Counted from the stretch's first letter, positions 1-51,592 are shown. The stretch: 51,592 nucleotides of DNA from Candidatus Cloacimonadota bacterium (GCA_021108395.1 JAIOQZ010000040.1:1-51592), one strand, 5' to 3'. The notes: generated from the letters alone by a model not told the origin. Numbers and translations: made by a program.

Positions 1-45
1 GATATTCACATGAGGCTTCGTTCGCTGAAATTTCGCCTTAGCCAT
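1..45 (-). CDS. tuf: Elongation factor Tu, N-terminal fragment (cut by window edge)
   Basis: The 15 codons visible read [15 protein letters not shown], the hallmark start of EF-Tu (usually MAK.[23 protein letters not shown]). EF-Tu is the GTPase that delivers aminoacyl-tRNA to the ribosome. The ATG at 43-45 is preceded by a strong AGGAGG site (51-56, minus strand). The rest of the gene, including the G1 loop, lies outside the window. Gln replaces the more common Glu at position 7. Identification rests on the N-terminus only, but this N-terminus is distinctive. Confidence 0.93.
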   Translation of the reverse strand, partial: [15 protein letters not shown]

Positions 46-313
46 CTCTTCCTCCTTAGTCACAAAGAACTACAATCTGTTTCAGATTTTGCTTCGGCTC
101 AGTGCATGTCGTCTAATCACAAACATATATAAACAGAACGACACATTCCTAAGCCTGTGAGTTGTCGAAATTCGTCATTCACCAAAATCTGTCAAACCTT
201 TTTTCCTTTTCGCATCATTTTTTCTATTGCGCTGATATTTCGGAAGTTAGGGTTGAGTGTCACGCGCTCAAGGTTGCGCCGTTGGTCAGTCAGGGTTCGT
301 AATCACGGATACT

Positions 314-357
314 GCGCATCCTATGTACATAAAATATTTTATGACACAAGGATGCGC
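314..357. repeat. Inverted repeat, 9-bp GC-rich arms around an AT palindrome
   Basis: Arms GCGCATCCT (314-322) and AGGATGCGC (349-357) are perfectly complementary. The 26-base interior contains the palindrome ATAAAATATTTTAT. It could be a transcript hairpin or a protein binding site in the tuf upstream region. It lacks a U-tract for an intrinsic terminator. Confidence 0.55.
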
Positions 358-370
358 CAGCATCCGCAGC

Positions 371-405
371 AAGTTTTTGATCCAAACTTTTTACAAAAAG
401 TTTGG
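371..405. repeat. Short copy of a dispersed palindromic repeat (AAACTTTTT hairpin)
   Basis: An 11-bp stem (CCAAACTTTTT at 382-392, AAAAAGTTTGG at 395-405) with a 2-base loop is preceded by AAGTTTTTGATC. Nearly the same sequence recurs at 29359-29390. The copy here sits just past the stop codon of the 1030-codon GNAT gene, so it may also act as that gene's 3' hairpin. Confidence 0.6.
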
Positions 406-418
406 TGTGTAGTATGGC

Positions 419-3400
419 TTAGTTTTCTGTATCCCACATGAGCTTTATCTGGCTCAGCGGGCGCAACTCCTCGCGGGTGAAGCGATTGTCGGTGAACACG
501 AACCAGTGGGAGGCCAGTGTGGCCTCGGCGCGGTCGGCCAAGTCAATCTTCTGTCCTGCGAAGTCGGCCAGTATGCCGCCGCTGGCGAACACCTCGCAGC
601 CGTACACGCCCAGCGGCGGCATATGCAGCATGGCGCAGCCGTCGTTTCGGGTGAAGCGCACAGGCCCGGCGGCGTTGCTGCCTATCATCCGCTTTCCTGT
701 GCGCAGCAACGAGCGGTTGCCACGGCCATCGCTCACCTCGCCCCTGCATTCACCGTCACAAGGGTTGATGAAGGCGCTGAAACCGAAACTGAGCTTGGGC
801 AGGAAGCGCCCCGTGCTCTGCCGTACGCGCACGACCGCCTGCAAAACGGGCGCGCCGGGCAGCAACAGGAAGTACTGGCTCCAGGACAGCCCCTTCCACG
901 TCTCGTTTTCCTTCACGTCCACGTCGATGCGCAGACCCTGCCAGACATTGCCGGCAGCATCAGTCACCCGCACATGCTTTGCGGAGGTCTTCTCTTCGAG
1001 CAGCCGCTGCAAACTGAGCCCGTTCGGCTGGATGCAGAGTCCGCCAGCCCAGGGTTTCCACCAGGCGCGTGCCGTGTGTTCGGGGAACGACGTATCGAGC
1101 CACTCGCGCCCGTCGTTGCGCAACGAGAACAACCCGTGCAGGAATCCTGGGGCCGCCTCGAGGCGAATCGTGCCATTGTCTGCCCAGAGGGTGTCGAGGC
1201 CTTCGCGATGGTCGTTGCCGGTTGTCACCTCGCCCCGCGTGGCAAACACCGCCGCCGTGCGCTCGGCCTGCCACACGGTGTCTTCGAGGCGCAGGCGCAG
1301 ACGGTCACTCGGCAGCGGCCTGGCCGAACGCATCCGCAGTTCGACCGGCTCGCCAGGCTCGCCTGTCTCGGCTTTCACGCTCGCCAGGCTGCCATCCTCA
1401 GTTTCGAGAGTCCAGGATCCTTGCACCTCTTCTTTATTGAACAGGCGCGCGTGCGCGTGAAGCTCATCGTTTACGAACGGACTGACAAGCTCGAGCTCAC
1501 AGGCGGCGCGTACCGTCTCTTCGGGCATCCGGCGTCCCATGGCATAGGCACGGCAGCCTTGCCAGTCGCGGAAGGCGTTCAATCCGAAGGTGACGGTGCG
1601 GCTGCGCCAGCTTTCGCCGGGCTGTAGTTCGCCTGGTTCGTAGTCGAAGAAACAGTTCCACGAGGCCTGTTTCAGCGGCTCCTCCTTTGACCAGATGACG
1701 GCGCGAGAGGTGTCATCGTCCTCGAGCCACATCCAGGGTTCGGTGAGGCGCGTGTAGTCCCACAAACCTTCGCCTTCGCTCACATCGACCGTTTTCTCGA
1801 TGATGCCCTCGGGCATGGGCAGCACCTTGGTATTCGAGCGCAACCACAGGCTGTCCATCACGTTGAGGGTGACAGGCTTGTCGCTCTCGTTGCACAGCTC
1901 GACATGACGCTCGGCCAATCCGCCCGGCAACAGGCGCATGTGCATGCGCAACGGGACTTGGGGCCAGCGCGGCGAGCGCAGCGTGATGGTCATACACACG
2001 GCCTGGTCGTCGCGGAACAGCTTAACGTCCTTCGACTCTTCCTGGCTGAACTCCTCCTCGAATGGCATACCGATTTCCGGTGGCATAAGATAGATGCACA
2101 TGTTGGCCTTCGGCAAGCGGGCGTCTGCTATCCACAGGTTGTTCACATTGTTCAAGCGGCCCAAGTGCAGGCTCCATGGCCCCTGCACCATGAAGTGGGT
2201 GTGGGGCGTCGTTCCCGTAAACGAGCCCTGCCAACCCTGCATCACTACATGCAGCGGCAGCGGAAAACGCACCTCCTCGCCGGTGTCGTCATAGCACACG
2301 ATCACTTCGGGGCGAGCGCTGTAGTGGCACGGACGGGCAAGGTGGAACCGCGTGGGCAGGCTGCGCTTCTCTTCGCTGTCGAGGCGTTCATCGATGCTCC
2401 TGGCCTCGAAGCGCACTTCGTCGGTGTCGGGCAGATCGAAGCGCACGGACAGCGCCTCTTTGCTGTTGTTGCTCAGGTCAAGCCAGCCGTCGATTGTCTG
2501 GTCGCTGTGATGCAGGTCGTGCGGTGATTGCAAATGCACCCCTACGGGGAAGCGCGGCGCTATGCCCAGGCGGAATGTCGTCTCCTGCCCGTTCACAACG
2601 ACCTTCGCCGTGATGCTGGGATGTTTAAGGCTGTCGGGGATGTGGCGCTCGATGGGCTCGATGTGGAATCGCCCCGTGAACACCTGCTCGCCACTCACCG
2701 CACCCTCGTCCCGCCAGTCGAAGCGGATGGGACCGTCGTCCATGCCCTCGAAGCGAACATTGACCGGCTCGCCGTCTTTGCTGCACACGGTGAACCTGGC
2801 CGCATAGCTGCGACCGAAAGCGAGCTTGCGGTTGTCCGCTTCGAGGCGCACGCTCCACTGGTCGGTCTCGATGCGGCACAGTCCGCGCCCACGCCGCGTG
2901 TAGTCCATCTCCAGGCGTCGTCCGTCCTTTTCCCAAGAGTAGGTGTATATCTCGAAGCCATCAACCTTGCGGCCATCCGGCTTCACGTCGATGGGACGTG
3001 CGTTGTCGGCATACCAGTCGATGGTATCGAAGAACGGCTTCACCAGCGGGTTGCTCAACACTTCTGGCATGTAGTTGACCAGGTGAGTGCCTCGGTCTTT
3101 ATCCAGCCAGAAAAAGCCGGTTTTCTTGTAGAGCGGTACAGCCTTTGTGTTGCCTGCCCAGGTGTGCAGATAGAGCACGCCATAGCCATGCTCGCAGGTA
3201 GACTGCACAGCGCGCAGCACCAATTGCTTGCCCAGCTTGCGGCCGTGCATTTCGGGGCGCACGTTCAGCATGCCCACATACAGCGCATCCGGCTCACGGG
3301 AATCGTGCATGAGGTTGCAGTAACCCAGCGTCTTCTCACCCTCGACGATTAGAAAGACGTGCATCGCGCTCGAATTCTTCTCTTCCTCGAGCACCGATTC

Positions 3401-3511
3401 AGCGGTCTTGTTGAACATTTCGCCGTTCCAGCCTTCGGAGCTTTCGTTCCACATGTCGGCAACGGCGGCAGCCCATTCGGGTGCATATTCAATCAGCTTG
3501 ATTTCTTTCAT
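419..3511 (-). CDS. GNAT acetyltransferase fused to a very long beta-rich region
   Basis: The 1030-aa product starts with a GNAT fold (about residues 3-145). The acetyl-CoA binding region reads VRPEMHGRKLGKQLV (about 84-98), followed by LHTWAGNTKAVPLYKKTGFFW, the typical C-terminal GNAT segment. Residues 170-1030 contain no motif I can name. They are rich in Trp, Arg and alternating hydrophobics and look like successive beta-sandwich or mutarotase-like domains. There is no signal peptide, so it is probably cytoplasmic. The start has a GGAG site 7 bases upstream. The GNAT call is solid, but substrate and function of the large region are unknown. It is monocistronic, with an intergenic hairpin on each side. 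Confidence 0.8.
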   Translation of the reverse strand: MKEIKLIEYAPEWAAAVADMWNESSEGWNGEMFNKTAESVLEEEKNSSAMHVFLIVEGEKTLGYCNLMHDSREPDALYVGMLNVRPEMHGRKLGKQLVLRAVQSTCEHGYGVLYLHTWAGNTKAVPLYKKTGFFWLDKDRGTHLVNYMPEVLSNPLVKPFFDTIDWYADNARPIDVKPDGRKVDGFEIYTYSWEKDGRRLEMDYTRRGRGLCRIETDQWSVRLEADNRKLAFGRSYAARFTVCSKDGEPVNVRFEGMDDGPIRFDWRDEGAVSGEQVFTGRFHIEPIERHIPDSLKHPSITAKVVVNGQETTFRLGIAPRFPVGVHLQSPHDLHHSDQTIDGWLDLSNNSKEALSVRFDLPDTDEVRFEARSIDERLDSEEKRSLPTRFHLARPCHYSARPEVIVCYDDTGEEVRFPLPLHVVMQGWQGSFTGTTPHTHFMVQGPWSLHLGRLNNVNNLWIADARLPKANMCIYLMPPEIGMPFEEEFSQEESKDVKLFRDDQAVCMTITLRSPRWPQVPLRMHMRLLPGGLAERHVELCNESDKPVTLNVMDSLWLRSNTKVLPMPEGIIEKTVDVSEGEGLWDYTRLTEPWMWLEDDDTSRAVIWSKEEPLKQASWNCFFDYEPGELQPGESWRSRTVTFGLNAFRDWQGCRAYAMGRRMPEETVRAACELELVSPFVNDELHAHARLFNKEEVQGSWTLETEDGSLASVKAETGEPGEPVELRMRSARPLPSDRLRLRLEDTVWQAERTAAVFATRGEVTTGNDHREGLDTLWADNGTIRLEAAPGFLHGLFSLRNDGREWLDTSFPEHTARAWWKPWAGGLCIQPNGLSLQRLLEEKTSAKHVRVTDAAGNVWQGLRIDVDVKENETWKGLSWSQYFLLLPGAPVLQAVVRVRQSTGRFLPKLSFGFSAFINPCDGECRGEVSDGRGNRSLLRTGKRMIGSNAAGPVRFTRNDGCAMLHMPPLGVYGCEVFASGGILADFAGQKIDLADRAEATLASHWFVFTDNRFTREELRPLSQIKLMWDTEN

Positions 3512-3554
3512 TAGAATCTCCAGGTTTGTTCATGTTGCACATCATTTGTCTGCG

Positions 3555-3587
3555 AAATAAAAGAACCCGCGGATATGGTTCCGCGGG
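3555..3587 (-). terminator. Intrinsic terminator on the minus strand, upstream of the GNAT gene
   Basis: On the minus strand, CCCGCGG (3587-3581), an 8-base loop and CCGCGGG (3572-3566) are followed by TTCTTTTATTT. It lies upstream of the GNAT start, so it must end a short transcript that begins to its right, where only a 13-codon ORF is visible, or attenuate transcription into the GNAT gene. Confidence 0.65.
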
Positions 3588-3699
3588 CTGTGTGTGCCGG
3601 AGCACAAAAATGCGGAGCCAGTATCCATGATGCTGACCCCGCGAATATATCTTAGTAAATATTCAATGAATAGTCACTACTGTTATCGCATAATCAGCT

Positions 3700-3741
3700 C
3701 TACTTCGTGTTATCACCGCTACGGAGTCGGAAATCGAACAT
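3700..3741 (-). CDS. Candidate 13-aa mini-ORF with strong ribosome binding site
   Basis: On the minus strand, AAGGAGG (3747-3753) is followed by two ATGs. The second (3739-3741) has ideal spacing and encodes MFDFRLRSGDNTK. The reading frame stops about 110 bases before the intrinsic terminator at 3555-3587. Ribosome binding site, short ORF and terminator together look like a leader-peptide or small-protein unit. There is no family match I know of. Chance occurrence cannot be excluded. Confidence 0.3.
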   Translation of the reverse strand: MFDFRLRSGDNTK

Positions 3742-3887
3742 CATTGCCTCCTTCGATATTTAGTGCGTCAATCAATACAAAATATGTTTTTGCTGGCAAG
3801 ATATTTTTCCCAAAGCAAGGTAATCGTTCGATTTCGTTGACAGCCCATGCAGCGAGAACATACATTTGCCTTGATAAAGGAGGCCAA

Positions 3888-3968
3888 ATGCGCATTACCT
3901 TCAGAAGCAAACACTGGCCGGGCAGAAACGCCCTTCTCGCCGGTTTGGAGTGGCTGCATGGGCAGTGA
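3888..3968 (+). CDS. Candidate 26-aa leader ORF overlapping the methyltransferase start
   Basis: AAAGGAGG at 3878-3885 sits just before the ATG at 3888, the best ribosome binding site near the methyltransferase. The frame encodes a 26-aa peptide, starting MRITFRSKHWPGRN and ending EWLHGQ. Its stop (3966-3968) overlaps the methyltransferase start (3958) by 11 bases. The methyltransferase ATG has no good site of its own, so translational coupling is plausible. Alternatively, a frameshift could join the two into one longer protein. Confidence 0.4.
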   Translation: MRITFRSKHWPGRNALLAGLEWLHGQ

Positions 3969-4683
3969 ATACCGCCCCACCGCCAGTTGGTATGACGTTC
4001 TCTATGAGAGCAAGGACTACGCCGCCGAGAGCAGCCTCCTGCTCGACCTGCTGCGCGAACGCGGCGTGACGTGCGGCAGCCTGCTCGATGTCGCCTGCGG
4101 CACAGGGCGGCATCTCGAACACCTGGGGCAACACTTTTCCAGCGCCGCCGGACTCGACATCTGCCCAGAACTGCTCGAATTCGCCCGCCGGCGCAACCCT
4201 GGCCTCACGTTCTACCAGGCCGACATGACCGACTTCGCCCTGGGGAGCAGCTTCGATGTCATCACCTGCCTGTTCAGCGCCATCGGCCACATGGTGAGCC
4301 TCGATATGTACGCCGACGCGCTACGCTGCTTCCACAAGCGCCTCGAGCCAAGCGGCTGGCTGCTCATCGAGCCGTGGATCGAGCCAGACTCCTGGCGCGC
4401 AGGCACGGTGCATATGCAGACGGTGGACCGCCCTGAACTGAAAATTGCGCGGGTGAGCAACAGCGGCCCGCCTGTTTCGCGGGGCGGCGCCCTGCTGTCC
4501 GTGTTCGACCTGCATCATCTCATCGCAACACCCCAGGAAACGCGGCACATCGTCGAGCACTTCGAGATGGCGCTGTACACCCGGCAGGAACAGCTCGACC
4601 TGTTCGAGCGCGAGGGCTTTGAGTCCGAGTGGATCGAGCCGGGATTGACGGGGCGCGGTCTGCTGCTGGGTAAGAAGCAATAG
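3958..4683 (+). CDS. Class I SAM-dependent methyltransferase
   Basis: The 241-aa product shows Rossmann methyltransferase motif I, LLDVACGTGRHLEHL (about residues 42-56). Motif II follows (AAGLDICPELLEFARRR), then an acidic post-motif (FYQADMTDF) and ITCLFSAIGHM. This matches the methyltransferase type 11/25 group, which uses S-adenosylmethionine. The substrate cannot be told from sequence. I start it at the ATG at 3958 because residues MGSEYRPTASWYDVLY match the usual N-terminus of this family (a YDxLY helix). It forms an operon with the radical SAM gene 4 bases downstream. Confidence 0.85.
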   Translation: MGSEYRPTASWYDVLYESKDYAAESSLLLDLLRERGVTCGSLLDVACGTGRHLEHLGQHFSSAAGLDICPELLEFARRRNPGLTFYQADMTDFALGSSFDVITCLFSAIGHMVSLDMYADALRCFHKRLEPSGWLLIEPWIEPDSWRAGTVHMQTVDRPELKIARVSNSGPPVSRGGALLSVFDLHHLIATPQETRHIVEHFEMALYTRQEQLDLFEREGFESEWIEPGLTGRGLLLGKKQ

Positions 4684-4687
4684 CGAT

Positions 4688-5869
4688 ATGCCAGTAACGC
4701 GGGTGGAGGTGAAAACCGTGCTGCGGCGCCACAAGCTGCCCGACTCCTACTTTGTCAGCCGGTTCGCCGCCGCGCCCTATCGCGCCTGCGCCCATGCCTG
4801 CAAATACTGCGACGGGCGCGCCGAGAAATACTGGGTCGAGGGCGACTTCGAACGGGACATCGTTGTGCGGGCAAACTTCGCAGAAGTGTTCGAGCGGGAG
4901 GTGCGCAAGCTGCGCGAGCGCGGCATCGTCATGTTCGGCTCCGGCGTCACCGACTCCTACCAGCCGGTCGAGGCCGACGAAGGCCTCATGCGCCGCGCCG
5001 CCCAAATCCTGCTGGAAGCCGAGCTGCCCGCCATGGTGATGACCAAATCGGCGCTGGCGCTGCGCGATCTCGACCTGTGGAGCGAACTGAACAGCCGAGC
5101 GGGGTTCACGCTGCTGATGACCATCGTCACGTTAGACGAGGATGTGCGCCGTGCCTTCGAGCCGAACGCGTCACCCATACAGGCGCGGCTCGATACGCTA
5201 CGCGCCTTCAAGCAGGCCGGTTGCGGCGTTGGCGTGATGGCCATGCCGCTGCTGCCCTGGCTGGGCTACGATCCCGACCATCTCGAACCGCTGTTCGGCG
5301 CCTTCGCCGACATCGGCGTGGACGTTGTGCTACCCGGCGGACTCACCCTGCGGCCTGGACGACAGAAAGACACCTTCCTCGCCACCCTGAACCAATTCGC
5401 CCCTGAGCTGCTGCCGCGCTACAAAGAACTCTACCGTGAGAACCGCCCCAGCGGAACGCCGCTCGCGTCTGTCAGCGCCGAACGGCGCAAGGAATGTCAG
5501 GCCATTCTCGACCGTCTGGGACTGAACACCCGCCTGCCGCACCGTCTCTACCGCGACCGCCTGTCGCTCGCCGACGAGCTATACGTCCTCACCGGCCACA
5601 TGCATCAGCTTTTCGGCCATCATGACACGAAGACGCTGACCGCCGCCCGCAACCGCTACCGCGACTGGCTGCTCGAACATCGCGGCTACATCGCCAGGCG
5701 GCGCAACTTGCACTATAGCCTGCTGGACACGCAACTGCGCGATGAGTTCGCCAGTGGCCGCTTTCGCGCCGTCCTGCGCAATGACCGCCTGTTTGACTTC
5801 CTCTCACAGCGCGTTCTGCATGATAAAACCTACGACTATCTCAACCGACAATGGGGGAACAATGTCTGA
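4688..5869 (+). CDS. Radical SAM protein, spore photoproduct lyase-like (SplB/COG1533)
   Basis: The 393-aa product carries the radical SAM cluster motif CxxxCxxC as CAHACKYC (about residues 36-43), preceded by FAAAPYRACAH as in the SPL-like family. Then come FGSGVTDSYQPVEAD and VMTKSALALRDLDL, typical beta-strand segments of the COG1533 TIM barrel. True spore photoproduct lyases repair UV-damaged thymine dimers. COG1533 members in non-sporulators have unproven functions, so repair is only a possibility here. The gene follows the methyltransferase by 4 bases and overlaps the next gene by 8, so these three are co-translated. Confidence 0.85.
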   Translation: MPVTRVEVKTVLRRHKLPDSYFVSRFAAAPYRACAHACKYCDGRAEKYWVEGDFERDIVVRANFAEVFEREVRKLRERGIVMFGSGVTDSYQPVEADEGLMRRAAQILLEAELPAMVMTKSALALRDLDLWSELNSRAGFTLLMTIVTLDEDVRRAFEPNASPIQARLDTLRAFKQAGCGVGVMAMPLLPWLGYDPDHLEPLFGAFADIGVDVVLPGGLTLRPGRQKDTFLATLNQFAPELLPRYKELYRENRPSGTPLASVSAERRKECQAILDRLGLNTRLPHRLYRDRLSLADELYVLTGHMHQLFGHHDTKTLTAARNRYRDWLLEHRGYIARRRNLHYSLLDTQLRDEFASGRFRAVLRNDRLFDFLSQRVLHDKTYDYLNRQWGNNV

Positions 5870-6314
5870 CAAAACCATGCGTGTGCAATCCTTTGAATCC
5901 GCAACCGACAGCCTGGGACTGACAAAGCGCCAGGTGAAACGCTATAGCTTGGACCTGCTGCCGCGCATCATCGCCCGGCTGGAAGAAAACGCGCCCGAGT
6001 GCGAAACCTGCCGTCAACTGGCGCAGGACAGCGACTATATGCTGAGTCTGCTCCCACAAATCCCGAACAGCAGAGCGGAGCGTCGAACCTTCAAACGCCG
6101 GTTGAAAAAGATGGAGAACCATCTGCTGAAAGCGCACCGAATCGTGCGTGAGGGGTATTATCTTGCCATCTGTGCCGGTATTGGCGCCAGCTTCGGCGCA
6201 GCGCTCATTGCGGCTACCGACAACCCCGGCTTCGTCGGAGTCGGCGTTGCCCTCGGCGTCGGCATAGGAGCCACGCTGGATAAGAAAGCCCGCGACGAGA
6301 GCCGCGTCCTGTAG
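5862..6314 (+). CDS. Hypothetical protein with C-terminal glycine-rich membrane hairpin
   Basis: The product is 150 aa. Residues 1-95 are charged and helical, with one CETC pair (about 46-49). Residues 100-140 contain two Gly/Ala-rich hydrophobic stretches (AICAGIGASFGAALIAA and GFVGVGVALGVGIGATL), a glycine-zipper-like membrane hairpin. The ATG at 5862 overlaps the radical SAM stop and follows a GGGGG ribosome binding site. I do not recognise the family. Tight coupling to the radical SAM gene suggests a membrane anchor or partner. Confidence 0.7.
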   Translation: MSDKTMRVQSFESATDSLGLTKRQVKRYSLDLLPRIIARLEENAPECETCRQLAQDSDYMLSLLPQIPNSRAERRTFKRRLKKMENHLLKAHRIVREGYYLAICAGIGASFGAALIAATDNPGFVGVGVALGVGIGATLDKKARDESRVL

Positions 6315-6323
6315 GCATCGCCC

Positions 6324-6357
6324 TATAAAAAGCGCCGCAGGTTATCCCAGCGGCGCT
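6324..6357 (-). terminator. Terminator closing the pilus operon (possibly bidirectional)
   Basis: The perfect 8-bp stem AGCGCCGC/GCGGCGCT (6331-6338 and 6350-6357) is followed on the minus strand by a TTTTATA tract. It ends pilC transcription. It may also stop the convergent plus-strand operon, although the plus side has no U-run. Confidence 0.8.
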
Positions 6358-6379
6358 CACTATTACTTGATTACTTGGG

Positions 6380-7633
6380 TTACTTCATACCGGAGCTGAT
6401 GGCCAGTCCCAGGTTGAAGATGGGCAGATAGACCACCACGATAATGGTTCCCACCACGCCCGCCATGAGAATGATGAGGATGGGCTCGATGAGCGACGTA
6501 AGGCGCTCGATCACGGCATCCACCAGCTTCTCGTAGAACTCGGCGGCCTTGCCGAGCAGTCTGTCCATATCGCCTGTTTCCTCACCCGTAGCCATGAGCT
6601 GCAGCAACGTGGGCGGGAAGACCTTGGTGCGCCGGAACGCTCCGGCGACGCTGTAGCCTTCCTTCACCATCACGCGCGACCTGCGCACAGCCGACTCGAT
6701 CACGGCATTCTGAACCACGTTCTCCACCAGTTCCATCGTTTCCATGATGGGTACGCCGGCGGCCATCAGGATACTGAATGTGCGGGCGAACTTGCTGATG
6801 ATCGAGTTGAGCACCAGGCCTCCCAGTATCGGCATCTTGATGAGGAACGTATCGAGAATGAAGCGCCCTCTGTCTGTGAGGTAGATGAGAAAGAAGAGCG
6901 CCAAGGTCACAAACACAATCGCGAACGACAGGATGACGTTGTTGCGAATGAAGTCTGAGATGGTGATGGCGATAAGCGTGGGCGCCGGCAAGTCGGCGTG
7001 GAACCGCGAATAGACCTCGCCGAACATGGGGATGATGTAGTAGAACAATCCCCACACCACCAGAGTCAGGAATATCAGGATGAAGATAGGATAGGCCATG
7101 GCCGAGCCGACCTTGCGGCGCGTATCCTCGATCTTTTCGAGATAATCCGACAGCTCGTCGAGCACGGTGTGCAAGGTACCCGACACCTCACCGGCCTTCA
7201 CCAGTGAGACGTACAGTGAGTTGAACACACCAGGGTGCTGCTCCATCGCCTCAGAAAGGCTGAAGCCCTTTTTGATGTCGTCGGACAGCTTACGGAGCAC
7301 ACGGCGGAACTTCTTGTTCTTCTCCTCTTTTTCAAGATCATGCAGCGACTTCTCGATGGTGAGGCCGGCCGAGAACATCGTGGACATCTGGCGTGTGAAA
7401 AACACCAGTACCTTGAGCCCTACGCCTGTGCGCCACTTGTAGAAGGTGAGCATGAGCTTGTCGAAGAGGGTCAGTTTACCCGAGAAGGCGCCTTCTGAAG
7501 CGCTCTTCACGGATATAATCGTACCGCCTTCTTTGGCCAGCTTTTCGATCGCTTCGTCCAGGGTGCTGGCCTTTATCAGGCCTTCAAGCCTGGCGCCTTT
7601 GCCATCCTTGATCAGATATTGAAAGGTTGCCAT
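6380..7633 (-). CDS. pilC: Type IV pilus inner-membrane platform protein PilC/GspF
   Basis: The 417-aa length is typical of PilC (about 400 aa). It has two GspF repeats (about residues 73-195 and 275-398), each with the family pattern of an FxRxLxxxxxxG-type helical domain followed by a transmembrane segment. FILIFLTLVVWGLFYYIIPMF and the C-terminal MAGVVGTIIVVVYLPIFNL are clear membrane helices. It is the platform on which PilB and PilT act to add or remove pilins. It is the last gene of the operon, 11 bases after pilB. Confidence 0.95.
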   Translation of the reverse strand: MATFQYLIKDGKGARLEGLIKASTLDEAIEKLAKEGGTIISVKSASEGAFSGKLTLFDKLMLTFYKWRTGVGLKVLVFFTRQMSTMFSAGLTIEKSLHDLEKEEKNKKFRRVLRKLSDDIKKGFSLSEAMEQHPGVFNSLYVSLVKAGEVSGTLHTVLDELSDYLEKIEDTRRKVGSAMAYPIFILIFLTLVVWGLFYYIIPMFGEVYSRFHADLPAPTLIAITISDFIRNNVILSFAIVFVTLALFFLIYLTDRGRFILDTFLIKMPILGGLVLNSIISKFARTFSILMAAGVPIMETMELVENVVQNAVIESAVRRSRVMVKEGYSVAGAFRRTKVFPPTLLQLMATGEETGDMDRLLGKAAEFYEKLVDAVIERLTSLIEPILIILMAGVVGTIIVVVYLPIFNLGLAISSGMK

Positions 7634-7644
7634 ACGATATTCCT

Positions 7645-9357
7645 TTATTCTTCTGCGAAGGTGAGCTTAATCACCTCACGGATGGAGGTGACTCCAGCCA
7701 ACATTTTTTCCATGGCGCTCTGGTGAAGAGTCTGCATGCCGTTTTCAATCGCCTGATTACGGATAACATCCTGGTTGGCGCCATCGAAGATGAGCTTGCG
7801 AATGTTCGCCTTCACCTCGAGCAACTCAAAGATGCCGGTACGGCCCTGATAGCCGGTGTTGTCGCAATGCACACAACCCTTGCCGATTTTCAAGTCAAGC
7901 TCGTCCACAATTTCAGGGTCGATGCCTGCCTCGATGATATCGAGCTCGGTCGGTTTGTAATTGCTCTTACAATGCGGACATATCTTGCGAACAAGACGCT
8001 GTGCCATCACCAGGTTCAGCGACGAACCGACCAGAAAGCCCGGAATACCGATGTCGATAATACGGGTGATGGTGGCGGCCGCGTCGTTGGCGTGGAGCGT
8101 GGTGAACACAAGGTGGCCGGTGAGCGAGAACTTGATGGCGATGTCGGCGGTTTCCTCGTCACGAATTTCACCGAGAAGCACGATGTCTGGGTCCTGACGC
8201 ATGACAGAGCGAAGAGCCGCGGCAAACGTAAGCCCGATGCGCTCTTTCACTTCGATCTGCGTGACACTCTCCAGACGATACTCGACCGGGTCTTCCACCG
8301 TAACGATGTTGCTCTCGATGTCCTCGATCTCTTTGAGCGCCGAGTGAAGTGTCGTTGACTTGCCCGAACCAGTGGGACCGGACACGATGATGATACCGTA
8401 GGGACGGAATATCCACTTGCGGAACACTTTGTAATGGGCCTCCTCGAAACCGAGCGTGCCGAGCGTAAACCCGAATTCGCCCTTGTCGAGCAGACGCATC
8501 ACGACCTTCTCGCCCAGCACTGTCGGCACAATGGACACACGCACGTCAACGCTCTTGACAGAGGTCTTGAGCGCAATATGGCCATCCTGAGGCAGACGGC
8601 GCTCGGCGATGTTGAGCTTGGACATCACCTTGGTGAGTGAGACAAGCCCTGAGTGCATACCTATGGGCGGTGACATCACCTCGCGCAAGGCGCCGTCGAT
8701 GCGGAACCGTACACGAGTGTTCTTCGAGAGTGGCTCGATGTGAATGTCGGTGGTGTTAGACTTGATAGCCTCTTTGATGATGAGGTTCAGCAGTTTTACC
8801 ACCGGGGCGTTTGCAGTCGAGCCATCCTTCTCGAGGTTGATCTCTTCTTCTTCATCGTCAACCGCCACGAAGTCGAACGCGCCCACAGCGTCATCCACCT
8901 CGGAAGAGGTGCGAATCGATTTGTAGTGCCGTTCGAGTGAGTCTCGAAGCAACATCTCGCCGATGATCACTGCCCGCGGCGGTTTGGGCAACATCTTCGT
9001 CAGGCCGTCATGGATGATGATATTCTCAGGATCCGTCATCGCCACAATGATGGAATCAGGGTCTTCGCGCAAGGCGATGACCCGATTCTCTACGGCGAAC
9101 GGCTCTGGAATCAGCTTGACTACCGATGCTTTGATATCAACCACATCTTCTTCAGTGGCAATATCCAGATCCAGTTGCAGGTGGAGGCCATCGAGCAGCT
9201 GCTTCTCGGTGATGTAGCCCAGCTTGATGAGGGTCTCGCCGATTTTCATGGCGAAATTGCCCTGCTTCAGCAACGCTTCCTTGATCTGGTCATCGTCACA
9301 ATAGCCCTTGTGGACGAGAACCTCTCCGAGGCGCGCAAATTGCGGGTTAAACGACAT
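7645..9357 (-). CDS. pilB: Type IV pilus assembly ATPase PilB/GspE
   Basis: This 570-aa AAA-type secretion ATPase has an N-terminal MshEN/GspE_N domain (about 1-150). Walker A is GPTGSGKSTT (about 327-336), the Asp box is TVEDPVEY, Walker B is DPDIVLLGEIRDEET and the His box region is TGHLVFTTLHAND. The zinc-binding Cys set of PilB/GspE is present as CPHC and CVHC. It powers pilus extension at the cytoplasmic face of PilC. The ATG follows an AAGGAGAG site. Confidence 0.96.
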   Translation of the reverse strand: MSFNPQFARLGEVLVHKGYCDDDQIKEALLKQGNFAMKIGETLIKLGYITEKQLLDGLHLQLDLDIATEEDVVDIKASVVKLIPEPFAVENRVIALREDPDSIIVAMTDPENIIIHDGLTKMLPKPPRAVIIGEMLLRDSLERHYKSIRTSSEVDDAVGAFDFVAVDDEEEEINLEKDGSTANAPVVKLLNLIIKEAIKSNTTDIHIEPLSKNTRVRFRIDGALREVMSPPIGMHSGLVSLTKVMSKLNIAERRLPQDGHIALKTSVKSVDVRVSIVPTVLGEKVVMRLLDKGEFGFTLGTLGFEEAHYKVFRKWIFRPYGIIIVSGPTGSGKSTTLHSALKEIEDIESNIVTVEDPVEYRLESVTQIEVKERIGLTFAAALRSVMRQDPDIVLLGEIRDEETADIAIKFSLTGHLVFTTLHANDAAATITRIIDIGIPGFLVGSSLNLVMAQRLVRKICPHCKSNYKPTELDIIEAGIDPEIVDELDLKIGKGCVHCDNTGYQGRTGIFELLEVKANIRKLIFDGANQDVIRNQAIENGMQTLHQSAMEKMLAGVTSIREVIKLTFAEE

Positions 9358-9379
9358 TTACTCTCCTTGGATATACCTG

Positions 9380-11428
9380 CTAATGGTAGTTCAGCATTAT
9401 TATCGTGCAGTTATCGGTTATCTCGGTACCATACAGAATGAAGGTCAGATCGACTGGCGTCTCGCCTGGTGGCGGTATAGCCCCCGGGCACTCGTACATC
9501 TGGAACAGAATGCGAGCTATAGCGAGGCCATCATAATTGGTCTTGATGAAATCTGGGCCCATATCTGTCTGGAATTCGGGATCGGGGTTGATGAATATGC
9601 CACGGGTGGCGTTGCACTGGATAATGGCGTCGTGCAGGTAGTTACCCTCCGAGTCCCTCACAATGCAGTGAACCTCGGCAATCTTGTCGCTGGTGTCTGG
9701 GGGGACCCAGTCCACATGCTGAGGAATCGGGTCGCAATCGAGCGTTGGCTGGTTCATAGGAAGCTTAAGCTCCGCTATGACGCTACATCCCATCGATGTG
9801 GCGCGAACGGTGATGATGTCGTTGGAATGGCTGCCGTCGTAGATGACGTAGCTGAACGCCACACCCGGCAGCGAGTCGCCGTCAACGCTGATGTTGCCGG
9901 TGTACCCCGAAGCGTTCACGGTTACAGAATCCAGTTCGGGATTCATCAGCTCGAAGAAAACGGCGGTTCCGTTAGTCACGGCGTTGCTGTTCGAGTCGGT
10001 CACATAAGCCGATATTCCAACCTGCCAGAGGCCGGAGCCATAGGCAGTGCCGGTATCGTATTCGCCAATACCAAGCTCAATGTCCTCCGGCAGACCAGCC
10101 TTGATAACGATGTTGCCCTTGGTGGAGCTGATGCGTTCGCCGGCTTCATTGTATGTATAGGCCTCGACGGTGATGGGGCCGGACACTGTGCCACTGTTGA
10201 TGGAAGCCGTGGCCAGACCGTTGAAGACAGGGACGCCCACCGAGTCGCCGGGAGCATAAACCACGCCGTCAATGTGGGCCTCATCGGGAGGGGTAAGGGC
10301 GAAGGTGAACCACACCGTCATATCATCGGTAATCATGTTACCGCTCATGTCCAGCAGGTACACCTGCAAGGGGGCGGACTCTACGCCACCGGTACCTTGC
10401 TGGTCGATCTCTATCGCGTCGGGGGGGAACTGGATTCTGCTCACTTCATCTGACGCGATGACAATGGCCGCATTGGCGCTGGCCGAGTCGCAGGCAGCGG
10501 TGACAGTGGCAAGGCCTGCCTCGACACCGGACGAGAAGGAGACAGTCGCCGTTCCGCTGGTGTCTGTGGCGGCGCTTGCGGGGATGTCACCCAGGTCGGC
10601 AGTGAAGGTCACGGTGGCCTGTTCGCGTATCGTGTTGTTAAAACGGTCTTTAACTGTTGCGGTCACAGTCGTTTCTTCACCAACGTTAATCGGCTCTGTC
10701 GGCACTGTCATGTTGATGGAAATGCCTGTGCCGGGGATAATATCCACAAGGCGTTCCGCGTCGTGAGCGCCAAGAGTGGCCTTGATGGTTGCCTCGCCCT
10801 TCTGGGTGCCGCTGTTATAGTACACCTTGGCGATACCGTTCGAGGTCGTCGCCATTTGGCGCGTACCAAGATCGCCGCCTTCAAGCAAGGTGAAGTAGCC
10901 GCGGTCACAGTCGAAAACTACCTGTGTACCATCGTCAACGGGCAAGCCGTGCTCGGTGATGACTGTAGCGGTTATCTGCATGGCGGTGTCCACAATCAGA
11001 ATATTGCTGCCCACTGTCATGTTAATTTCCCCGATTTCGGGCGCTTGCTTGATGGTGACTTGAGCTGTCTCGCTGTCGCCACCCACGAAGGCGAATATCT
11101 CGGAGACGCCCTCCTGGTTGCTGTCCCAGAACAATGCTTCGGCGACGCCCGAACTGTCGGTGTCTTTGTAGGCTTCAATCGTGCCGAGGCTCGATTTGAA
11201 CGAGACACGCTGGCCGGGCACGGGGAACCCGTTGTTGTCTTTCACATAGACCCAAACGGTGGAGAAGGTAATGTTGTTATCGGCATAGATGGTATCTGGA
11301 TTGACTTCCATCCGTGCTATACTGTGCGTGACCGGATCTCCGGCACGGTCGTCACAGGCGACAATCAGGAGCGCTGCCATGACGGAAAAGATCAGGAGCG
11401 CCGCAGGTAGGAATTTTTTCCAATTCAT
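9380..11428 (-). CDS. Lipoprotein with multiple invasin/Big-type Ig-like repeats
   Basis: The 682-aa product has a lipoprotein signal (MNWKKFLPAALL...) with lipobox LIVAC, the Cys at about residue 25. The rest is a string of roughly five to six bacterial Ig-like (invasin/Big_1 type) domains. Each carries motifs such as VTATVKDRFNN, TDTSGTATVSFSSG and NGIAKVYYNSG, typical of the fold. It lies between the secretin and pilB genes (12-base and 22-base gaps) and so is part of the pilus operon. It could brace the secretin, act as a surface adhesin or serve as a large pilotin-like partner. That role is inference from position; the Ig and lipoprotein calls come from sequence. Confidence 0.85.
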   Translation of the reverse strand: MNWKKFLPAALLIFSVMAALLIVACDDRAGDPVTHSIARMEVNPDTIYADNNITFSTVWVYVKDNNGFPVPGQRVSFKSSLGTIEAYKDTDSSGVAEALFWDSNQEGVSEIFAFVGGDSETAQVTIKQAPEIGEINMTVGSNILIVDTAMQITATVITEHGLPVDDGTQVVFDCDRGYFTLLEGGDLGTRQMATTSNGIAKVYYNSGTQKGEATIKATLGAHDAERLVDIIPGTGISINMTVPTEPINVGEETTVTATVKDRFNNTIREQATVTFTADLGDIPASAATDTSGTATVSFSSGVEAGLATVTAACDSASANAAIVIASDEVSRIQFPPDAIEIDQQGTGGVESAPLQVYLLDMSGNMITDDMTVWFTFALTPPDEAHIDGVVYAPGDSVGVPVFNGLATASINSGTVSGPITVEAYTYNEAGERISSTKGNIVIKAGLPEDIELGIGEYDTGTAYGSGLWQVGISAYVTDSNSNAVTNGTAVFFELMNPELDSVTVNASGYTGNISVDGDSLPGVAFSYVIYDGSHSNDIITVRATSMGCSVIAELKLPMNQPTLDCDPIPQHVDWVPPDTSDKIAEVHCIVRDSEGNYLHDAIIQCNATRGIFINPDPEFQTDMGPDFIKTNYDGLAIARILFQMYECPGAIPPPGETPVDLTFILYGTEITDNCTIIMLNYH

Positions 11429-11440
11429 GATTCCTCCGGG

Positions 11441-12814
11441 TTACTCCGTCTCATGGAGAAGACGGGTTTCAAGGCGTTCGTCGATTTCAAAACTGGCTTG
11501 TTCTTCGCCAAGATTCACCACGCGAGGCGTAATCTCGATGATTAAGTCAGTGGTTCTCATTGTTTCTACGTTGTGCGTAAAGAAACCACCGATGAAGGGA
11601 AGGTCACCCAGGAAAGGAACCTTGCTTGTCGTTGTGATGAGCTGATTGGAAAGCAGGCCACCCACGATAATTTTGCTGCCGTTGGGCACGGTAACGGTGG
11701 TTTCCACCTCGCGAGTCTTGGTGCGCGGCACGCTGCCGTTCACCAATTCCACCACCGAACTCACCTCGGGCGCGATGCGGGTGGTGATGAGGCCGGCGGC
11801 ATTGATCTTGGGCACCACGGTCAGCTTGATGCCAACCTCTTCGCGCTCTACCGCGAAATCGTTATCCATGTCCCGTACAACGAAGGGGATAATCTCACCG
11901 ATCAAGATGCTGGCTTCTTCGCCGTTCAGGGCGGTGAGACGCGTGTCTGTCAGCAGTTGAGCCGCGTTGTTCTGCAACAGCCAGTCGATAGTGACATCGA
12001 AGGCATAGAGCTGGCGGCTGAAGTGGCCGAAGTTTTCCCAGTCGTCCATCTTCTGGAAATACTGGCCGTCGGGAAGCACGCCCAAAGTTTGCGTATCACC
12101 GTGCGTCAGGTTGCTGGTGGCGTCGGTGTAAGCGTAGGGAAGGCCGAAGCCGTCGGCGGTCATCGGATCTTCGGCGAGAATCGTTGTGAGGCTGTTGAGC
12201 CGCGACCAGTCGATACCGAGTTTCTTCGAATCATCGATTGAAATCTCGATGAGACGAGCGCGAATCTCGATCTGCTTCTGCGGAATGTCGATCTCTTCGA
12301 TGCGCTTGGCAATCTCGGAATAGGTTTCTGGGTTGGCGCGCAACAATATGGAGTTCTGGGCAGGCAGAGCCACGGCGTCGCCGGGCATGATGTCCAGAGC
12401 ATCCACAACAACTTCAACGTCGAGATAGTTGAGCCTGATTACATAACTGCGCTCACCAACCTCTTCCTCGATCAAGTCCCTGGCGCCCACCAGGAAGGTG
12501 TTATCGCCAATGAGACGATATGACAGGCCTACAGACTTGACCACGAGTGAAAGAGCCTGCTCGATAGGGACATCACTGAGATGGATGGTAACCCTTTGCT
12601 CTACAGCCTTGTCTTCGTCGGAAATCTGCGGTATGGCGAGAACTATGTTCGTCTCACTGAGATCGGCCATAGTGGTCAGTACATTGGAAAGAGCGCCGTC
12701 TTCCACGTTCAAAGTGATTTTTCTGTTCAGCAAGTCCATGTCCTGAGCTTGCAGAGCGACAAGCGCGAACAAACAGGTGAACAGTAAAATCCACGTTGCT
12801 TTTGAATTCAACAT
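11441..12814 (-). CDS. pilQ: Secretin (PilQ/GspD family)
   Basis: The 457-aa product has a signal peptide (to about LQAQD). A short N-domain resembles STN/N0 (VEDGALSNVLTTMADLSETNIV, about 37-60), followed by an N1/KH-like unit (IRLNYLDVEVVVDALD). The C-terminal secretin core (about 190-440) includes ETTVTVPNGSKIIVGGLL and KVPFLGDLPFIGGFF, the family signature. It forms the outer-membrane gate for the pilus. It is shorter than most PilQ (600-750 aa): AMIN domains are absent and there is one periplasmic N-domain pair only. Confidence 0.93.
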   Translation of the reverse strand: MLNSKATWILLFTCLFALVALQAQDMDLLNRKITLNVEDGALSNVLTTMADLSETNIVLAIPQISDEDKAVEQRVTIHLSDVPIEQALSLVVKSVGLSYRLIGDNTFLVGARDLIEEEVGERSYVIRLNYLDVEVVVDALDIMPGDAVALPAQNSILLRANPETYSEIAKRIEEIDIPQKQIEIRARLIEISIDDSKKLGIDWSRLNSLTTILAEDPMTADGFGLPYAYTDATSNLTHGDTQTLGVLPDGQYFQKMDDWENFGHFSRQLYAFDVTIDWLLQNNAAQLLTDTRLTALNGEEASILIGEIIPFVVRDMDNDFAVEREEVGIKLTVVPKINAAGLITTRIAPEVSSVVELVNGSVPRTKTREVETTVTVPNGSKIIVGGLLSNQLITTTSKVPFLGDLPFIGGFFTHNVETMRTTDLIIEITPRVVNLGEEQASFEIDERLETRLLHETE

Positions 12815-12839
12815 TCCTTACTCCTTGATTCGTGTATGT

Positions 12840-13376
12840 TTACCAATTTAAATCAGTGCTGGTTTCGTCTGTCTGTAATATCGCGGGCTTCTCGGGAATC
12901 GGGGAAATCTCGAGCACACCCTGATAGCCATTGTTCTGGAACACGATTTTGCCCTTCTGAATCGAAGAGATCGTGCCGAACTCGAAAGCGTCGCCCACAT
13001 GGTAGTTCGTGCGAATGCCTTTGTGCTCAATGGTGGCAAGCTGTTGGCCGCTGTGGGTAATGTATGTACCCGCCAGGCGCACCTGCGATTCCACTTCACG
13101 ACGCCACTGCATCTCGTAGTCCACAATCGTCTTCACGATCAGGTTCTGTTCGAGAGGGTCTTTGGTGACGGTGAACACAAAGTTCTTGCGATCCTGAATC
13201 GAGGTCTCAATCTGCTTGATCTCATTCTTGAGGTCGTCGCTGATGCCCACATGGGTATCGGGCTCTGCGGGGTACTGCTGGCATTCCTGATACCACATGA
13301 AGTCCTTTACGCCAAACACGATGATCATTACGAAGACGATAGCGATTGCGAAATCCTTGATGTATCTGCCTTCCAT
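12840..13376 (-). CDS. PilP-like pilus alignment protein
   Basis: The 178-aa product has one N-terminal membrane helix (DFAIAIVFVMIIVFGV, about 8-23). The C-terminal half resembles PilP: DPLEQNLIVK, then VRLAGTYITHSGQQLATIEHKG, YHVGDAFEFGTISSIQKGKIVFQ, a small beta barrel pattern. PilP links PilN/PilO in the inner membrane to PilQ. Classical PilP is a lipoprotein; this one has a membrane anchor and no lipobox. Its start overlaps the pilO stop, and it is followed by pilQ, the usual order. Confidence 0.75.
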   Translation of the reverse strand: MEGRYIKDFAIAIVFVMIIVFGVKDFMWYQECQQYPAEPDTHVGISDDLKNEIKQIETSIQDRKNFVFTVTKDPLEQNLIVKTIVDYEMQWRREVESQVRLAGTYITHSGQQLATIEHKGIRTNYHVGDAFEFGTISSIQKGKIVFQNNGYQGVLEISPIPEKPAILQTDETSTDLNW

Positions 13377-13969
13377 TATGCCTCCTCCTTCCTCACCTTG
13401 AAAGTGGAAAGGTCAAGCGTCACGCGGTAGCGCGTGGCTATTTCCTCCACCTCGCCGGCGGCTTCGGCTTCGGCCTGGGCCAATAGCTTCTTGTCTTCAC
13501 GAATGGGCAAAACGTCGAACGTGTTGATACGAATGATCATATCTGAACGTTCGAGCTTGGTAACGAATTGGCCAAGCTGCACATAGGTGCACTCGAACAC
13601 TATCGTGAACTGATGCTCCATCACCTTGCCAGGCGAGTAAGACTCCTTGGGCGAGAGGCTGACGACTGGAATCTTGAGCGTGTCGGCGAAATTGCCCAAC
13701 TGGTTGACGAACGCATTGATGTCTTCAGCCGGGAACTTTTCGGTCTCGGAGTCGGTGATGCTGTTACGAATCACCCTGGAAACCCCGGACAGCTCCCGAT
13801 TGAGCACCTGAGCGCTGTTCAGCCTGTCGATCGCCTTGCCAATCCGTCTGTCGAATTTCTTGATATCCTTGATTTGACCCTTGATCATCAAATTGCCCGT
13901 ATAGAAGAAAACGAAACTGAGCAGGATGATGCCTAAGAGAACGATCAGGTATTTTTCCTTATACTGCAT
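13376..13969 (-). CDS. pilO: PilO-like pilus alignment protein
   Basis: The 197-aa product has an N-terminal transmembrane helix (YLIVLLGIILLSFVFFYTG, about 7-25), a coiled-coil segment (about 30-60) and a C-terminal ferredoxin-like fold (VVSLSPKESYSPGKVMEHQFTIVFECTYVQLGQFVTKLERSDMIIRINTFDV). These are standard for PilO. The hydrophobic FxxxLERSDMIIRI stretch is the clearest family mark. It lies between pilN and the PilP-like gene and forms the inner-membrane dimer with PilN. Confidence 0.85.
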   Translation of the reverse strand: MQYKEKYLIVLLGIILLSFVFFYTGNLMIKGQIKDIKKFDRRIGKAIDRLNSAQVLNRELSGVSRVIRNSITDSETEKFPAEDINAFVNQLGNFADTLKIPVVSLSPKESYSPGKVMEHQFTIVFECTYVQLGQFVTKLERSDMIIRINTFDVLPIREDKKLLAQAEAEAAGEVEEIATRYRVTLDLSTFKVRKEEA

Positions 13970-13971
13970 GA

Positions 13972-14547
13972 TCAGTCCTCCTCTCGTGCCACACAGGCTA
14001 TTTCGAACTTCACGATGTCGGTGTCCTTCTCTTTGTCCTTCCTCGATTTCTCGAAGTAGATCTCGGGGAAATCGATCGCGATCTGCTCGTTGTTCTGTAG
14101 ATCGTTGATGAATCCCTCGATGATGAGGTCAAGCTCCTGCTGCTCACGATCGAGCGGTGTAATACCGAAGAGCTTGAGAACGCCGTTCTTGTAGGTAAAT
14201 TTCTCGATGGCGATTTTATCGTCGGTCTGTTCGGAAAAAGCAACCAGCTTTTTCGCCCAGAAGATACGGTTACGCGAAATCTCGGCGATCTTCTGGAGAT
14301 CCTCTGCCGAAAGGTAGTCGCCGCTTGTCTGGTACTTCTCGATCTGGCTATTGATGTCGGCCAGAACATCTCTGCGGAAATCGACCTTCTTCTGCATAGT
14401 GTATCTGAGGTAAAACACACCGCCGTAGAGTATGAGGAATAAAACAACGAAGCTGATGACCGTATTGCGGAATGTTCGCGCCTCAGCCTCGGCCTGCTGT
14501 TTCAATTCACCGTACTTGTTTAGATTGATTTTGAAGAAAAATTTCAT
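13972..14547 (-). CDS. pilN: PilN-like pilus alignment protein
   Basis: The 191-aa product starts FFFKINLNKYGEL, close to the FN(L)LP N-terminal motif of PilN that binds PilM. One membrane helix follows (TVISFVVLFLILYGGVFYL, about 29-47), then a coiled coil and a mixed alpha/beta C-terminus. The position directly after pilM and before pilO supports the call. The INLNK motif deviates from the canonical INLLP. Confidence 0.82.
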   Translation of the reverse strand: MKFFFKINLNKYGELKQQAEAEARTFRNTVISFVVLFLILYGGVFYLRYTMQKKVDFRRDVLADINSQIEKYQTSGDYLSAEDLQKIAEISRNRIFWAKKLVAFSEQTDDKIAIEKFTYKNGVLKLFGITPLDREQQELDLIIEGFINDLQNNEQIAIDFPEIYFEKSRKDKEKDTDIVKFEIACVAREED

Positions 14548-14555
14548 ATGTACTC

Positions 14556-15626
14556 CTATTCCGGTCTCATCGCCAGGCCGATGGCCAGGGCGAGCTGGGG
14601 ATCCTGCGTATCCCGGAATTTATCTGGCATTTCGAGATTGACGAACGGATTGAACACCTCGGTAGGAATGTTAATCGCCTTTTCGAGGTATTCGGGCAGA
14701 CCCGATATCTTGGCCGAGCCACCCACAAGAAGAACCTTGCGGAAATCGCTGTTGCCTGCTTCTTTTACGTAGAAACGCAACGAGCGGCGAACCTCGACGG
14801 CGATTTGTTCGACTGTCGATTTTTCGGCGATGTCGAGCACTGCGCCGGTGGATTCGGTTTCCTGTGCCTCGTCGCCGAGACCATGCTCGATCTTGAAGCG
14901 CTCGGCATCCTCGAAGCTAATGTCACGCTGGCGCATGATATCCCTGGTCATATGGAAGCCGCCCCATGGAATATCGCGGGCAAAGAACTTCGCATTGGCG
15001 CCATAGATGATCATGTTGGTCTTGTGAGCGCCGATGTTGAGGATGATGTGCGTACCCTCTTCCGACAGCGTATTGAGTGCATAGCAATTGGCTATGGCCA
15101 ACGATTCCACGTCAACCAAGCCGGGCGCCACTCCCGCCTGCTGTAGAATATCGGTATGCTCACTCAGCATGCTCTTGGTCGAAGCGGCCAACAAGATGTT
15201 CATGTTGTTGGTCTTCTCCTCGACATTGAGCACCTGGAAGTCGAGAAGCATCTCGCCGCCGCTGATGGGCAGGTGCTTCTTCGCTTCAAAGAACAACGCG
15301 CTTTCCAGTTCCTCTTCGGGCAAAAAGATCGTCTTGATCTGCTTGAGCGAAGTGTTGTCGCCCCCAATGGAGCTCACCAGCCGCTTGATGCTGCGCGGTT
15401 TCATCCGAAGCGACTTGAATATGTCGATCAGGCTGGTGGGGAAGCGATCTTTGCGAAGATCCGAGATGGAGTATTCCACTCCATCGGGAATCGTTGGCTT
15501 AATCGCGTAATTCAGGAGCTTGAATCCATCGTGCATACGCTTCAGGTGCACAAGCTTGATGCTGTGCGAGCCGATGTCGAGACCGACAGACTCCTTGAAA
15601 CGCTTAACCTTGTGTTTCTTAGCCAT
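14556..15626 (-). CDS. pilM: PilM actin-like pilus assembly protein
   Basis: The 356-aa product has the actin-like phosphate-1 loop VGLDIGSHSIKLV (about residues 14-26), a second nucleotide motif NIGAHKTNMIIY and a C-terminal VLLVGGSAKISGLPEYLEK, as in PilM/FtsA-like ATPases. It is cytoplasmic, binds the PilN N-terminus and couples the alignment complex to the motor. Length and gene order are normal. It is 75 bases downstream of the last giant minor-pilin-like gene and begins the classical pilMNOPQ block. Confidence 0.94.
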   Translation of the reverse strand: MAKKHKVKRFKESVGLDIGSHSIKLVHLKRMHDGFKLLNYAIKPTIPDGVEYSISDLRKDRFPTSLIDIFKSLRMKPRSIKRLVSSIGGDNTSLKQIKTIFLPEEELESALFFEAKKHLPISGGEMLLDFQVLNVEEKTNNMNILLAASTKSMLSEHTDILQQAGVAPGLVDVESLAIANCYALNTLSEEGTHIILNIGAHKTNMIIYGANAKFFARDIPWGGFHMTRDIMRQRDISFEDAERFKIEHGLGDEAQETESTGAVLDIAEKSTVEQIAVEVRRSLRFYVKEAGNSDFRKVLLVGGSAKISGLPEYLEKAINIPTEVFNPFVNLEMPDKFRDTQDPQLALAIGLAMRPE

Positions 15627-15701
15627 AATCCCTCTTTGTCTATGTGATGTTCTGTGTCATTATATATGGCCGATTAATTCGACCCTCTCTCTGTTTTCGC
15701 A

Positions 15702-17549
15702 TCAGAATGAACTCGGCGGACGCTGGAACCGAATCGCCACTCCCTCATAAAGCCCCTGGCTGCCGACAATGCTCACCTCGGGGAAGTTGGGTGGCGGATG
15801 ATTGATGAAGCGCCGATCGTAATGATAGTCTTTATCGTAACCCACGCCGTTTTTGCCGTTGGGTGTTCCCGGTGCATTGAGGCCCCAGGCCGGCGGCGGA
15901 CCATAGCGGTAGCCGTCGAGGTCCCACCAGCCGGTATCGAGCGGGTCGCCGCCGCTGCGATGCACAAAGCCGCGCCGCATCTGCGCCACAGAGCCGAACA
16001 GGTGAATCAAGCCGCGCTCTTTGACAGGCAGCGCCTCTGGCCATAGCGGGTTGTACCACGGGTAGTCTGGGCCTTGCGGGTCGTTCATGGCGGCATAGTT
16101 GTAACCGCCGCCGCCCTTGGCCGGCCAGGGCCAATATGGCGGGTCAGCCGGCGGATAGTAACCCAGATGCAGGTCGATGTTGTCGAAATACTCGCCCTGG
16201 TACCAGGTGTTCGGCGTTGACTGATGGGGATACTGATACTCGAAACTGAAAACGCCGTCCTGGTGGGGATCGCCCTGGCCATTGCCCAGCGCGGCCAGAG
16301 CGCCGTAGATGTAGATGCCTTCGTTATAGTCATCGCAGTTGGGGCGATGGCGCACACTGTCGACCGGGTTTTTGTATCCATACTGTATCAAAATCGACTT
16401 GGCGGCCACCAACCCGAGGTAATCGCGCTGGTTTTCGCTTTCGCTGCCTGAGCCATCGGGTGGGACGCCAGGTGTTGTGTGGTGGTAGGTAATGTCTCCC
16501 GCCAACTTCATGGTGCCTTCGGTGGCCCAAGTCATCGCGCCTCTGCACACACCTTTAATCCACAGCTCGTCTGACTCGACAAGAAAGGTGGCGCCATTGC
16601 CGATGCTGCTACCGGCGCTAACCCATGTAGTGTCCCGCAGAGCGAGATAATTGTAGCCCAGCGAATCGCCGATGGGGCCGTATGGCGGGTACAGGTTGTA
16701 AACAAACAAAGTATCTGGCTCTAATATATCGAAAGTAGCGAGTTGCGCCGTATATGAAGCGCCCTCGATGGTGACAAAGGAGATGGGATGTATCGACCAC
16801 ATGTGCGTTCCGTTTTGGCGGATCAGGTTCATCGAAGGGCTGAAGTCGATCTCAGGAGCGTGCTCTGTGTAGCCGTCGAGAAATACCTGATCTGGATTGG
16901 GAGCGCCATCGGAGCAAATCTCGCCCGCCGTGCTCACATGCCCGTGAAACGTCGGCCACCCGCCCACGTTTTGTAGCCAGATGTCGGTGTTGCTGTGTAC
17001 GCGGCCCCAGAGCTCGTCGTAACCATAAAAATAGACAGGGTCGTTGTTGACTGACTCGTCGGTGTTGGTGAGGTACATATAACCGGCGAAGGTTTGCCGC
17101 TGCACTGTCTTGCGCCCGAACGTCTCGACCGGTGATTTATGCCGCGAGCCACCGAAGCTCGTACTCGATGAGCGGGTGCGGAATGCCCGCACCAGGGTGG
17201 TAATCCCGCGCCGTGTATAAACCTGCAGGCCGCCTTGCAGTTGCGCCCGCCCGATTTTTGTTTTTATCGCGAAGGTGGTGCGAGAAAGCCCGTTGTGAAT
17301 CTCGACGTAGCGCACCGGCAGCGTCAGGTTATCGATGCTGCTGGGCAGAAAAGAGTTGGCCACGTTCCCGCGGCGGATGTCGGAGCGCAACAGACTGAGC
17401 TCCTGCACCTGGTCGAGCTGATAGAGGGCGGCGTTGGCGTCGCGCCCCGCCACCATCGACATACTGAGCCCGGAGATGAGCGCAACGATGCTCACAAGTA
17501 TCGCAATAGCTATCTCGCCTTTTTCATTGGCCACATGCGGACGTTTCAT
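15702..17549 (-). CDS. Giant PilX/GspK-like minor pilin paralogue 3 (last of tandem trio)
   Basis: The 615-aa product starts NEKG followed by a hydrophobic stretch (EIAIAILVSIVALISGLSM, about 11-29) and then GRDANAALYQLDQVQEL. This layout recalls PilX/GspK minor pilins (prepilin-like Gly, hydrophobic helix, then ERMAGNxRD-like). Residue +5 is Ala, not Glu, as in GspK. The exported part has WGRVHSNTDIWL (about 181-192) and GGWPTFHGHVSTAG, shared with the two neighbours, and a C-terminal RFQRPPSSF tail. It resembles DUF4900-type proteins. It has an AAGGAGGAG ribosome binding site. Placement in the pilus operon suggests a pilus tip or cargo role; this is inferred. Confidence 0.75.
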   Translation of the reverse strand: MKRPHVANEKGEIAIAILVSIVALISGLSMSMVAGRDANAALYQLDQVQELSLLRSDIRRGNVANSFLPSSIDNLTLPVRYVEIHNGLSRTTFAIKTKIGRAQLQGGLQVYTRRGITTLVRAFRTRSSSTSFGGSRHKSPVETFGRKTVQRQTFAGYMYLTNTDESVNNDPVYFYGYDELWGRVHSNTDIWLQNVGGWPTFHGHVSTAGEICSDGAPNPDQVFLDGYTEHAPEIDFSPSMNLIRQNGTHMWSIHPISFVTIEGASYTAQLATFDILEPDTLFVYNLYPPYGPIGDSLGYNYLALRDTTWVSAGSSIGNGATFLVESDELWIKGVCRGAMTWATEGTMKLAGDITYHHTTPGVPPDGSGSESENQRDYLGLVAAKSILIQYGYKNPVDSVRHRPNCDDYNEGIYIYGALAALGNGQGDPHQDGVFSFEYQYPHQSTPNTWYQGEYFDNIDLHLGYYPPADPPYWPWPAKGGGGYNYAAMNDPQGPDYPWYNPLWPEALPVKERGLIHLFGSVAQMRRGFVHRSGGDPLDTGWWDLDGYRYGPPPAWGLNAPGTPNGKNGVGYDKDYHYDRRFINHPPPNFPEVSIVGSQGLYEGVAIRFQRPPSSF

Positions 17550-17570
17550 GCTCTCCTCCTTGCTTTATTG

Positions 17571-19415
17571 TCAGTAACTGCTCGGCGGGGTCTGGAACAC
17601 CAGCGCTACACCATCAGACACTCTCTCTCCATCCAACAGGTTCACTTCGGGGAAGCTTGGCGGCGGGTGACTGGTGAAGCGCCGATCGTAACGATAATTC
17701 TTGTTGTAACCTATACCGTTTCTGGAGCAGGGTGTACCCGGCGCGTTCACTCCCCATGCGGGCGCGGGGCCATAGCGATGGTCGTCGATGTCCCACCAGC
17801 CGGTATCGAGCGGATCGCCGCCGCTACGGTGCATAAAGCCACGCCGCATCTGCGCCACAGAACCGTACAGATGAACACATCCACGCTCTTTGACAGGCAG
17901 CGCCTCCGGCCATAGCGGATTGTACCACGGATAGTCGGGGCCAACGGGGTCGCTTAACGCAACGTAGCTGTAGCCCCCGCCTTCGCGGGCCGGCCACGGC
18001 CAATAGTTTGGGCTGCTCGATGGATAGAAACCCAGATGAAGGTCGATGTTGTCGTACCATTCACCTTCGTAAAGCGTATTGGGTGTGCTCTCGTGCGGAT
18101 ACTGGTACTCAAAAGAAAATACGCCGTCGTTGTGCGGCTCGCCATCTCCAAACGCGGCCAGCGCGGCGTAGATGTAGATACCATCTGCATAGTTATCGCA
18201 GTTGGGACGATGACGCAGGCCGTCAACAGGATCTTTGAACCCATACTGGATAAGGATGTTGCTGTTCGACACCAGCCCCAGGTAATCCACATGGTTCACA
18301 GGGTGGCCGTATGAGCCGTCGGGTGGGGTGCCAATTTGTGTGTGGGAATATGTGATGTCTCCCGCCAGCCTCATGACGCCCTCACTGGCCCAGGTTTGCT
18401 CGCCGCCACACACGCCCCGTATCCACAGCTCGTCTGACAGGACATAGAACGTGCTGCCATTGCCTATACCGCCGCAAGATGCAAGCCACACTGTGTCTTG
18501 CACAGTGATGACGTTGTAACCCAGCGAATCGCCGATGGAGCCGTATGGCGGGTACATATCATAGACGATCAGTGTGTCGGGCGGGTTTTCCACAAAAGTA
18601 GCGAGTTGCGCCGTATAGGCATTGCCTTCGAGGGTTACGAAGGCGATATCGTAGCAGTCCCACAGGTGTATTCCATCTTGATGAACCAGGTCCATCGCCG
18701 AGCCGAAATCGATCTCGCCGGTGCGCTCGGTGTAGCCATCGAGGAATACCTCGTCAGGATTGGGGCAGAAGCCCTGATATTGGAAGATGCCGGCCGTGCT
18801 CACATGCCCGTGAAACGTGGGCCAGCCACCGAAGTTTTTCAGCCAGATGTCGGTATTGCTGTGCACGCGGCCCCAGATTTCATCGTAGCCATAGAAAAAG
18901 ACAGGATCGCCGTTGACGGATTGCTCGGTGTTGGTGAGGTACGCATAGCTGGCGAATGTCTGCCTCTGGATGACCTTTTGCCCAAATGTCTCGATGGGAG
19001 ACTTCTTTCTGGTACCATAGAAGCTCGCGGCCCCGGTGCGGGTGCGGAACGCCCGAACCATGCTGGTTATCTTGCGCCTGTTGTAGGGCAGTATAACTCC
19101 GGCCAGGGTGTCGCCAATCTTTGTCTTGATCACATATGTGGTGTGCGAGAAACCGTTGTTCATCTCGATAATGCGCATGGGCAGGGTTACATTGTCGTTA
19201 CTGATGGTGGCCATGTATTTGTGAGCCGCGCCCCCGCGACGGATGCCGGAGCGCAACAGGCTTAGCTCTTGAACCTGGTCGAACTGATGGAGAGCGGTGG
19301 TGGCGTCTCTGCCCGCAACCATCGACATGCTGAGCCCAGAGATGAGCGCTACGATGCTAACAAGCATCGCAATAGCGATCTCACCTTTCTGATTGGCCAC
19401 ATGCGGACGTTTCAC
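17571..19415 (-). CDS. Giant PilX/GspK-like minor pilin paralogue 2
   Basis: The 614-aa product is closely related to both flanking genes. The N-terminus reads NQKG, EIAIAMLVSIVALISGLSM, then GRDATTALHQFDQVQEL. It keeps the WGRVHSNTDIWL and WPTFHGHVSTAG block, a long Tyr/Trp/Pro/Gly-rich middle and an ending FQTPPSSY. It starts with GTG after GGGGAGGAGAG, unlike the ATG starts of the other two. The middle region (about 215-400) diverges most between copies, while N-terminal helix, HSNTDIWL block and C-terminal 150 residues are strongly kept. The function is unknown; a pilus-linked exported protein is inferred. Confidence 0.75.
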   Translation of the reverse strand: MKRPHVANQKGEIAIAMLVSIVALISGLSMSMVAGRDATTALHQFDQVQELSLLRSGIRRGGAAHKYMATISNDNVTLPMRIIEMNNGFSHTTYVIKTKIGDTLAGVILPYNRRKITSMVRAFRTRTGAASFYGTRKKSPIETFGQKVIQRQTFASYAYLTNTEQSVNGDPVFFYGYDEIWGRVHSNTDIWLKNFGGWPTFHGHVSTAGIFQYQGFCPNPDEVFLDGYTERTGEIDFGSAMDLVHQDGIHLWDCYDIAFVTLEGNAYTAQLATFVENPPDTLIVYDMYPPYGSIGDSLGYNVITVQDTVWLASCGGIGNGSTFYVLSDELWIRGVCGGEQTWASEGVMRLAGDITYSHTQIGTPPDGSYGHPVNHVDYLGLVSNSNILIQYGFKDPVDGLRHRPNCDNYADGIYIYAALAAFGDGEPHNDGVFSFEYQYPHESTPNTLYEGEWYDNIDLHLGFYPSSSPNYWPWPAREGGGYSYVALSDPVGPDYPWYNPLWPEALPVKERGCVHLYGSVAQMRRGFMHRSGGDPLDTGWWDIDDHRYGPAPAWGVNAPGTPCSRNGIGYNKNYRYDRRFTSHPPPSFPEVNLLDGERVSDGVALVFQTPPSSY

Positions 19416-19436
19416 CCTCTCCTCCCCGTGTTATTG

Positions 19437-21287
19437 TCAGAAGCCCCGCGGCGGCCGTTGGAACCGTAGCGTAAGCCCCTGGAACAAGCCTTCTGAGCCT
19501 ATAATGTTCACCTCTGGAAAATCTGGCGGCGGGTTATCCATAAAGCGATAGTCGTAATGATAATCCTTGTCGTAGCCAACGCCGGAGCCATCCGAGCCCG
19601 GCGCGTTCATGCCAAAGGCAGGGGGCGGACCATAGCGGTAGGCGTCAGGCTGCCACCAGCCGGTATCCAGTGGGTCACCACCGCTGCGGTGAACGAATCC
19701 GCGCCGTGTCTGCGCCACCGAGCCATAGATGTGAATCATACCGCGCTCTTTGAAAGGAGTCCATTCTGGCCAGAGCGGGTTGTACCACGGGTAATCGGGA
19801 CCCGCGTTATCGCCAAGCGGGCCATAGTGGTAACCACCGCCACCCCTGGCCGGCCAGGGCCAATAGGGCAGATCTCCCGGCGGATACTTGCACATATGCA
19901 AATCGATATAATCAAAATACTCGTTGCCGACAGTCACATTGGGCGTACCGCGATGGGGGTACTGATATTCAAAGCTGAAGATGCCGTCCTGGTGAGCGTC
20001 ACCCTCGCCATCGCCCAAAGCGGCCATGCCTGCGTAAATATAAATGCCTTCTGCGTTACCGTCGCAGTTGTAATGGTGGCGCAATGTGTCACGCGGGTCA
20101 ACCAGGCCATACTGGATGAGAATCTGGCGCTCAGACACGAGCCCGAGATAGTCCTGGGTGTTTACGCCACCACCGCCATAGCCGTCTGGCGGGTCTCCCT
20201 TCTCGGTGTGGGTATAAAGTATATCATCCACCAACATCATATTGCCGGCAGAGCCCCAGGTCGATTCACCGCCGGATGTACCGGAGATCCACAGCTCGCC
20301 TGCTTCGACCATCTTGGAGCCGCCCTCGATGGATCCGCCACCGCCATTAGTCCAGGCGGTATCCTTGAAGGCGATGTAGTTGTAGTTGATCGAGTCGCCC
20401 ACCGGGCCGAATGGCGGATAGATGTTATAGATGAAAAGCGTATCCGGCGGATCTTCTGTGATTGTCGCAAGCATAACCTCGAAGTCACGGTCAATCAAGT
20501 CGACAAAGGCGATGTCGAATTCGTTCCATATGACTCCGCCATTTCGGCGGATAAGCAGCGCGTTGGGATTGAATTCGATTTCGCCGACATCGGGGTATTC
20601 AGAGTAGCCGTCGAGGAACACGTCGTCAGGATTGGGACTACCGTTCCAGTATTGGATGTGGCCGGCGGTGCTGACATGATCGTGAAAGAGAGGCCAGCCG
20701 CCGAAGTTTTTCAGCCAGATGTCGGTGTTGCTGTGCACCCGGCCCCAGATTTCATCGTAGCCATAGAAAAAGACGGGGTCATTGTTGACCGATTCGTCAA
20801 TGTTGCTCAGATACATGTATCCAGCGAAAGTTTGTTTCTGCACCGTCTTCATGCCGAAGGTCTCGATGGGAGATTTGTTGCGCGTTCCGTTGTAGTATGT
20901 GTTACCTATGGGACTCCGGAACGCCTTGATCTTGGATTGAATGGCGCGACGTGTAGCGTGCTGTAGGCCCGAGGGGACGTGGTCGCGGCCCACGCGGGTT
21001 TTCATGGCATAGGTGGTTCGGGCGCCGCCGCTGGAAATCTGCACATAACGGATGGGCAATATAATATTGCTCAAGCTTGTTGACATGTTGGCTGTGCACA
21101 CGAACCCGCGGCGCAGTTCGGAGCGCAACAGGCTGAGTTCCTGCACCTGGTCAAGCTGGTAAAGCGCCGCGTTGGCGTCGCGGCCGGCAACCATAGACAG
21201 GCTCAGACCAGACATCAAGGCCATGATACTAACCAGTATCGCTATGGCTACATCCCCTCTCTGACTCTTTAGGAGTTTGCCCAACAT
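19437..21287 (-). CDS. Giant PilX/GspK-like minor pilin paralogue 1 (first of trio)
   Basis: The 616-aa product has a different extreme N-terminus (MLGKLLKSQRG) followed by DVAIAILVSIMALMSGLSLSM and GRDANAALYQLDQVQEL, so the prepilin-like SQRG/D junction is clearest here. It shares WGRVHSNTDIWLKNFGGWP, the PDYPWYNPLWPE block, GFVHRSGGDPLDTGWW and the final RFQRPPRGF. It is separated from the upstream pseudopilin gene by about 100 bases carrying a candidate promoter, so the trio may be expressed partly on its own. Confidence 0.75.
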   Translation of the reverse strand: MLGKLLKSQRGDVAIAILVSIMALMSGLSLSMVAGRDANAALYQLDQVQELSLLRSELRRGFVCTANMSTSLSNIILPIRYVQISSGGARTTYAMKTRVGRDHVPSGLQHATRRAIQSKIKAFRSPIGNTYYNGTRNKSPIETFGMKTVQKQTFAGYMYLSNIDESVNNDPVFFYGYDEIWGRVHSNTDIWLKNFGGWPLFHDHVSTAGHIQYWNGSPNPDDVFLDGYSEYPDVGEIEFNPNALLIRRNGGVIWNEFDIAFVDLIDRDFEVMLATITEDPPDTLFIYNIYPPFGPVGDSINYNYIAFKDTAWTNGGGGSIEGGSKMVEAGELWISGTSGGESTWGSAGNMMLVDDILYTHTEKGDPPDGYGGGGVNTQDYLGLVSERQILIQYGLVDPRDTLRHHYNCDGNAEGIYIYAGMAALGDGEGDAHQDGIFSFEYQYPHRGTPNVTVGNEYFDYIDLHMCKYPPGDLPYWPWPARGGGGYHYGPLGDNAGPDYPWYNPLWPEWTPFKERGMIHIYGSVAQTRRGFVHRSGGDPLDTGWWQPDAYRYGPPPAFGMNAPGSDGSGVGYDKDYHYDYRFMDNPPPDFPEVNIIGSEGLFQGLTLRFQRPPRGF

Positions 21288-21346
21288 TCTGTCCTCCTTT
21301 GCATCGGCGGATTCATCTCGACAACGTGAACCCAGAAGATACCTTC

Positions 21347-21374
21347 ATAATACGCTGAACACTGTGTATGCGAA
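21347..21374 (-). promoter_or_regulatory. Candidate sigma-70-type promoter before the giant minor-pilin trio
   Basis: On the minus strand, TTCGCA (21374-21369) and TATTAT (21352-21347) are separated by 16 bases, about 60 bases ahead of the first giant gene. This is the only roughly 100-base gap inside the pilus operon. The -10 matches consensus at 5 of 6 positions, the -35 only at 4. Confidence 0.35.
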
Positions 21375-21388
21375 ACCTAACTGTGCGC

Positions 21389-21979
21389 TTATGTGATGTC
21401 GTTAGCGACACGTGTAGTGAACTTCACCTTGCGAACTTTGTCTTCCCCAATTGTGATTTGAGCCTCCAGCACAATCTTCACGACATGGCTGGACCCGGCT
21501 CGCGAAAAAGTTAAACGCGTAACGCGTATATCGTCTTTGTGCTCGATGGGGAAAAGCACAATCGGACGCGGGGGAGTATCGACATACCGATAGTATGTCT
21601 TTATATTGCCTTCCCAGGCATCCCACCAGAAATCGACGTAGTCGAATGTATGAAGGGCTTCGCCCGTAGATTGAAAACACCTGATCCTGGAAAAGGTGTT
21701 ACCTCCGCTACCGCTCTGATTTGTAAACGAGATAGAATCTGCCGAGGCGATGCCCATGAAATCGGCACCGTAATCTCCCTCGACATTGATTCCGTGTTTC
21801 ATCTTGTAAACAGTGTTGAAGGCGTCGATCTGAAGATCAGAATACAAGTTGAGCTCTTCCCACTTCGCGAAGAAGATAACAACGCCCACGCCGGCCATGA
21901 ATGCCAGGAACCCGGCCACAGCGATAACGACAATCAGTTCTATCATGGTTGTGCCGCGACTGTCTTTCAGCAGATTCAT
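21389..21979 (-). CDS. Type IV pseudopilin (with Glu5)
   Basis: The 196-aa product has a short leader ending in DSRG and the mature helix TTMIELIVVIAVAGFLAF, with the conserved Glu at +5. This is a textbook class III signal cleaved by a prepilin peptidase. The rest is a beta-rich globular domain. It is likely a minor pilin (GspH/I/J or PilV/W type; subtype unclear). It overlaps the upstream pseudopilin by 4 bases (ATGA). Confidence 0.85.
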   Translation of the reverse strand: MNLLKDSRGTTMIELIVVIAVAGFLAFMAGVGVVIFFAKWEELNLYSDLQIDAFNTVYKMKHGINVEGDYGADFMGIASADSISFTNQSGSGGNTFSRIRCFQSTGEALHTFDYVDFWWDAWEGNIKTYYRYVDTPPRPIVLFPIEHKDDIRVTRLTFSRAGSSHVVKIVLEAQITIGEDKVRKVKFTTRVANDIT

Positions 21980-22410
21980 CTGAAATAATCCTCTCGCACC
22001 ATGATGGAGCGGAATTTCCTGTCAACAGGATTGAGCCATCTGATCTTCACTTCGATGATCAGGAAGTCAATCGGCTCACCGGTTGACATATCGGTTTCTT
22101 CTCTCACGTTCATCGTCATCTTGCCCTTGAGGCTTTCCAGCTCGGGGTATTCCTCGATGATGATTTCCTTATCGATGAAATAATCCGGACGGCCACGTAC
22201 TTTGAGGAAACGCATCTGCCAGTCAACCTCGCCTGCGGCGAGGAGGGTGGCGACTCGTGCATGATAGTTCTGAACCAACTGAGCCTCGGCATACAGGATA
22301 CCGATGTAGAGACCCAGAAACGAAACCAACAGCACGGTCGCCTCCACGATCACCGCAATGATGGTATAACCACCCTGCGATGCAAGAAATCCTCTCCTCA
22401 CGGTTGTCAT
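21976..22410 (-). CDS. Pseudopilin-like protein lacking Glu5
   Basis: The 144-aa product has leader MTTVRRGFLASQGG followed by YTIIAVIVEATVLLVSFLGL, a prepilin-like Gly junction and long hydrophobic helix. Position +5 is Ala rather than Glu. Lack of Glu5 is typical of GspK/PilX-type tip subunits. The globular part is small (about 95 residues). It sits between pilT and the Glu5 pseudopilin, with a 3-base gap to pilT. Confidence 0.75.
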   Translation of the reverse strand: MTTVRRGFLASQGGYTIIAVIVEATVLLVSFLGLYIGILYAEAQLVQNYHARVATLLAAGEVDWQMRFLKVRGRPDYFIDKEIIIEEYPELESLKGKMTMNVREETDMSTGEPIDFLIIEVKIRWLNPVDRKFRSIMVREDYFR

Positions 22411-22413
22411 AGC

Positions 22414-23469
22414 CTAAAACCCGACACCGCTGACAAACATCTTGGGATTGTCTGCCACGCGCTCGGCCACTGCACGGTCGAGCAATCCGTTCATCACATG
22501 GTTGTACAACGACTGATCGATCGTTTGCATACCTTCTTTTGTACCTGACTGGATGGTCGATGGTATCTGGTATGTTTTTTCTTCACGAATCAGGTTGCGA
22601 ACCGCGCCGTTGGCAATCATCACCTCGATGGCGGGAAGACGCCCTTTGCCGTCCTTGCGGGGAAGCAGCTTCTGGGCGCACACAGCCTCGAGTGACTCGG
22701 ACAACATCGAACGAACCTGCGCCTGCTGTTCTTTGGGGAACATGTCGATGACACGGTCAATCGACTTTGTGGCGCTGCTGGTGTGCAGGGTAGCCAGTAC
22801 CAGGTGACCTGTCTCGGCGGCTGTGAGAGCCAGCGAAACGGTCTCGAGGTCACGCATCTCACCCACGAGAATCACGTCGGGGTCCTCGCGAAGAGCCGAA
22901 CGCAGCGCGTTGGTGAACGACCAGGTGTCGTGGCCCAGTTCGCGCTGGTTGATGAGCGAGTTCTTGCTGTTGTGCACGAACTCGATCGGGTCTTCGATGG
23001 TGATGATGTGGCAGTACCTGTGGTCATTGATGGCGTCAATCATGGCAGCGAGCGTCGTTGACTTACCGCTGCCGGTGGGACCGGTCACAAGGATCAGCCC
23101 CTTCTCCTTCATCGAGAGCTTGCGCATCACATCGGGGACGTGCAGTTCTTCGAAGCTCTTGATTTCGTTGGGGATCACGCGAAACGCGGCCGCCAACCCA
23201 TTGATCTGATGAAAGGCGTTGACACGAAACCGGACTTCGTTGGAGAGCTTGGTCGAAAAGTCGATCTCAAGCTTCTCCTTGAACATCACACGCTGGGATT
23301 CGTTCATCACGCCAAAGATCAGTTCTTCGACTTCCTTATCCGAAAGCTTCGGAAGGTTGAGCCGTTTCATCTGGCCGTGCACGCGCACCATAGGATGCGC
23401 GTTCGAGCTGATGTGAAGGTCGGATGCTCCAGCTTCTGCGGTGAACCGCAGTAAATCCTGGATAGTCAA
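22414..23469 (-). CDS. pilT: Pilus retraction ATPase PilT
   Basis: The 351-aa product matches PilT (about 345-370 aa). It has an N-terminal PAS-like domain with GASDLHISSNAHPMVRVHG, Walker A GPTGSGKSTT (about residue 130), Walker B region DPDVILVGEMRDLET, and TAAETGHLVLATLHT. It depolymerises pili, giving retraction. I choose the TTG at 23467-23469 (TIQDLLRFTAEAG...) because it follows CAGGGGG and matches the family start. The longer frame to 23628 would overlap the pilin gene and adds residues foreign to PilT. Confidence 0.93.
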   Translation of the reverse strand: MTIQDLLRFTAEAGASDLHISSNAHPMVRVHGQMKRLNLPKLSDKEVEELIFGVMNESQRVMFKEKLEIDFSTKLSNEVRFRVNAFHQINGLAAAFRVIPNEIKSFEELHVPDVMRKLSMKEKGLILVTGPTGSGKSTTLAAMIDAINDHRYCHIITIEDPIEFVHNSKNSLINQRELGHDTWSFTNALRSALREDPDVILVGEMRDLETVSLALTAAETGHLVLATLHTSSATKSIDRVIDMFPKEQQAQVRSMLSESLEAVCAQKLLPRKDGKGRLPAIEVMIANGAVRNLIREEKTYQIPSTIQSGTKEGMQTIDQSLYNHVMNGLLDRAVAERVADNPKMFVSGVGF

Positions 23470-23485
23470 AGTGCCCCCTGGAAGT

Positions 23486-23908
23486 TTAGTCTTCTTCTTC
23501 GTCAGTGTACTGATCGACGCCCCAGCCGCTGAAGGCTGCGTCATCAACATCGTAGCTAACCTGATGACCTTCGCCGGCAGGATGCTCGGCTGTGGAAGTG
23601 GCGACGAACTTTTTTGGTGGCTCGCCAATCACTTCAAATTCCCAGTTTTTGACGGTGGACTCGCCGAGTCTGCAGTCTTCGAGCGCGTTCTCGACGGAGT
23701 AGTCTTCGGTCGTGCCGAACTGCTGCTTATGGATGTTGAATGCATTGCGGATGGAGCGGATGGCCGACTGGGGCTCGGTGGCACGGGCTTTTTCCACGTA
23801 ACGCATGTAGATGGGTACGGCAATCGCGGCCAGAATGGCGACAATGATTACCACCACAAGAATCTCAATGAGGGTGAAACCCTTATTGTTGTTAACGAAC
23901 TTGGACAT
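23486..23908 (-). CDS. Major type IV pilin (GspG/PilA-like)
   Basis: The 140-aa product has leader MSKFVNNNKG, then mature FTLIEILVVVIIVAILAAIA with Phe1 and Glu5, a classic type IV pilin helix. The C-terminal domain is short and acidic, ending DQYTDEEED, with a single Cys. The ATG at 23908 follows AAGGAGG. It is the first gene of the pilus operon and has a sigma-54-like promoter just upstream, as many pilA genes do. It is most likely the major subunit. Confidence 0.92.
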   Translation of the reverse strand: MSKFVNNNKGFTLIEILVVVIIVAILAAIAVPIYMRYVEKARATEPQSAIRSIRNAFNIHKQQFGTTEDYSVENALEDCRLGESTVKNWEFEVIGEPPKKFVATSTAEHPAGEGHQVSYDVDDAAFSGWGVDQYTDEEED

Positions 23909-23952
23909 GCTTTCCTCCTTGGCTTCCAAGATTCTTATTGCGACAACAGTCA

Positions 23953-23969
23953 TGCAAATACTATTCCAA
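23953..23969 (-). promoter_or_regulatory. Candidate sigma-54 promoter of the pilus operon
   Basis: On the minus strand, TTGGAATAGTATTTGCA places GG (-24) and GC (-12) exactly 10 bases apart, with TTGCA matching the -12 consensus. A start about 12 bases on would give a leader of roughly 34 bases before the pilin ATG. The -24 half matches only TTGG of TTGGCACG. Sigma-54 control of pilin genes is well known in Pseudomonas, Geobacter and Myxococcus. Confidence 0.4.
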
Positions 23970-24065
23970 CATAACCGATTTGTTCGGTTTCCAATATACC
24001 ATTCGCTGTAACCTGTTCATTTTGTAAAGCATTTTCCACTCGCTCATAAAATTTTATGGTTTTAC

Positions 24066-24093
24066 TTGACGGTTATGCCCCAGTTTTTATGTA
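24066..24093 (+). promoter_or_regulatory. Candidate promoter for the parvulin foldase gene
   Basis: TTGACG (24066-24071) and TATGTA (24088-24093) are 16 bases apart. The implied leader is about 135 bases long. The -35 is close to consensus and the -10 is moderate. Confidence 0.35.
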
Positions 24094-24235
24094 ACTATTT
24101 CACACTGTCGGCGATGATATATGGGGAGATGCATGACCATGATAATTTGCAGCTCGTATACAGCAGCCGATTGAGAACTACAAGGCTGACCTCAAACAAC
24201 ACCAGAACTGAAATGAACATAGAGGAGATGGAAGT

Positions 24236-26272
24236 ATGAAAAACGCATTTCTTGTTGTCGCCATGCTCGCGGCAATCATCATGGCCTCGGGAGCGCTCGT
24301 CGCGCAGGAACAGAGCGAGGAAACCGTTGTGCTGGCCACATACAGCGATGGCCAGATCACGCTGGATGAACTCCAGAAAAAAATCGCCAAGATTCCTGCA
24401 ATGTATCAGGATCGCTACCGCACCACTTCCGGCCAGGCGGATATTCTCAACGCCATGTGCCTCGAGCAGCTTTTCTATATGGAAGCCGCCCAGCTTGGCC
24501 TTGCCGATGACCAGGACGTCATCGCCGGCATAGCGAGCGGGCAACGTCCCGTGCTGGTTGCGGCTTACCGCAATCTGGCTTTCAAAGAAGATCTCGTCAT
24601 CACCGATGAAGAAAAAAGACGCTTCTACGACCAGGAAGTTGATCGTCTCTACACATCCAAACCGGTGTACACGATTCAGTACATGAGCGTTGAATCCGAC
24701 TCGGTGGGGAAGCTGGTTCGTCAACTGTTTGACGATGGTGGTGACTTCATTGACATCCAGAACCAGCATTCCGCCAGTGAGTACGCCCGCAATCGCGGCG
24801 GGCGCGTCACCTTCCAGCTCAAGCACGATTGCTACATCCCCGGCGTCGGCAAGGACACCCTGCTCACCGACTCTATCATCGCCGCGGAACACGACCTGAT
24901 GGTGGGCCCGGTAACTACCGCCAAAGGTATCCACTTCTACAAAGTACTCGAGTTTACAGACAGCAAGATGCAGGCATACGACGAGGTCGAAGCAGACATT
25001 GAGAACCGGCTGCGTCCGTTGAAGGAAAGCCAGCGATATTACGATACGATCGAAGGGCTCTTCCAGCGTTACGGCGTCGAGTTTGATGATGACCTGCTGG
25101 CTGGTGTGAACCTCGATGACATCACTGCCAACGATGCGATCATCGAGCAGCCGGTCGCTTGGGGCGACGCACCCGAGCTTGTGTACACAGTCGGCGATTT
25201 CCTGAGGGCCTACAAGAATCTGCAGCCGCAGGAAGCCGCCCAGTACAGTATGCCGGGGGCGCGTCGCAATCTGGTTCACCGCGAGGTTGAGGACACGGTT
25301 TTCTGGCTGGACGCTCAGTCGCAAAACTACGCCGAACTCCCCGATGTGGCCGAAGAACTCGAGCAGACACGTCGCGCAGCGCTCATCCGCGCCGCCTACA
25401 ACAAGATCGTCGTCGAGGCGGTTGACACGAGCGACGAAGCTGTGCAGGCGGTGTATGATGAAAACATCGAGATGTTCACCACAAAGCCGACTCGCACCAT
25501 CCAGGTATTCGTTTTCGCCAGTGAGAAGAAGGCTGAGAAGTATCGCAAGAAAGTAGCCAAATACGCTGACAGAAAGCAGGAAGAGAAAATCATCAAGGTG
25601 ATCGACAAGTACTGCGAATTTCAGCAGAACAATGGTGTGCTGAGGAACCTGGGCGAGGATGCCGTGTTGCCCGCTTTTGGCCGCAACAGCGAGATGACCG
25701 CGGGTATCTGGACCACCGCCATAGGAGAGGTGAGCGAGGTATTCGTCACCAAATACAATCAGGAAGAGCGCTGGATGTTTGTGCGAGTCATCGACGAGGT
25801 TCCAGCCGAAGCGATGCCGATCGAGGACGTGCGTTCGTCCATCCTCAGACGCATTCAGCAAACCGAGACCCGTGCGAAATTTGAAGAGGTGAGCAATCAG
25901 CTCGAAGAAAAATACGCCCTGCAAAAATACCCCGACCTCCTCACCACCGGTTTTACTGCCGAGGAGCTTTTCAGTCTGGCCGAGGAAGCGCAGAAAAAGA
26001 AAAAGTTCCAGGATGCTGTCATGTACTACGATCAGGTCATCGAAGCCTATCAAAATGGCAGTGATGACTACAAAGCCATGTTCATGAAGGCTTTCCTCAT
26101 GGCGGAAGAGATGAACCAGAAACCGATGGCTATCCAGGTGTTTCAGCAGGTCATCGACAACTTCCCCGAAGGCGAGCTGCACGAGTCGGCCGACTTCATG
26201 ATCAAGAGCCTCACCGGCGAGATCGACATCCTGAGCGAAATCGATGAGACCGAGCAGGAAACGACAGAGTAA
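24236..26272 (+). CDS. Periplasmic parvulin-type peptidyl-prolyl isomerase / chaperone (PpiD/SurA-like)
   Basis: The 678-aa product has a signal peptide (MKNAFLVVAMLAAIIMASGALVAQ) without lipobox. An N-terminal SurA-like helical part (about 28-130) includes LDELQKKI and LNAMCLEQLFYMEA. Two parvulin-like regions follow (about 140-245 and 415-530), with GGRVTFQL, VGPVTTAKGIHFYKVLE and TAGIWTTAIGEVSEVF. The end has a TPR-like repeat (FSLAEEAQKKKKFQDAVMYYDQVIEAY). It probably folds exported or outer-membrane proteins. It is divergent from the pilus operon. AGGAG precedes the ATG. Confidence 0.88.
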   Translation: MKNAFLVVAMLAAIIMASGALVAQEQSEETVVLATYSDGQITLDELQKKIAKIPAMYQDRYRTTSGQADILNAMCLEQLFYMEAAQLGLADDQDVIAGIASGQRPVLVAAYRNLAFKEDLVITDEEKRRFYDQEVDRLYTSKPVYTIQYMSVESDSVGKLVRQLFDDGGDFIDIQNQHSASEYARNRGGRVTFQLKHDCYIPGVGKDTLLTDSIIAAEHDLMVGPVTTAKGIHFYKVLEFTDSKMQAYDEVEADIENRLRPLKESQRYYDTIEGLFQRYGVEFDDDLLAGVNLDDITANDAIIEQPVAWGDAPELVYTVGDFLRAYKNLQPQEAAQYSMPGARRNLVHREVEDTVFWLDAQSQNYAELPDVAEELEQTRRAALIRAAYNKIVVEAVDTSDEAVQAVYDENIEMFTTKPTRTIQVFVFASEKKAEKYRKKVAKYADRKQEEKIIKVIDKYCEFQQNNGVLRNLGEDAVLPAFGRNSEMTAGIWTTAIGEVSEVFVTKYNQEERWMFVRVIDEVPAEAMPIEDVRSSILRRIQQTETRAKFEEVSNQLEEKYALQKYPDLLTTGFTAEELFSLAEEAQKKKKFQDAVMYYDQVIEAYQNGSDDYKAMFMKAFLMAEEMNQKPMAIQVFQQVIDNFPEGELHESADFMIKSLTGEIDILSEIDETEQETTE

Positions 26273-26292
26273 ACCGTATTCGCAAATAGAAC

Positions 26293-26322
26293 AACGCCCC
26301 GACGCAATGTCGGGGCGTTTCC
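26293..26322 (+). terminator. Intrinsic terminator after the foldase gene
   Basis: An 11-bp perfect stem (AACGCCCCGAC / GTCGGGGCGTT, loop GCAAT) is followed by TTTCC. Its sequence is almost identical to the terminator after the GAPDH gene at 29172. It lies between convergent genes and may serve both. Confidence 0.85.
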
Positions 26323-26338
26323 ATTTTGTTGGTCTTGT

Positions 26339-26959
26339 TTATTCTGCGTATCGATAGGCTATGACCTCATCGATCGAAATCAAACCGTCGGTGTCTGTGT
26401 CCATTTCCTTATGCATGTCGTCGAACGCCTTGGCTAACTCGTCCATTGTGATGATACCATCAGAGTTTGTATCTATCAGCGTGTGACGGTTTTCGATGAA
26501 GACAACATGCTCAGTCATACTGATTTCTCCGTCGGCGTTGACGTCGATGTGCGGGAAAGCGAATTTGGCCCCCTCAACACCTTCGACGCCCTCGGTGTCG
26601 ATGTCTTCCCATCCTTCGCCAACGATGAACAATTTCATCTCTTCGAACGAGATCTGGTTGTCATCATCTGCGTCTCTGGCATCGAAGGCCTTGACGGTCA
26701 TGGCCTTGAGTTCAACCTCGTCGAGCATACCGTCGGTATTAGCGTCGAAGCTCTCATACCAGCCTGTGCTGCGAATCTTATGCTCTTCGAGTGTTACGAT
26801 GTTGTCATCGCTGGCATCTTGCTTGTCATGCAGGTTGATGTAAACGACAGTTTCGAGCGGTTCTTCGCTCGGTTCCTCGGAAGGCGCTTCTTCTTTCGGA
26901 GCACAGGCAACGAACGCCAACACTGCCACAACGACAATAACGAGTAAATACTTGTACAT
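26339..26959 (-). CDS. EF-hand calcium-binding lipoprotein
   Basis: The 206-aa product has a lipoprotein signal with lipobox LAFVAC (Cys about residue 19), then a Glu/Pro-rich linker. About six EF-hand-like loops follow, including DANTDGMLDEVE, DVNADGEISMTE, DTNSDGIITMDE and DTDTDGLISIDE, with less perfect ones DASDDNIVTLEE and DADDDNQISFEE. It is likely a periplasmic or surface calcium-binding protein. GGAGGAAG precedes the ATG. It has its own transcription unit, convergent with the foldase gene. Confidence 0.9.
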   Translation of the reverse strand: MYKYLLVIVVVAVLAFVACAPKEEAPSEEPSEEPLETVVYINLHDKQDASDDNIVTLEEHKIRSTGWYESFDANTDGMLDEVELKAMTVKAFDARDADDDNQISFEEMKLFIVGEGWEDIDTEGVEGVEGAKFAFPHIDVNADGEISMTEHVVFIENRHTLIDTNSDGIITMDELAKAFDDMHKEMDTDTDGLISIDEVIAYRYAE

Positions 26960-27134
26960 ACAACTTCCTCCGTTCCTTTTGTGTTAATGGAACACTGCAC
27001 GACAGGTTCGATCAGTCAAGAGTTCTTTTCAATTTGGCCGCTGCAACATTCACTGTGGAATTTGCTTGACATCCGCAGCCATGAGTTTAGCCATATGTAA
27101 CAGTCAGACAATCATCCAGGGGAGGTATTTTAAT

Positions 27135-29151
<2,017 letters not shown>

Positions 29152-29171
29152 ACGACCCGCGAAGTATGATG

Positions 29172-29203
29172 AACGCCCCGATGCAAAGTCGGGGCGTTTT
29201 TTT
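29172..29203 (+). terminator. Intrinsic terminator after gap
   Basis: A 10-bp stem (AACGCCCCGA 29172-29181, TCGGGGCGTT 29189-29198) is followed by TTTTT. It is a near copy of the terminator at 26293. Confidence 0.9.
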
Positions 29204-29333
29204 ACACCCCCCTGTCAAGGGGGGAAGACCCGTTTCGGGTCAGGGGGGTATGAAAAACAGAAGGTGCACTGGCAGAAAAGATAATACCCCCCTGCCGCTT
29301 TGCGGCTGCCCCCATTGACAGGGGGGTGTAAAA
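29202..29333. repeat. Two-armed inverted-repeat element (MITE-like or hairpin repeat)
   Basis: The left end TTACACCCCCCTGTCAA and the right end TTGACAGGGGGGTGTAA are inverted copies. Each arm carries a small stem-loop (ACCCGTTTCGGGT at about 29228-29240; GCCGCTTTGCGGC at about 29294-29306) and then AGGGGGGTAT or its complement. Both arms therefore follow the same plan: outer repeat, mini-hairpin, G-run. About 34 bases lie between the arms. No ORF is inside. It is probably a dispersed intergenic repeat. Confidence 0.7.
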
Positions 29334-29597
29334 GATTAGGAAACGAAGTTTCCGCAAGAGTTTTTGATCAAACTTTTTGCAAAAAGTTTGCGGGGTTCAG
29401 GGGCGGCGCCCCTGTCTTACTTCAGTAGCAGCAGCTTGCAGGTTGTATCGCCAACTCTTCCCCTCCCACCTGTCTTCCATCACGCTTGCGCCACGAAATC
29501 ATTGACAGATTTACTTCCGATAGTCACTGTGTCTGTGCTGAAGTATTGTAGGGAAGAATGCTACTATAGCAACACATAACTCAAAGGGAGGTCTTGT
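29334..29597. other. Intergenic region before the first secreted FlgD-tail protein
   Basis: It starts with a palindromic repeat (29357-29414, separate entry). From 29415 to 29580 only a TTGACA at 29502-29507 stands out as a possible -35 box, with no good -10 at standard spacing. The ribosome binding site AAAGGGAGG precedes the ATG at 29598. Confidence 0.4.
29357..29414. repeat. Dispersed palindromic repeat, long copy
   Basis: It contains a perfect 22-base palindrome at 29369-29390 (arms CAAACTTTTTG and CAAAAAGTTTG), preceded by AGTTTTTGAT. CGGGGTT and a second hairpin CAGGGGC-GGC-GCCCCTG (29398-29414) follow. The first half matches 371-405 near the tuf end of the window, about 29 kb away. 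Confidence 0.7.
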
Positions 29598-32414
29598 ATG
29601 TCTCGTTTATTTATCCTTATGTGTGTCATGGTATTCGCCGTGTCCGCGCTTGTCGCCGGCGGCCATCCCGTGACCACCAGTCAAACCAATGAGCCTGGTA
29701 ACGGCTCGCGTGATGAAGTAATCTATTGGATTGAAGATTTCGAAGACGGCCAGGGTGACTGGACGTTCGTCGATGAAACCGCGCCCACGGACTGGGCCGA
29801 GTGGTGGCATCTTTCCACAGATGGCGCCTATGACGGCAACAGCTGGTGGATGGGTGACGAAGCCATCGGCGGCTACACCAACCACCGCTACATCGTGCTC
29901 GACACACCGGAAATAACCATTCCCGCCGCCCCCGCCAGCCTCACCTTCATGATGGACTACCTCATGGAAGACATCGGCGGCACAGGCGACTATAACGGCT
30001 GGGACGGCTTCAACGTCCGCGTCTCCACCGATGGCGGCGTAACCTGGCCGGTAATTATGGGTGAACCGGAATATACTGCCAGCAGCTTCTACAGCTTTGG
30101 CTTCGAGTTCCTCGAAGGCCCCGGCATCCCCGCTTATGGCAACACAAGCGGTGGCTGGGTAGCCGCGGACTTCTCTCTGGATGACTATGCCGGACAGGAC
30201 ATCATGATCCGCTTTGCGTTCGCCTCCGACCCTGCGGCCTGCACCAATGACGGAAGTGGCGACCCCAGTTGGTTCGGTGTCCGCGTTGACGATATCGACG
30301 TTGCCGGCGTGTTCCAGAGCGACGGCGACGGCGCTGCCGGTGACACCGAAATGGTTCCCGGCGTTGCCGGTTTCGTCTCTGGCGATTTCTGGGAAATCTC
30401 CGACGCTCAGTCCCACAGCGACGACCACTCCGCACATTGCCCGGTCGAGCCCAACCTGCTTGACGCCATCGTTTCGCCGCTGGTTGCTTTGCCGGCCCTC
30501 GACGAGCTTTACTTCGCCTACTGGCTGTACTGCGACATGCTCGACAGTGACGGTGACGGCGACAACTCACTCGAAGACTACTTCCTCGTTTATGTCAAGG
30601 CCGAGGACGACAACGACTGGAGCCGCCTGCATTATCTGTTCAATGGCGGCACCTCCGGTGGCGTATTCTCAGAATGGACTTACATCGACAATGAATACGC
30701 AACCCTCAACCTGGCCTACCAGACCCCGGCCGGTACCTGTGACATCTCGGAATTCGCCGGCGAGAGCGTACAGTTCAAGATCGTCATCAATACCGATGAT
30801 AACGACGACGGCGGCATTGGCGAAGGCACCTACATAGACGATGTCATCGTCTATAGCCCCGTCTTCCTGCCGGCTCCCGGCGACTTCGCAGCAGATGTGA
30901 ACGATGAATACGAGGTCGAGCTCAGCTGGACCAGCCCGATGGCCGGCGGCGGCGAAGGCTGGATCAACTGGGACGACGGAGTCAACAACGACGGCATCGG
31001 CACCGGCGCAGCCGCCAGCATCGACGCGGCCGCCCGCTTCGACGCCAACGACCTGCTGCCCTATATCGGCTCGAGCATAGCCACCATCAAGTTCTTCCCC
31101 AACGAAGTATCTTGTACCTACTCAATCAAGATATGGGATGGCGGAACCACCGAGCTGTACTCGCAGGACGTGGCCAACCCCACCATCGGGGAATGGAACG
31201 AAATCACCCTCGACACTCCGCTGGAAGTCGAGCTGGGCGTCGAGCTGTGGATTGGCTATAACGCCGACACCACCACTGGCTATCCCATTGGCTGCGATGA
31301 TGGCCCATGCGTAGAAGGCAAGGGCGCCTGGATCCGCCAGGGAGCCGGCGGCTGGAGCGAACTTCCAGACCTCAACCCCGACCTTGACTACAACTGGAAC
31401 ATCCAGGCATTTGTCGAGGCGCCCGACGGCATGCGTCCGCTCGACCGCGACCTCACCGGCTACAACATCTATCGTGCCACCGAAAGCGGTGGTTACGATC
31501 TGCCGCTGGTAGAGATCACCGACCCGGAGCAGGTCGAGTATGTTGACACCGAGCCGATACCCTTCGCGGTCAACTACTATGTCGTCACCGCTGTTTACGA
31601 CGCGGGCGAGTCAACCCTGTCCGATGAACTGACGGTCTTCGTGCTGGCTCCCTCGGCCATGACATTCAGCTATGACGACGGCAGTTGCGAAGACGGCTTC
31701 CAGCCTGCTTCCAACGTGTTCGCCGCTAACCTGTTCGAGGGTTCTGTTCACCCCGACGTCGGCTATGTGAACCTGATGTACGCAATGGTGTACTTCGAGG
31801 ATGTAGCCGACTGGGATGCAATCATCAAGGTGTGGGACAACGACGGCCCCGACGGCTTACCCGGCACCGAGCTTGCCACGTTCCTCTTCGACAACGACTT
31901 GATAACGCCAGGCGAATGGACGTACATCGCGATTGACGATCAACCGCAGATTGACGACGCCCATTTCTACATCGGCCTCCAGGGCGTGCCCAACTCGCCG
32001 ACACTCGGTGTGGACGAGAATACCTCGGGCCACAGCTACATCGGCGAGTCAGGCGAATGGACTCTGACCGACGCCACCTACATGATTCGTGCGGTTGTCG
32101 ATCGCGGCACCGGCATCGGCGAAGAGATTCTTCCTGCCAACCGCCTCGCCGCCCGCAACTATCCCAACCCGTTCAACCCCACCACCACCGTGTGGTTCAA
32201 TCTGCCGGAGTCCGGCCAGGCCGACGTCATGGTCTATAACATCAAGGGCCAGCTGGTGAAGACACTTGCCAGCGGCGCTATGGAAGCCGGTCCGCACAGT
32301 GTTATCTGGTCTGGCGACAACACAGACGACCAGCCCTGCGCCAGCGGTATCTACTTCTTCCGCGTCAATACCGCCAGTGGCAGCCTGACCCAGAAGATGA
32401 TGTTGCTGAAATAA
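29598..32414 (+). CDS. Secreted multidomain protein with choice-of-anchor-like domains and FlgD-like C-terminal tail
   Basis: The 938-aa product has a signal peptide (MSRLFILMCVMVFAVSALVAGG). Two jelly-roll/choice-of-anchor J-like regions follow (about 45-235 with YWIEDFEDGQGDW and VRVDDIDVAGV; about 240-415 with YIDDVIVYS). Then come a beta domain with GEGWINWDDG and WIGYNADTTTGYP, an Fn3-like part, and a C-terminal NYPNPFNPTTTVWFNLPE...GQLVKTL...SGIYFFR domain. That tail is the FlgD-Ig/type IX-type sorting domain of FCB-group secreted proteins. It is probably surface-attached or secreted. It is highly acidic and Asp/Gly rich. The paralogous gene lies just downstream. Confidence 0.85.
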   Translation: MSRLFILMCVMVFAVSALVAGGHPVTTSQTNEPGNGSRDEVIYWIEDFEDGQGDWTFVDETAPTDWAEWWHLSTDGAYDGNSWWMGDEAIGGYTNHRYIVLDTPEITIPAAPASLTFMMDYLMEDIGGTGDYNGWDGFNVRVSTDGGVTWPVIMGEPEYTASSFYSFGFEFLEGPGIPAYGNTSGGWVAADFSLDDYAGQDIMIRFAFASDPAACTNDGSGDPSWFGVRVDDIDVAGVFQSDGDGAAGDTEMVPGVAGFVSGDFWEISDAQSHSDDHSAHCPVEPNLLDAIVSPLVALPALDELYFAYWLYCDMLDSDGDGDNSLEDYFLVYVKAEDDNDWSRLHYLFNGGTSGGVFSEWTYIDNEYATLNLAYQTPAGTCDISEFAGESVQFKIVINTDDNDDGGIGEGTYIDDVIVYSPVFLPAPGDFAADVNDEYEVELSWTSPMAGGGEGWINWDDGVNNDGIGTGAAASIDAAARFDANDLLPYIGSSIATIKFFPNEVSCTYSIKIWDGGTTELYSQDVANPTIGEWNEITLDTPLEVELGVELWIGYNADTTTGYPIGCDDGPCVEGKGAWIRQGAGGWSELPDLNPDLDYNWNIQAFVEAPDGMRPLDRDLTGYNIYRATESGGYDLPLVEITDPEQVEYVDTEPIPFAVNYYVVTAVYDAGESTLSDELTVFVLAPSAMTFSYDDGSCEDGFQPASNVFAANLFEGSVHPDVGYVNLMYAMVYFEDVADWDAIIKVWDNDGPDGLPGTELATFLFDNDLITPGEWTYIAIDDQPQIDDAHFYIGLQGVPNSPTLGVDENTSGHSYIGESGEWTLTDATYMIRAVVDRGTGIGEEILPANRLAARNYPNPFNPTTTVWFNLPESGQADVMVYNIKGQLVKTLASGAMEAGPHSVIWSGDNTDDQPCASGIYFFRVNTASGSLTQKMMLLK

Positions 32415-32438
32415 AGCGGCACACCTGTCGTTAGATAT

Positions 32439-32465
32439 CCGGGGACGCATGTCGTCCCCGGTTTT
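32439..32465 (+). terminator. Intrinsic terminator between the two secreted paralogues
   Basis: The 8-bp stem CCGGGGAC/GTCCCCGG (32439-32446, 32454-32461) with a 7-base loop is followed by TTTT. It separates the two paralogues into independent units, since a promoter follows. Confidence 0.8.
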
Positions 32466-32521
32466 CGTAGCAGGCAGGGCAATGGCGAACAGCGACCGTG
32501 AACTAAACGAAATGTAAACGG

Positions 32522-32550
32522 TTGACGCCAAAACACTCGCCTGATAGCAT
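32522..32550 (+). promoter_or_regulatory. Candidate sigma-70-type promoter of the second secreted paralogue
   Basis: TTGACG (32522-32527), a 17-base spacer and TAGCAT (32545-32550) lie about 30 bases ahead of the ATG. The -35 matches 5 of 6 and the -10 matches 4 of 6 positions. It lies between a terminator and a gene, where a promoter is expected. Confidence 0.5.
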
Positions 32551-32580
32551 GGACTCAATAATTTGACTGGAGATTTATTT

Positions 32581-35352
32581 ATGCGCATAGCATGCACACT
32601 GTTTATCCTGCTGGCTACTCTTGCAGCGACCGCTTCCACCTTTTCTCTGAGCGATTTCAGTTCGCTGGCGGCACGCGGCGACCGCGAAACAGTCGTCCTG
32701 TTCGAGGACGGCTTCGAGTCTGGACTGGGCGAGTGGGAAACATTCGATGGCACGGCGCCGGGCAACTGGAACGAGGCCTGGGCGCTGTCGGTCACCGGCG
32801 CTTGGGAAGGCAGCTCCTGGTGGATGCACGACCCGAACACAGGCGGCTACACCGACCATCGCTACATCGTGCTCGACACGCCGGACATCACGCTGCCGAC
32901 CGGCAGCCCCGAGCTGAGCTTCCGCATCGCCTGGGCGATGGAAGACATTGGCGGCACCGGCCCCTATAACGGCTGGGACGGCGTCAACGTGCGCCTCAGC
33001 GACGACGATGGCGACACCTGGCAGGTCATCAGTGGCAGCCCGGCCTACGACGTCAGCAGTCTCTACAGCTTCGGCGAGGTATTTGGCGAAGGTTCCGGCG
33101 TTCCCGGCTGGTCTGGCCAGCACGATGGCTGGGTGAGCGCGACGATGCCGCTCGGCGCGTGGTCAGGCCAGAGTGTGCGTATCCGGTTCGCTTTCGCCTC
33201 GGACGACGCCACCAACAGCGCCGACGACCCCGACTGGTTCGGGGTGCGCCTCGACGACATCGCCATTGACGATGTGTTCCTGTCCAACGGCGACGGCGCG
33301 GCTGGAGACGACCAGATGACATCGGGATACAGCGGCGTCACCAGTGGCGATTTCTGGTTGCTGGACACGAGCGCCTCCCACAGCGGCAACGCCTCGATGC
33401 ACTGCCCTGTACAGCCCAGCCTGTGCGACGAGCTCATCACGCCATTCATTTTCCTCGATTTCAACACACAACCCAGTTTGCGCTACTGGGTACGCCCCGA
33501 CCTCCCGGACGCCGACGGTAACGCCAACGACCGCCCAGACGATTACTTCGAGGTGCTGGTGAAGGGGCAGACCGAGCCCGCCTGGACACGTCTGCACTGG
33601 CTCACCGGCCAATCCGCCGCCAACTGGCGCGAAGTGACGCCCGTGTCCGGCGGCTACACCGGCGACTGCGACCTATCCCTCTGGGCCGGGCAAAACGTGC
33701 AGGTGAAGTTTGTGCTGATAACCGATGACAACAACGATGGCGGTGAGGGCGCGGGTGTGTGGCTCGACGATGTCGCCCTTGTTTACGAGACCAGCCTCGC
33801 CCCTCCCACACTGCTGGCCGCAGGAATTGTAGGCGGTTCAGTTTATCTACGCTGGGTACGACCGAACTCCGGTGGCGGCGAGGGTTGGATTCACTGGGAC
33901 GACGGCACGAATTACGACGCTATCGGCGTGGGCGGCTCTGCCCAAATCGATGTGGCGGCACGCTTTGCCCCCGTTGACCTCGACCCCTTCGCCGGCGGGA
34001 CGCTCACCCACATCCGCTTCTTCCCTATGGAAGCTGACTGCGATTACACCTTGCGCCTCTGGACTGGCGATACCCCTGCGCTGGTACGCGAGCAGGCTGT
34101 GCCCGCTCCGCTCATCGGCGAATGGAACGAGGCGCTGCTGGACAGCGAACTGCCGCTCACCACCGATATGACGTTGTGGATTGGCTATCTGGCCGACACC
34201 CAGACCGGCTATCCCGCCGGTTGCGACAACGGCCCGATGGTGCCCGGCTGTGGCGGCTGGATACGCGTTGACGGGGGCGACTGGGAGCAGCTTACCGACG
34301 ACAACCCCACACTCGACTACAACTGGAACATCCAGGCATATATCACGGCGGATGCTGGCCTCAGCCTGCCACCGTGGTCACATGGCGCCCCCGAGCGAGA
34401 AGACACGCTCAGTGGTTATATCATCTCGCGGGGCACCTCGCCCGATGCAATCAATCAGCAGGTACACGTTTCAAATGATCCAGCACAAAGTTCCTGGTCT
34501 GACCCCGACCCGTTGATTAATGACGAGAGCTTCTTTGTTGTCCGTGCCTGGTACAACGACGACCAGCAACAGATTTCCGCGCCCACCAATGTCAATTCTG
34601 CCTTCTTGCCGTCGGCTACTATGACCCAGCTTCTGCACGACGACGGCGTTGCCGAAAGCGAGATTCTCCTCTCTGCCGGCGAAGCGCTGGCCGTGATGTT
34701 CACTCCGCAGACTCCTGTGGTTATCCGACAGCTCGAAGTGTTCCTGACGGCTACCGGCGTCCACCTGCTCCCCGTCCGATTATGGTCGGACGATGGCGGA
34801 CTGCCCGGCAACGTGCTCATCGACTTCGCAGTGCTGCCAGGCCTGCTGCACACCGGCTGGAACATCATCGACCTGCCGCATGGCGTACAGGTGGACGGGC
34901 CGTTTCACGCCGGCGTCATGGGCACCCAGGGCAACGAAGCCGTAGGCGTGGATACAAGCCAGAGTGGCGCCGGCGCGTGGTTTGTCGTGGACTGGGCGTC
35001 CTATGTTCAGGGCAACTTCATGGTGCGCGCCTGGGCCGACACCCACCTGCCAGCAGGCGATGAGGACATCCCCACTCCCAAGTTAGGTCTGACCAGCTAC
35101 CCCAACCCCTTCAACCCTGAGACGACAATCAGTTTCGCTCTGCCGCAGGACGGGCAGGCCGTGCTCAAGGTTTACAACCTGCGTGGTCAGCTGGTAAGGA
35201 CTCTTGTGAATAGCGAGCTGGCTGCCGGTGAGCATGAAATTGTGTGGTCTGGTAATGACGACAATGGCAAGGCAGTTGCTTCGGGCATCTATCTGCTTCG
35301 CTTGCAAGCTGGCGGAAAGACTGAGGTGCGCAAAGTACTAATGATGAAGTAG
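32581..35352 (+). CDS. Secreted paralogue of the preceding gene with FlgD-like C-terminal tail
   Basis: The 923-aa product starts MRIACTLFILLATLAATAS (signal peptide). It repeats the neighbour's plan: FEDGFESGLGEWETF, MEDIGGTGPYNGWDGVNVR, FGVRLDDIAIDDV, GEGWIHWDDGTNYDAIG, WIGYLADTQTGYPAGCDNGP and DYNWNIQAYI. It ends with SYPNPFNPETTISFALPQDGQ...SGIYLLRLQAGGKTEVRKVLMMK, a type IX-like/FlgD-Ig tail. I start at the ATG at 32581 (GGAG 8 bases upstream), not the TTG at 32563. The pair arose by tandem duplication. The ligand is unknown. Confidence 0.85.
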   Translation: MRIACTLFILLATLAATASTFSLSDFSSLAARGDRETVVLFEDGFESGLGEWETFDGTAPGNWNEAWALSVTGAWEGSSWWMHDPNTGGYTDHRYIVLDTPDITLPTGSPELSFRIAWAMEDIGGTGPYNGWDGVNVRLSDDDGDTWQVISGSPAYDVSSLYSFGEVFGEGSGVPGWSGQHDGWVSATMPLGAWSGQSVRIRFAFASDDATNSADDPDWFGVRLDDIAIDDVFLSNGDGAAGDDQMTSGYSGVTSGDFWLLDTSASHSGNASMHCPVQPSLCDELITPFIFLDFNTQPSLRYWVRPDLPDADGNANDRPDDYFEVLVKGQTEPAWTRLHWLTGQSAANWREVTPVSGGYTGDCDLSLWAGQNVQVKFVLITDDNNDGGEGAGVWLDDVALVYETSLAPPTLLAAGIVGGSVYLRWVRPNSGGGEGWIHWDDGTNYDAIGVGGSAQIDVAARFAPVDLDPFAGGTLTHIRFFPMEADCDYTLRLWTGDTPALVREQAVPAPLIGEWNEALLDSELPLTTDMTLWIGYLADTQTGYPAGCDNGPMVPGCGGWIRVDGGDWEQLTDDNPTLDYNWNIQAYITADAGLSLPPWSHGAPEREDTLSGYIISRGTSPDAINQQVHVSNDPAQSSWSDPDPLINDESFFVVRAWYNDDQQQISAPTNVNSAFLPSATMTQLLHDDGVAESEILLSAGEALAVMFTPQTPVVIRQLEVFLTATGVHLLPVRLWSDDGGLPGNVLIDFAVLPGLLHTGWNIIDLPHGVQVDGPFHAGVMGTQGNEAVGVDTSQSGAGAWFVVDWASYVQGNFMVRAWADTHLPAGDEDIPTPKLGLTSYPNPFNPETTISFALPQDGQAVLKVYNLRGQLVRTLVNSELAAGEHEIVWSGNDDNGKAVASGIYLLRLQAGGKTEVRKVLMMK

Positions 35353-35461
35353 GCGGCACGTTGTGATGATGTAAGAAAATATCGCTTGCCATCAAAGCCG
35401 ACATCGGGTAGCTTTCGTACACGCCTCCCCCCTGGGCGAATCCAAATTACAGGGGAGTTGT

Positions 35462-36511
35462 ATGACACATCAAGAGTACCTCCTGCACCTTGCCCAGCGC
35501 AATGTCGCCATCTACACCAACGATCCGAACGTGAAGGCCATCGCATTGGGTGGCTCGTTGCCCTTGGGCCGCGGCACTGCTTATTCCGATATCGACATGC
35601 TGCTGATGTATGACGACAAACTCGACTATGACAGGTTACAAGAGGCTTGCGCCCACAACGGCGGTGAGCGGCGACAACTGCTGAACGAGTCCGAAGAAGC
35701 CTGCCTTGAAATCTATTATGTGGGCGGTGTCGAGTGCCAGTTTTCGCACGCCCCTGTCTCGTTCTACTCCCAGCAGATTGAACTGTTGCTTGTGGAGCAC
35801 AGCCTGGAACAAATGCCGCATCTGGTCGCCGACGGCATGCTGGGCGCTCTCCCCTTGCACGGCGAAGCCTTTCTTGCCCAGCTATTGGAACCACTGCGTA
35901 CTTTCCCCGACGAACTGGCGGTTAAGATGGTTGAGGCAAACGTTCGCCCTCTACCCGCTGCCGAGTTGCGCCATCGCATCATGCGCGAGCGCGACCTGCT
36001 ACGCTTCTATGCCGTAATGCCCAAAACCCTTGAACACATGCTGAAAACGCTGCTGGGTCTCAACCGCCAGTACATTCAGGGTGAATGGAAACGGCTCGAC
36101 CTGCTGACGGACCGACTCACACTGGCTCCGGTGGATTTATTGAATCGCATGAACACCGCCATGCAAAGCGAGCAGTACGCCGCCCTCGATATCCTCGACG
36201 CTTTGTGGCGCGAGACCGTTGAGCTTGTACGTCGGCATATGTCCGAAGTTGACCTGACAGAGGCAGACAAACGCCTGAACTACACAGTGAAGCCGATAGA
36301 GCTGCCGGAGCAGAAGAAGCGGCCGACCTGCGGGGGGACGATAAAGAATTGCGATGAGTGGCACTTTGTGAAGGTGTTTATTGCTCCAATATCTCGCGCA
36401 GGCGCACGGCCAGGGCTTCGACTGCTTCATCAACGCAGAAGTCGTCGCTGGCGGAGGTTATCGCGTCCACACTGGCGTGGCGGAAGATGGCGTCGGAATC
36501 GCCGGCGGTGA
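35462..36511 (+). CDS. Nucleotidyltransferase-domain protein, 3' end probably frameshifted
   Basis: The N-terminus has the polymerase-beta superfamily signature GGS (residues 30-32) followed by SDID (Asp43 and Asp45), the two metal-binding Asp residues. Such proteins transfer nucleotides to drugs, RNA or proteins; the substrate is unknown. The frame is normal to about residue 283 (LPEQKK). Beyond that the translation becomes an Arg/Trp-rich string (RRSRRWRRLSRPHWRGG) that is antisense to the next gene. One extra G near 36320 would instead give KKAADLRGDDKELR and a stop at 36355-36357. An indel or sequencing error is likely. A GGGGAG site precedes the ATG. Confidence 0.75.
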   Translation: MTHQEYLLHLAQRNVAIYTNDPNVKAIALGGSLPLGRGTAYSDIDMLLMYDDKLDYDRLQEACAHNGGERRQLLNESEEACLEIYYVGGVECQFSHAPVSFYSQQIELLLVEHSLEQMPHLVADGMLGALPLHGEAFLAQLLEPLRTFPDELAVKMVEANVRPLPAAELRHRIMRERDLLRFYAVMPKTLEHMLKTLLGLNRQYIQGEWKRLDLLTDRLTLAPVDLLNRMNTAMQSEQYAALDILDALWRETVELVRRHMSEVDLTEADKRLNYTVKPIELPEQKKRPTCGGTIKNCDEWHFVKVFIAPISRAGARPGLRLLHQRRSRRWRRLSRPHWRGGRWRRNRRR

Positions 36512-36848
36512 TGAACAGCACCACTTTCTCGGCGGGCAGTTTGTCGTAAGCCTCCCGAACGCGGTCGTTCATCCTGCCGCCCACCCACAGCGCGTCCATG
36601 ATGAGGTATGCGTCGGCGGGGGGCAGCTCGGTTTCCTCCTCGATGTTGCGCACGTCGAGGGTGTATTTGCGGCCGAGCTTCTCGTACAGGGCTGGCAGCA
36701 CCTGCTCTTTGAACGGCGTGTGGCGGTTGGCCAGCACGCCCACCACCACTGTGCCCTGCGGGTTGCTGGCGGCCAGGGTGCGCTCTTCCACGTCCTGGCC
36801 GCAGGCCAAGAGGAGGAGGAGGATTAGAGGGACGAGAAAAAGTTTCAT
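36378..36848 (-). CDS. Small lipoprotein with flavodoxin-like alpha/beta pattern
   Basis: The 156-aa product has signal MKLFLVPLILLLLLACGQ with lipobox LLAC. The remainder alternates beta strands and helices: GTVVVGVLANRHTPF, YTLDVRNI, DAYLIMDALWVGG, KVVLFITAG. It ends in a helix. I do not recognise the family. I start at the ATG at 36848 (after GGAGG), four codons inside a longer frame. It converges with the nucleotidyltransferase. Upstream (to the right) lie four phased TGACATA repeats that could regulate it. Confidence 0.75.
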   Translation of the reverse strand: MKLFLVPLILLLLLACGQDVEERTLAASNPQGTVVVGVLANRHTPFKEQVLPALYEKLGRKYTLDVRNIEEETELPPADAYLIMDALWVGGRMNDRVREAYDKLPAEKVVLFITAGDSDAIFRHASVDAITSASDDFCVDEAVEALAVRLREILEQ

Positions 36849-36985
36849 ATTTTCCTCCATGAAGAAACTGAGCTATTAGGTCTATAGATAATGCTATCGG
36901 CACAGGTACCGTCCATCAACATCTTAACATTAGTGGCGAAATACTTGATCACTGGTACCCAATAAAAACGAAACGCTACTGACTT

Positions 36986-37112
36986 TGACATAGGCTGACA
37001 TATGTACCCGAAGCGGCAGCACCCATTATGTTCTTTAGTAAGTAGAATATACATGTTTATCTACTTTCAATATCAGTGGTGAGTATGTGTGATTTTGACA
37101 TAGGCTGACATA
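36986..37112. repeat. Four phased TGACATA repeats (iteron-like)
   Basis: TGACATA occurs at 36986, 36996, 37096 and 37106: two pairs (TGACATA-GGC-TGACATA), each pair with a 10-base period, the pairs 110 bases apart. The identical 19-base unit TTTGACATAGGCTGACATA is thus repeated. All spacings are multiples of 10 bases, so the copies face the same side of the helix. The second pair ends just before the stop codon of the AlbA_2 gene. It is probably a binding site for a dimeric or cooperative regulator. Confidence 0.7.
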
Positions 37113-37115
37113 AGA

Positions 37116-38564
37116 TTATTCCCAGAAGGGAACATAGCATGCGGATTTTCTAATACCACTGTGATGTTTGATTAGCTCTTCTTCTATAGTATCTCGGATA
37201 ATATTGCTTGCAGTAGTATATTTTGCACCTTCAATTCCAAGCCGTTCCCTCAGAGAGCTATTTGTCATACGCTTCCCAGTGACAAACAGTAAACATGCAT
37301 GATAGTAACAAGCTTTGATTCTTTCCATCTTGTCCATATCAGACAGACTTCGCGGACCATAAAGGATTACGAGTGTACTGCTCTCTGTTATGCGGAAGGC
37401 TGGAGCTGGTAACTGGAAAAGTTCGACATATTTGAATACTTTCTTGTATCCACTTCCACGTTCCTCGCATATGTTCATTTTGCGCAACATCGAAGCTAAT
37501 TTTTCGTTTCTCGATTGAGGTCGATCGTCAATGAACCTAAGTGAATTAATCAACGGTTTGCCTGGATTTGCTATCTCCAATCTGTTCTCAAATATTTCAA
37601 CCATCGGGCCAGTTCCTGAAACATTAAAATCTTGGTGGATCAGTGCATTGGCGACGAGTTCGCGAATCGCAAGAGGGGGGAATTGTGATATTTCCTCCCT
37701 GAATGCACCGCGAATTTGTTCGTTTCTTGGGATTCGATTATCGATGTATGTTAGAACATTTTTAAATCCAATCGCGTAGCCCTTTCTTCCAGTTTGTTCC
37801 CGAATTGTCTCTACCTTATCATCTCCCTTATATTGAATGACACGCAGACCTTTCCTTGTCAAAGATTCAAATTCATTCAGGTCTTGGGCAATAAGAATCG
37901 CTCCCAAGTTCAGAATGTGGTATTTATCACCACTTGACTTACTGATTAGCTTGTCTGAAGTAAGTCGCTCTAATATCAAGCTTTTATTGTCAGGTAATGG
38001 AGCACTAAGTAGCTTGAAGTAACCAGGATAATCTAACAAATGGATCACATCATCTGAAGAGACATCATGTTCTGCAATGCGTTTTTCAAAAGGTGTTTTG
38101 TCAAACAGTCTCCATAGTTCGCGTTCCTTCTCACGATGTTTACGAAGTTTCTGCTTACAAGAACCAACTCTTATATATGCTTCTTCATCGAATTCAACTG
38201 GCGCATATGTTGCTGCGGGGATTTTGAATAAAACAATATGCTTGCTCTCAATCTCTGTTTCGTGAATTGTAAAGTGTATGTTTGGGTCGAGTTGCCTCGC
38301 AAGCCAGTTTTCCAGTTCTTCATTTTTTACCTTCTCATTGCGTGGACGAAATTTTGAGCCGATAATTGTATGTGTTACGTTCTCAATACCCCAAACAATA
38401 TACGCCTTAGACTTCCCAACTAATGTCGCTGAATTAGACAATGCTGATATGTATTCTCCTATTTCCTTTGGTTCAGTATAATTACTTTTGAACTCAACAG
38501 TCTCGTTCTCATGCGACAAAGAACACAAATCACGAATTAATGCATGCAATTGATCGGTAGTCAT
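37116..38564 (-). CDS. AlbA_2 / COG2865-type ATP-binding transcriptional regulator
   Basis: The 482-aa product has an AlbA_2 (Schlafen-like) N-terminal domain (about 10-130: ETVEFKSNY, IGEYISALSNSA, YIVWGIEN). A HATPase_c_4-like part follows (about 280-390: PPLAIRELVANALIHQDF, VEIFENRLEIANPGKP, EERGSGYKKVF). The C-terminus is helical and winged-helix-like. COG2865 proteins are putative regulators or helicase-related and are frequent in defence islands and mobile regions. I start at the ATG at 38564 (GGAG nearby); the ATG further upstream lies in a hairpin. It is markedly AT-rich with codon use unlike its neighbours, so horizontal acquisition is likely. Confidence 0.85.
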   Translation of the reverse strand: MTTDQLHALIRDLCSLSHENETVEFKSNYTEPKEIGEYISALSNSATLVGKSKAYIVWGIENVTHTIIGSKFRPRNEKVKNEELENWLARQLDPNIHFTIHETEIESKHIVLFKIPAATYAPVEFDEEAYIRVGSCKQKLRKHREKERELWRLFDKTPFEKRIAEHDVSSDDVIHLLDYPGYFKLLSAPLPDNKSLILERLTSDKLISKSSGDKYHILNLGAILIAQDLNEFESLTRKGLRVIQYKGDDKVETIREQTGRKGYAIGFKNVLTYIDNRIPRNEQIRGAFREEISQFPPLAIRELVANALIHQDFNVSGTGPMVEIFENRLEIANPGKPLINSLRFIDDRPQSRNEKLASMLRKMNICEERGSGYKKVFKYVELFQLPAPAFRITESSTLVILYGPRSLSDMDKMERIKACYYHACLLFVTGKRMTNSSLRERLGIEGAKYTTASNIIRDTIEEELIKHHSGIRKSACYVPFWE

Positions 38565-38590
38565 CTTTTTCTCCAAGTGCCCCAAAGTCA

Positions 38591-38616
38591 GGCAGGCCAG
38601 GCAACCCCAGCCTGCC
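38591..38616 (-). terminator. Hairpin downstream of the malic enzyme gene
   Basis: The perfect 7-bp stem GGCAGGC/GCCTGCC with a 12-base loop lies 12 bases past the malic enzyme stop, in the boundary to the AT-rich AlbA_2 gene. The following sequence (TGACTTT) is a weak U-tract. It may terminate malic enzyme transcription partially. Confidence 0.5.
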
Positions 38617-38627
38617 ATATTATCTCC

Positions 38628-40082
38628 CTACTTCACTTCATCAATGGCGAACTGTAGGGCGCTGTCGAGCATCTCCTGCGGCGGCTCGGCAATGAAACCG
38701 TTGTCGCGCAGGCAGTCGGCCATTCTGCGGGAGGTGTCGATGTCCTTCTGCGCACGGGCCAGAGCCTCGTCGCGAGTCATCATGACGCGCGCCACGCCGT
38801 CCTCGATGGCCTGCATGGCCACGTCGGCCGCCTCGCAGGCAAAGACGCCGGCGTCGTCCATGGTGGGCAGGATGTGATCGGGGCTCATCTCGCGCTCTTC
38901 GGCGTAACGCGCCAGCGAACGCGCCGCGGCGATGGCCATGTTGTCGGTCACCTTCTTCGAGCGCACCATGAGCGCGCCCTTTAGAATGCCGGGGAAACCG
39001 AGGCTGTTGTTGACCTGGTTAGGGAAGTCGCCGCGACCGGTGGCGACGATGTATGCTCCCGCCTCTTTCGCAGCGTAGGGGTATATCTCCGGCACGGGGT
39101 TGGCGCAGGCGAACACGATGGATTTGGGCGCCATCGTCTTTATCCACTCCGGCTTGACCATACCGGGACCCGGCTTCGAGAGTGAGATGAGCACGTCGGC
39201 GCCCTTGATGGCGTCGACGATGTTGTCCACCTTGCCCGGGTTGGTGCTCTGGCACAGCTCCCACTTGCGATAGAAGCGCTTGTCGGCCTTGATGTCCTCG
39301 CGGTCGATGTGCAGTCCGCCCTTCGAGTCGCACAGGATCATCTTCTTCGGGTCGCCGCCCGCCTTGATGATGATGCGGGCGATGGTGGTGTTGCTGGCGC
39401 CGGCGCCGAGGAAGGCGATTTTCGTATTGCCAATCTCGCGTCCGGTGAGCTTGAGAGCGTTGATGAGACCGGCGAGGGTGACGCAGGCCGTGCCCTGGGC
39501 GTCGTCGTGCCACACGGGGATGTCGCATTCCTCGCGCAGGACGTCGAGTACGCGGTAGCAGTTGGGCTGACTGATGTCCTCGAGGTTCACCGCGCCCCAA
39601 CTGTGCTGGCCGCGCTTGACGAATTCGATGATCGCTTCGGGGTCGTTGTTGCCGTCCTTGTCCTTACTGTCGATGCAGAGCGCAATGCCGTCAACGCCGC
39701 CGAGGTACTTCATGAGGAAGGCCTTGCCCTCCATCACGCCCAGTCCGCCGGGGGGTGTGCAGTCGCCGTCGCCCAGCACGCGGGTCGAGTCGCTGACGAC
39801 CGCTACGAGGTTGCCGCGATTCGAGAGCGTGTAGGAAGTCTCGTTGTCCTCGCGGATGTTGGTGCTCACCTTGGAAACACCGGGGGTGTACCAGACGTTG
39901 AACCAGTTGAAGCCGAGCACGCAGGCCTTGGGCGCAGTCTGAATCTTGCCGCCGTAGAAGGTGTGCGCGAGGTCTGCCAGCCGCTTGAGGAACAGCGTTT
40001 TTGCCTTGGCAATCTGTTCTTGGGAAAAGTCGTCTGGGAACACATCGTTAAGATTGTCGAGTTCGAGGTTGATCTTCTTCAT
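38628..40082 (-). CDS. Malic enzyme (malate dehydrogenase, oxaloacetate-decarboxylating)
   Basis: The 484-aa product contains GLGVMEGKAFLMKYLGGVDGIALC, the catalytic region AVNLEDISQPNCYRVLD with VWHDDAQGTACVTLAGL (metal-binding Asp residues), Rossmann motif FLGAGASNTTIARI and GDFPNQVNNSLGFPGILKGAL. It decarboxylates malate to pyruvate with NAD(P)+. NADP or NAD preference cannot be set here. I choose the ATG at 40082 (AAAGGAG-TGGAC-ATG) over a GTG two codons upstream that would overlap the ribosome binding site. It is divergent from the next operon. Confidence 0.92.
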   Translation of the reverse strand: MKKINLELDNLNDVFPDDFSQEQIAKAKTLFLKRLADLAHTFYGGKIQTAPKACVLGFNWFNVWYTPGVSKVSTNIREDNETSYTLSNRGNLVAVVSDSTRVLGDGDCTPPGGLGVMEGKAFLMKYLGGVDGIALCIDSKDKDGNNDPEAIIEFVKRGQHSWGAVNLEDISQPNCYRVLDVLREECDIPVWHDDAQGTACVTLAGLINALKLTGREIGNTKIAFLGAGASNTTIARIIIKAGGDPKKMILCDSKGGLHIDREDIKADKRFYRKWELCQSTNPGKVDNIVDAIKGADVLISLSKPGPGMVKPEWIKTMAPKSIVFACANPVPEIYPYAAKEAGAYIVATGRGDFPNQVNNSLGFPGILKGALMVRSKKVTDNMAIAAARSLARYAEEREMSPDHILPTMDDAGVFACEAADVAMQAIEDGVARVMMTRDEALARAQKDIDTSRRMADCLRDNGFIAEPPQEMLDSALQFAIDEVK

Positions 40083-40202
40083 GTCCACTCCTTTTTATTG
40101 AGAATCAGTGATCACATTTTCAAGGTCGGAGATTACGAATTCGGGCAAGTTCAAGTTTATCAGCCGAGGCTTGTCAACGATTTCTTTTCGGCTGGAGAGA
40201 AA

Positions 40203-40270
40203 GGCAAATGAAAGTGAGATAGTAAAGAGCGCGACGGCTATAGTTTAAGCTATGTCGAGCGCCATTTGCC
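40203..40270. repeat. Interrupted inverted repeat between malic enzyme and the thiN-pgsA operon
   Basis: The outer arms GGCAAATG (40203-40210) and CATTTGCC (40263-40270) enclose inner arms GCGCGACGGCTATAG and GCTATGTCGAGCGC. The left side carries an extra 18 bases between outer and inner arms, so the structure is a long hairpin with a bulge. It lies in the divergent intergenic region. It could be an operator, an RNA hairpin or a decayed repeat. Confidence 0.4.
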
Positions 40271-40364
40271 ATAGTTCATCCTCGGCAAGCATAACTGACT
40301 GTAAAGAAAATACTTGACATAAACCCATAAGCGAATTTCATGGTAAAAATGAGAAGGAACGGCC

Positions 40365-40784
40365 ATGCTCATAAAACGTCGCTGGCACATCAGTTGGTCG
40401 GGTACCGACTCGCAAAAAACTCACAGCCTGAGTCTTTCGGTGCGCAGCGTTTTCGCGCTTCTGGCGCTGGCGGCGCTTTTTCTGCTCGCGCTGGGCGGTT
40501 CGTTTGTGTGGCTGCTGGTGCACAGCGTCAGCGATGACGCTATGGCTGAACTGGAACAGGAGAACGTGCTTCTGCGGCAAAGCGTCGGCAGCCTCTCGGC
40601 GCAGATAGATTCGGTGCAGGTGCGGCTGAAACTGATGGAGGACTGGGAAGAGCGCGTCCGCAAGGACGACAATCTCCGCCAGCTCGAAGAAGGCCTGTTT
40701 GACGACGCAGGCGGCGCCTCCGACTACGACCCGGACTTCCTGCCTCCGATAGACGCCACCGATGAATCCGAAGGCGGCAAGTGA
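40365..40784 (+). CDS. Small inner-membrane coiled-coil protein
   Basis: The 139-aa product has a basic N-terminus, one transmembrane helix (VFALLALAALFLLALGGSFVWLLV, about 29-52), a coiled coil (ELEQENVLLRQSVGSLSAQI, about 62-95) and an acidic tail ending DATDESEGGK. The layout resembles the N-terminal part of membrane-anchored M23 peptidoglycan hydrolases, but there is no peptidase domain. It is the first gene of a long plus-strand series. TTGACA at 40314-40319 may be part of its promoter. The function is unknown. Confidence 0.7.
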   Translation: MLIKRRWHISWSGTDSQKTHSLSLSVRSVFALLALAALFLLALGGSFVWLLVHSVSDDAMAELEQENVLLRQSVGSLSAQIDSVQVRLKLMEDWEERVRKDDNLRQLEEGLFDDAGGASDYDPDFLPPIDATDESEGGK

Positions 40785-41449
40785 GCATGGGAGTGAAACC
40801 CGTTGCCTGCTGCGCTTTCATTGTCTGCGGTGATGGCCGCATTGATATTGCTCGCCTTCTGGCCGACCGTTGCAGCGACGACCTTCTCATCGCTGCCGAC
40901 AGCGGGGCAAACTGCCTGTTGGCCGCCGGTTTCATGCCGGACATCGTTGTTGGCGACATGGATTCGGTGCAAGATGACGTGCTGGAACGTTTGCAGGGGC
41001 AGTCGCAGTTGCTGGCGCACCCTGCCGACAAAGACTTTACCGACGCCGAACTGGCGTTGCGACTGGCCGTAGAGCGCGGCGCCACCGAAGTGGCGCTGCT
41101 GAACGACCTGGGTGGCCTGTTTGACCATGCGCTGGGCGTTGTCGCGCTGCTGTTCGTGGCTCGCAGCTTGGGCGTAAAAGCACATATACGCAATGACAAC
41201 CAGCGGGTGTGGCTTGTTGACGGCCACTGGCGGCTTTCAGTTGGCATAGGCGCGATTGTATCGTTGCTGCCGTGGTCTGATGAAGCGCTTGTGCTCGCCA
41301 CAGAGGGTTTGCGCTGGCCGTTGCATAACGAGAACCTGCTGCGTTCCGCAACACGGGGCATCAGCAACGAGGCAACGCATCCCACCATCGAGGTGGCTGT
41401 GGCTTCGGGCGACTTGCTGGCCGTTGTAACCCTGGGGGAGAAAGCATGA
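40781..41449 (+). CDS. thiN: Thiamine pyrophosphokinase
   Basis: The 222-aa product has the family motifs LIAADSGANCLL, IVVGDMDSV and HPADKDFTDAELAL, the ATP and thiamine binding segments, plus NDLGGLFDHALGVV. It makes thiamine diphosphate from thiamine and ATP. The frame opens with GTG at 40781, overlapping the previous stop; an ATG two codons later is the alternative. Its end overlaps xseB by 4 bases. No TPP riboswitch consensus is seen upstream. Confidence 0.9.
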   Translation: MSMGVKPVACCAFIVCGDGRIDIARLLADRCSDDLLIAADSGANCLLAAGFMPDIVVGDMDSVQDDVLERLQGQSQLLAHPADKDFTDAELALRLAVERGATEVALLNDLGGLFDHALGVVALLFVARSLGVKAHIRNDNQRVWLVDGHWRLSVGIGAIVSLLPWSDEALVLATEGLRWPLHNENLLRSATRGISNEATHPTIEVAVASGDLLAVVTLGEKA

Positions 41450-41691
41450 AATTTGAGGAATCTCTGCGCCGCCTCGAGGTGGTGGTGGATCAACTGGAGC
41501 AAGGCGGCGAGGATCTCGATGAGATTCTGCGCCTGTTTGAAGAGGGCACGCGCCTTGTCGATGTGTGCTCTGCCCGCCTGACCGAAGTCGAAGCGCGTTT
41601 CGAGGAGCTACAGACTCAGCTCGAACGCCAGCCGGAAAACGACGAAACTCAAACTGAAACAGGTGATAAAGTCGAAAGCCCCAAGGAGTAG
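41446..41691 (+). CDS. xseB: Exodeoxyribonuclease VII small subunit
   Basis: The 81-aa product matches XseB with MKFEESLRRLEVVVDQLEQG and the typical FEEGTRLVDVCSARLTEVE. This short helical subunit binds XseA. XseA itself is not in the window. It overlaps thiN (ATGA) and precedes ispA by 3 bases, a classic xseB-ispA arrangement. Confidence 0.92.
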   Translation: MKFEESLRRLEVVVDQLEQGGEDLDEILRLFEEGTRLVDVCSARLTEVEARFEELQTQLERQPENDETQTETGDKVESPKE

Positions 41692-41694
41692 CTC

Positions 41695-42582
41695 GTGAAC
41701 AAGATGCTTCTGAAGAAAGACCTGCGGGAAAAACGAGAGCTGATTAACATCACGCTCGACCGCTTCCTCCCGCGCAAGGACGAATATCCCAAGGAAATCC
41801 ACAAGGCGGTGCGGCATACGTTGTTCGCCGGTGGAAAGCGGCTGCGTCCATATCTCACCATCAGCACGTTCATGCTGTTTTCCGATGACATCGATCTCAT
41901 CAGGCCGGTTGGCGCGGCGGTGGAACTGCTGCACACCTACACCCTGGTACACGACGATTTGCCAGAGATTGACAACGACGAATACCGCCGCGGCCGCAAG
42001 ACCTGCCACATTGTCTATGGCCCCGATCTCGCCCTGCTGGCAGGCGACGCCCTGCTCACCTACGCCTTCGAGATGCTGGGTACCTGCGACCTCTCCGTTG
42101 ACCTCAAGCTGAAGCTCATCAAGGAACTGGCCGCGGAAGCCGGCGACCATGGCCTCATCGCCGGGCAGATGATGGACATCGAGTGCGAGGGCAAAGACGT
42201 CACCAGCAATCAGCTCCGGTTCATTCACGAGAACAAAACAGGCCGTCTCATTCGCCTTGCCGTTCGCTTTGGCTGCTATGTGGGCAAGGCCAACGAAACA
42301 GACACCCTGCGCATGGAGCAGTTCGGCGACAAACTCGGCCTCGCTTTCCAAATCATCGATGACATCCTCGACATCGAGGGTGACACCAAGAAGCTGGGCA
42401 AAAGCGTGGGTAAAGACCGCGAAGTGAGCAAGGCCACCTATCCAGCGGTTTATGGAATCGAAGAGTCGCGGGAGATGGCTCGCAAGCTCATCGACGAGGC
42501 CAAGGATCTGCTGGCGCCTTTTGGCGAAGAAGCCGAGGTGCTACGCATGTTGGCCGACTTCGTTTTCACCCGTGATTTCTGA
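41695..42582 (+). CDS. ispA: Polyprenyl (farnesyl/geranyl) diphosphate synthase
   Basis: The 295-aa trans-prenyltransferase has the first Asp-rich motif DDLPEID followed by RRGRKTCH, and the second motif DDILDIEG, plus GGKRLRPYL near the N-terminus. It condenses isopentenyl diphosphate with allylic diphosphates to make C15 (possibly C20) precursors. It uses GTG as start, after AAGGAG. It follows xseB as in many bacteria; no dxs is present here. Confidence 0.92.
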   Translation: MNKMLLKKDLREKRELINITLDRFLPRKDEYPKEIHKAVRHTLFAGGKRLRPYLTISTFMLFSDDIDLIRPVGAAVELLHTYTLVHDDLPEIDNDEYRRGRKTCHIVYGPDLALLAGDALLTYAFEMLGTCDLSVDLKLKLIKELAAEAGDHGLIAGQMMDIECEGKDVTSNQLRFIHENKTGRLIRLAVRFGCYVGKANETDTLRMEQFGDKLGLAFQIIDDILDIEGDTKKLGKSVGKDREVSKATYPAVYGIEESREMARKLIDEAKDLLAPFGEEAEVLRMLADFVFTRDF

Positions 42583-42584
42583 TT

Positions 42585-43028
42585 ATGCCTGCCATTGACG
42601 TTAAGTTGCAGCGCCTGCGGCCCCAGGCCATTCTGCCCCGCCGCATGAGCGAGCACGCCGCCGGCTGGGATCTCGCCGCCGCCCTCGAGGCGCCGCTCGA
42701 TATACCGCCAGGGCAGGTGAAGCTGATACCCTCCGGCATCGCCATCAGCCTGCCGCCCGGCTATGAGGCGCAGGTGCGCCCGCGTAGCGGCCTCGCTCTC
42801 AAGCATCGTGTGGGGGTGCTCAACAGCCCCGGCACCATCGACGCCGACTATCGTGGCGAGGTGGGCGTTATCCTCTACAATTTCGGCGATGAACCGTTCA
42901 CGGTCGAGCCGAGCATGCGCATCGCGCAGATGGTGGTGAGCCGACACGAAAATATACGTCTGATTGAGGTGGACAGCCTGGATGAAACCGCTCGTAGCGA
43001 CGGCGGATTCGGGCACACACAGCACTGA
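42585..43028 (+). CDS. dut: dUTP diphosphatase
   Basis: The 147-aa trimeric dUTPase has all five motifs: AGWDLAAAL, RPRSGLALK, GTIDADYRGEVGV, RIAQMVV and the Gly-rich end RSDGGFGHT. It hydrolyses dUTP to dUMP, preventing uracil in DNA. It starts 2 bases after ispA. The last motif ends GFGHTQH rather than the common GFGSTG. Confidence 0.95.
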   Translation: MPAIDVKLQRLRPQAILPRRMSEHAAGWDLAAALEAPLDIPPGQVKLIPSGIAISLPPGYEAQVRPRSGLALKHRVGVLNSPGTIDADYRGEVGVILYNFGDEPFTVEPSMRIAQMVVSRHENIRLIEVDSLDETARSDGGFGHTQH

Positions 43029-43045
43029 ATCAAGGAGACTCTTGT

Positions 43046-43963
43046 ATGCCTCAGTTAACCGACCAGGTTATGGTCGAATCGATCGACAAACTGAAGAAAG
43101 AGAAACAGGCGCTCATCCTGGCGCACAACTATCAGATATTGCCTGTGCAGCATGTGGCCGACTTCATCGGTGACTCGCTGCAACTGGCCCAGCAGGCAGA
43201 GAAAGCCCACGCCGCCATCATCCTGTTCTGCGGCGTCAGGTTCATGGCCGAGACCGCCAAGCTGCTCAATCCAGACAGCCGTGTTCTGTTGAGCCACGCC
43301 GATGCCGGCTGCCCCATGGCCGACATGATTACAGCCGAGAAACTGCGCCAGTTCAAAGCCGAGCACCCCGGCGCCGTCGTGGTGTGCTATGTGAACAGCA
43401 CCGTAGAAGTGAAAGCCGAAAGCGACATCTGCTGCACCTCGTCCAACGTCATCAAAATCATCAAGTCGATCCCAAAGGGTAAACCGATTCTCTTTGTGCC
43501 CGACCAGAACCTGGGGCAGTATGCCGCCTGGAAGACGAGGCGTAAGATAATCACCTGGAACGGCTACTGCAACGTTCACCACCACAAGATTACCCTGCGT
43601 AATATCGAAGAAGCCCGCCGCCGCTGGCCAGGCTACACGCTCATCGTCCACCCCGAGACGCCCCCTGAAGTGTTCCGCCAGGCAGACGTCATCGCCTCGA
43701 CCAAGGGCATGGCCGACTATGCCAAAAACCACGACAATCTCATCATCGGCACCGAGACCGGACTGGTAAAACAATTGCAGCAGCTTTATCCGCACAAAAA
43801 CATCAAGGCGCTGAGCCAGAAGGCTGTGTGCATCAATATGAAACGCACCTCGATGCGCGATGTTCTGCTCACGCTGCTCGAAGAACGAAACGAGATTATC
43901 ATCGAACCGGAAACAGCCCGCCGCGCCCTCGTCAGTGTGCAGCGCATGCTCGACCTCTCATAA
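43046..43963 (+). CDS. nadA: Quinolinate synthase A
   Basis: The 305-aa product is normal for the short NadA form. The three iron-sulfur Cys positions are present: SHADAGCPMAD, WNGYCNVHH and QKAVCINMK. LILAHNYQ, FCGVRFMAETAKLL and HPETPPEV are family marks. It condenses iminoaspartate with dihydroxyacetone phosphate to quinolinate in NAD synthesis. nadB and nadC are not in the window. AAGGAG precedes the ATG. Confidence 0.95.
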   Translation: MPQLTDQVMVESIDKLKKEKQALILAHNYQILPVQHVADFIGDSLQLAQQAEKAHAAIILFCGVRFMAETAKLLNPDSRVLLSHADAGCPMADMITAEKLRQFKAEHPGAVVVCYVNSTVEVKAESDICCTSSNVIKIIKSIPKGKPILFVPDQNLGQYAAWKTRRKIITWNGYCNVHHHKITLRNIEEARRRWPGYTLIVHPETPPEVFRQADVIASTKGMADYAKNHDNLIIGTETGLVKQLQQLYPHKNIKALSQKAVCINMKRTSMRDVLLTLLEERNEIIIEPETARRALVSVQRMLDLS

Positions 43964-43967
43964 GCCT

Positions 43968-44588
43968 ATGAAACCAAACCTGAAACTCCCCGGCACAGAG
44001 CAGCGGCTGGAACAGGCCGGTCATGCCGCCTGCTCCGACACCGCGCTGCTGGTCGAGGTGGCGCTGTCTGCCTCGCCAAAGTTTCCCTGCGACGTACTCG
44101 AGCTGGGATGCGGCGCCGGTCTGGCCGCGCTGCAACTACAGCTTGCCCGGCCGCAATGGCGGGTGAGCGGCCTCGAACTACAGCCCCATCTGGCAGACAT
44201 CGCCCGTCGCAACGCCGGCGCTCTGGGACTGCCGTTGCGGGTGCACACCGCCGACCTGCGCTCGTGGGTTTCTTCCCGACAGTTTCACATTATTGCCGCC
44301 AATCCGCCTCACATACCCGTCTCGCAGGGCCGCTTGCCCCTCGACCACGCCCGCGCCCTCGCTCGGCACGAACTGGCCTGTACCATGGACGACGTCGTTG
44401 CGGCGCTGTCTCGTTTGCTGTCGCCGAGCGGCCAGGCCTGGCTGCTCTATCCGCAGTCACGCTGTGACGAACTCCACGGCGTCTGCCGGCAGCGCAGGCT
44501 CGACATTTTCACCGTGAAGCATCAACCGAAAGGCCACACCGCCGTGTTCGGCCTCAGGCAGAGCCACGCAAATGCTCGAACTGCTTGA
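43968..44588 (+). CDS. N6-adenine-type small-domain methyltransferase (TrmN6/HemK-like)
   Basis: The 206-aa product has motif I VLELGCGAGLAALQL (about 39-53) and the catalytic NPP[YFH] motif as NPPHIPVSQ (about 108-116). This fits TrmN6-like tRNA or HemK-like protein methyltransferases. The distance from motif I to NPPH and the lack of an N-terminal helical domain favour the TrmN6 group; the substrate is unproven. The ATG at 43968 follows the nadA stop by 4 bases. It overlaps the next gene by 17 bases. Confidence 0.8.
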   Translation: MKPNLKLPGTEQRLEQAGHAACSDTALLVEVALSASPKFPCDVLELGCGAGLAALQLQLARPQWRVSGLELQPHLADIARRNAGALGLPLRVHTADLRSWVSSRQFHIIAANPPHIPVSQGRLPLDHARALARHELACTMDDVVAALSRLLSPSGQAWLLYPQSRCDELHGVCRQRRLDIFTVKHQPKGHTAVFGLRQSHANARTA

Positions 44589-45186
44589 TTTTCGTCTCTA
44601 CTCTGGCGATACCGACTTGTTGCGCGCCGAGTATTTCTCGCTTCCCGCCGCAGCGAAGTATCTTCTCGTGGGCGCCAACGGGACGGGCAAAACGCTTCTG
44701 CTACAGTCGATATGCGGGGAATACCGTGCTTGGGACGGCGACATCACCATCAAAGGCGAACCCGCCGGCGACCGTAAAACCATCCTGCTGGATATGCCGC
44801 TGCATCTGTTGCCGGCAGAGACAGTGTGGCAAAACCTGCTCATCCCGCTGCCGCGTCCCTCGGAGCGTCTCAAGGGACGGCTGGTGGAACTCAGCGCCAT
44901 TGCCAGCATCGCCGATTTGCTCAAGCGCAAGGCCGAATACCTTTCCTACTCGGCGGGCAAATTCGTCGAATTGATTCGCGCGGTCGTGCAATTGCCCCAC
45001 ATTATCCTTATCGATGACATCGACCATTACTTTGACGACGAGAACCTGGCCAAAGCTATGGCCATCTGCGCTCACGCGGCAGGCGCCGGCAGCATTGTGC
45101 TGGCCACCGCGTCGCGTCCGCTGCCCGGTTTCGATGTTGTTCATCACATCTCGGGTGGACGGCTGGAGGCGCTCGATGCACAATAG
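44572..45186 (+). CDS. Degenerate FtsE-like ABC ATPase
   Basis: The 204-aa, FtsE-length product has Walker A GANGTGKT (about residues 34-41). The Q-loop region reads LLDMPLHLLPAETVWQNL, where the expected Gln is Asp. The signature is LSYSAGK instead of LSGGQ, Walker B is IILIDDID with Asp in place of the catalytic Glu, and the switch is LATASRP without His. It therefore likely binds nucleotide but may hydrolyse it poorly. The next gene encodes an FtsX-like partner. FtsEX pairs normally gate cell-wall hydrolases at division. Confidence 0.8.
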   Translation: MLELLDFRLYSGDTDLLRAEYFSLPAAAKYLLVGANGTGKTLLLQSICGEYRAWDGDITIKGEPAGDRKTILLDMPLHLLPAETVWQNLLIPLPRPSERLKGRLVELSAIASIADLLKRKAEYLSYSAGKFVELIRAVVQLPHIILIDDIDHYFDDENLAKAMAICAHAAGAGSIVLATASRPLPGFDVVHHISGGRLEALDAQ

Positions 45187-45979
45187 AATCGGCTTGCAGG
45201 TACTGGTGTTGGCGCTGGTGTTTCTCATGTGGAACACATTGCGTCTCAAGCAAGAAACGCTCATCCGTCAGGTGCAGCAGCGTCTGGGCGGCATTCCGGT
45301 GCTCATTGTCTCGGATGACGAAGACGAACTGAGCGCTGTCGCAAACACGGTGCGCCGTCTGAGCATGGTGAAGGAGCTGCGGCTGGAACTGCCAGTCGAG
45401 GTGAAGAACCGATTGCTGGATCGGCTCGAAGAATCTGCCGGGCAGCCACTGAGCAGCGGCTCACGCGAGCTGCTCTCCGGTACCATGATGCCTGGCCTGG
45501 TAAACATCACCGTGCATCCCGCGCTGTTCGACGCGGCTGGCAGGGACAGCCTCTGGAGCAGCCTCCACGCTATCCGGCAGGACCTGGTTATCCGCTACAA
45601 CGATGAATTCTGGTCACAGCGATGGGAAGAGATACATCATCTGCGGCGCATCCGCCTTCTATACGAGGCTTTCTTCGCCGCACTGGCGCTGCTGGCGGCA
45701 GTGGGGCTGCGTCATGTCTTCGAGGCCAAACAGGATGAATACTGGCGCATTGTCCGCCGCTCCGGGGGCGATGTGAAACGCCGACGCCGACTTTATTGGA
45801 AAAATTCTCTTGTCATCCTGCTGCTTCCCTCTACCATTAGCCTTATAGTGCTCGTGGGCTATCCCTACTACACACTCGGCGAGATTACATGGCCCTGGCA
45901 AACGCTGGCCATGCAGGCAGGTTGCCTGACGCTGGCGATATTCACGAGCTGGTTTTCACAACAGGAAAAAATGAGCTGA
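45176..45979 (+). CDS. FtsX-like membrane protein
   Basis: The 267-aa product has FtsX topology: TM1 (GLQVLVLALVFLMWNTL, about 5-21), an extracytoplasmic domain (about 24-150), then three helices near LLYEAFFAALALLAAVGL, LVILLLPSTISLIVLVGY and LAMQAGCLTLAIFTSWF. The cytoplasmic loop is basic (RRSGGDVKRRRRLYWKN), with the RRSGG coupling element typical of FtsX (...GAT...). The ATG at 45176 overlaps the ATPase gene by 11 bases. I chose it because upstream codons are not FtsX-like. Confidence 0.8.
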   Translation: MHNRIGLQVLVLALVFLMWNTLRLKQETLIRQVQQRLGGIPVLIVSDDEDELSAVANTVRRLSMVKELRLELPVEVKNRLLDRLEESAGQPLSSGSRELLSGTMMPGLVNITVHPALFDAAGRDSLWSSLHAIRQDLVIRYNDEFWSQRWEEIHHLRRIRLLYEAFFAALALLAAVGLRHVFEAKQDEYWRIVRRSGGDVKRRRRLYWKNSLVILLLPSTISLIVLVGYPYYTLGEITWPWQTLAMQAGCLTLAIFTSWFSQQEKMS

Positions 45980-45981
45980 AT

Positions 45982-46557
45982 ATGATGAAATATGTACCAA
46001 ACGCGCTGACGATCTTTCGCATTGTGCTGGTGCCCGTGTTCGTGTGGCTGGTGTTTTTCTTCGAGCCGCACCACACTGGCCTGCCTTTGGGGTTGGCCGT
46101 GTTTGTCATCGCTTCGATTACCGACTGGCTGGACGGCAGCCTGGCGCGCCGATTCGGGATTATCTCCGACTTCGGCAAGCTCATGGACCCTCTGGCCGAC
46201 AAACTGCTGGTGACCGCCGTGCTGGCGGCGCTCATGCTGCCGCCGCTCAGCGCCATCAGCGTATGGGTGGTGGCCATCATCGTAGCGCGGGAGGTGGTTG
46301 TCACCATCCTGCGCAAGGTGTATGCGAGCCGTGGCATCGTCGTGGCGGCCAATATCTGGGGCAAGCTGAAGACCGTGCTGCAAATGGCAGGCGGCGTGGC
46401 GGCGCTGGCCTGGTTCGCGGCGCTCCCCTGGTGGGAGGCCTTACAGGGCAGCGATTCCGGCGTTCGTCTCGCCATCCGCATATACTTCTGGATCGTGGCG
46501 GCAGTCACCGTGCTTTCGGGGATGAACTTTCTGCGAGCGACCAACAAGGAAACCTGA
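45982..46557 (+). CDS. pgsA: CDP-diacylglycerol-glycerol-3-phosphate 3-phosphatidyltransferase
   Basis: The 191-aa product has the CDP-alcohol phosphatidyltransferase motif D-x2-D-G-x2-A-R-x8-G-x3-D-x3-D, seen as DWLDGSLARRFGIISDFG followed by KLMDPLADK. Several transmembrane helices follow. It makes phosphatidylglycerophosphate for membrane phospholipids. It starts at one of two adjacent ATGs (45982 or 45985). Its stop overlaps the start of the next gene (TGATG). Confidence 0.92.
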   Translation: MMKYVPNALTIFRIVLVPVFVWLVFFFEPHHTGLPLGLAVFVIASITDWLDGSLARRFGIISDFGKLMDPLADKLLVTAVLAALMLPPLSAISVWVVAIIVAREVVVTILRKVYASRGIVVAANIWGKLKTVLQMAGGVAALAWFAALPWWEALQGSDSGVRLAIRIYFWIVAAVTVLSGMNFLRATNKET

Positions 46558-47651
46558 TGCGCAACATGAACACCGTTGCCCTGACGCTTATACTCGTGTT
46601 TGCACTCACCGGATGCGGGCAGGCCAGGAAGCTGCCGCTGTCGTGGGGGCACCCGCAGATCATCTATGTGTTCGCCTCCGATGAGGTGTGGGCCGAGGCG
46701 GAAATCGACCTGCATCGTATGCTGGCGCGGGACATCTATACTACGCAGAACGAGCAGTGGTTCAAGCTCAAACGCGCAGATATGGAGCACTTCGAGGATT
46801 ACTTCCGTTTCGACAACCTGCTGTTCCTGGGGTCACTCGACAGCGAGAACGCCGTCACCGAGTTCATGCAGGAATCGCTGGGGGCGGATGTAGAGGAACA
46901 GGTGAAGCGGCTTGGCGAGGGTGTCTATAGCAAGAACGACCAATGGGCCAAAGGCCAGATTGCCGTGTTCTTTCTCTCGGAGACGCAGCAGAACCTTACC
47001 GAGTTCAACCATCGCCAGTCCGCAAAGCTGTTCGACACCTTCCGACAGCAGTTCTATGACCGCCTTCGTACACACGTCTATCTCTATAACACTTACGATG
47101 CCGACGTATTCTTCGCCGACTGGCCCTGGACGCTCGACCTGCCCGACAACTATGTGATCTACAAGCAAAACCTGGCCGACAACTTCGCCTGCTACTTTCT
47201 TCAGGTGGGAGACGCGCCCGAACGCTATCTCGCCGTCTGGTTCGAGCAGACGGCAAGGCCTGCCGACATGAAAGCCTGGATGAAGCAGGCGCGAAACTAT
47301 ATCGGAGCGGAATACTTCGCCGGCGAGAAGATATTGCCCACGCAAAGCCCGCGGCTGCGCAAGAACCGGTTTGCCGAGCAGGACGCCTGGCAGATGAACG
47401 GCCACTGGATAAACGACGAGACCATCACCGGCGGGGCCTTTCAGAGCTGGGGATTCTATGACGATGACACTGGCCGCGCATACCTGGTTGACACCTCAGT
47501 TTTCTATCCCGAGGGAAAAAAGCTCCCCCCGCTTGTGGAGCTGGAACTAATTGCACGAACTTTCCGACTGAAACAGGAGGCTGACGCCTATGAAACGACA
47601 CCTGACGATTCTGCTGCTGCTGGCGGCGATACTGCCGCTGTCGGCCTTTGA
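46557..47651 (+). CDS. DUF4837-like lipoprotein
   Basis: The 364-aa product has a lipoprotein signal MRNMNTVALTLILVFALTGC (lipobox LTGC). The body resembles DUF4837 proteins of Bacteroidota (IIYVFASDEVWAEAE, FKLKRADMEHFEDYF, FRFDNLLFLGSLD, QNLADNFACYFLQVGD, YIGAEYFAGEKIL, WGFYDDDTGRAYLVDTSVFYP). The function is unknown. Its 3' end overlaps the next gene by 62 bases, long for this operon; an alternative is that the true stop was lost. It is envelope-associated by signal peptide. Confidence 0.8.
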   Translation: MRNMNTVALTLILVFALTGCGQARKLPLSWGHPQIIYVFASDEVWAEAEIDLHRMLARDIYTTQNEQWFKLKRADMEHFEDYFRFDNLLFLGSLDSENAVTEFMQESLGADVEEQVKRLGEGVYSKNDQWAKGQIAVFFLSETQQNLTEFNHRQSAKLFDTFRQQFYDRLRTHVYLYNTYDADVFFADWPWTLDLPDNYVIYKQNLADNFACYFLQVGDAPERYLAVWFEQTARPADMKAWMKQARNYIGAEYFAGEKILPTQSPRLRKNRFAEQDAWQMNGHWINDETITGGAFQSWGFYDDDTGRAYLVDTSVFYPEGKKLPPLVELELIARTFRLKQEADAYETTPDDSAAAGGDTAAVGL

Positions 47652-48348
47652 GCTGAGACAACTGGTTGACGCCCCCACAGCAGGCGTACTCCAGCGTGGC
47701 GAGGCGGTTGTCTATTCCAAAGTATATCGCAACAACGGTCTGCTCACCGGCGCCGAAGTGGGGTTGTTTCCTCGTTTCATGTTCGGCGTGAGCTATGGCG
47801 GCGAGAACGTGGTGGGCAACGCCGAGCCTATCTGGCATGACCGTGTCGAGTTCAGGGCGCGCTTCCGCATCATCGACGAAGGGCCCAAATATCCTGCCGT
47901 GGTGGTGGGCTTCGACTCACAGGGACACGGCATCTGGCACGGCGACACAGACCGCTATGACATCAAATCGAAGGGCTTCTATGTGGCCGGCAGCCGCAAT
48001 TTTCTGTTCATGGGCAATCTTGGCCTGCACGCCGGCATCAACTTCAGCCTCGAAACTGCCGACGAGGACAAGGACATCAACCTCTGGCTCGGCATCGACA
48101 AGTCGATAGGCAGCCAGGTTACGTTCATGTGCGAATACGACCTTGCGCTCAATGACAACGACGACCGCGTGGACGTCGAGAATGACCAGCTCTACGGCGC
48201 CGGCAAAGGCTATCTCAACGCCGGTGTCAGCATCCGCTTCACCGATGCCATCGATCTGCGGGTTCTGGCCTATGACCTGCTCGAAAACAGCCCGGGCACC
48301 GTCGGCCTCGACCGCGCCGTCATGATTTCCTACCAGTTCAGTTTTTAG
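47590..48348 (+). CDS. Outer-membrane beta-barrel-like protein
   Basis: The 252-aa product has a signal peptide (MKRHLTILLLLAAILPLSA) and then alternating strands: EAVVYSKVYRNNGLLTGAEVG, RFMFGVSYGGENVVG, YPAVVVGFDSQGHG, FLFMGNLGLHAGINFSLE. It ends YQFSF with a C-terminal Phe, as many outer-membrane barrels do. The segment pattern recalls YjbH-like or autotransporter-like small barrels; the family is not certain. AGGAGG is at 47575-47580. It shares 62 bases with the preceding lipoprotein gene. Confidence 0.75.
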   Translation: MKRHLTILLLLAAILPLSAFELRQLVDAPTAGVLQRGEAVVYSKVYRNNGLLTGAEVGLFPRFMFGVSYGGENVVGNAEPIWHDRVEFRARFRIIDEGPKYPAVVVGFDSQGHGIWHGDTDRYDIKSKGFYVAGSRNFLFMGNLGLHAGINFSLETADEDKDINLWLGIDKSIGSQVTFMCEYDLALNDNDDRVDVENDQLYGAGKGYLNAGVSIRFTDAIDLRVLAYDLLENSPGTVGLDRAVMISYQFSF

Positions 48349-48357
48349 GAGACTCGC

Positions 48358-48561
48358 ATGAACCGCTTCCACTTCGACAAGATCAACTGGATTCTGCTCA
48401 TCGCCGGCATCGTGCTCATGGTTGTGGCGTTCATCGTCATGGGGACAGGCGACAAGACACTCAGCCCGTTGCTGCTGGCGCTGGTTTACCTGGTCATTTT
48501 CCCATGGGCCATCCTGCGCGGATTTAAGCCACATGATGAAAACACTACTGAAGGGGAGTGA
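48358..48561 (+). CDS. Small DUF3098-like membrane protein
   Basis: The 67-aa product has two transmembrane helices (INWILLIAGIVLMVVAFIVMG and LSPLLLALVYLVIFPWAIL). The motif GTGDKTLSPLLL fits DUF3098, a family common in Bacteroidota. The function is unknown. GGAG precedes the ATG; the gap to the barrel gene is 9 bases. Confidence 0.75.
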   Translation: MNRFHFDKINWILLIAGIVLMVVAFIVMGTGDKTLSPLLLALVYLVIFPWAILRGFKPHDENTTEGE

Positions 48562-48565
48562 CACT

Positions 48566-48928
48566 ATGAGACACGCCAAACGCTTGTTGCTGTTGCTGGG
48601 ACTGCCCCTACTGGCCGCCCTGCTGACAACGCTCGTGGACACCGCCGCCCTGCGCCTGGCCCAGCGTCCGCTGCTGGTCGAGCAGCAGGTCCGGCTCGAA
48701 GCGCTCGAACAGAGCCTCGCCGACCGCGACCTTACCGTCATTGACGAGGGCTACATCGCTACGCTGCGCAGCGAAAGCATGTTTGCCCAGCATGAAATCG
48801 AAACCTGGCGCATGGAGCACGGCCTGTGGCTGCGGCTCGACCGCATTCAGCTATTGCCGTCCATCGTGTTCTGGATCGTCTATTTCATCATGCTGGCCAG
48901 GTTGAGAAGGAAGGGCGCCACCGCGTGA
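48566..48928 (+). CDS. Small two-helix membrane protein
   Basis: The 120-aa product has an N-terminal signal-anchor (LLLLLGLPLLAALLTTLV, about 7-24), a central charged helix (EQQVRLEALEQSLADRD) and a C-terminal transmembrane helix (LLPSIVFWIVYFIMLARL). I do not recognise the family. It overlaps the DUF58 gene (GTGA), suggesting coupled translation. An earlier in-frame start is possible but lacks a ribosome binding site. Confidence 0.65.
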   Translation: MRHAKRLLLLLGLPLLAALLTTLVDTAALRLAQRPLLVEQQVRLEALEQSLADRDLTVIDEGYIATLRSESMFAQHEIETWRMEHGLWLRLDRIQLLPSIVFWIVYFIMLARLRRKGATA

Positions 48929-49815
48929 GCCTGTCGCCGTATCTTTCGGACGAGTTTCTCGCCCGCGCCGACAAATTCCGCCTGCGCGCCAGGCTCATCG
49001 TCGAGGGATTCATGGTTGGCCTGCATAAGTCGCCATACCACGGCTTCTCCGTCGAGTTCTCCGACCACCGCCAGTACAACCCCGGCGACTCGATTCGTCA
49101 CCTCGACTGGAAATTGTTCGCCAAGACCGAGCGGTACTACATCAAGCGATTCGAGGAAGAGACCAACCTTAAGTGCCACATCGTGGTTGACCACAGCGCC
49201 TCGATGGGCTACGACTCGCACGGCGTGAGCAAGCTCGAATACGCCAAAGCTCTCGCTTCGGCTCTCGCGTGGCTCATGGTCGGCCAGCAGGATGCAATCG
49301 GCCTGCTCACCTTCACCGACCACGTCACTTCCTACATGCCGCCCCGCGCCCTGCGAACCTACCTCAACGAGGTATTCAAAGAGCTTTTTGCCTTGCGCCC
49401 CGCCGACCGTACCCGTACGGCCAGCGTATTGCACTCGCTGGCGGAGCGCATACGCAAGCGCGGACTGGTCATTCTCGTCAGCGATCTGCTGGACGAGCCG
49501 GACGAGATTATCTCGGGGTTGTCGCATTTCCGTCATGCGGGGCACGAGGTCATCGTGTTTCACCTGCGCGACCCACAGGAGCTCGCCTTCGACTTCCCCC
49601 GCGACACCGAGTTCGAGGATGCCGAGACAGGCGAGCGTCTCACCGTCTCGCCCTGGCAGATTCGCGCCGATTACAAGGCCGCCTTCGCCGAGGCCGAGAC
49701 CACTTTGCGAGACCGTTGCCGCGAGCGTCTCATCGACTATAACGCCATCAACACGCAGACGCCTTTCGAGGATTGCCTGCTGCACTACCTGGTCAAACGT
49801 GGCCGGCTGGGATAA
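48925..49815 (+). CDS. DUF58-domain protein (VWA-like)
   Basis: The 296-aa product shows the DUF58 core: SVEFSDHRQYNPGDSIRHLDWKLFAKTERYY, then the MIDAS-like DHSASM (DxSxS), LLTFTD and LVILVSDLLDEPDE. DUF58 proteins usually work with MoxR AAA ATPases; no moxR lies in the window. I choose GTG at 48925 (SLSPYLSDEFLARAD), overlapping the previous stop by 4 bases. Confidence 0.88.
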   Translation: MSLSPYLSDEFLARADKFRLRARLIVEGFMVGLHKSPYHGFSVEFSDHRQYNPGDSIRHLDWKLFAKTERYYIKRFEEETNLKCHIVVDHSASMGYDSHGVSKLEYAKALASALAWLMVGQQDAIGLLTFTDHVTSYMPPRALRTYLNEVFKELFALRPADRTRTASVLHSLAERIRKRGLVILVSDLLDEPDEIISGLSHFRHAGHEVIVFHLRDPQELAFDFPRDTEFEDAETGERLTVSPWQIRADYKAAFAEAETTLRDRCRERLIDYNAINTQTPFEDCLLHYLVKRGRLG

Positions 49816-49875
49816 ACAGCTTGACTTTTGCGCCAAACAGGACATATTGCCGATAGAACCCTACAGGGAGGACTC

Positions 49876-50319
49876 ATGCCCAGACGTACATACTTTGTGC
49901 TGGCCCTGGTGGCCATAGTGATGCTTGCTGGTTGCGCCAAGCGCTATGTGAAGCTGACGCAGAGCGAGGTGAAAGATACCGAGATAGCCCATGCAACGCA
50001 GATTGCCAACGACCTCATCCTCAAGATGCAGGCCTCGCAGTTCTATCCGCTGGGCGACGAAGCCACCGCGAGAATGCGCCATAGCTTCACTCCGGGCGAG
50101 CAGGTTATCGCCTGGAAGCAGATTCTCGATCTCTACGGCGATTTTCAGGGCATGGAATACGTGCATACATGGGCCTCCCGCGACGGCTTGAACATGCGCA
50201 TCTACCGTTTCCGGGGTGATTTCAGCAAGGGCGCACGGCCAGAGGTGCGCGTGGTAATGGACAACGACGGCCTGCTCGCCGGTTTGTGGATCAAGGACTG
50301 GAAGGAAGGGGTGGAGTAG
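49876..50319 (+). CDS. Small lipoprotein (DUF3887-like?)
   Basis: The 147-aa product has signal MPRRTYFVLALVAIVMLAGC (lipobox LAGC). The rest is a small alpha/beta domain (TARMRHSFTPGEQVIAWKQILDLYGDFQGMEY, followed by strands RIYRFRGDF and VRVVMDNDGLLAGLWI) that resembles DUF3887. The function is unknown. GGGAGG precedes the ATG. It is the last gene of the plus-strand series and ends only 2 bases from the convergent HNH gene. Confidence 0.75.
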   Translation: MPRRTYFVLALVAIVMLAGCAKRYVKLTQSEVKDTEIAHATQIANDLILKMQASQFYPLGDEATARMRHSFTPGEQVIAWKQILDLYGDFQGMEYVHTWASRDGLNMRIYRFRGDFSKGARPEVRVVMDNDGLLAGLWIKDWKEGVE

Positions 50320-50321
50320 GG

Positions 50322-51086
50322 TTAACTTGTTTGAAAAATGTGTGTGCGATGATATTCTAAGAAGCTCCGATCCGGTATGAACCTTGTAGGAAGATGAATC
50401 TGTTGTCCACTGTATTTTAGAAATGTCTCTTGGATAAACGAATTTAAACCGCTCTTTTCTACCCAACCCGAAACAACAACTCGATAATCCTGATCGATAG
50501 TCAGCAACCCGATATCAAATGCCTTGTCATGTAGGGCGTTCATACACAGACCATTACATGGATTCAAGCGATTCTGTTTGTCCACGGACCAAGGAACTAT
50601 GTGACTTGCGACAAGTAGTTCAGTAATACTGCATCCAGTTATGCAGCAGCAATTATCGAAAGATGCCAAAATAACCTGACGAAAGAAATCTTGATTAACT
50701 CGTGATTTCGTTTGAACATACTTGTCTTTTCCACGTTTGTTATCAAACACCATGTCCAGTTTTGTTTTGTTCCTATTTTGGAGTATTACTCTTCTTATCT
50801 TCTCACTTTCTTGAAACATCTCGTTCCAGTTCTGAAAAAACTCGTTCCACACTGCAATATCAAGCTTGCTTACATGAGAAGCTCCTTTTCTATCAAGTGT
50901 TGGATCAATACTAGCAAAGTTAGCCATCTTATAACTAACAGAGCTTGGAGTCCTTCCAAGCATCGCCGCCAAAGCGATAATGTCTTTATTGCGATTGTTT
51001 ATCCTACCAAAGGTTGTTAGGCAATACAACTCAACCGTTAGAATCAGCTCCTCTCTTGTCCATGCTCTACGGATGGTTTGACTCAT
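50322..51086 (-). CDS. HNH endonuclease (COG3440-like)
   Basis: The 254-aa product has the C-terminal HNH motif ASHIVPWSVDKQNRLNPCNGL...ALHDKAFDIGLL, preceded by a CCCITGC cluster, as in COG3440 restriction-like nucleases. The N-terminal part (WTREELILTVELYC, then SSVSYKMANF) resembles a helix-turn-helix DNA-binding domain. It is strongly AT-rich compared with neighbours, suggesting acquisition by transfer. The ATG at 51086 overlaps the upstream gene (ATGA). It may be defence or mobility related. Confidence 0.85.
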   Translation of the reverse strand: MSQTIRRAWTREELILTVELYCLTTFGRINNRNKDIIALAAMLGRTPSSVSYKMANFASIDPTLDRKGASHVSKLDIAVWNEFFQNWNEMFQESEKIRRVILQNRNKTKLDMVFDNKRGKDKYVQTKSRVNQDFFRQVILASFDNCCCITGCSITELLVASHIVPWSVDKQNRLNPCNGLCMNALHDKAFDIGLLTIDQDYRVVVSGWVEKSGLNSFIQETFLKYSGQQIHLPTRFIPDRSFLEYHRTHIFQTS

Positions 51087-51415
51087 AAGCAATCCAAATG
51101 TTTAAGATGTTCCATTACATTCCAATCATTCCGACTGGCCTCTATAAAACTCTTTATAAACTGTTCGGCATCAATTTCAACTGTGGGAGTATCTTCAGTT
51201 AATTCTACCCACCTGAATTCGTGCCAAGTATGATCATAAATGGTCCACGGATTGTCATGCAAATCCTTCAAACCGACTTCTGAAGGAATGAAATACACAT
51301 TGTCTTCCAGCCATGGATTTAACTGAGCCTTTTCAATGATTCCTGCAATGATAACTTCGTTAAACTTTTTGTAGTTGCAACTATCTCGATAAAGATAGCT
51401 TAGTCTAGTATTCAT
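51083..51415 (-). CDS. Hypothetical partner of the HNH nuclease
   Basis: The 110-aa acidic product begins MNTRLSYLYRDSCNYKKFNEVI and contains VYFIPSEVGLKDLHDN and DHTWHEFRWVEL. I recall small conserved proteins with a YLYRDxxNYK...WHEF layout in accessory regions, but I have no function for them. It is AT-rich like the HNH gene, and translation is coupled by ATGA overlap. It has no clear ribosome binding site. Confidence 0.65.
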   Translation of the reverse strand: MNTRLSYLYRDSCNYKKFNEVIIAGIIEKAQLNPWLEDNVYFIPSEVGLKDLHDNPWTIYDHTWHEFRWVELTEDTPTVEIDAEQFIKSFIEASRNDWNVMEHLKHLDCL

Positions 51416-51482
51416 ATAAATAACCAGTTTGGATAATGCAGATTAATGAAACGTGACATGATTCCCCAGAACTGCAAATCAA

Positions 51483-51592
51483 TCACCCCACCCCCTCCGC
51501 GCACCCCTTCGCCATCGTCCTGATGCGGCCGATGTACGCGGCGCGCTCGGTGACGGATATCACGCCGCGGGCGTCGAGCAGGTTGAAGGCAT
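51483..51592 (-). CDS. glyQ: Glycyl-tRNA synthetase alpha subunit, C-terminal end (cut by window edge)
   Basis: The last 36 codons read ...[20 protein letters not shown], then [15 protein letters not shown] and stop. [16 protein letters not shown] and the RIR motif are the conserved C-terminus of GlyQ. It charges tRNA-Gly together with GlyS. The gene is minus strand, with most of it beyond the window. Downstream on the same strand comes the AT-rich HNH cassette. Confidence 0.92.

What the first reader, a model, noticed from the sequence alone, without database searches (positions are those of the whole stretch)
15702..21287. Three tandem giant minor-pilin-like proteins inside a type IV pilus operon
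Three paralogues of 614-616 aa share a prepilin-like N-terminus (Gly, hydrophobic helix, no Glu5) as in GspK/PilX, but carry about 550-residue exported domains with a fixed block (WGRVHSNTDIWL, HGHVSTAG, PDYPWYNPLWPE). Classical minor pilins are far smaller. They lie between the pseudopilins and pilM and may build a large pilus tip or cargo complex. The trio may define a new class of tip subunits; the N-terminal helix and C-terminal tail are conserved while the middle diverges.
Basis: partly seen in the sequence, partly recalled or inferred. Interest (0 to 1): 0.85.

Follow-up and report, generated by a model that had tools for sequence, protein, structure and literature searches.

The report
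Oversized pilus-tip pilins with swappable module
Three neighbouring genes in a Cloacimonadota bacterium encode outsized pilus-tip subunits whose large outer module is also found in a protein exported by a different secretion system, and in many relatives the two copies have been copied into one another, which suggests that the pilus tip and the cell surface present the same binding module.

Summary
Three full-length paralogues (616, 614, 615 aa; 58-69% identical) lie at the stated coordinates, minus strand, between two pseudopilins and pilM of a type IVa pilus operon. The genome belongs to Candidatus Cloacimonadota. All three have a cleavage-type glycine that is invariant in the family, no Glu5, and (modelled in one) a 60-residue helix. 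They occupy the GspK/PilX ("K") position. In about 35 related genomes the order pilA-pilT-I-J-giant-pilM-N-O-P-Q is conserved, usually with one giant. The only significant solved-structure match is ComZ of Thermus, a tip pilin with an inserted beta-solenoid, so "large tip pilin" is not a new class. By sequence the module is only distantly DUF4900-like.

New here: residues ~155-592 form a module that also occurs, splitting a beta-propeller, in ~950-residue proteins with type IX sorting domains. The propeller scaffold follows taxonomy; the modules do not. 33 of 40 are closest to their own genome's pilus copy, and one pair shares 77 identical codons. Genomes with neither form lack pilM but keep the type IX translocon. 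Best reading: ComZ-like tip caps, triplicated here, whose module is homogenised with a type IX surface partner. The ligand is unknown.

The parts
19437..21287 (-). Giant K-position minor pilin T1 (616 aa), first of three tandem copies
17571..19415 (-). Giant K-position minor pilin T2 (614 aa, GTG start); AlphaFold2 model m348925010476
15702..17549 (-). Giant K-position minor pilin T3 (615 aa)
20823..21287 (-). Pilin frame of T1, residues 1-155: leader, Gly11, helix, first strands (T2: 18951-19415; T3: 17085-17549)
19512..20831 (-). Exchangeable module of T1, residues ~153-592, distantly DUF4900-like, strand-rich
17640..18959 (-). Exchangeable module of T2 (residues ~153-592)
15774..17093 (-). 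Exchangeable module of T3 (residues ~153-592)
21389..21979 (-). J-type pseudopilin (PilW/GspJ position), 196 aa, Glu5 present
21976..22410 (-). I-type pseudopilin (PilV/GspI position), 144 aa, Glu5 replaced by Ala in this genome
22414..23628 (-). PilT retraction ATPase (TIGR01420, 485 bits); true start probably internal
23486..23953 (-). PilA-like major pilin (GFTLIE motif)
14556..15626 (-). PilM (TIGR01175 over cut-off)
12840..14547 (-). pilN, pilO, pilP (13972-14547, 13376-13969, 12840-13376); named from position, size and conserved order; pilP has weak GspC similarity
11441..12814 (-). PilQ secretin (named from sequence and position)
9380..11428 (-). Ig-like (Big_1/invasin) putative lipoprotein, conserved member of the operon
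7645..9357 (-). PilB assembly ATPase (named from sequence and conserved order)
6422..7399 (-). PilC-type platform protein (two T2SSF domains)

Best explanation
The three proteins are K-position (GspK/PilX/ComZ-like) minor pilins. Prepilin peptidase would cut after Gly11. The mature helix would join the small I and J pseudopilins to form the priming and capping complex of a type IVa pilus; lacking Glu5, the giant would sit at the very tip. Between the pilin frame (residues 1 to ~155) and its returning last strand (~600-608) is a ~440-residue strand-rich module, presented beyond the tip as a ligand-binding domain. The tandem copies are probably alternative tips. The same module is displayed a second way, inserted in a beta-propeller protein with a type IX sorting domain, and in many lineages the two modules are homogenised within a genome by gene conversion or domain replacement. 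Shown: gene order, N-terminal motif, module boundaries, two carriers, shared absence with the pilus, within-genome homogenisation. Inferred: cleavage, tip location, adhesive function, conversion as the mechanism. Unknown: the ligand.
For: Conserved order pilA-pilT-I-J-giant-pilM-N-O-P-Q-Ig-pilB in about 35 other genomes, some cut by contig ends; giant next to pilM in five further fragmented genomes. Gly11 invariant in 22 of 22, no Glu5. The N-terminal profile finds only Geobacter pilins in the PDB, weakly (E 0.043). Model: helix 9-68, strands, long strand-rich part, last strand 600-608. Foldseek: the only two PDB matches with E <= 0.001 are both ComZ chains, E 1.4e-5 and 6.3e-5, probability 0.99. 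Prepilin peptidase and platform protein present. Second carrier with TIGR04183 over cut-off, propeller plus type IX tail by fold; similar module borders in 40 pairs. Module tree: 19 carrier changes, 18 forced by supported branches; one clade of type IX modules rejected, p-AU 1e-53; 33 of 40 nearest to own genome's pilus copy among pilus copies, permutation mean 1.5, maximum 12; 77 identical codons in a row in G122; scaffold tree follows taxonomy. Sixteen genomes without the module lack pilM; all ten of these that were tested keep SprA.
Against: No PilX_N or T2SSK Pfam match and no PDB match by sequence for the full protein. TM-scores to ComZ are low (0.19-0.30), so the match supports the architecture, not a superposable structure. 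Model confidence is moderate (pLDDT 77.9), several loops under 50. No complex with I and J could be modelled. Two family-f6 genomes have a pilus operon without a giant in it, the copies lying elsewhere. A recent conversion tract is clearly significant in only one pair; elsewhere synonymous sites are near saturation. No conversion signal is seen among the three window copies.
Confidence: 0.72

Rival explanations
1. DNA-uptake tip receptor: the module binds DNA, as ComZ does in Thermus, and the pilus is a competence pilus.
For: ComZ is the best structural match and binds DNA (PMC6561018); a ComEC channel gene is present in the genome; a retraction ATPase is in the operon.
Against: ComEC is widespread (10 of 14 control genomes). 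The module is also exported by the type IX route in propeller proteins, which a DNA-uptake role does not predict. The conserved motifs are rich in Trp, Tyr, Pro and acidic residues, more typical of glycan binding (inference).
Confidence: 0.2
2. Cargo or secreted effector: the operon acts as a type II-like secretion system and the giants are released substrates or an enzyme, not tip subunits.
For: The pilin frame is a small part of the protein; type IX-exported versions show that the module can act outside a pilus.
Against: PilT-PilB-PilMNOPQ set with a PilA-like major pilin; giants lie in the K position and keep the pilin frame. No enzyme family matches.
Confidence: 0.1
3. The two carriers are a matched recognition pair: the pilus tip and the type IX surface protein bind each other or the same polymer, so that within-genome copying keeps them matched (self-recognition, or docking of a pilus on a neighbouring cell).
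For: Within-genome homogenisation across carriers; every genome inspected that has the type IX form also has the pilus form, and the 16 genomes with neither lack pilM although the ten tested keep SprA.
Against: Many genomes have the pilus form with no detected type IX form (for example G010, a single-contig genome), so the partner is dispensable or diverged. Within a genus the two forms can drift apart. Gene conversion needs no matching function.
Confidence: 0.2
4. The homogenisation signal is an artefact: paralogue chimaeras in metagenome assemblies or a tree artefact.
For: Nearly all genomes are drafts, many of them probably metagenome assemblies; the strongest tract (G122) is a single case.
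Against: The pattern recurs in many genera at 50-80% identity, which assembly errors cannot make; permutation and AU tests are decisive; scaffold and module give different histories from the same genes.
Confidence: 0.07

Closest known systems
ComZ, competence-associated tip pilin of Thermus thermophilus (PDB 6QVI; PMC6561018)
   Same: Large minor pilin without the usual pilin motifs, pilin domain of GspK type, a ~380-residue beta-solenoid inserted before the last pilin strand, gene adjacent to small minor pilins; proposed tip location. Best Foldseek match.
   Different: No detectable sequence similarity; the Cloacimonadota module is ~440 residues with its own conserved motifs; copies in tandem; module shared with type IX-exported proteins; DNA binding not known.
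GspK / PilX K-type minor (pseudo)pilins
   Same: No Glu5, I-J-K gene order next to the assembly genes.
   Different: No Pfam match to PilX_N or T2SSK. In GspK the extra domain is alpha-helical and inserted between the third and fourth strands (PMC6561018); here it is strand-rich and lies before the last strand. About twice the size of GspK (own knowledge).
DUF4900 (Pfam PF16241)
   Same: 12 of 45 family members match at E <= 0.01, best 5.7e-6; 21.4 bits in T2 over residues 146-209.
   Different: The window copies are under the curated cut-off (29.4 bits); the Pfam model covers only the first ~65 residues of a ~440-residue module.
Modular minor pilins of Streptococcus sanguinis (PilB, PilC)
   Same: Minor pilins carrying a large grafted ligand-binding module (PMC8179133, PMC9934059; abstracts only).
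   Different: Different modules and monoderm pili; not tested for homology here.
Adhesin-domain rearrangement among surface proteins of Porphyromonas gingivalis (PMC5266723; abstract only)
   Same: Surface proteins of a type IX organism rearrange and exchange domains.
   Different: There the exchange is among surface proteins of one organism's strains; here it crosses between a type IV pilus subunit and a type IX-exported protein.

Membership tests
Type IVa pilus machine | PilM-N-O-P-Q set, PilB and PilT ATPases, platform protein, prepilin peptidase, major pilin | tested here: met
   (pilN/O/P/Q/B named largely from sequence, position and conserved order)
K-type minor pilin (GspK/PilX) | Prepilin leader with Gly at -1 and no Glu at +5 | tested here: met
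K-type minor pilin (GspK/PilX) | Encoded after I and J pseudopilins | tested here: met
   (about 35 genomes); exception in family f6
K-type minor pilin (GspK/PilX) | Sequence match to PilX_N or T2SSK profiles | tested here: not met
   no such hit
K-type minor pilin (GspK/PilX) | Forms the tip heterotrimer with I and J | not testable with these tools
   no multimer prediction offered
ComZ-like tip pilin | Beta-solenoid inserted between penultimate and last pilin strands | tested here: inconclusive
   order of elements and best fold match agree, TM-scores low, loops poorly modelled
ComZ-like tip pilin | Sequence homology to ComZ | tested here: not met
   ComZ not found by phmmer or profile
ComZ-like tip pilin | DNA binding | not testable with these tools
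   needs experiment
DUF4900 | Score over the Pfam gathering cut-off | tested here: not met
   best 24.7 and 21.4 bits against 29.4
Type IX secretion substrate (second carrier, not the window proteins) | C-terminal type A sorting domain and a SprA translocon in the genome | tested here: met

The most novel reading that the evidence does not exclude
Cloacimonadota display one binding module in two ways, on the tip of a retractile type IV pilus and on a type IX-exported propeller protein, and keep the two matched within each genome by gene conversion; the pair works as a lineage-specific recognition system (self or shared polymer), with tandem and dispersed pilin copies as an alternative-tip repertoire.
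Probability: 0.22. Interest if true: 0.85.

Novelty: new variant of a known kind. Interest (0 to 1): 0.62.

Why it matters
It places an uncharacterised, phylum-wide protein family at the K position of the type IV pilus and links it to a solved giant tip pilin (ComZ). It also shows one exported module shared, and repeatedly homogenised within genomes, between a pilus subunit and a type IX-secreted protein. No report of such exchange across two export routes turned up in the literature searched here. That makes the question of what these pilus tips recognise directly testable: both carriers of one genome should bind the same ligand, or each other.

Tried and rejected
Direct Pfam, NCBIfam and PDB sequence searches for a named function gave only sub-threshold DUF4900. 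PilY1 search in the genome: no hit, but the control did not ring, so absence is not shown. Conversion tracts among the three window copies: none significant. The window genome's own type IX partner (L024) is nearest to the window copies at 50%, but its codon-run p of 0.004 against T3 does not survive 75 tests. Tapirin cellulose adhesins appeared in Foldseek only at E 0.36-0.75, not significant; no paper in the library joined those terms. DUF4900 has no paper in the library. Promoter-like and terminator-like sites are no more frequent than in shuffles.

Full report
OBSERVATION. The three reading frames exist at the stated coordinates, minus strand, 616, 614 and 615 aa. They are 58-69% identical over the full length. 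The gaps between them are 21 nt each and carry similar ribosome-binding sites, as expected of tandem duplication. The fixed blocks are as described, except that HGHVSTAG is HDHVSTAG in T1. Divergence is greatest at residues ~61-100 and ~230-330, not over the whole middle.

WHERE IT IS. The window is one whole contig (C24) of a 2.89 Mb draft genome. The two named relatives found are Candidatus Cloacimonadota metagenome assemblies. The operon reads pilA, pilT, two pseudopilins, the trio, pilM, N, O, P, Q, an Ig-like protein, pilB and a platform protein. A prepilin peptidase is present elsewhere.

FAMILY. 101 of 125 genomes of the phylum have a match. In about 35 other genomes whose operon was read (some cut by contig ends), the giant lies after the J pseudopilin and before pilM: one copy in most, two in G028, G083, G084 and G116. 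Five further fragmented genomes have it beside pilM. In the two genomes of family f6 (G006, G014) the operon has no giant; eight and five copies lie elsewhere, singly or in arrays without pilus genes nearby, one of them with an in-frame stop. So the giant can leave the operon, but those copies keep the pilin frame.

PILIN FRAME. Gly11 is invariant in 22 of 22 aligned N-termini, with Gln49 and Arg55; residue +5 is not Glu. The N-terminal profile finds only two PDB chains, both Geobacter pilins, aligned Gly to Gly, at weak E-values (0.043, 0.47). The AlphaFold2 model of T2 (45 sequences, pLDDT 77.9, pTM 0.74) has one helix 9-68, pilin-like strands, a long strand-rich part, and a last strand 600-608. 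The only PDB matches with E <= 0.001 are two chains of ComZ (E 1.4e-5 and 6.3e-5, probability 0.99, TM 0.19-0.30). [quoted passage not shown]). The order of elements here agrees; the low TM-scores mean that superposition was not shown.

SECOND CARRIER. The search also found proteins of ~900-1000 aa that match only residues ~155-595. They begin with Sec-like signals (by eye), and all five tested end in a type IX sorting domain over the NCBIfam cut-off. A model of the window genome's own example (L024, pLDDT 84.8) has strands on both sides of the module, and its best matches are PorZ, PorU, sialidases and GH43 propellers: a beta-propeller split by the module, followed by the sorting domain. Alignments of 40 pairs within genomes mostly start at residue ~150-170 and end at ~590-630 of the pilus form, so the shared module coincides with the insert in the pilin frame.

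HOMOGENISATION. If the two carriers had separated once, type IX modules should form a clade. They do not: 19 carrier changes on the tree, at least 18 forced by supported branches; holding the type IX modules together costs 1653 log-likelihood units, p-AU 1.4e-53. 33 of 40 type IX modules are closer to their own genome's pilus copy than to any other genome's pilus copy (permutation mean 1.5, maximum 12 of 2000), and 17 are also closer to it than to any type IX module of another genome. The propeller scaffolds, in contrast, are homologous across genomes and follow family taxonomy with the minimum number of changes (8). In G122 the two genes share 77 identical codons in a row, with 40-codon identities running from 67% to 100%, the patchwork expected of gene conversion. 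In the other pairs examined synonymous sites are near saturation or highly diverged, and within one densely sampled genus the two forms drift separately. Homogenisation is therefore episodic. Conversion and replacement by domain duplication cannot be told apart in the old cases.

LINK TO THE PILUS. Sixteen genomes with no module of either kind have no pilM; the four weak hits are ~420-residue frames at 25-29% identity, probably FtsA. The ten of these tested all keep the SprA translocon. Every type IX-form genome inspected also has the pilus form. The type IX form thus goes with the pilus, not with its own exporter. The reverse is not true: pilus form without a detected type IX form is common.

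MECHANISM. Best supported: K-position tip minor pilins of ComZ architecture that cap a type IVa pilus together with I and J and present a binding module; three tandem copies are probably alternative tips. Cleavage, tip location and adhesion are inferred. Rivals are DNA receptor, released cargo, and matched recognition pair; the last is the most novel reading and is not excluded.

NOVELTY. A large tip pilin with an inserted solenoid is known (ComZ). The family, its module, its tandem and dispersed expansion, and its exchange with a type IX-exported protein were not found described in the papers searched; the library is incomplete. I class it as a new variant of a known kind.

Noticed in passing
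window 9380-11428 (-): A 682-aa protein with bacterial Ig-like (Big_1/invasin) repeats and a lipobox-like start (LLIVACD) lies between pilQ and pilB; the same gene is in the same place in essentially every operon read (490-1101 aa), so it looks like an unrecognised core part of this pilus.
   Followed up: partly
window 21976-22410 (-): The I-type pseudopilin of this genome has Ala instead of Glu at +5 (GYTIIAV), whereas many orthologues have Glu there.
   Followed up: no
window 24236-26272 (+): A 678-aa exported protein that resembles SurA/PpiC-type proteins by eye is divergent from pilA; similar proteins (two copies each) flank the operon in L135 and L136.
   Followed up: no
L026 2875-4821 (G006:C22): One giant copy in a three-gene array is interrupted by an in-frame TAA, a broken member of the dispersed repertoire.
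   Followed up: partly
L031 and L086 (G019), L079 (G032): Type IX-sorted carriers also occur as tandem arrays of two to four copies.
   Followed up: partly
window 29598-32414 (+): A 938-aa protein with a MAM-like domain and a type IX sorting domain lies on the plus strand further along the contig; no match to the module was reported.
   Followed up: no
L093 2892-4865 and L094 1634-4567 (G122): Pilus and type IX genes share a 231-bp exactly identical stretch; a good place to look for recent gene conversion or an assembly error.
   Followed up: partly
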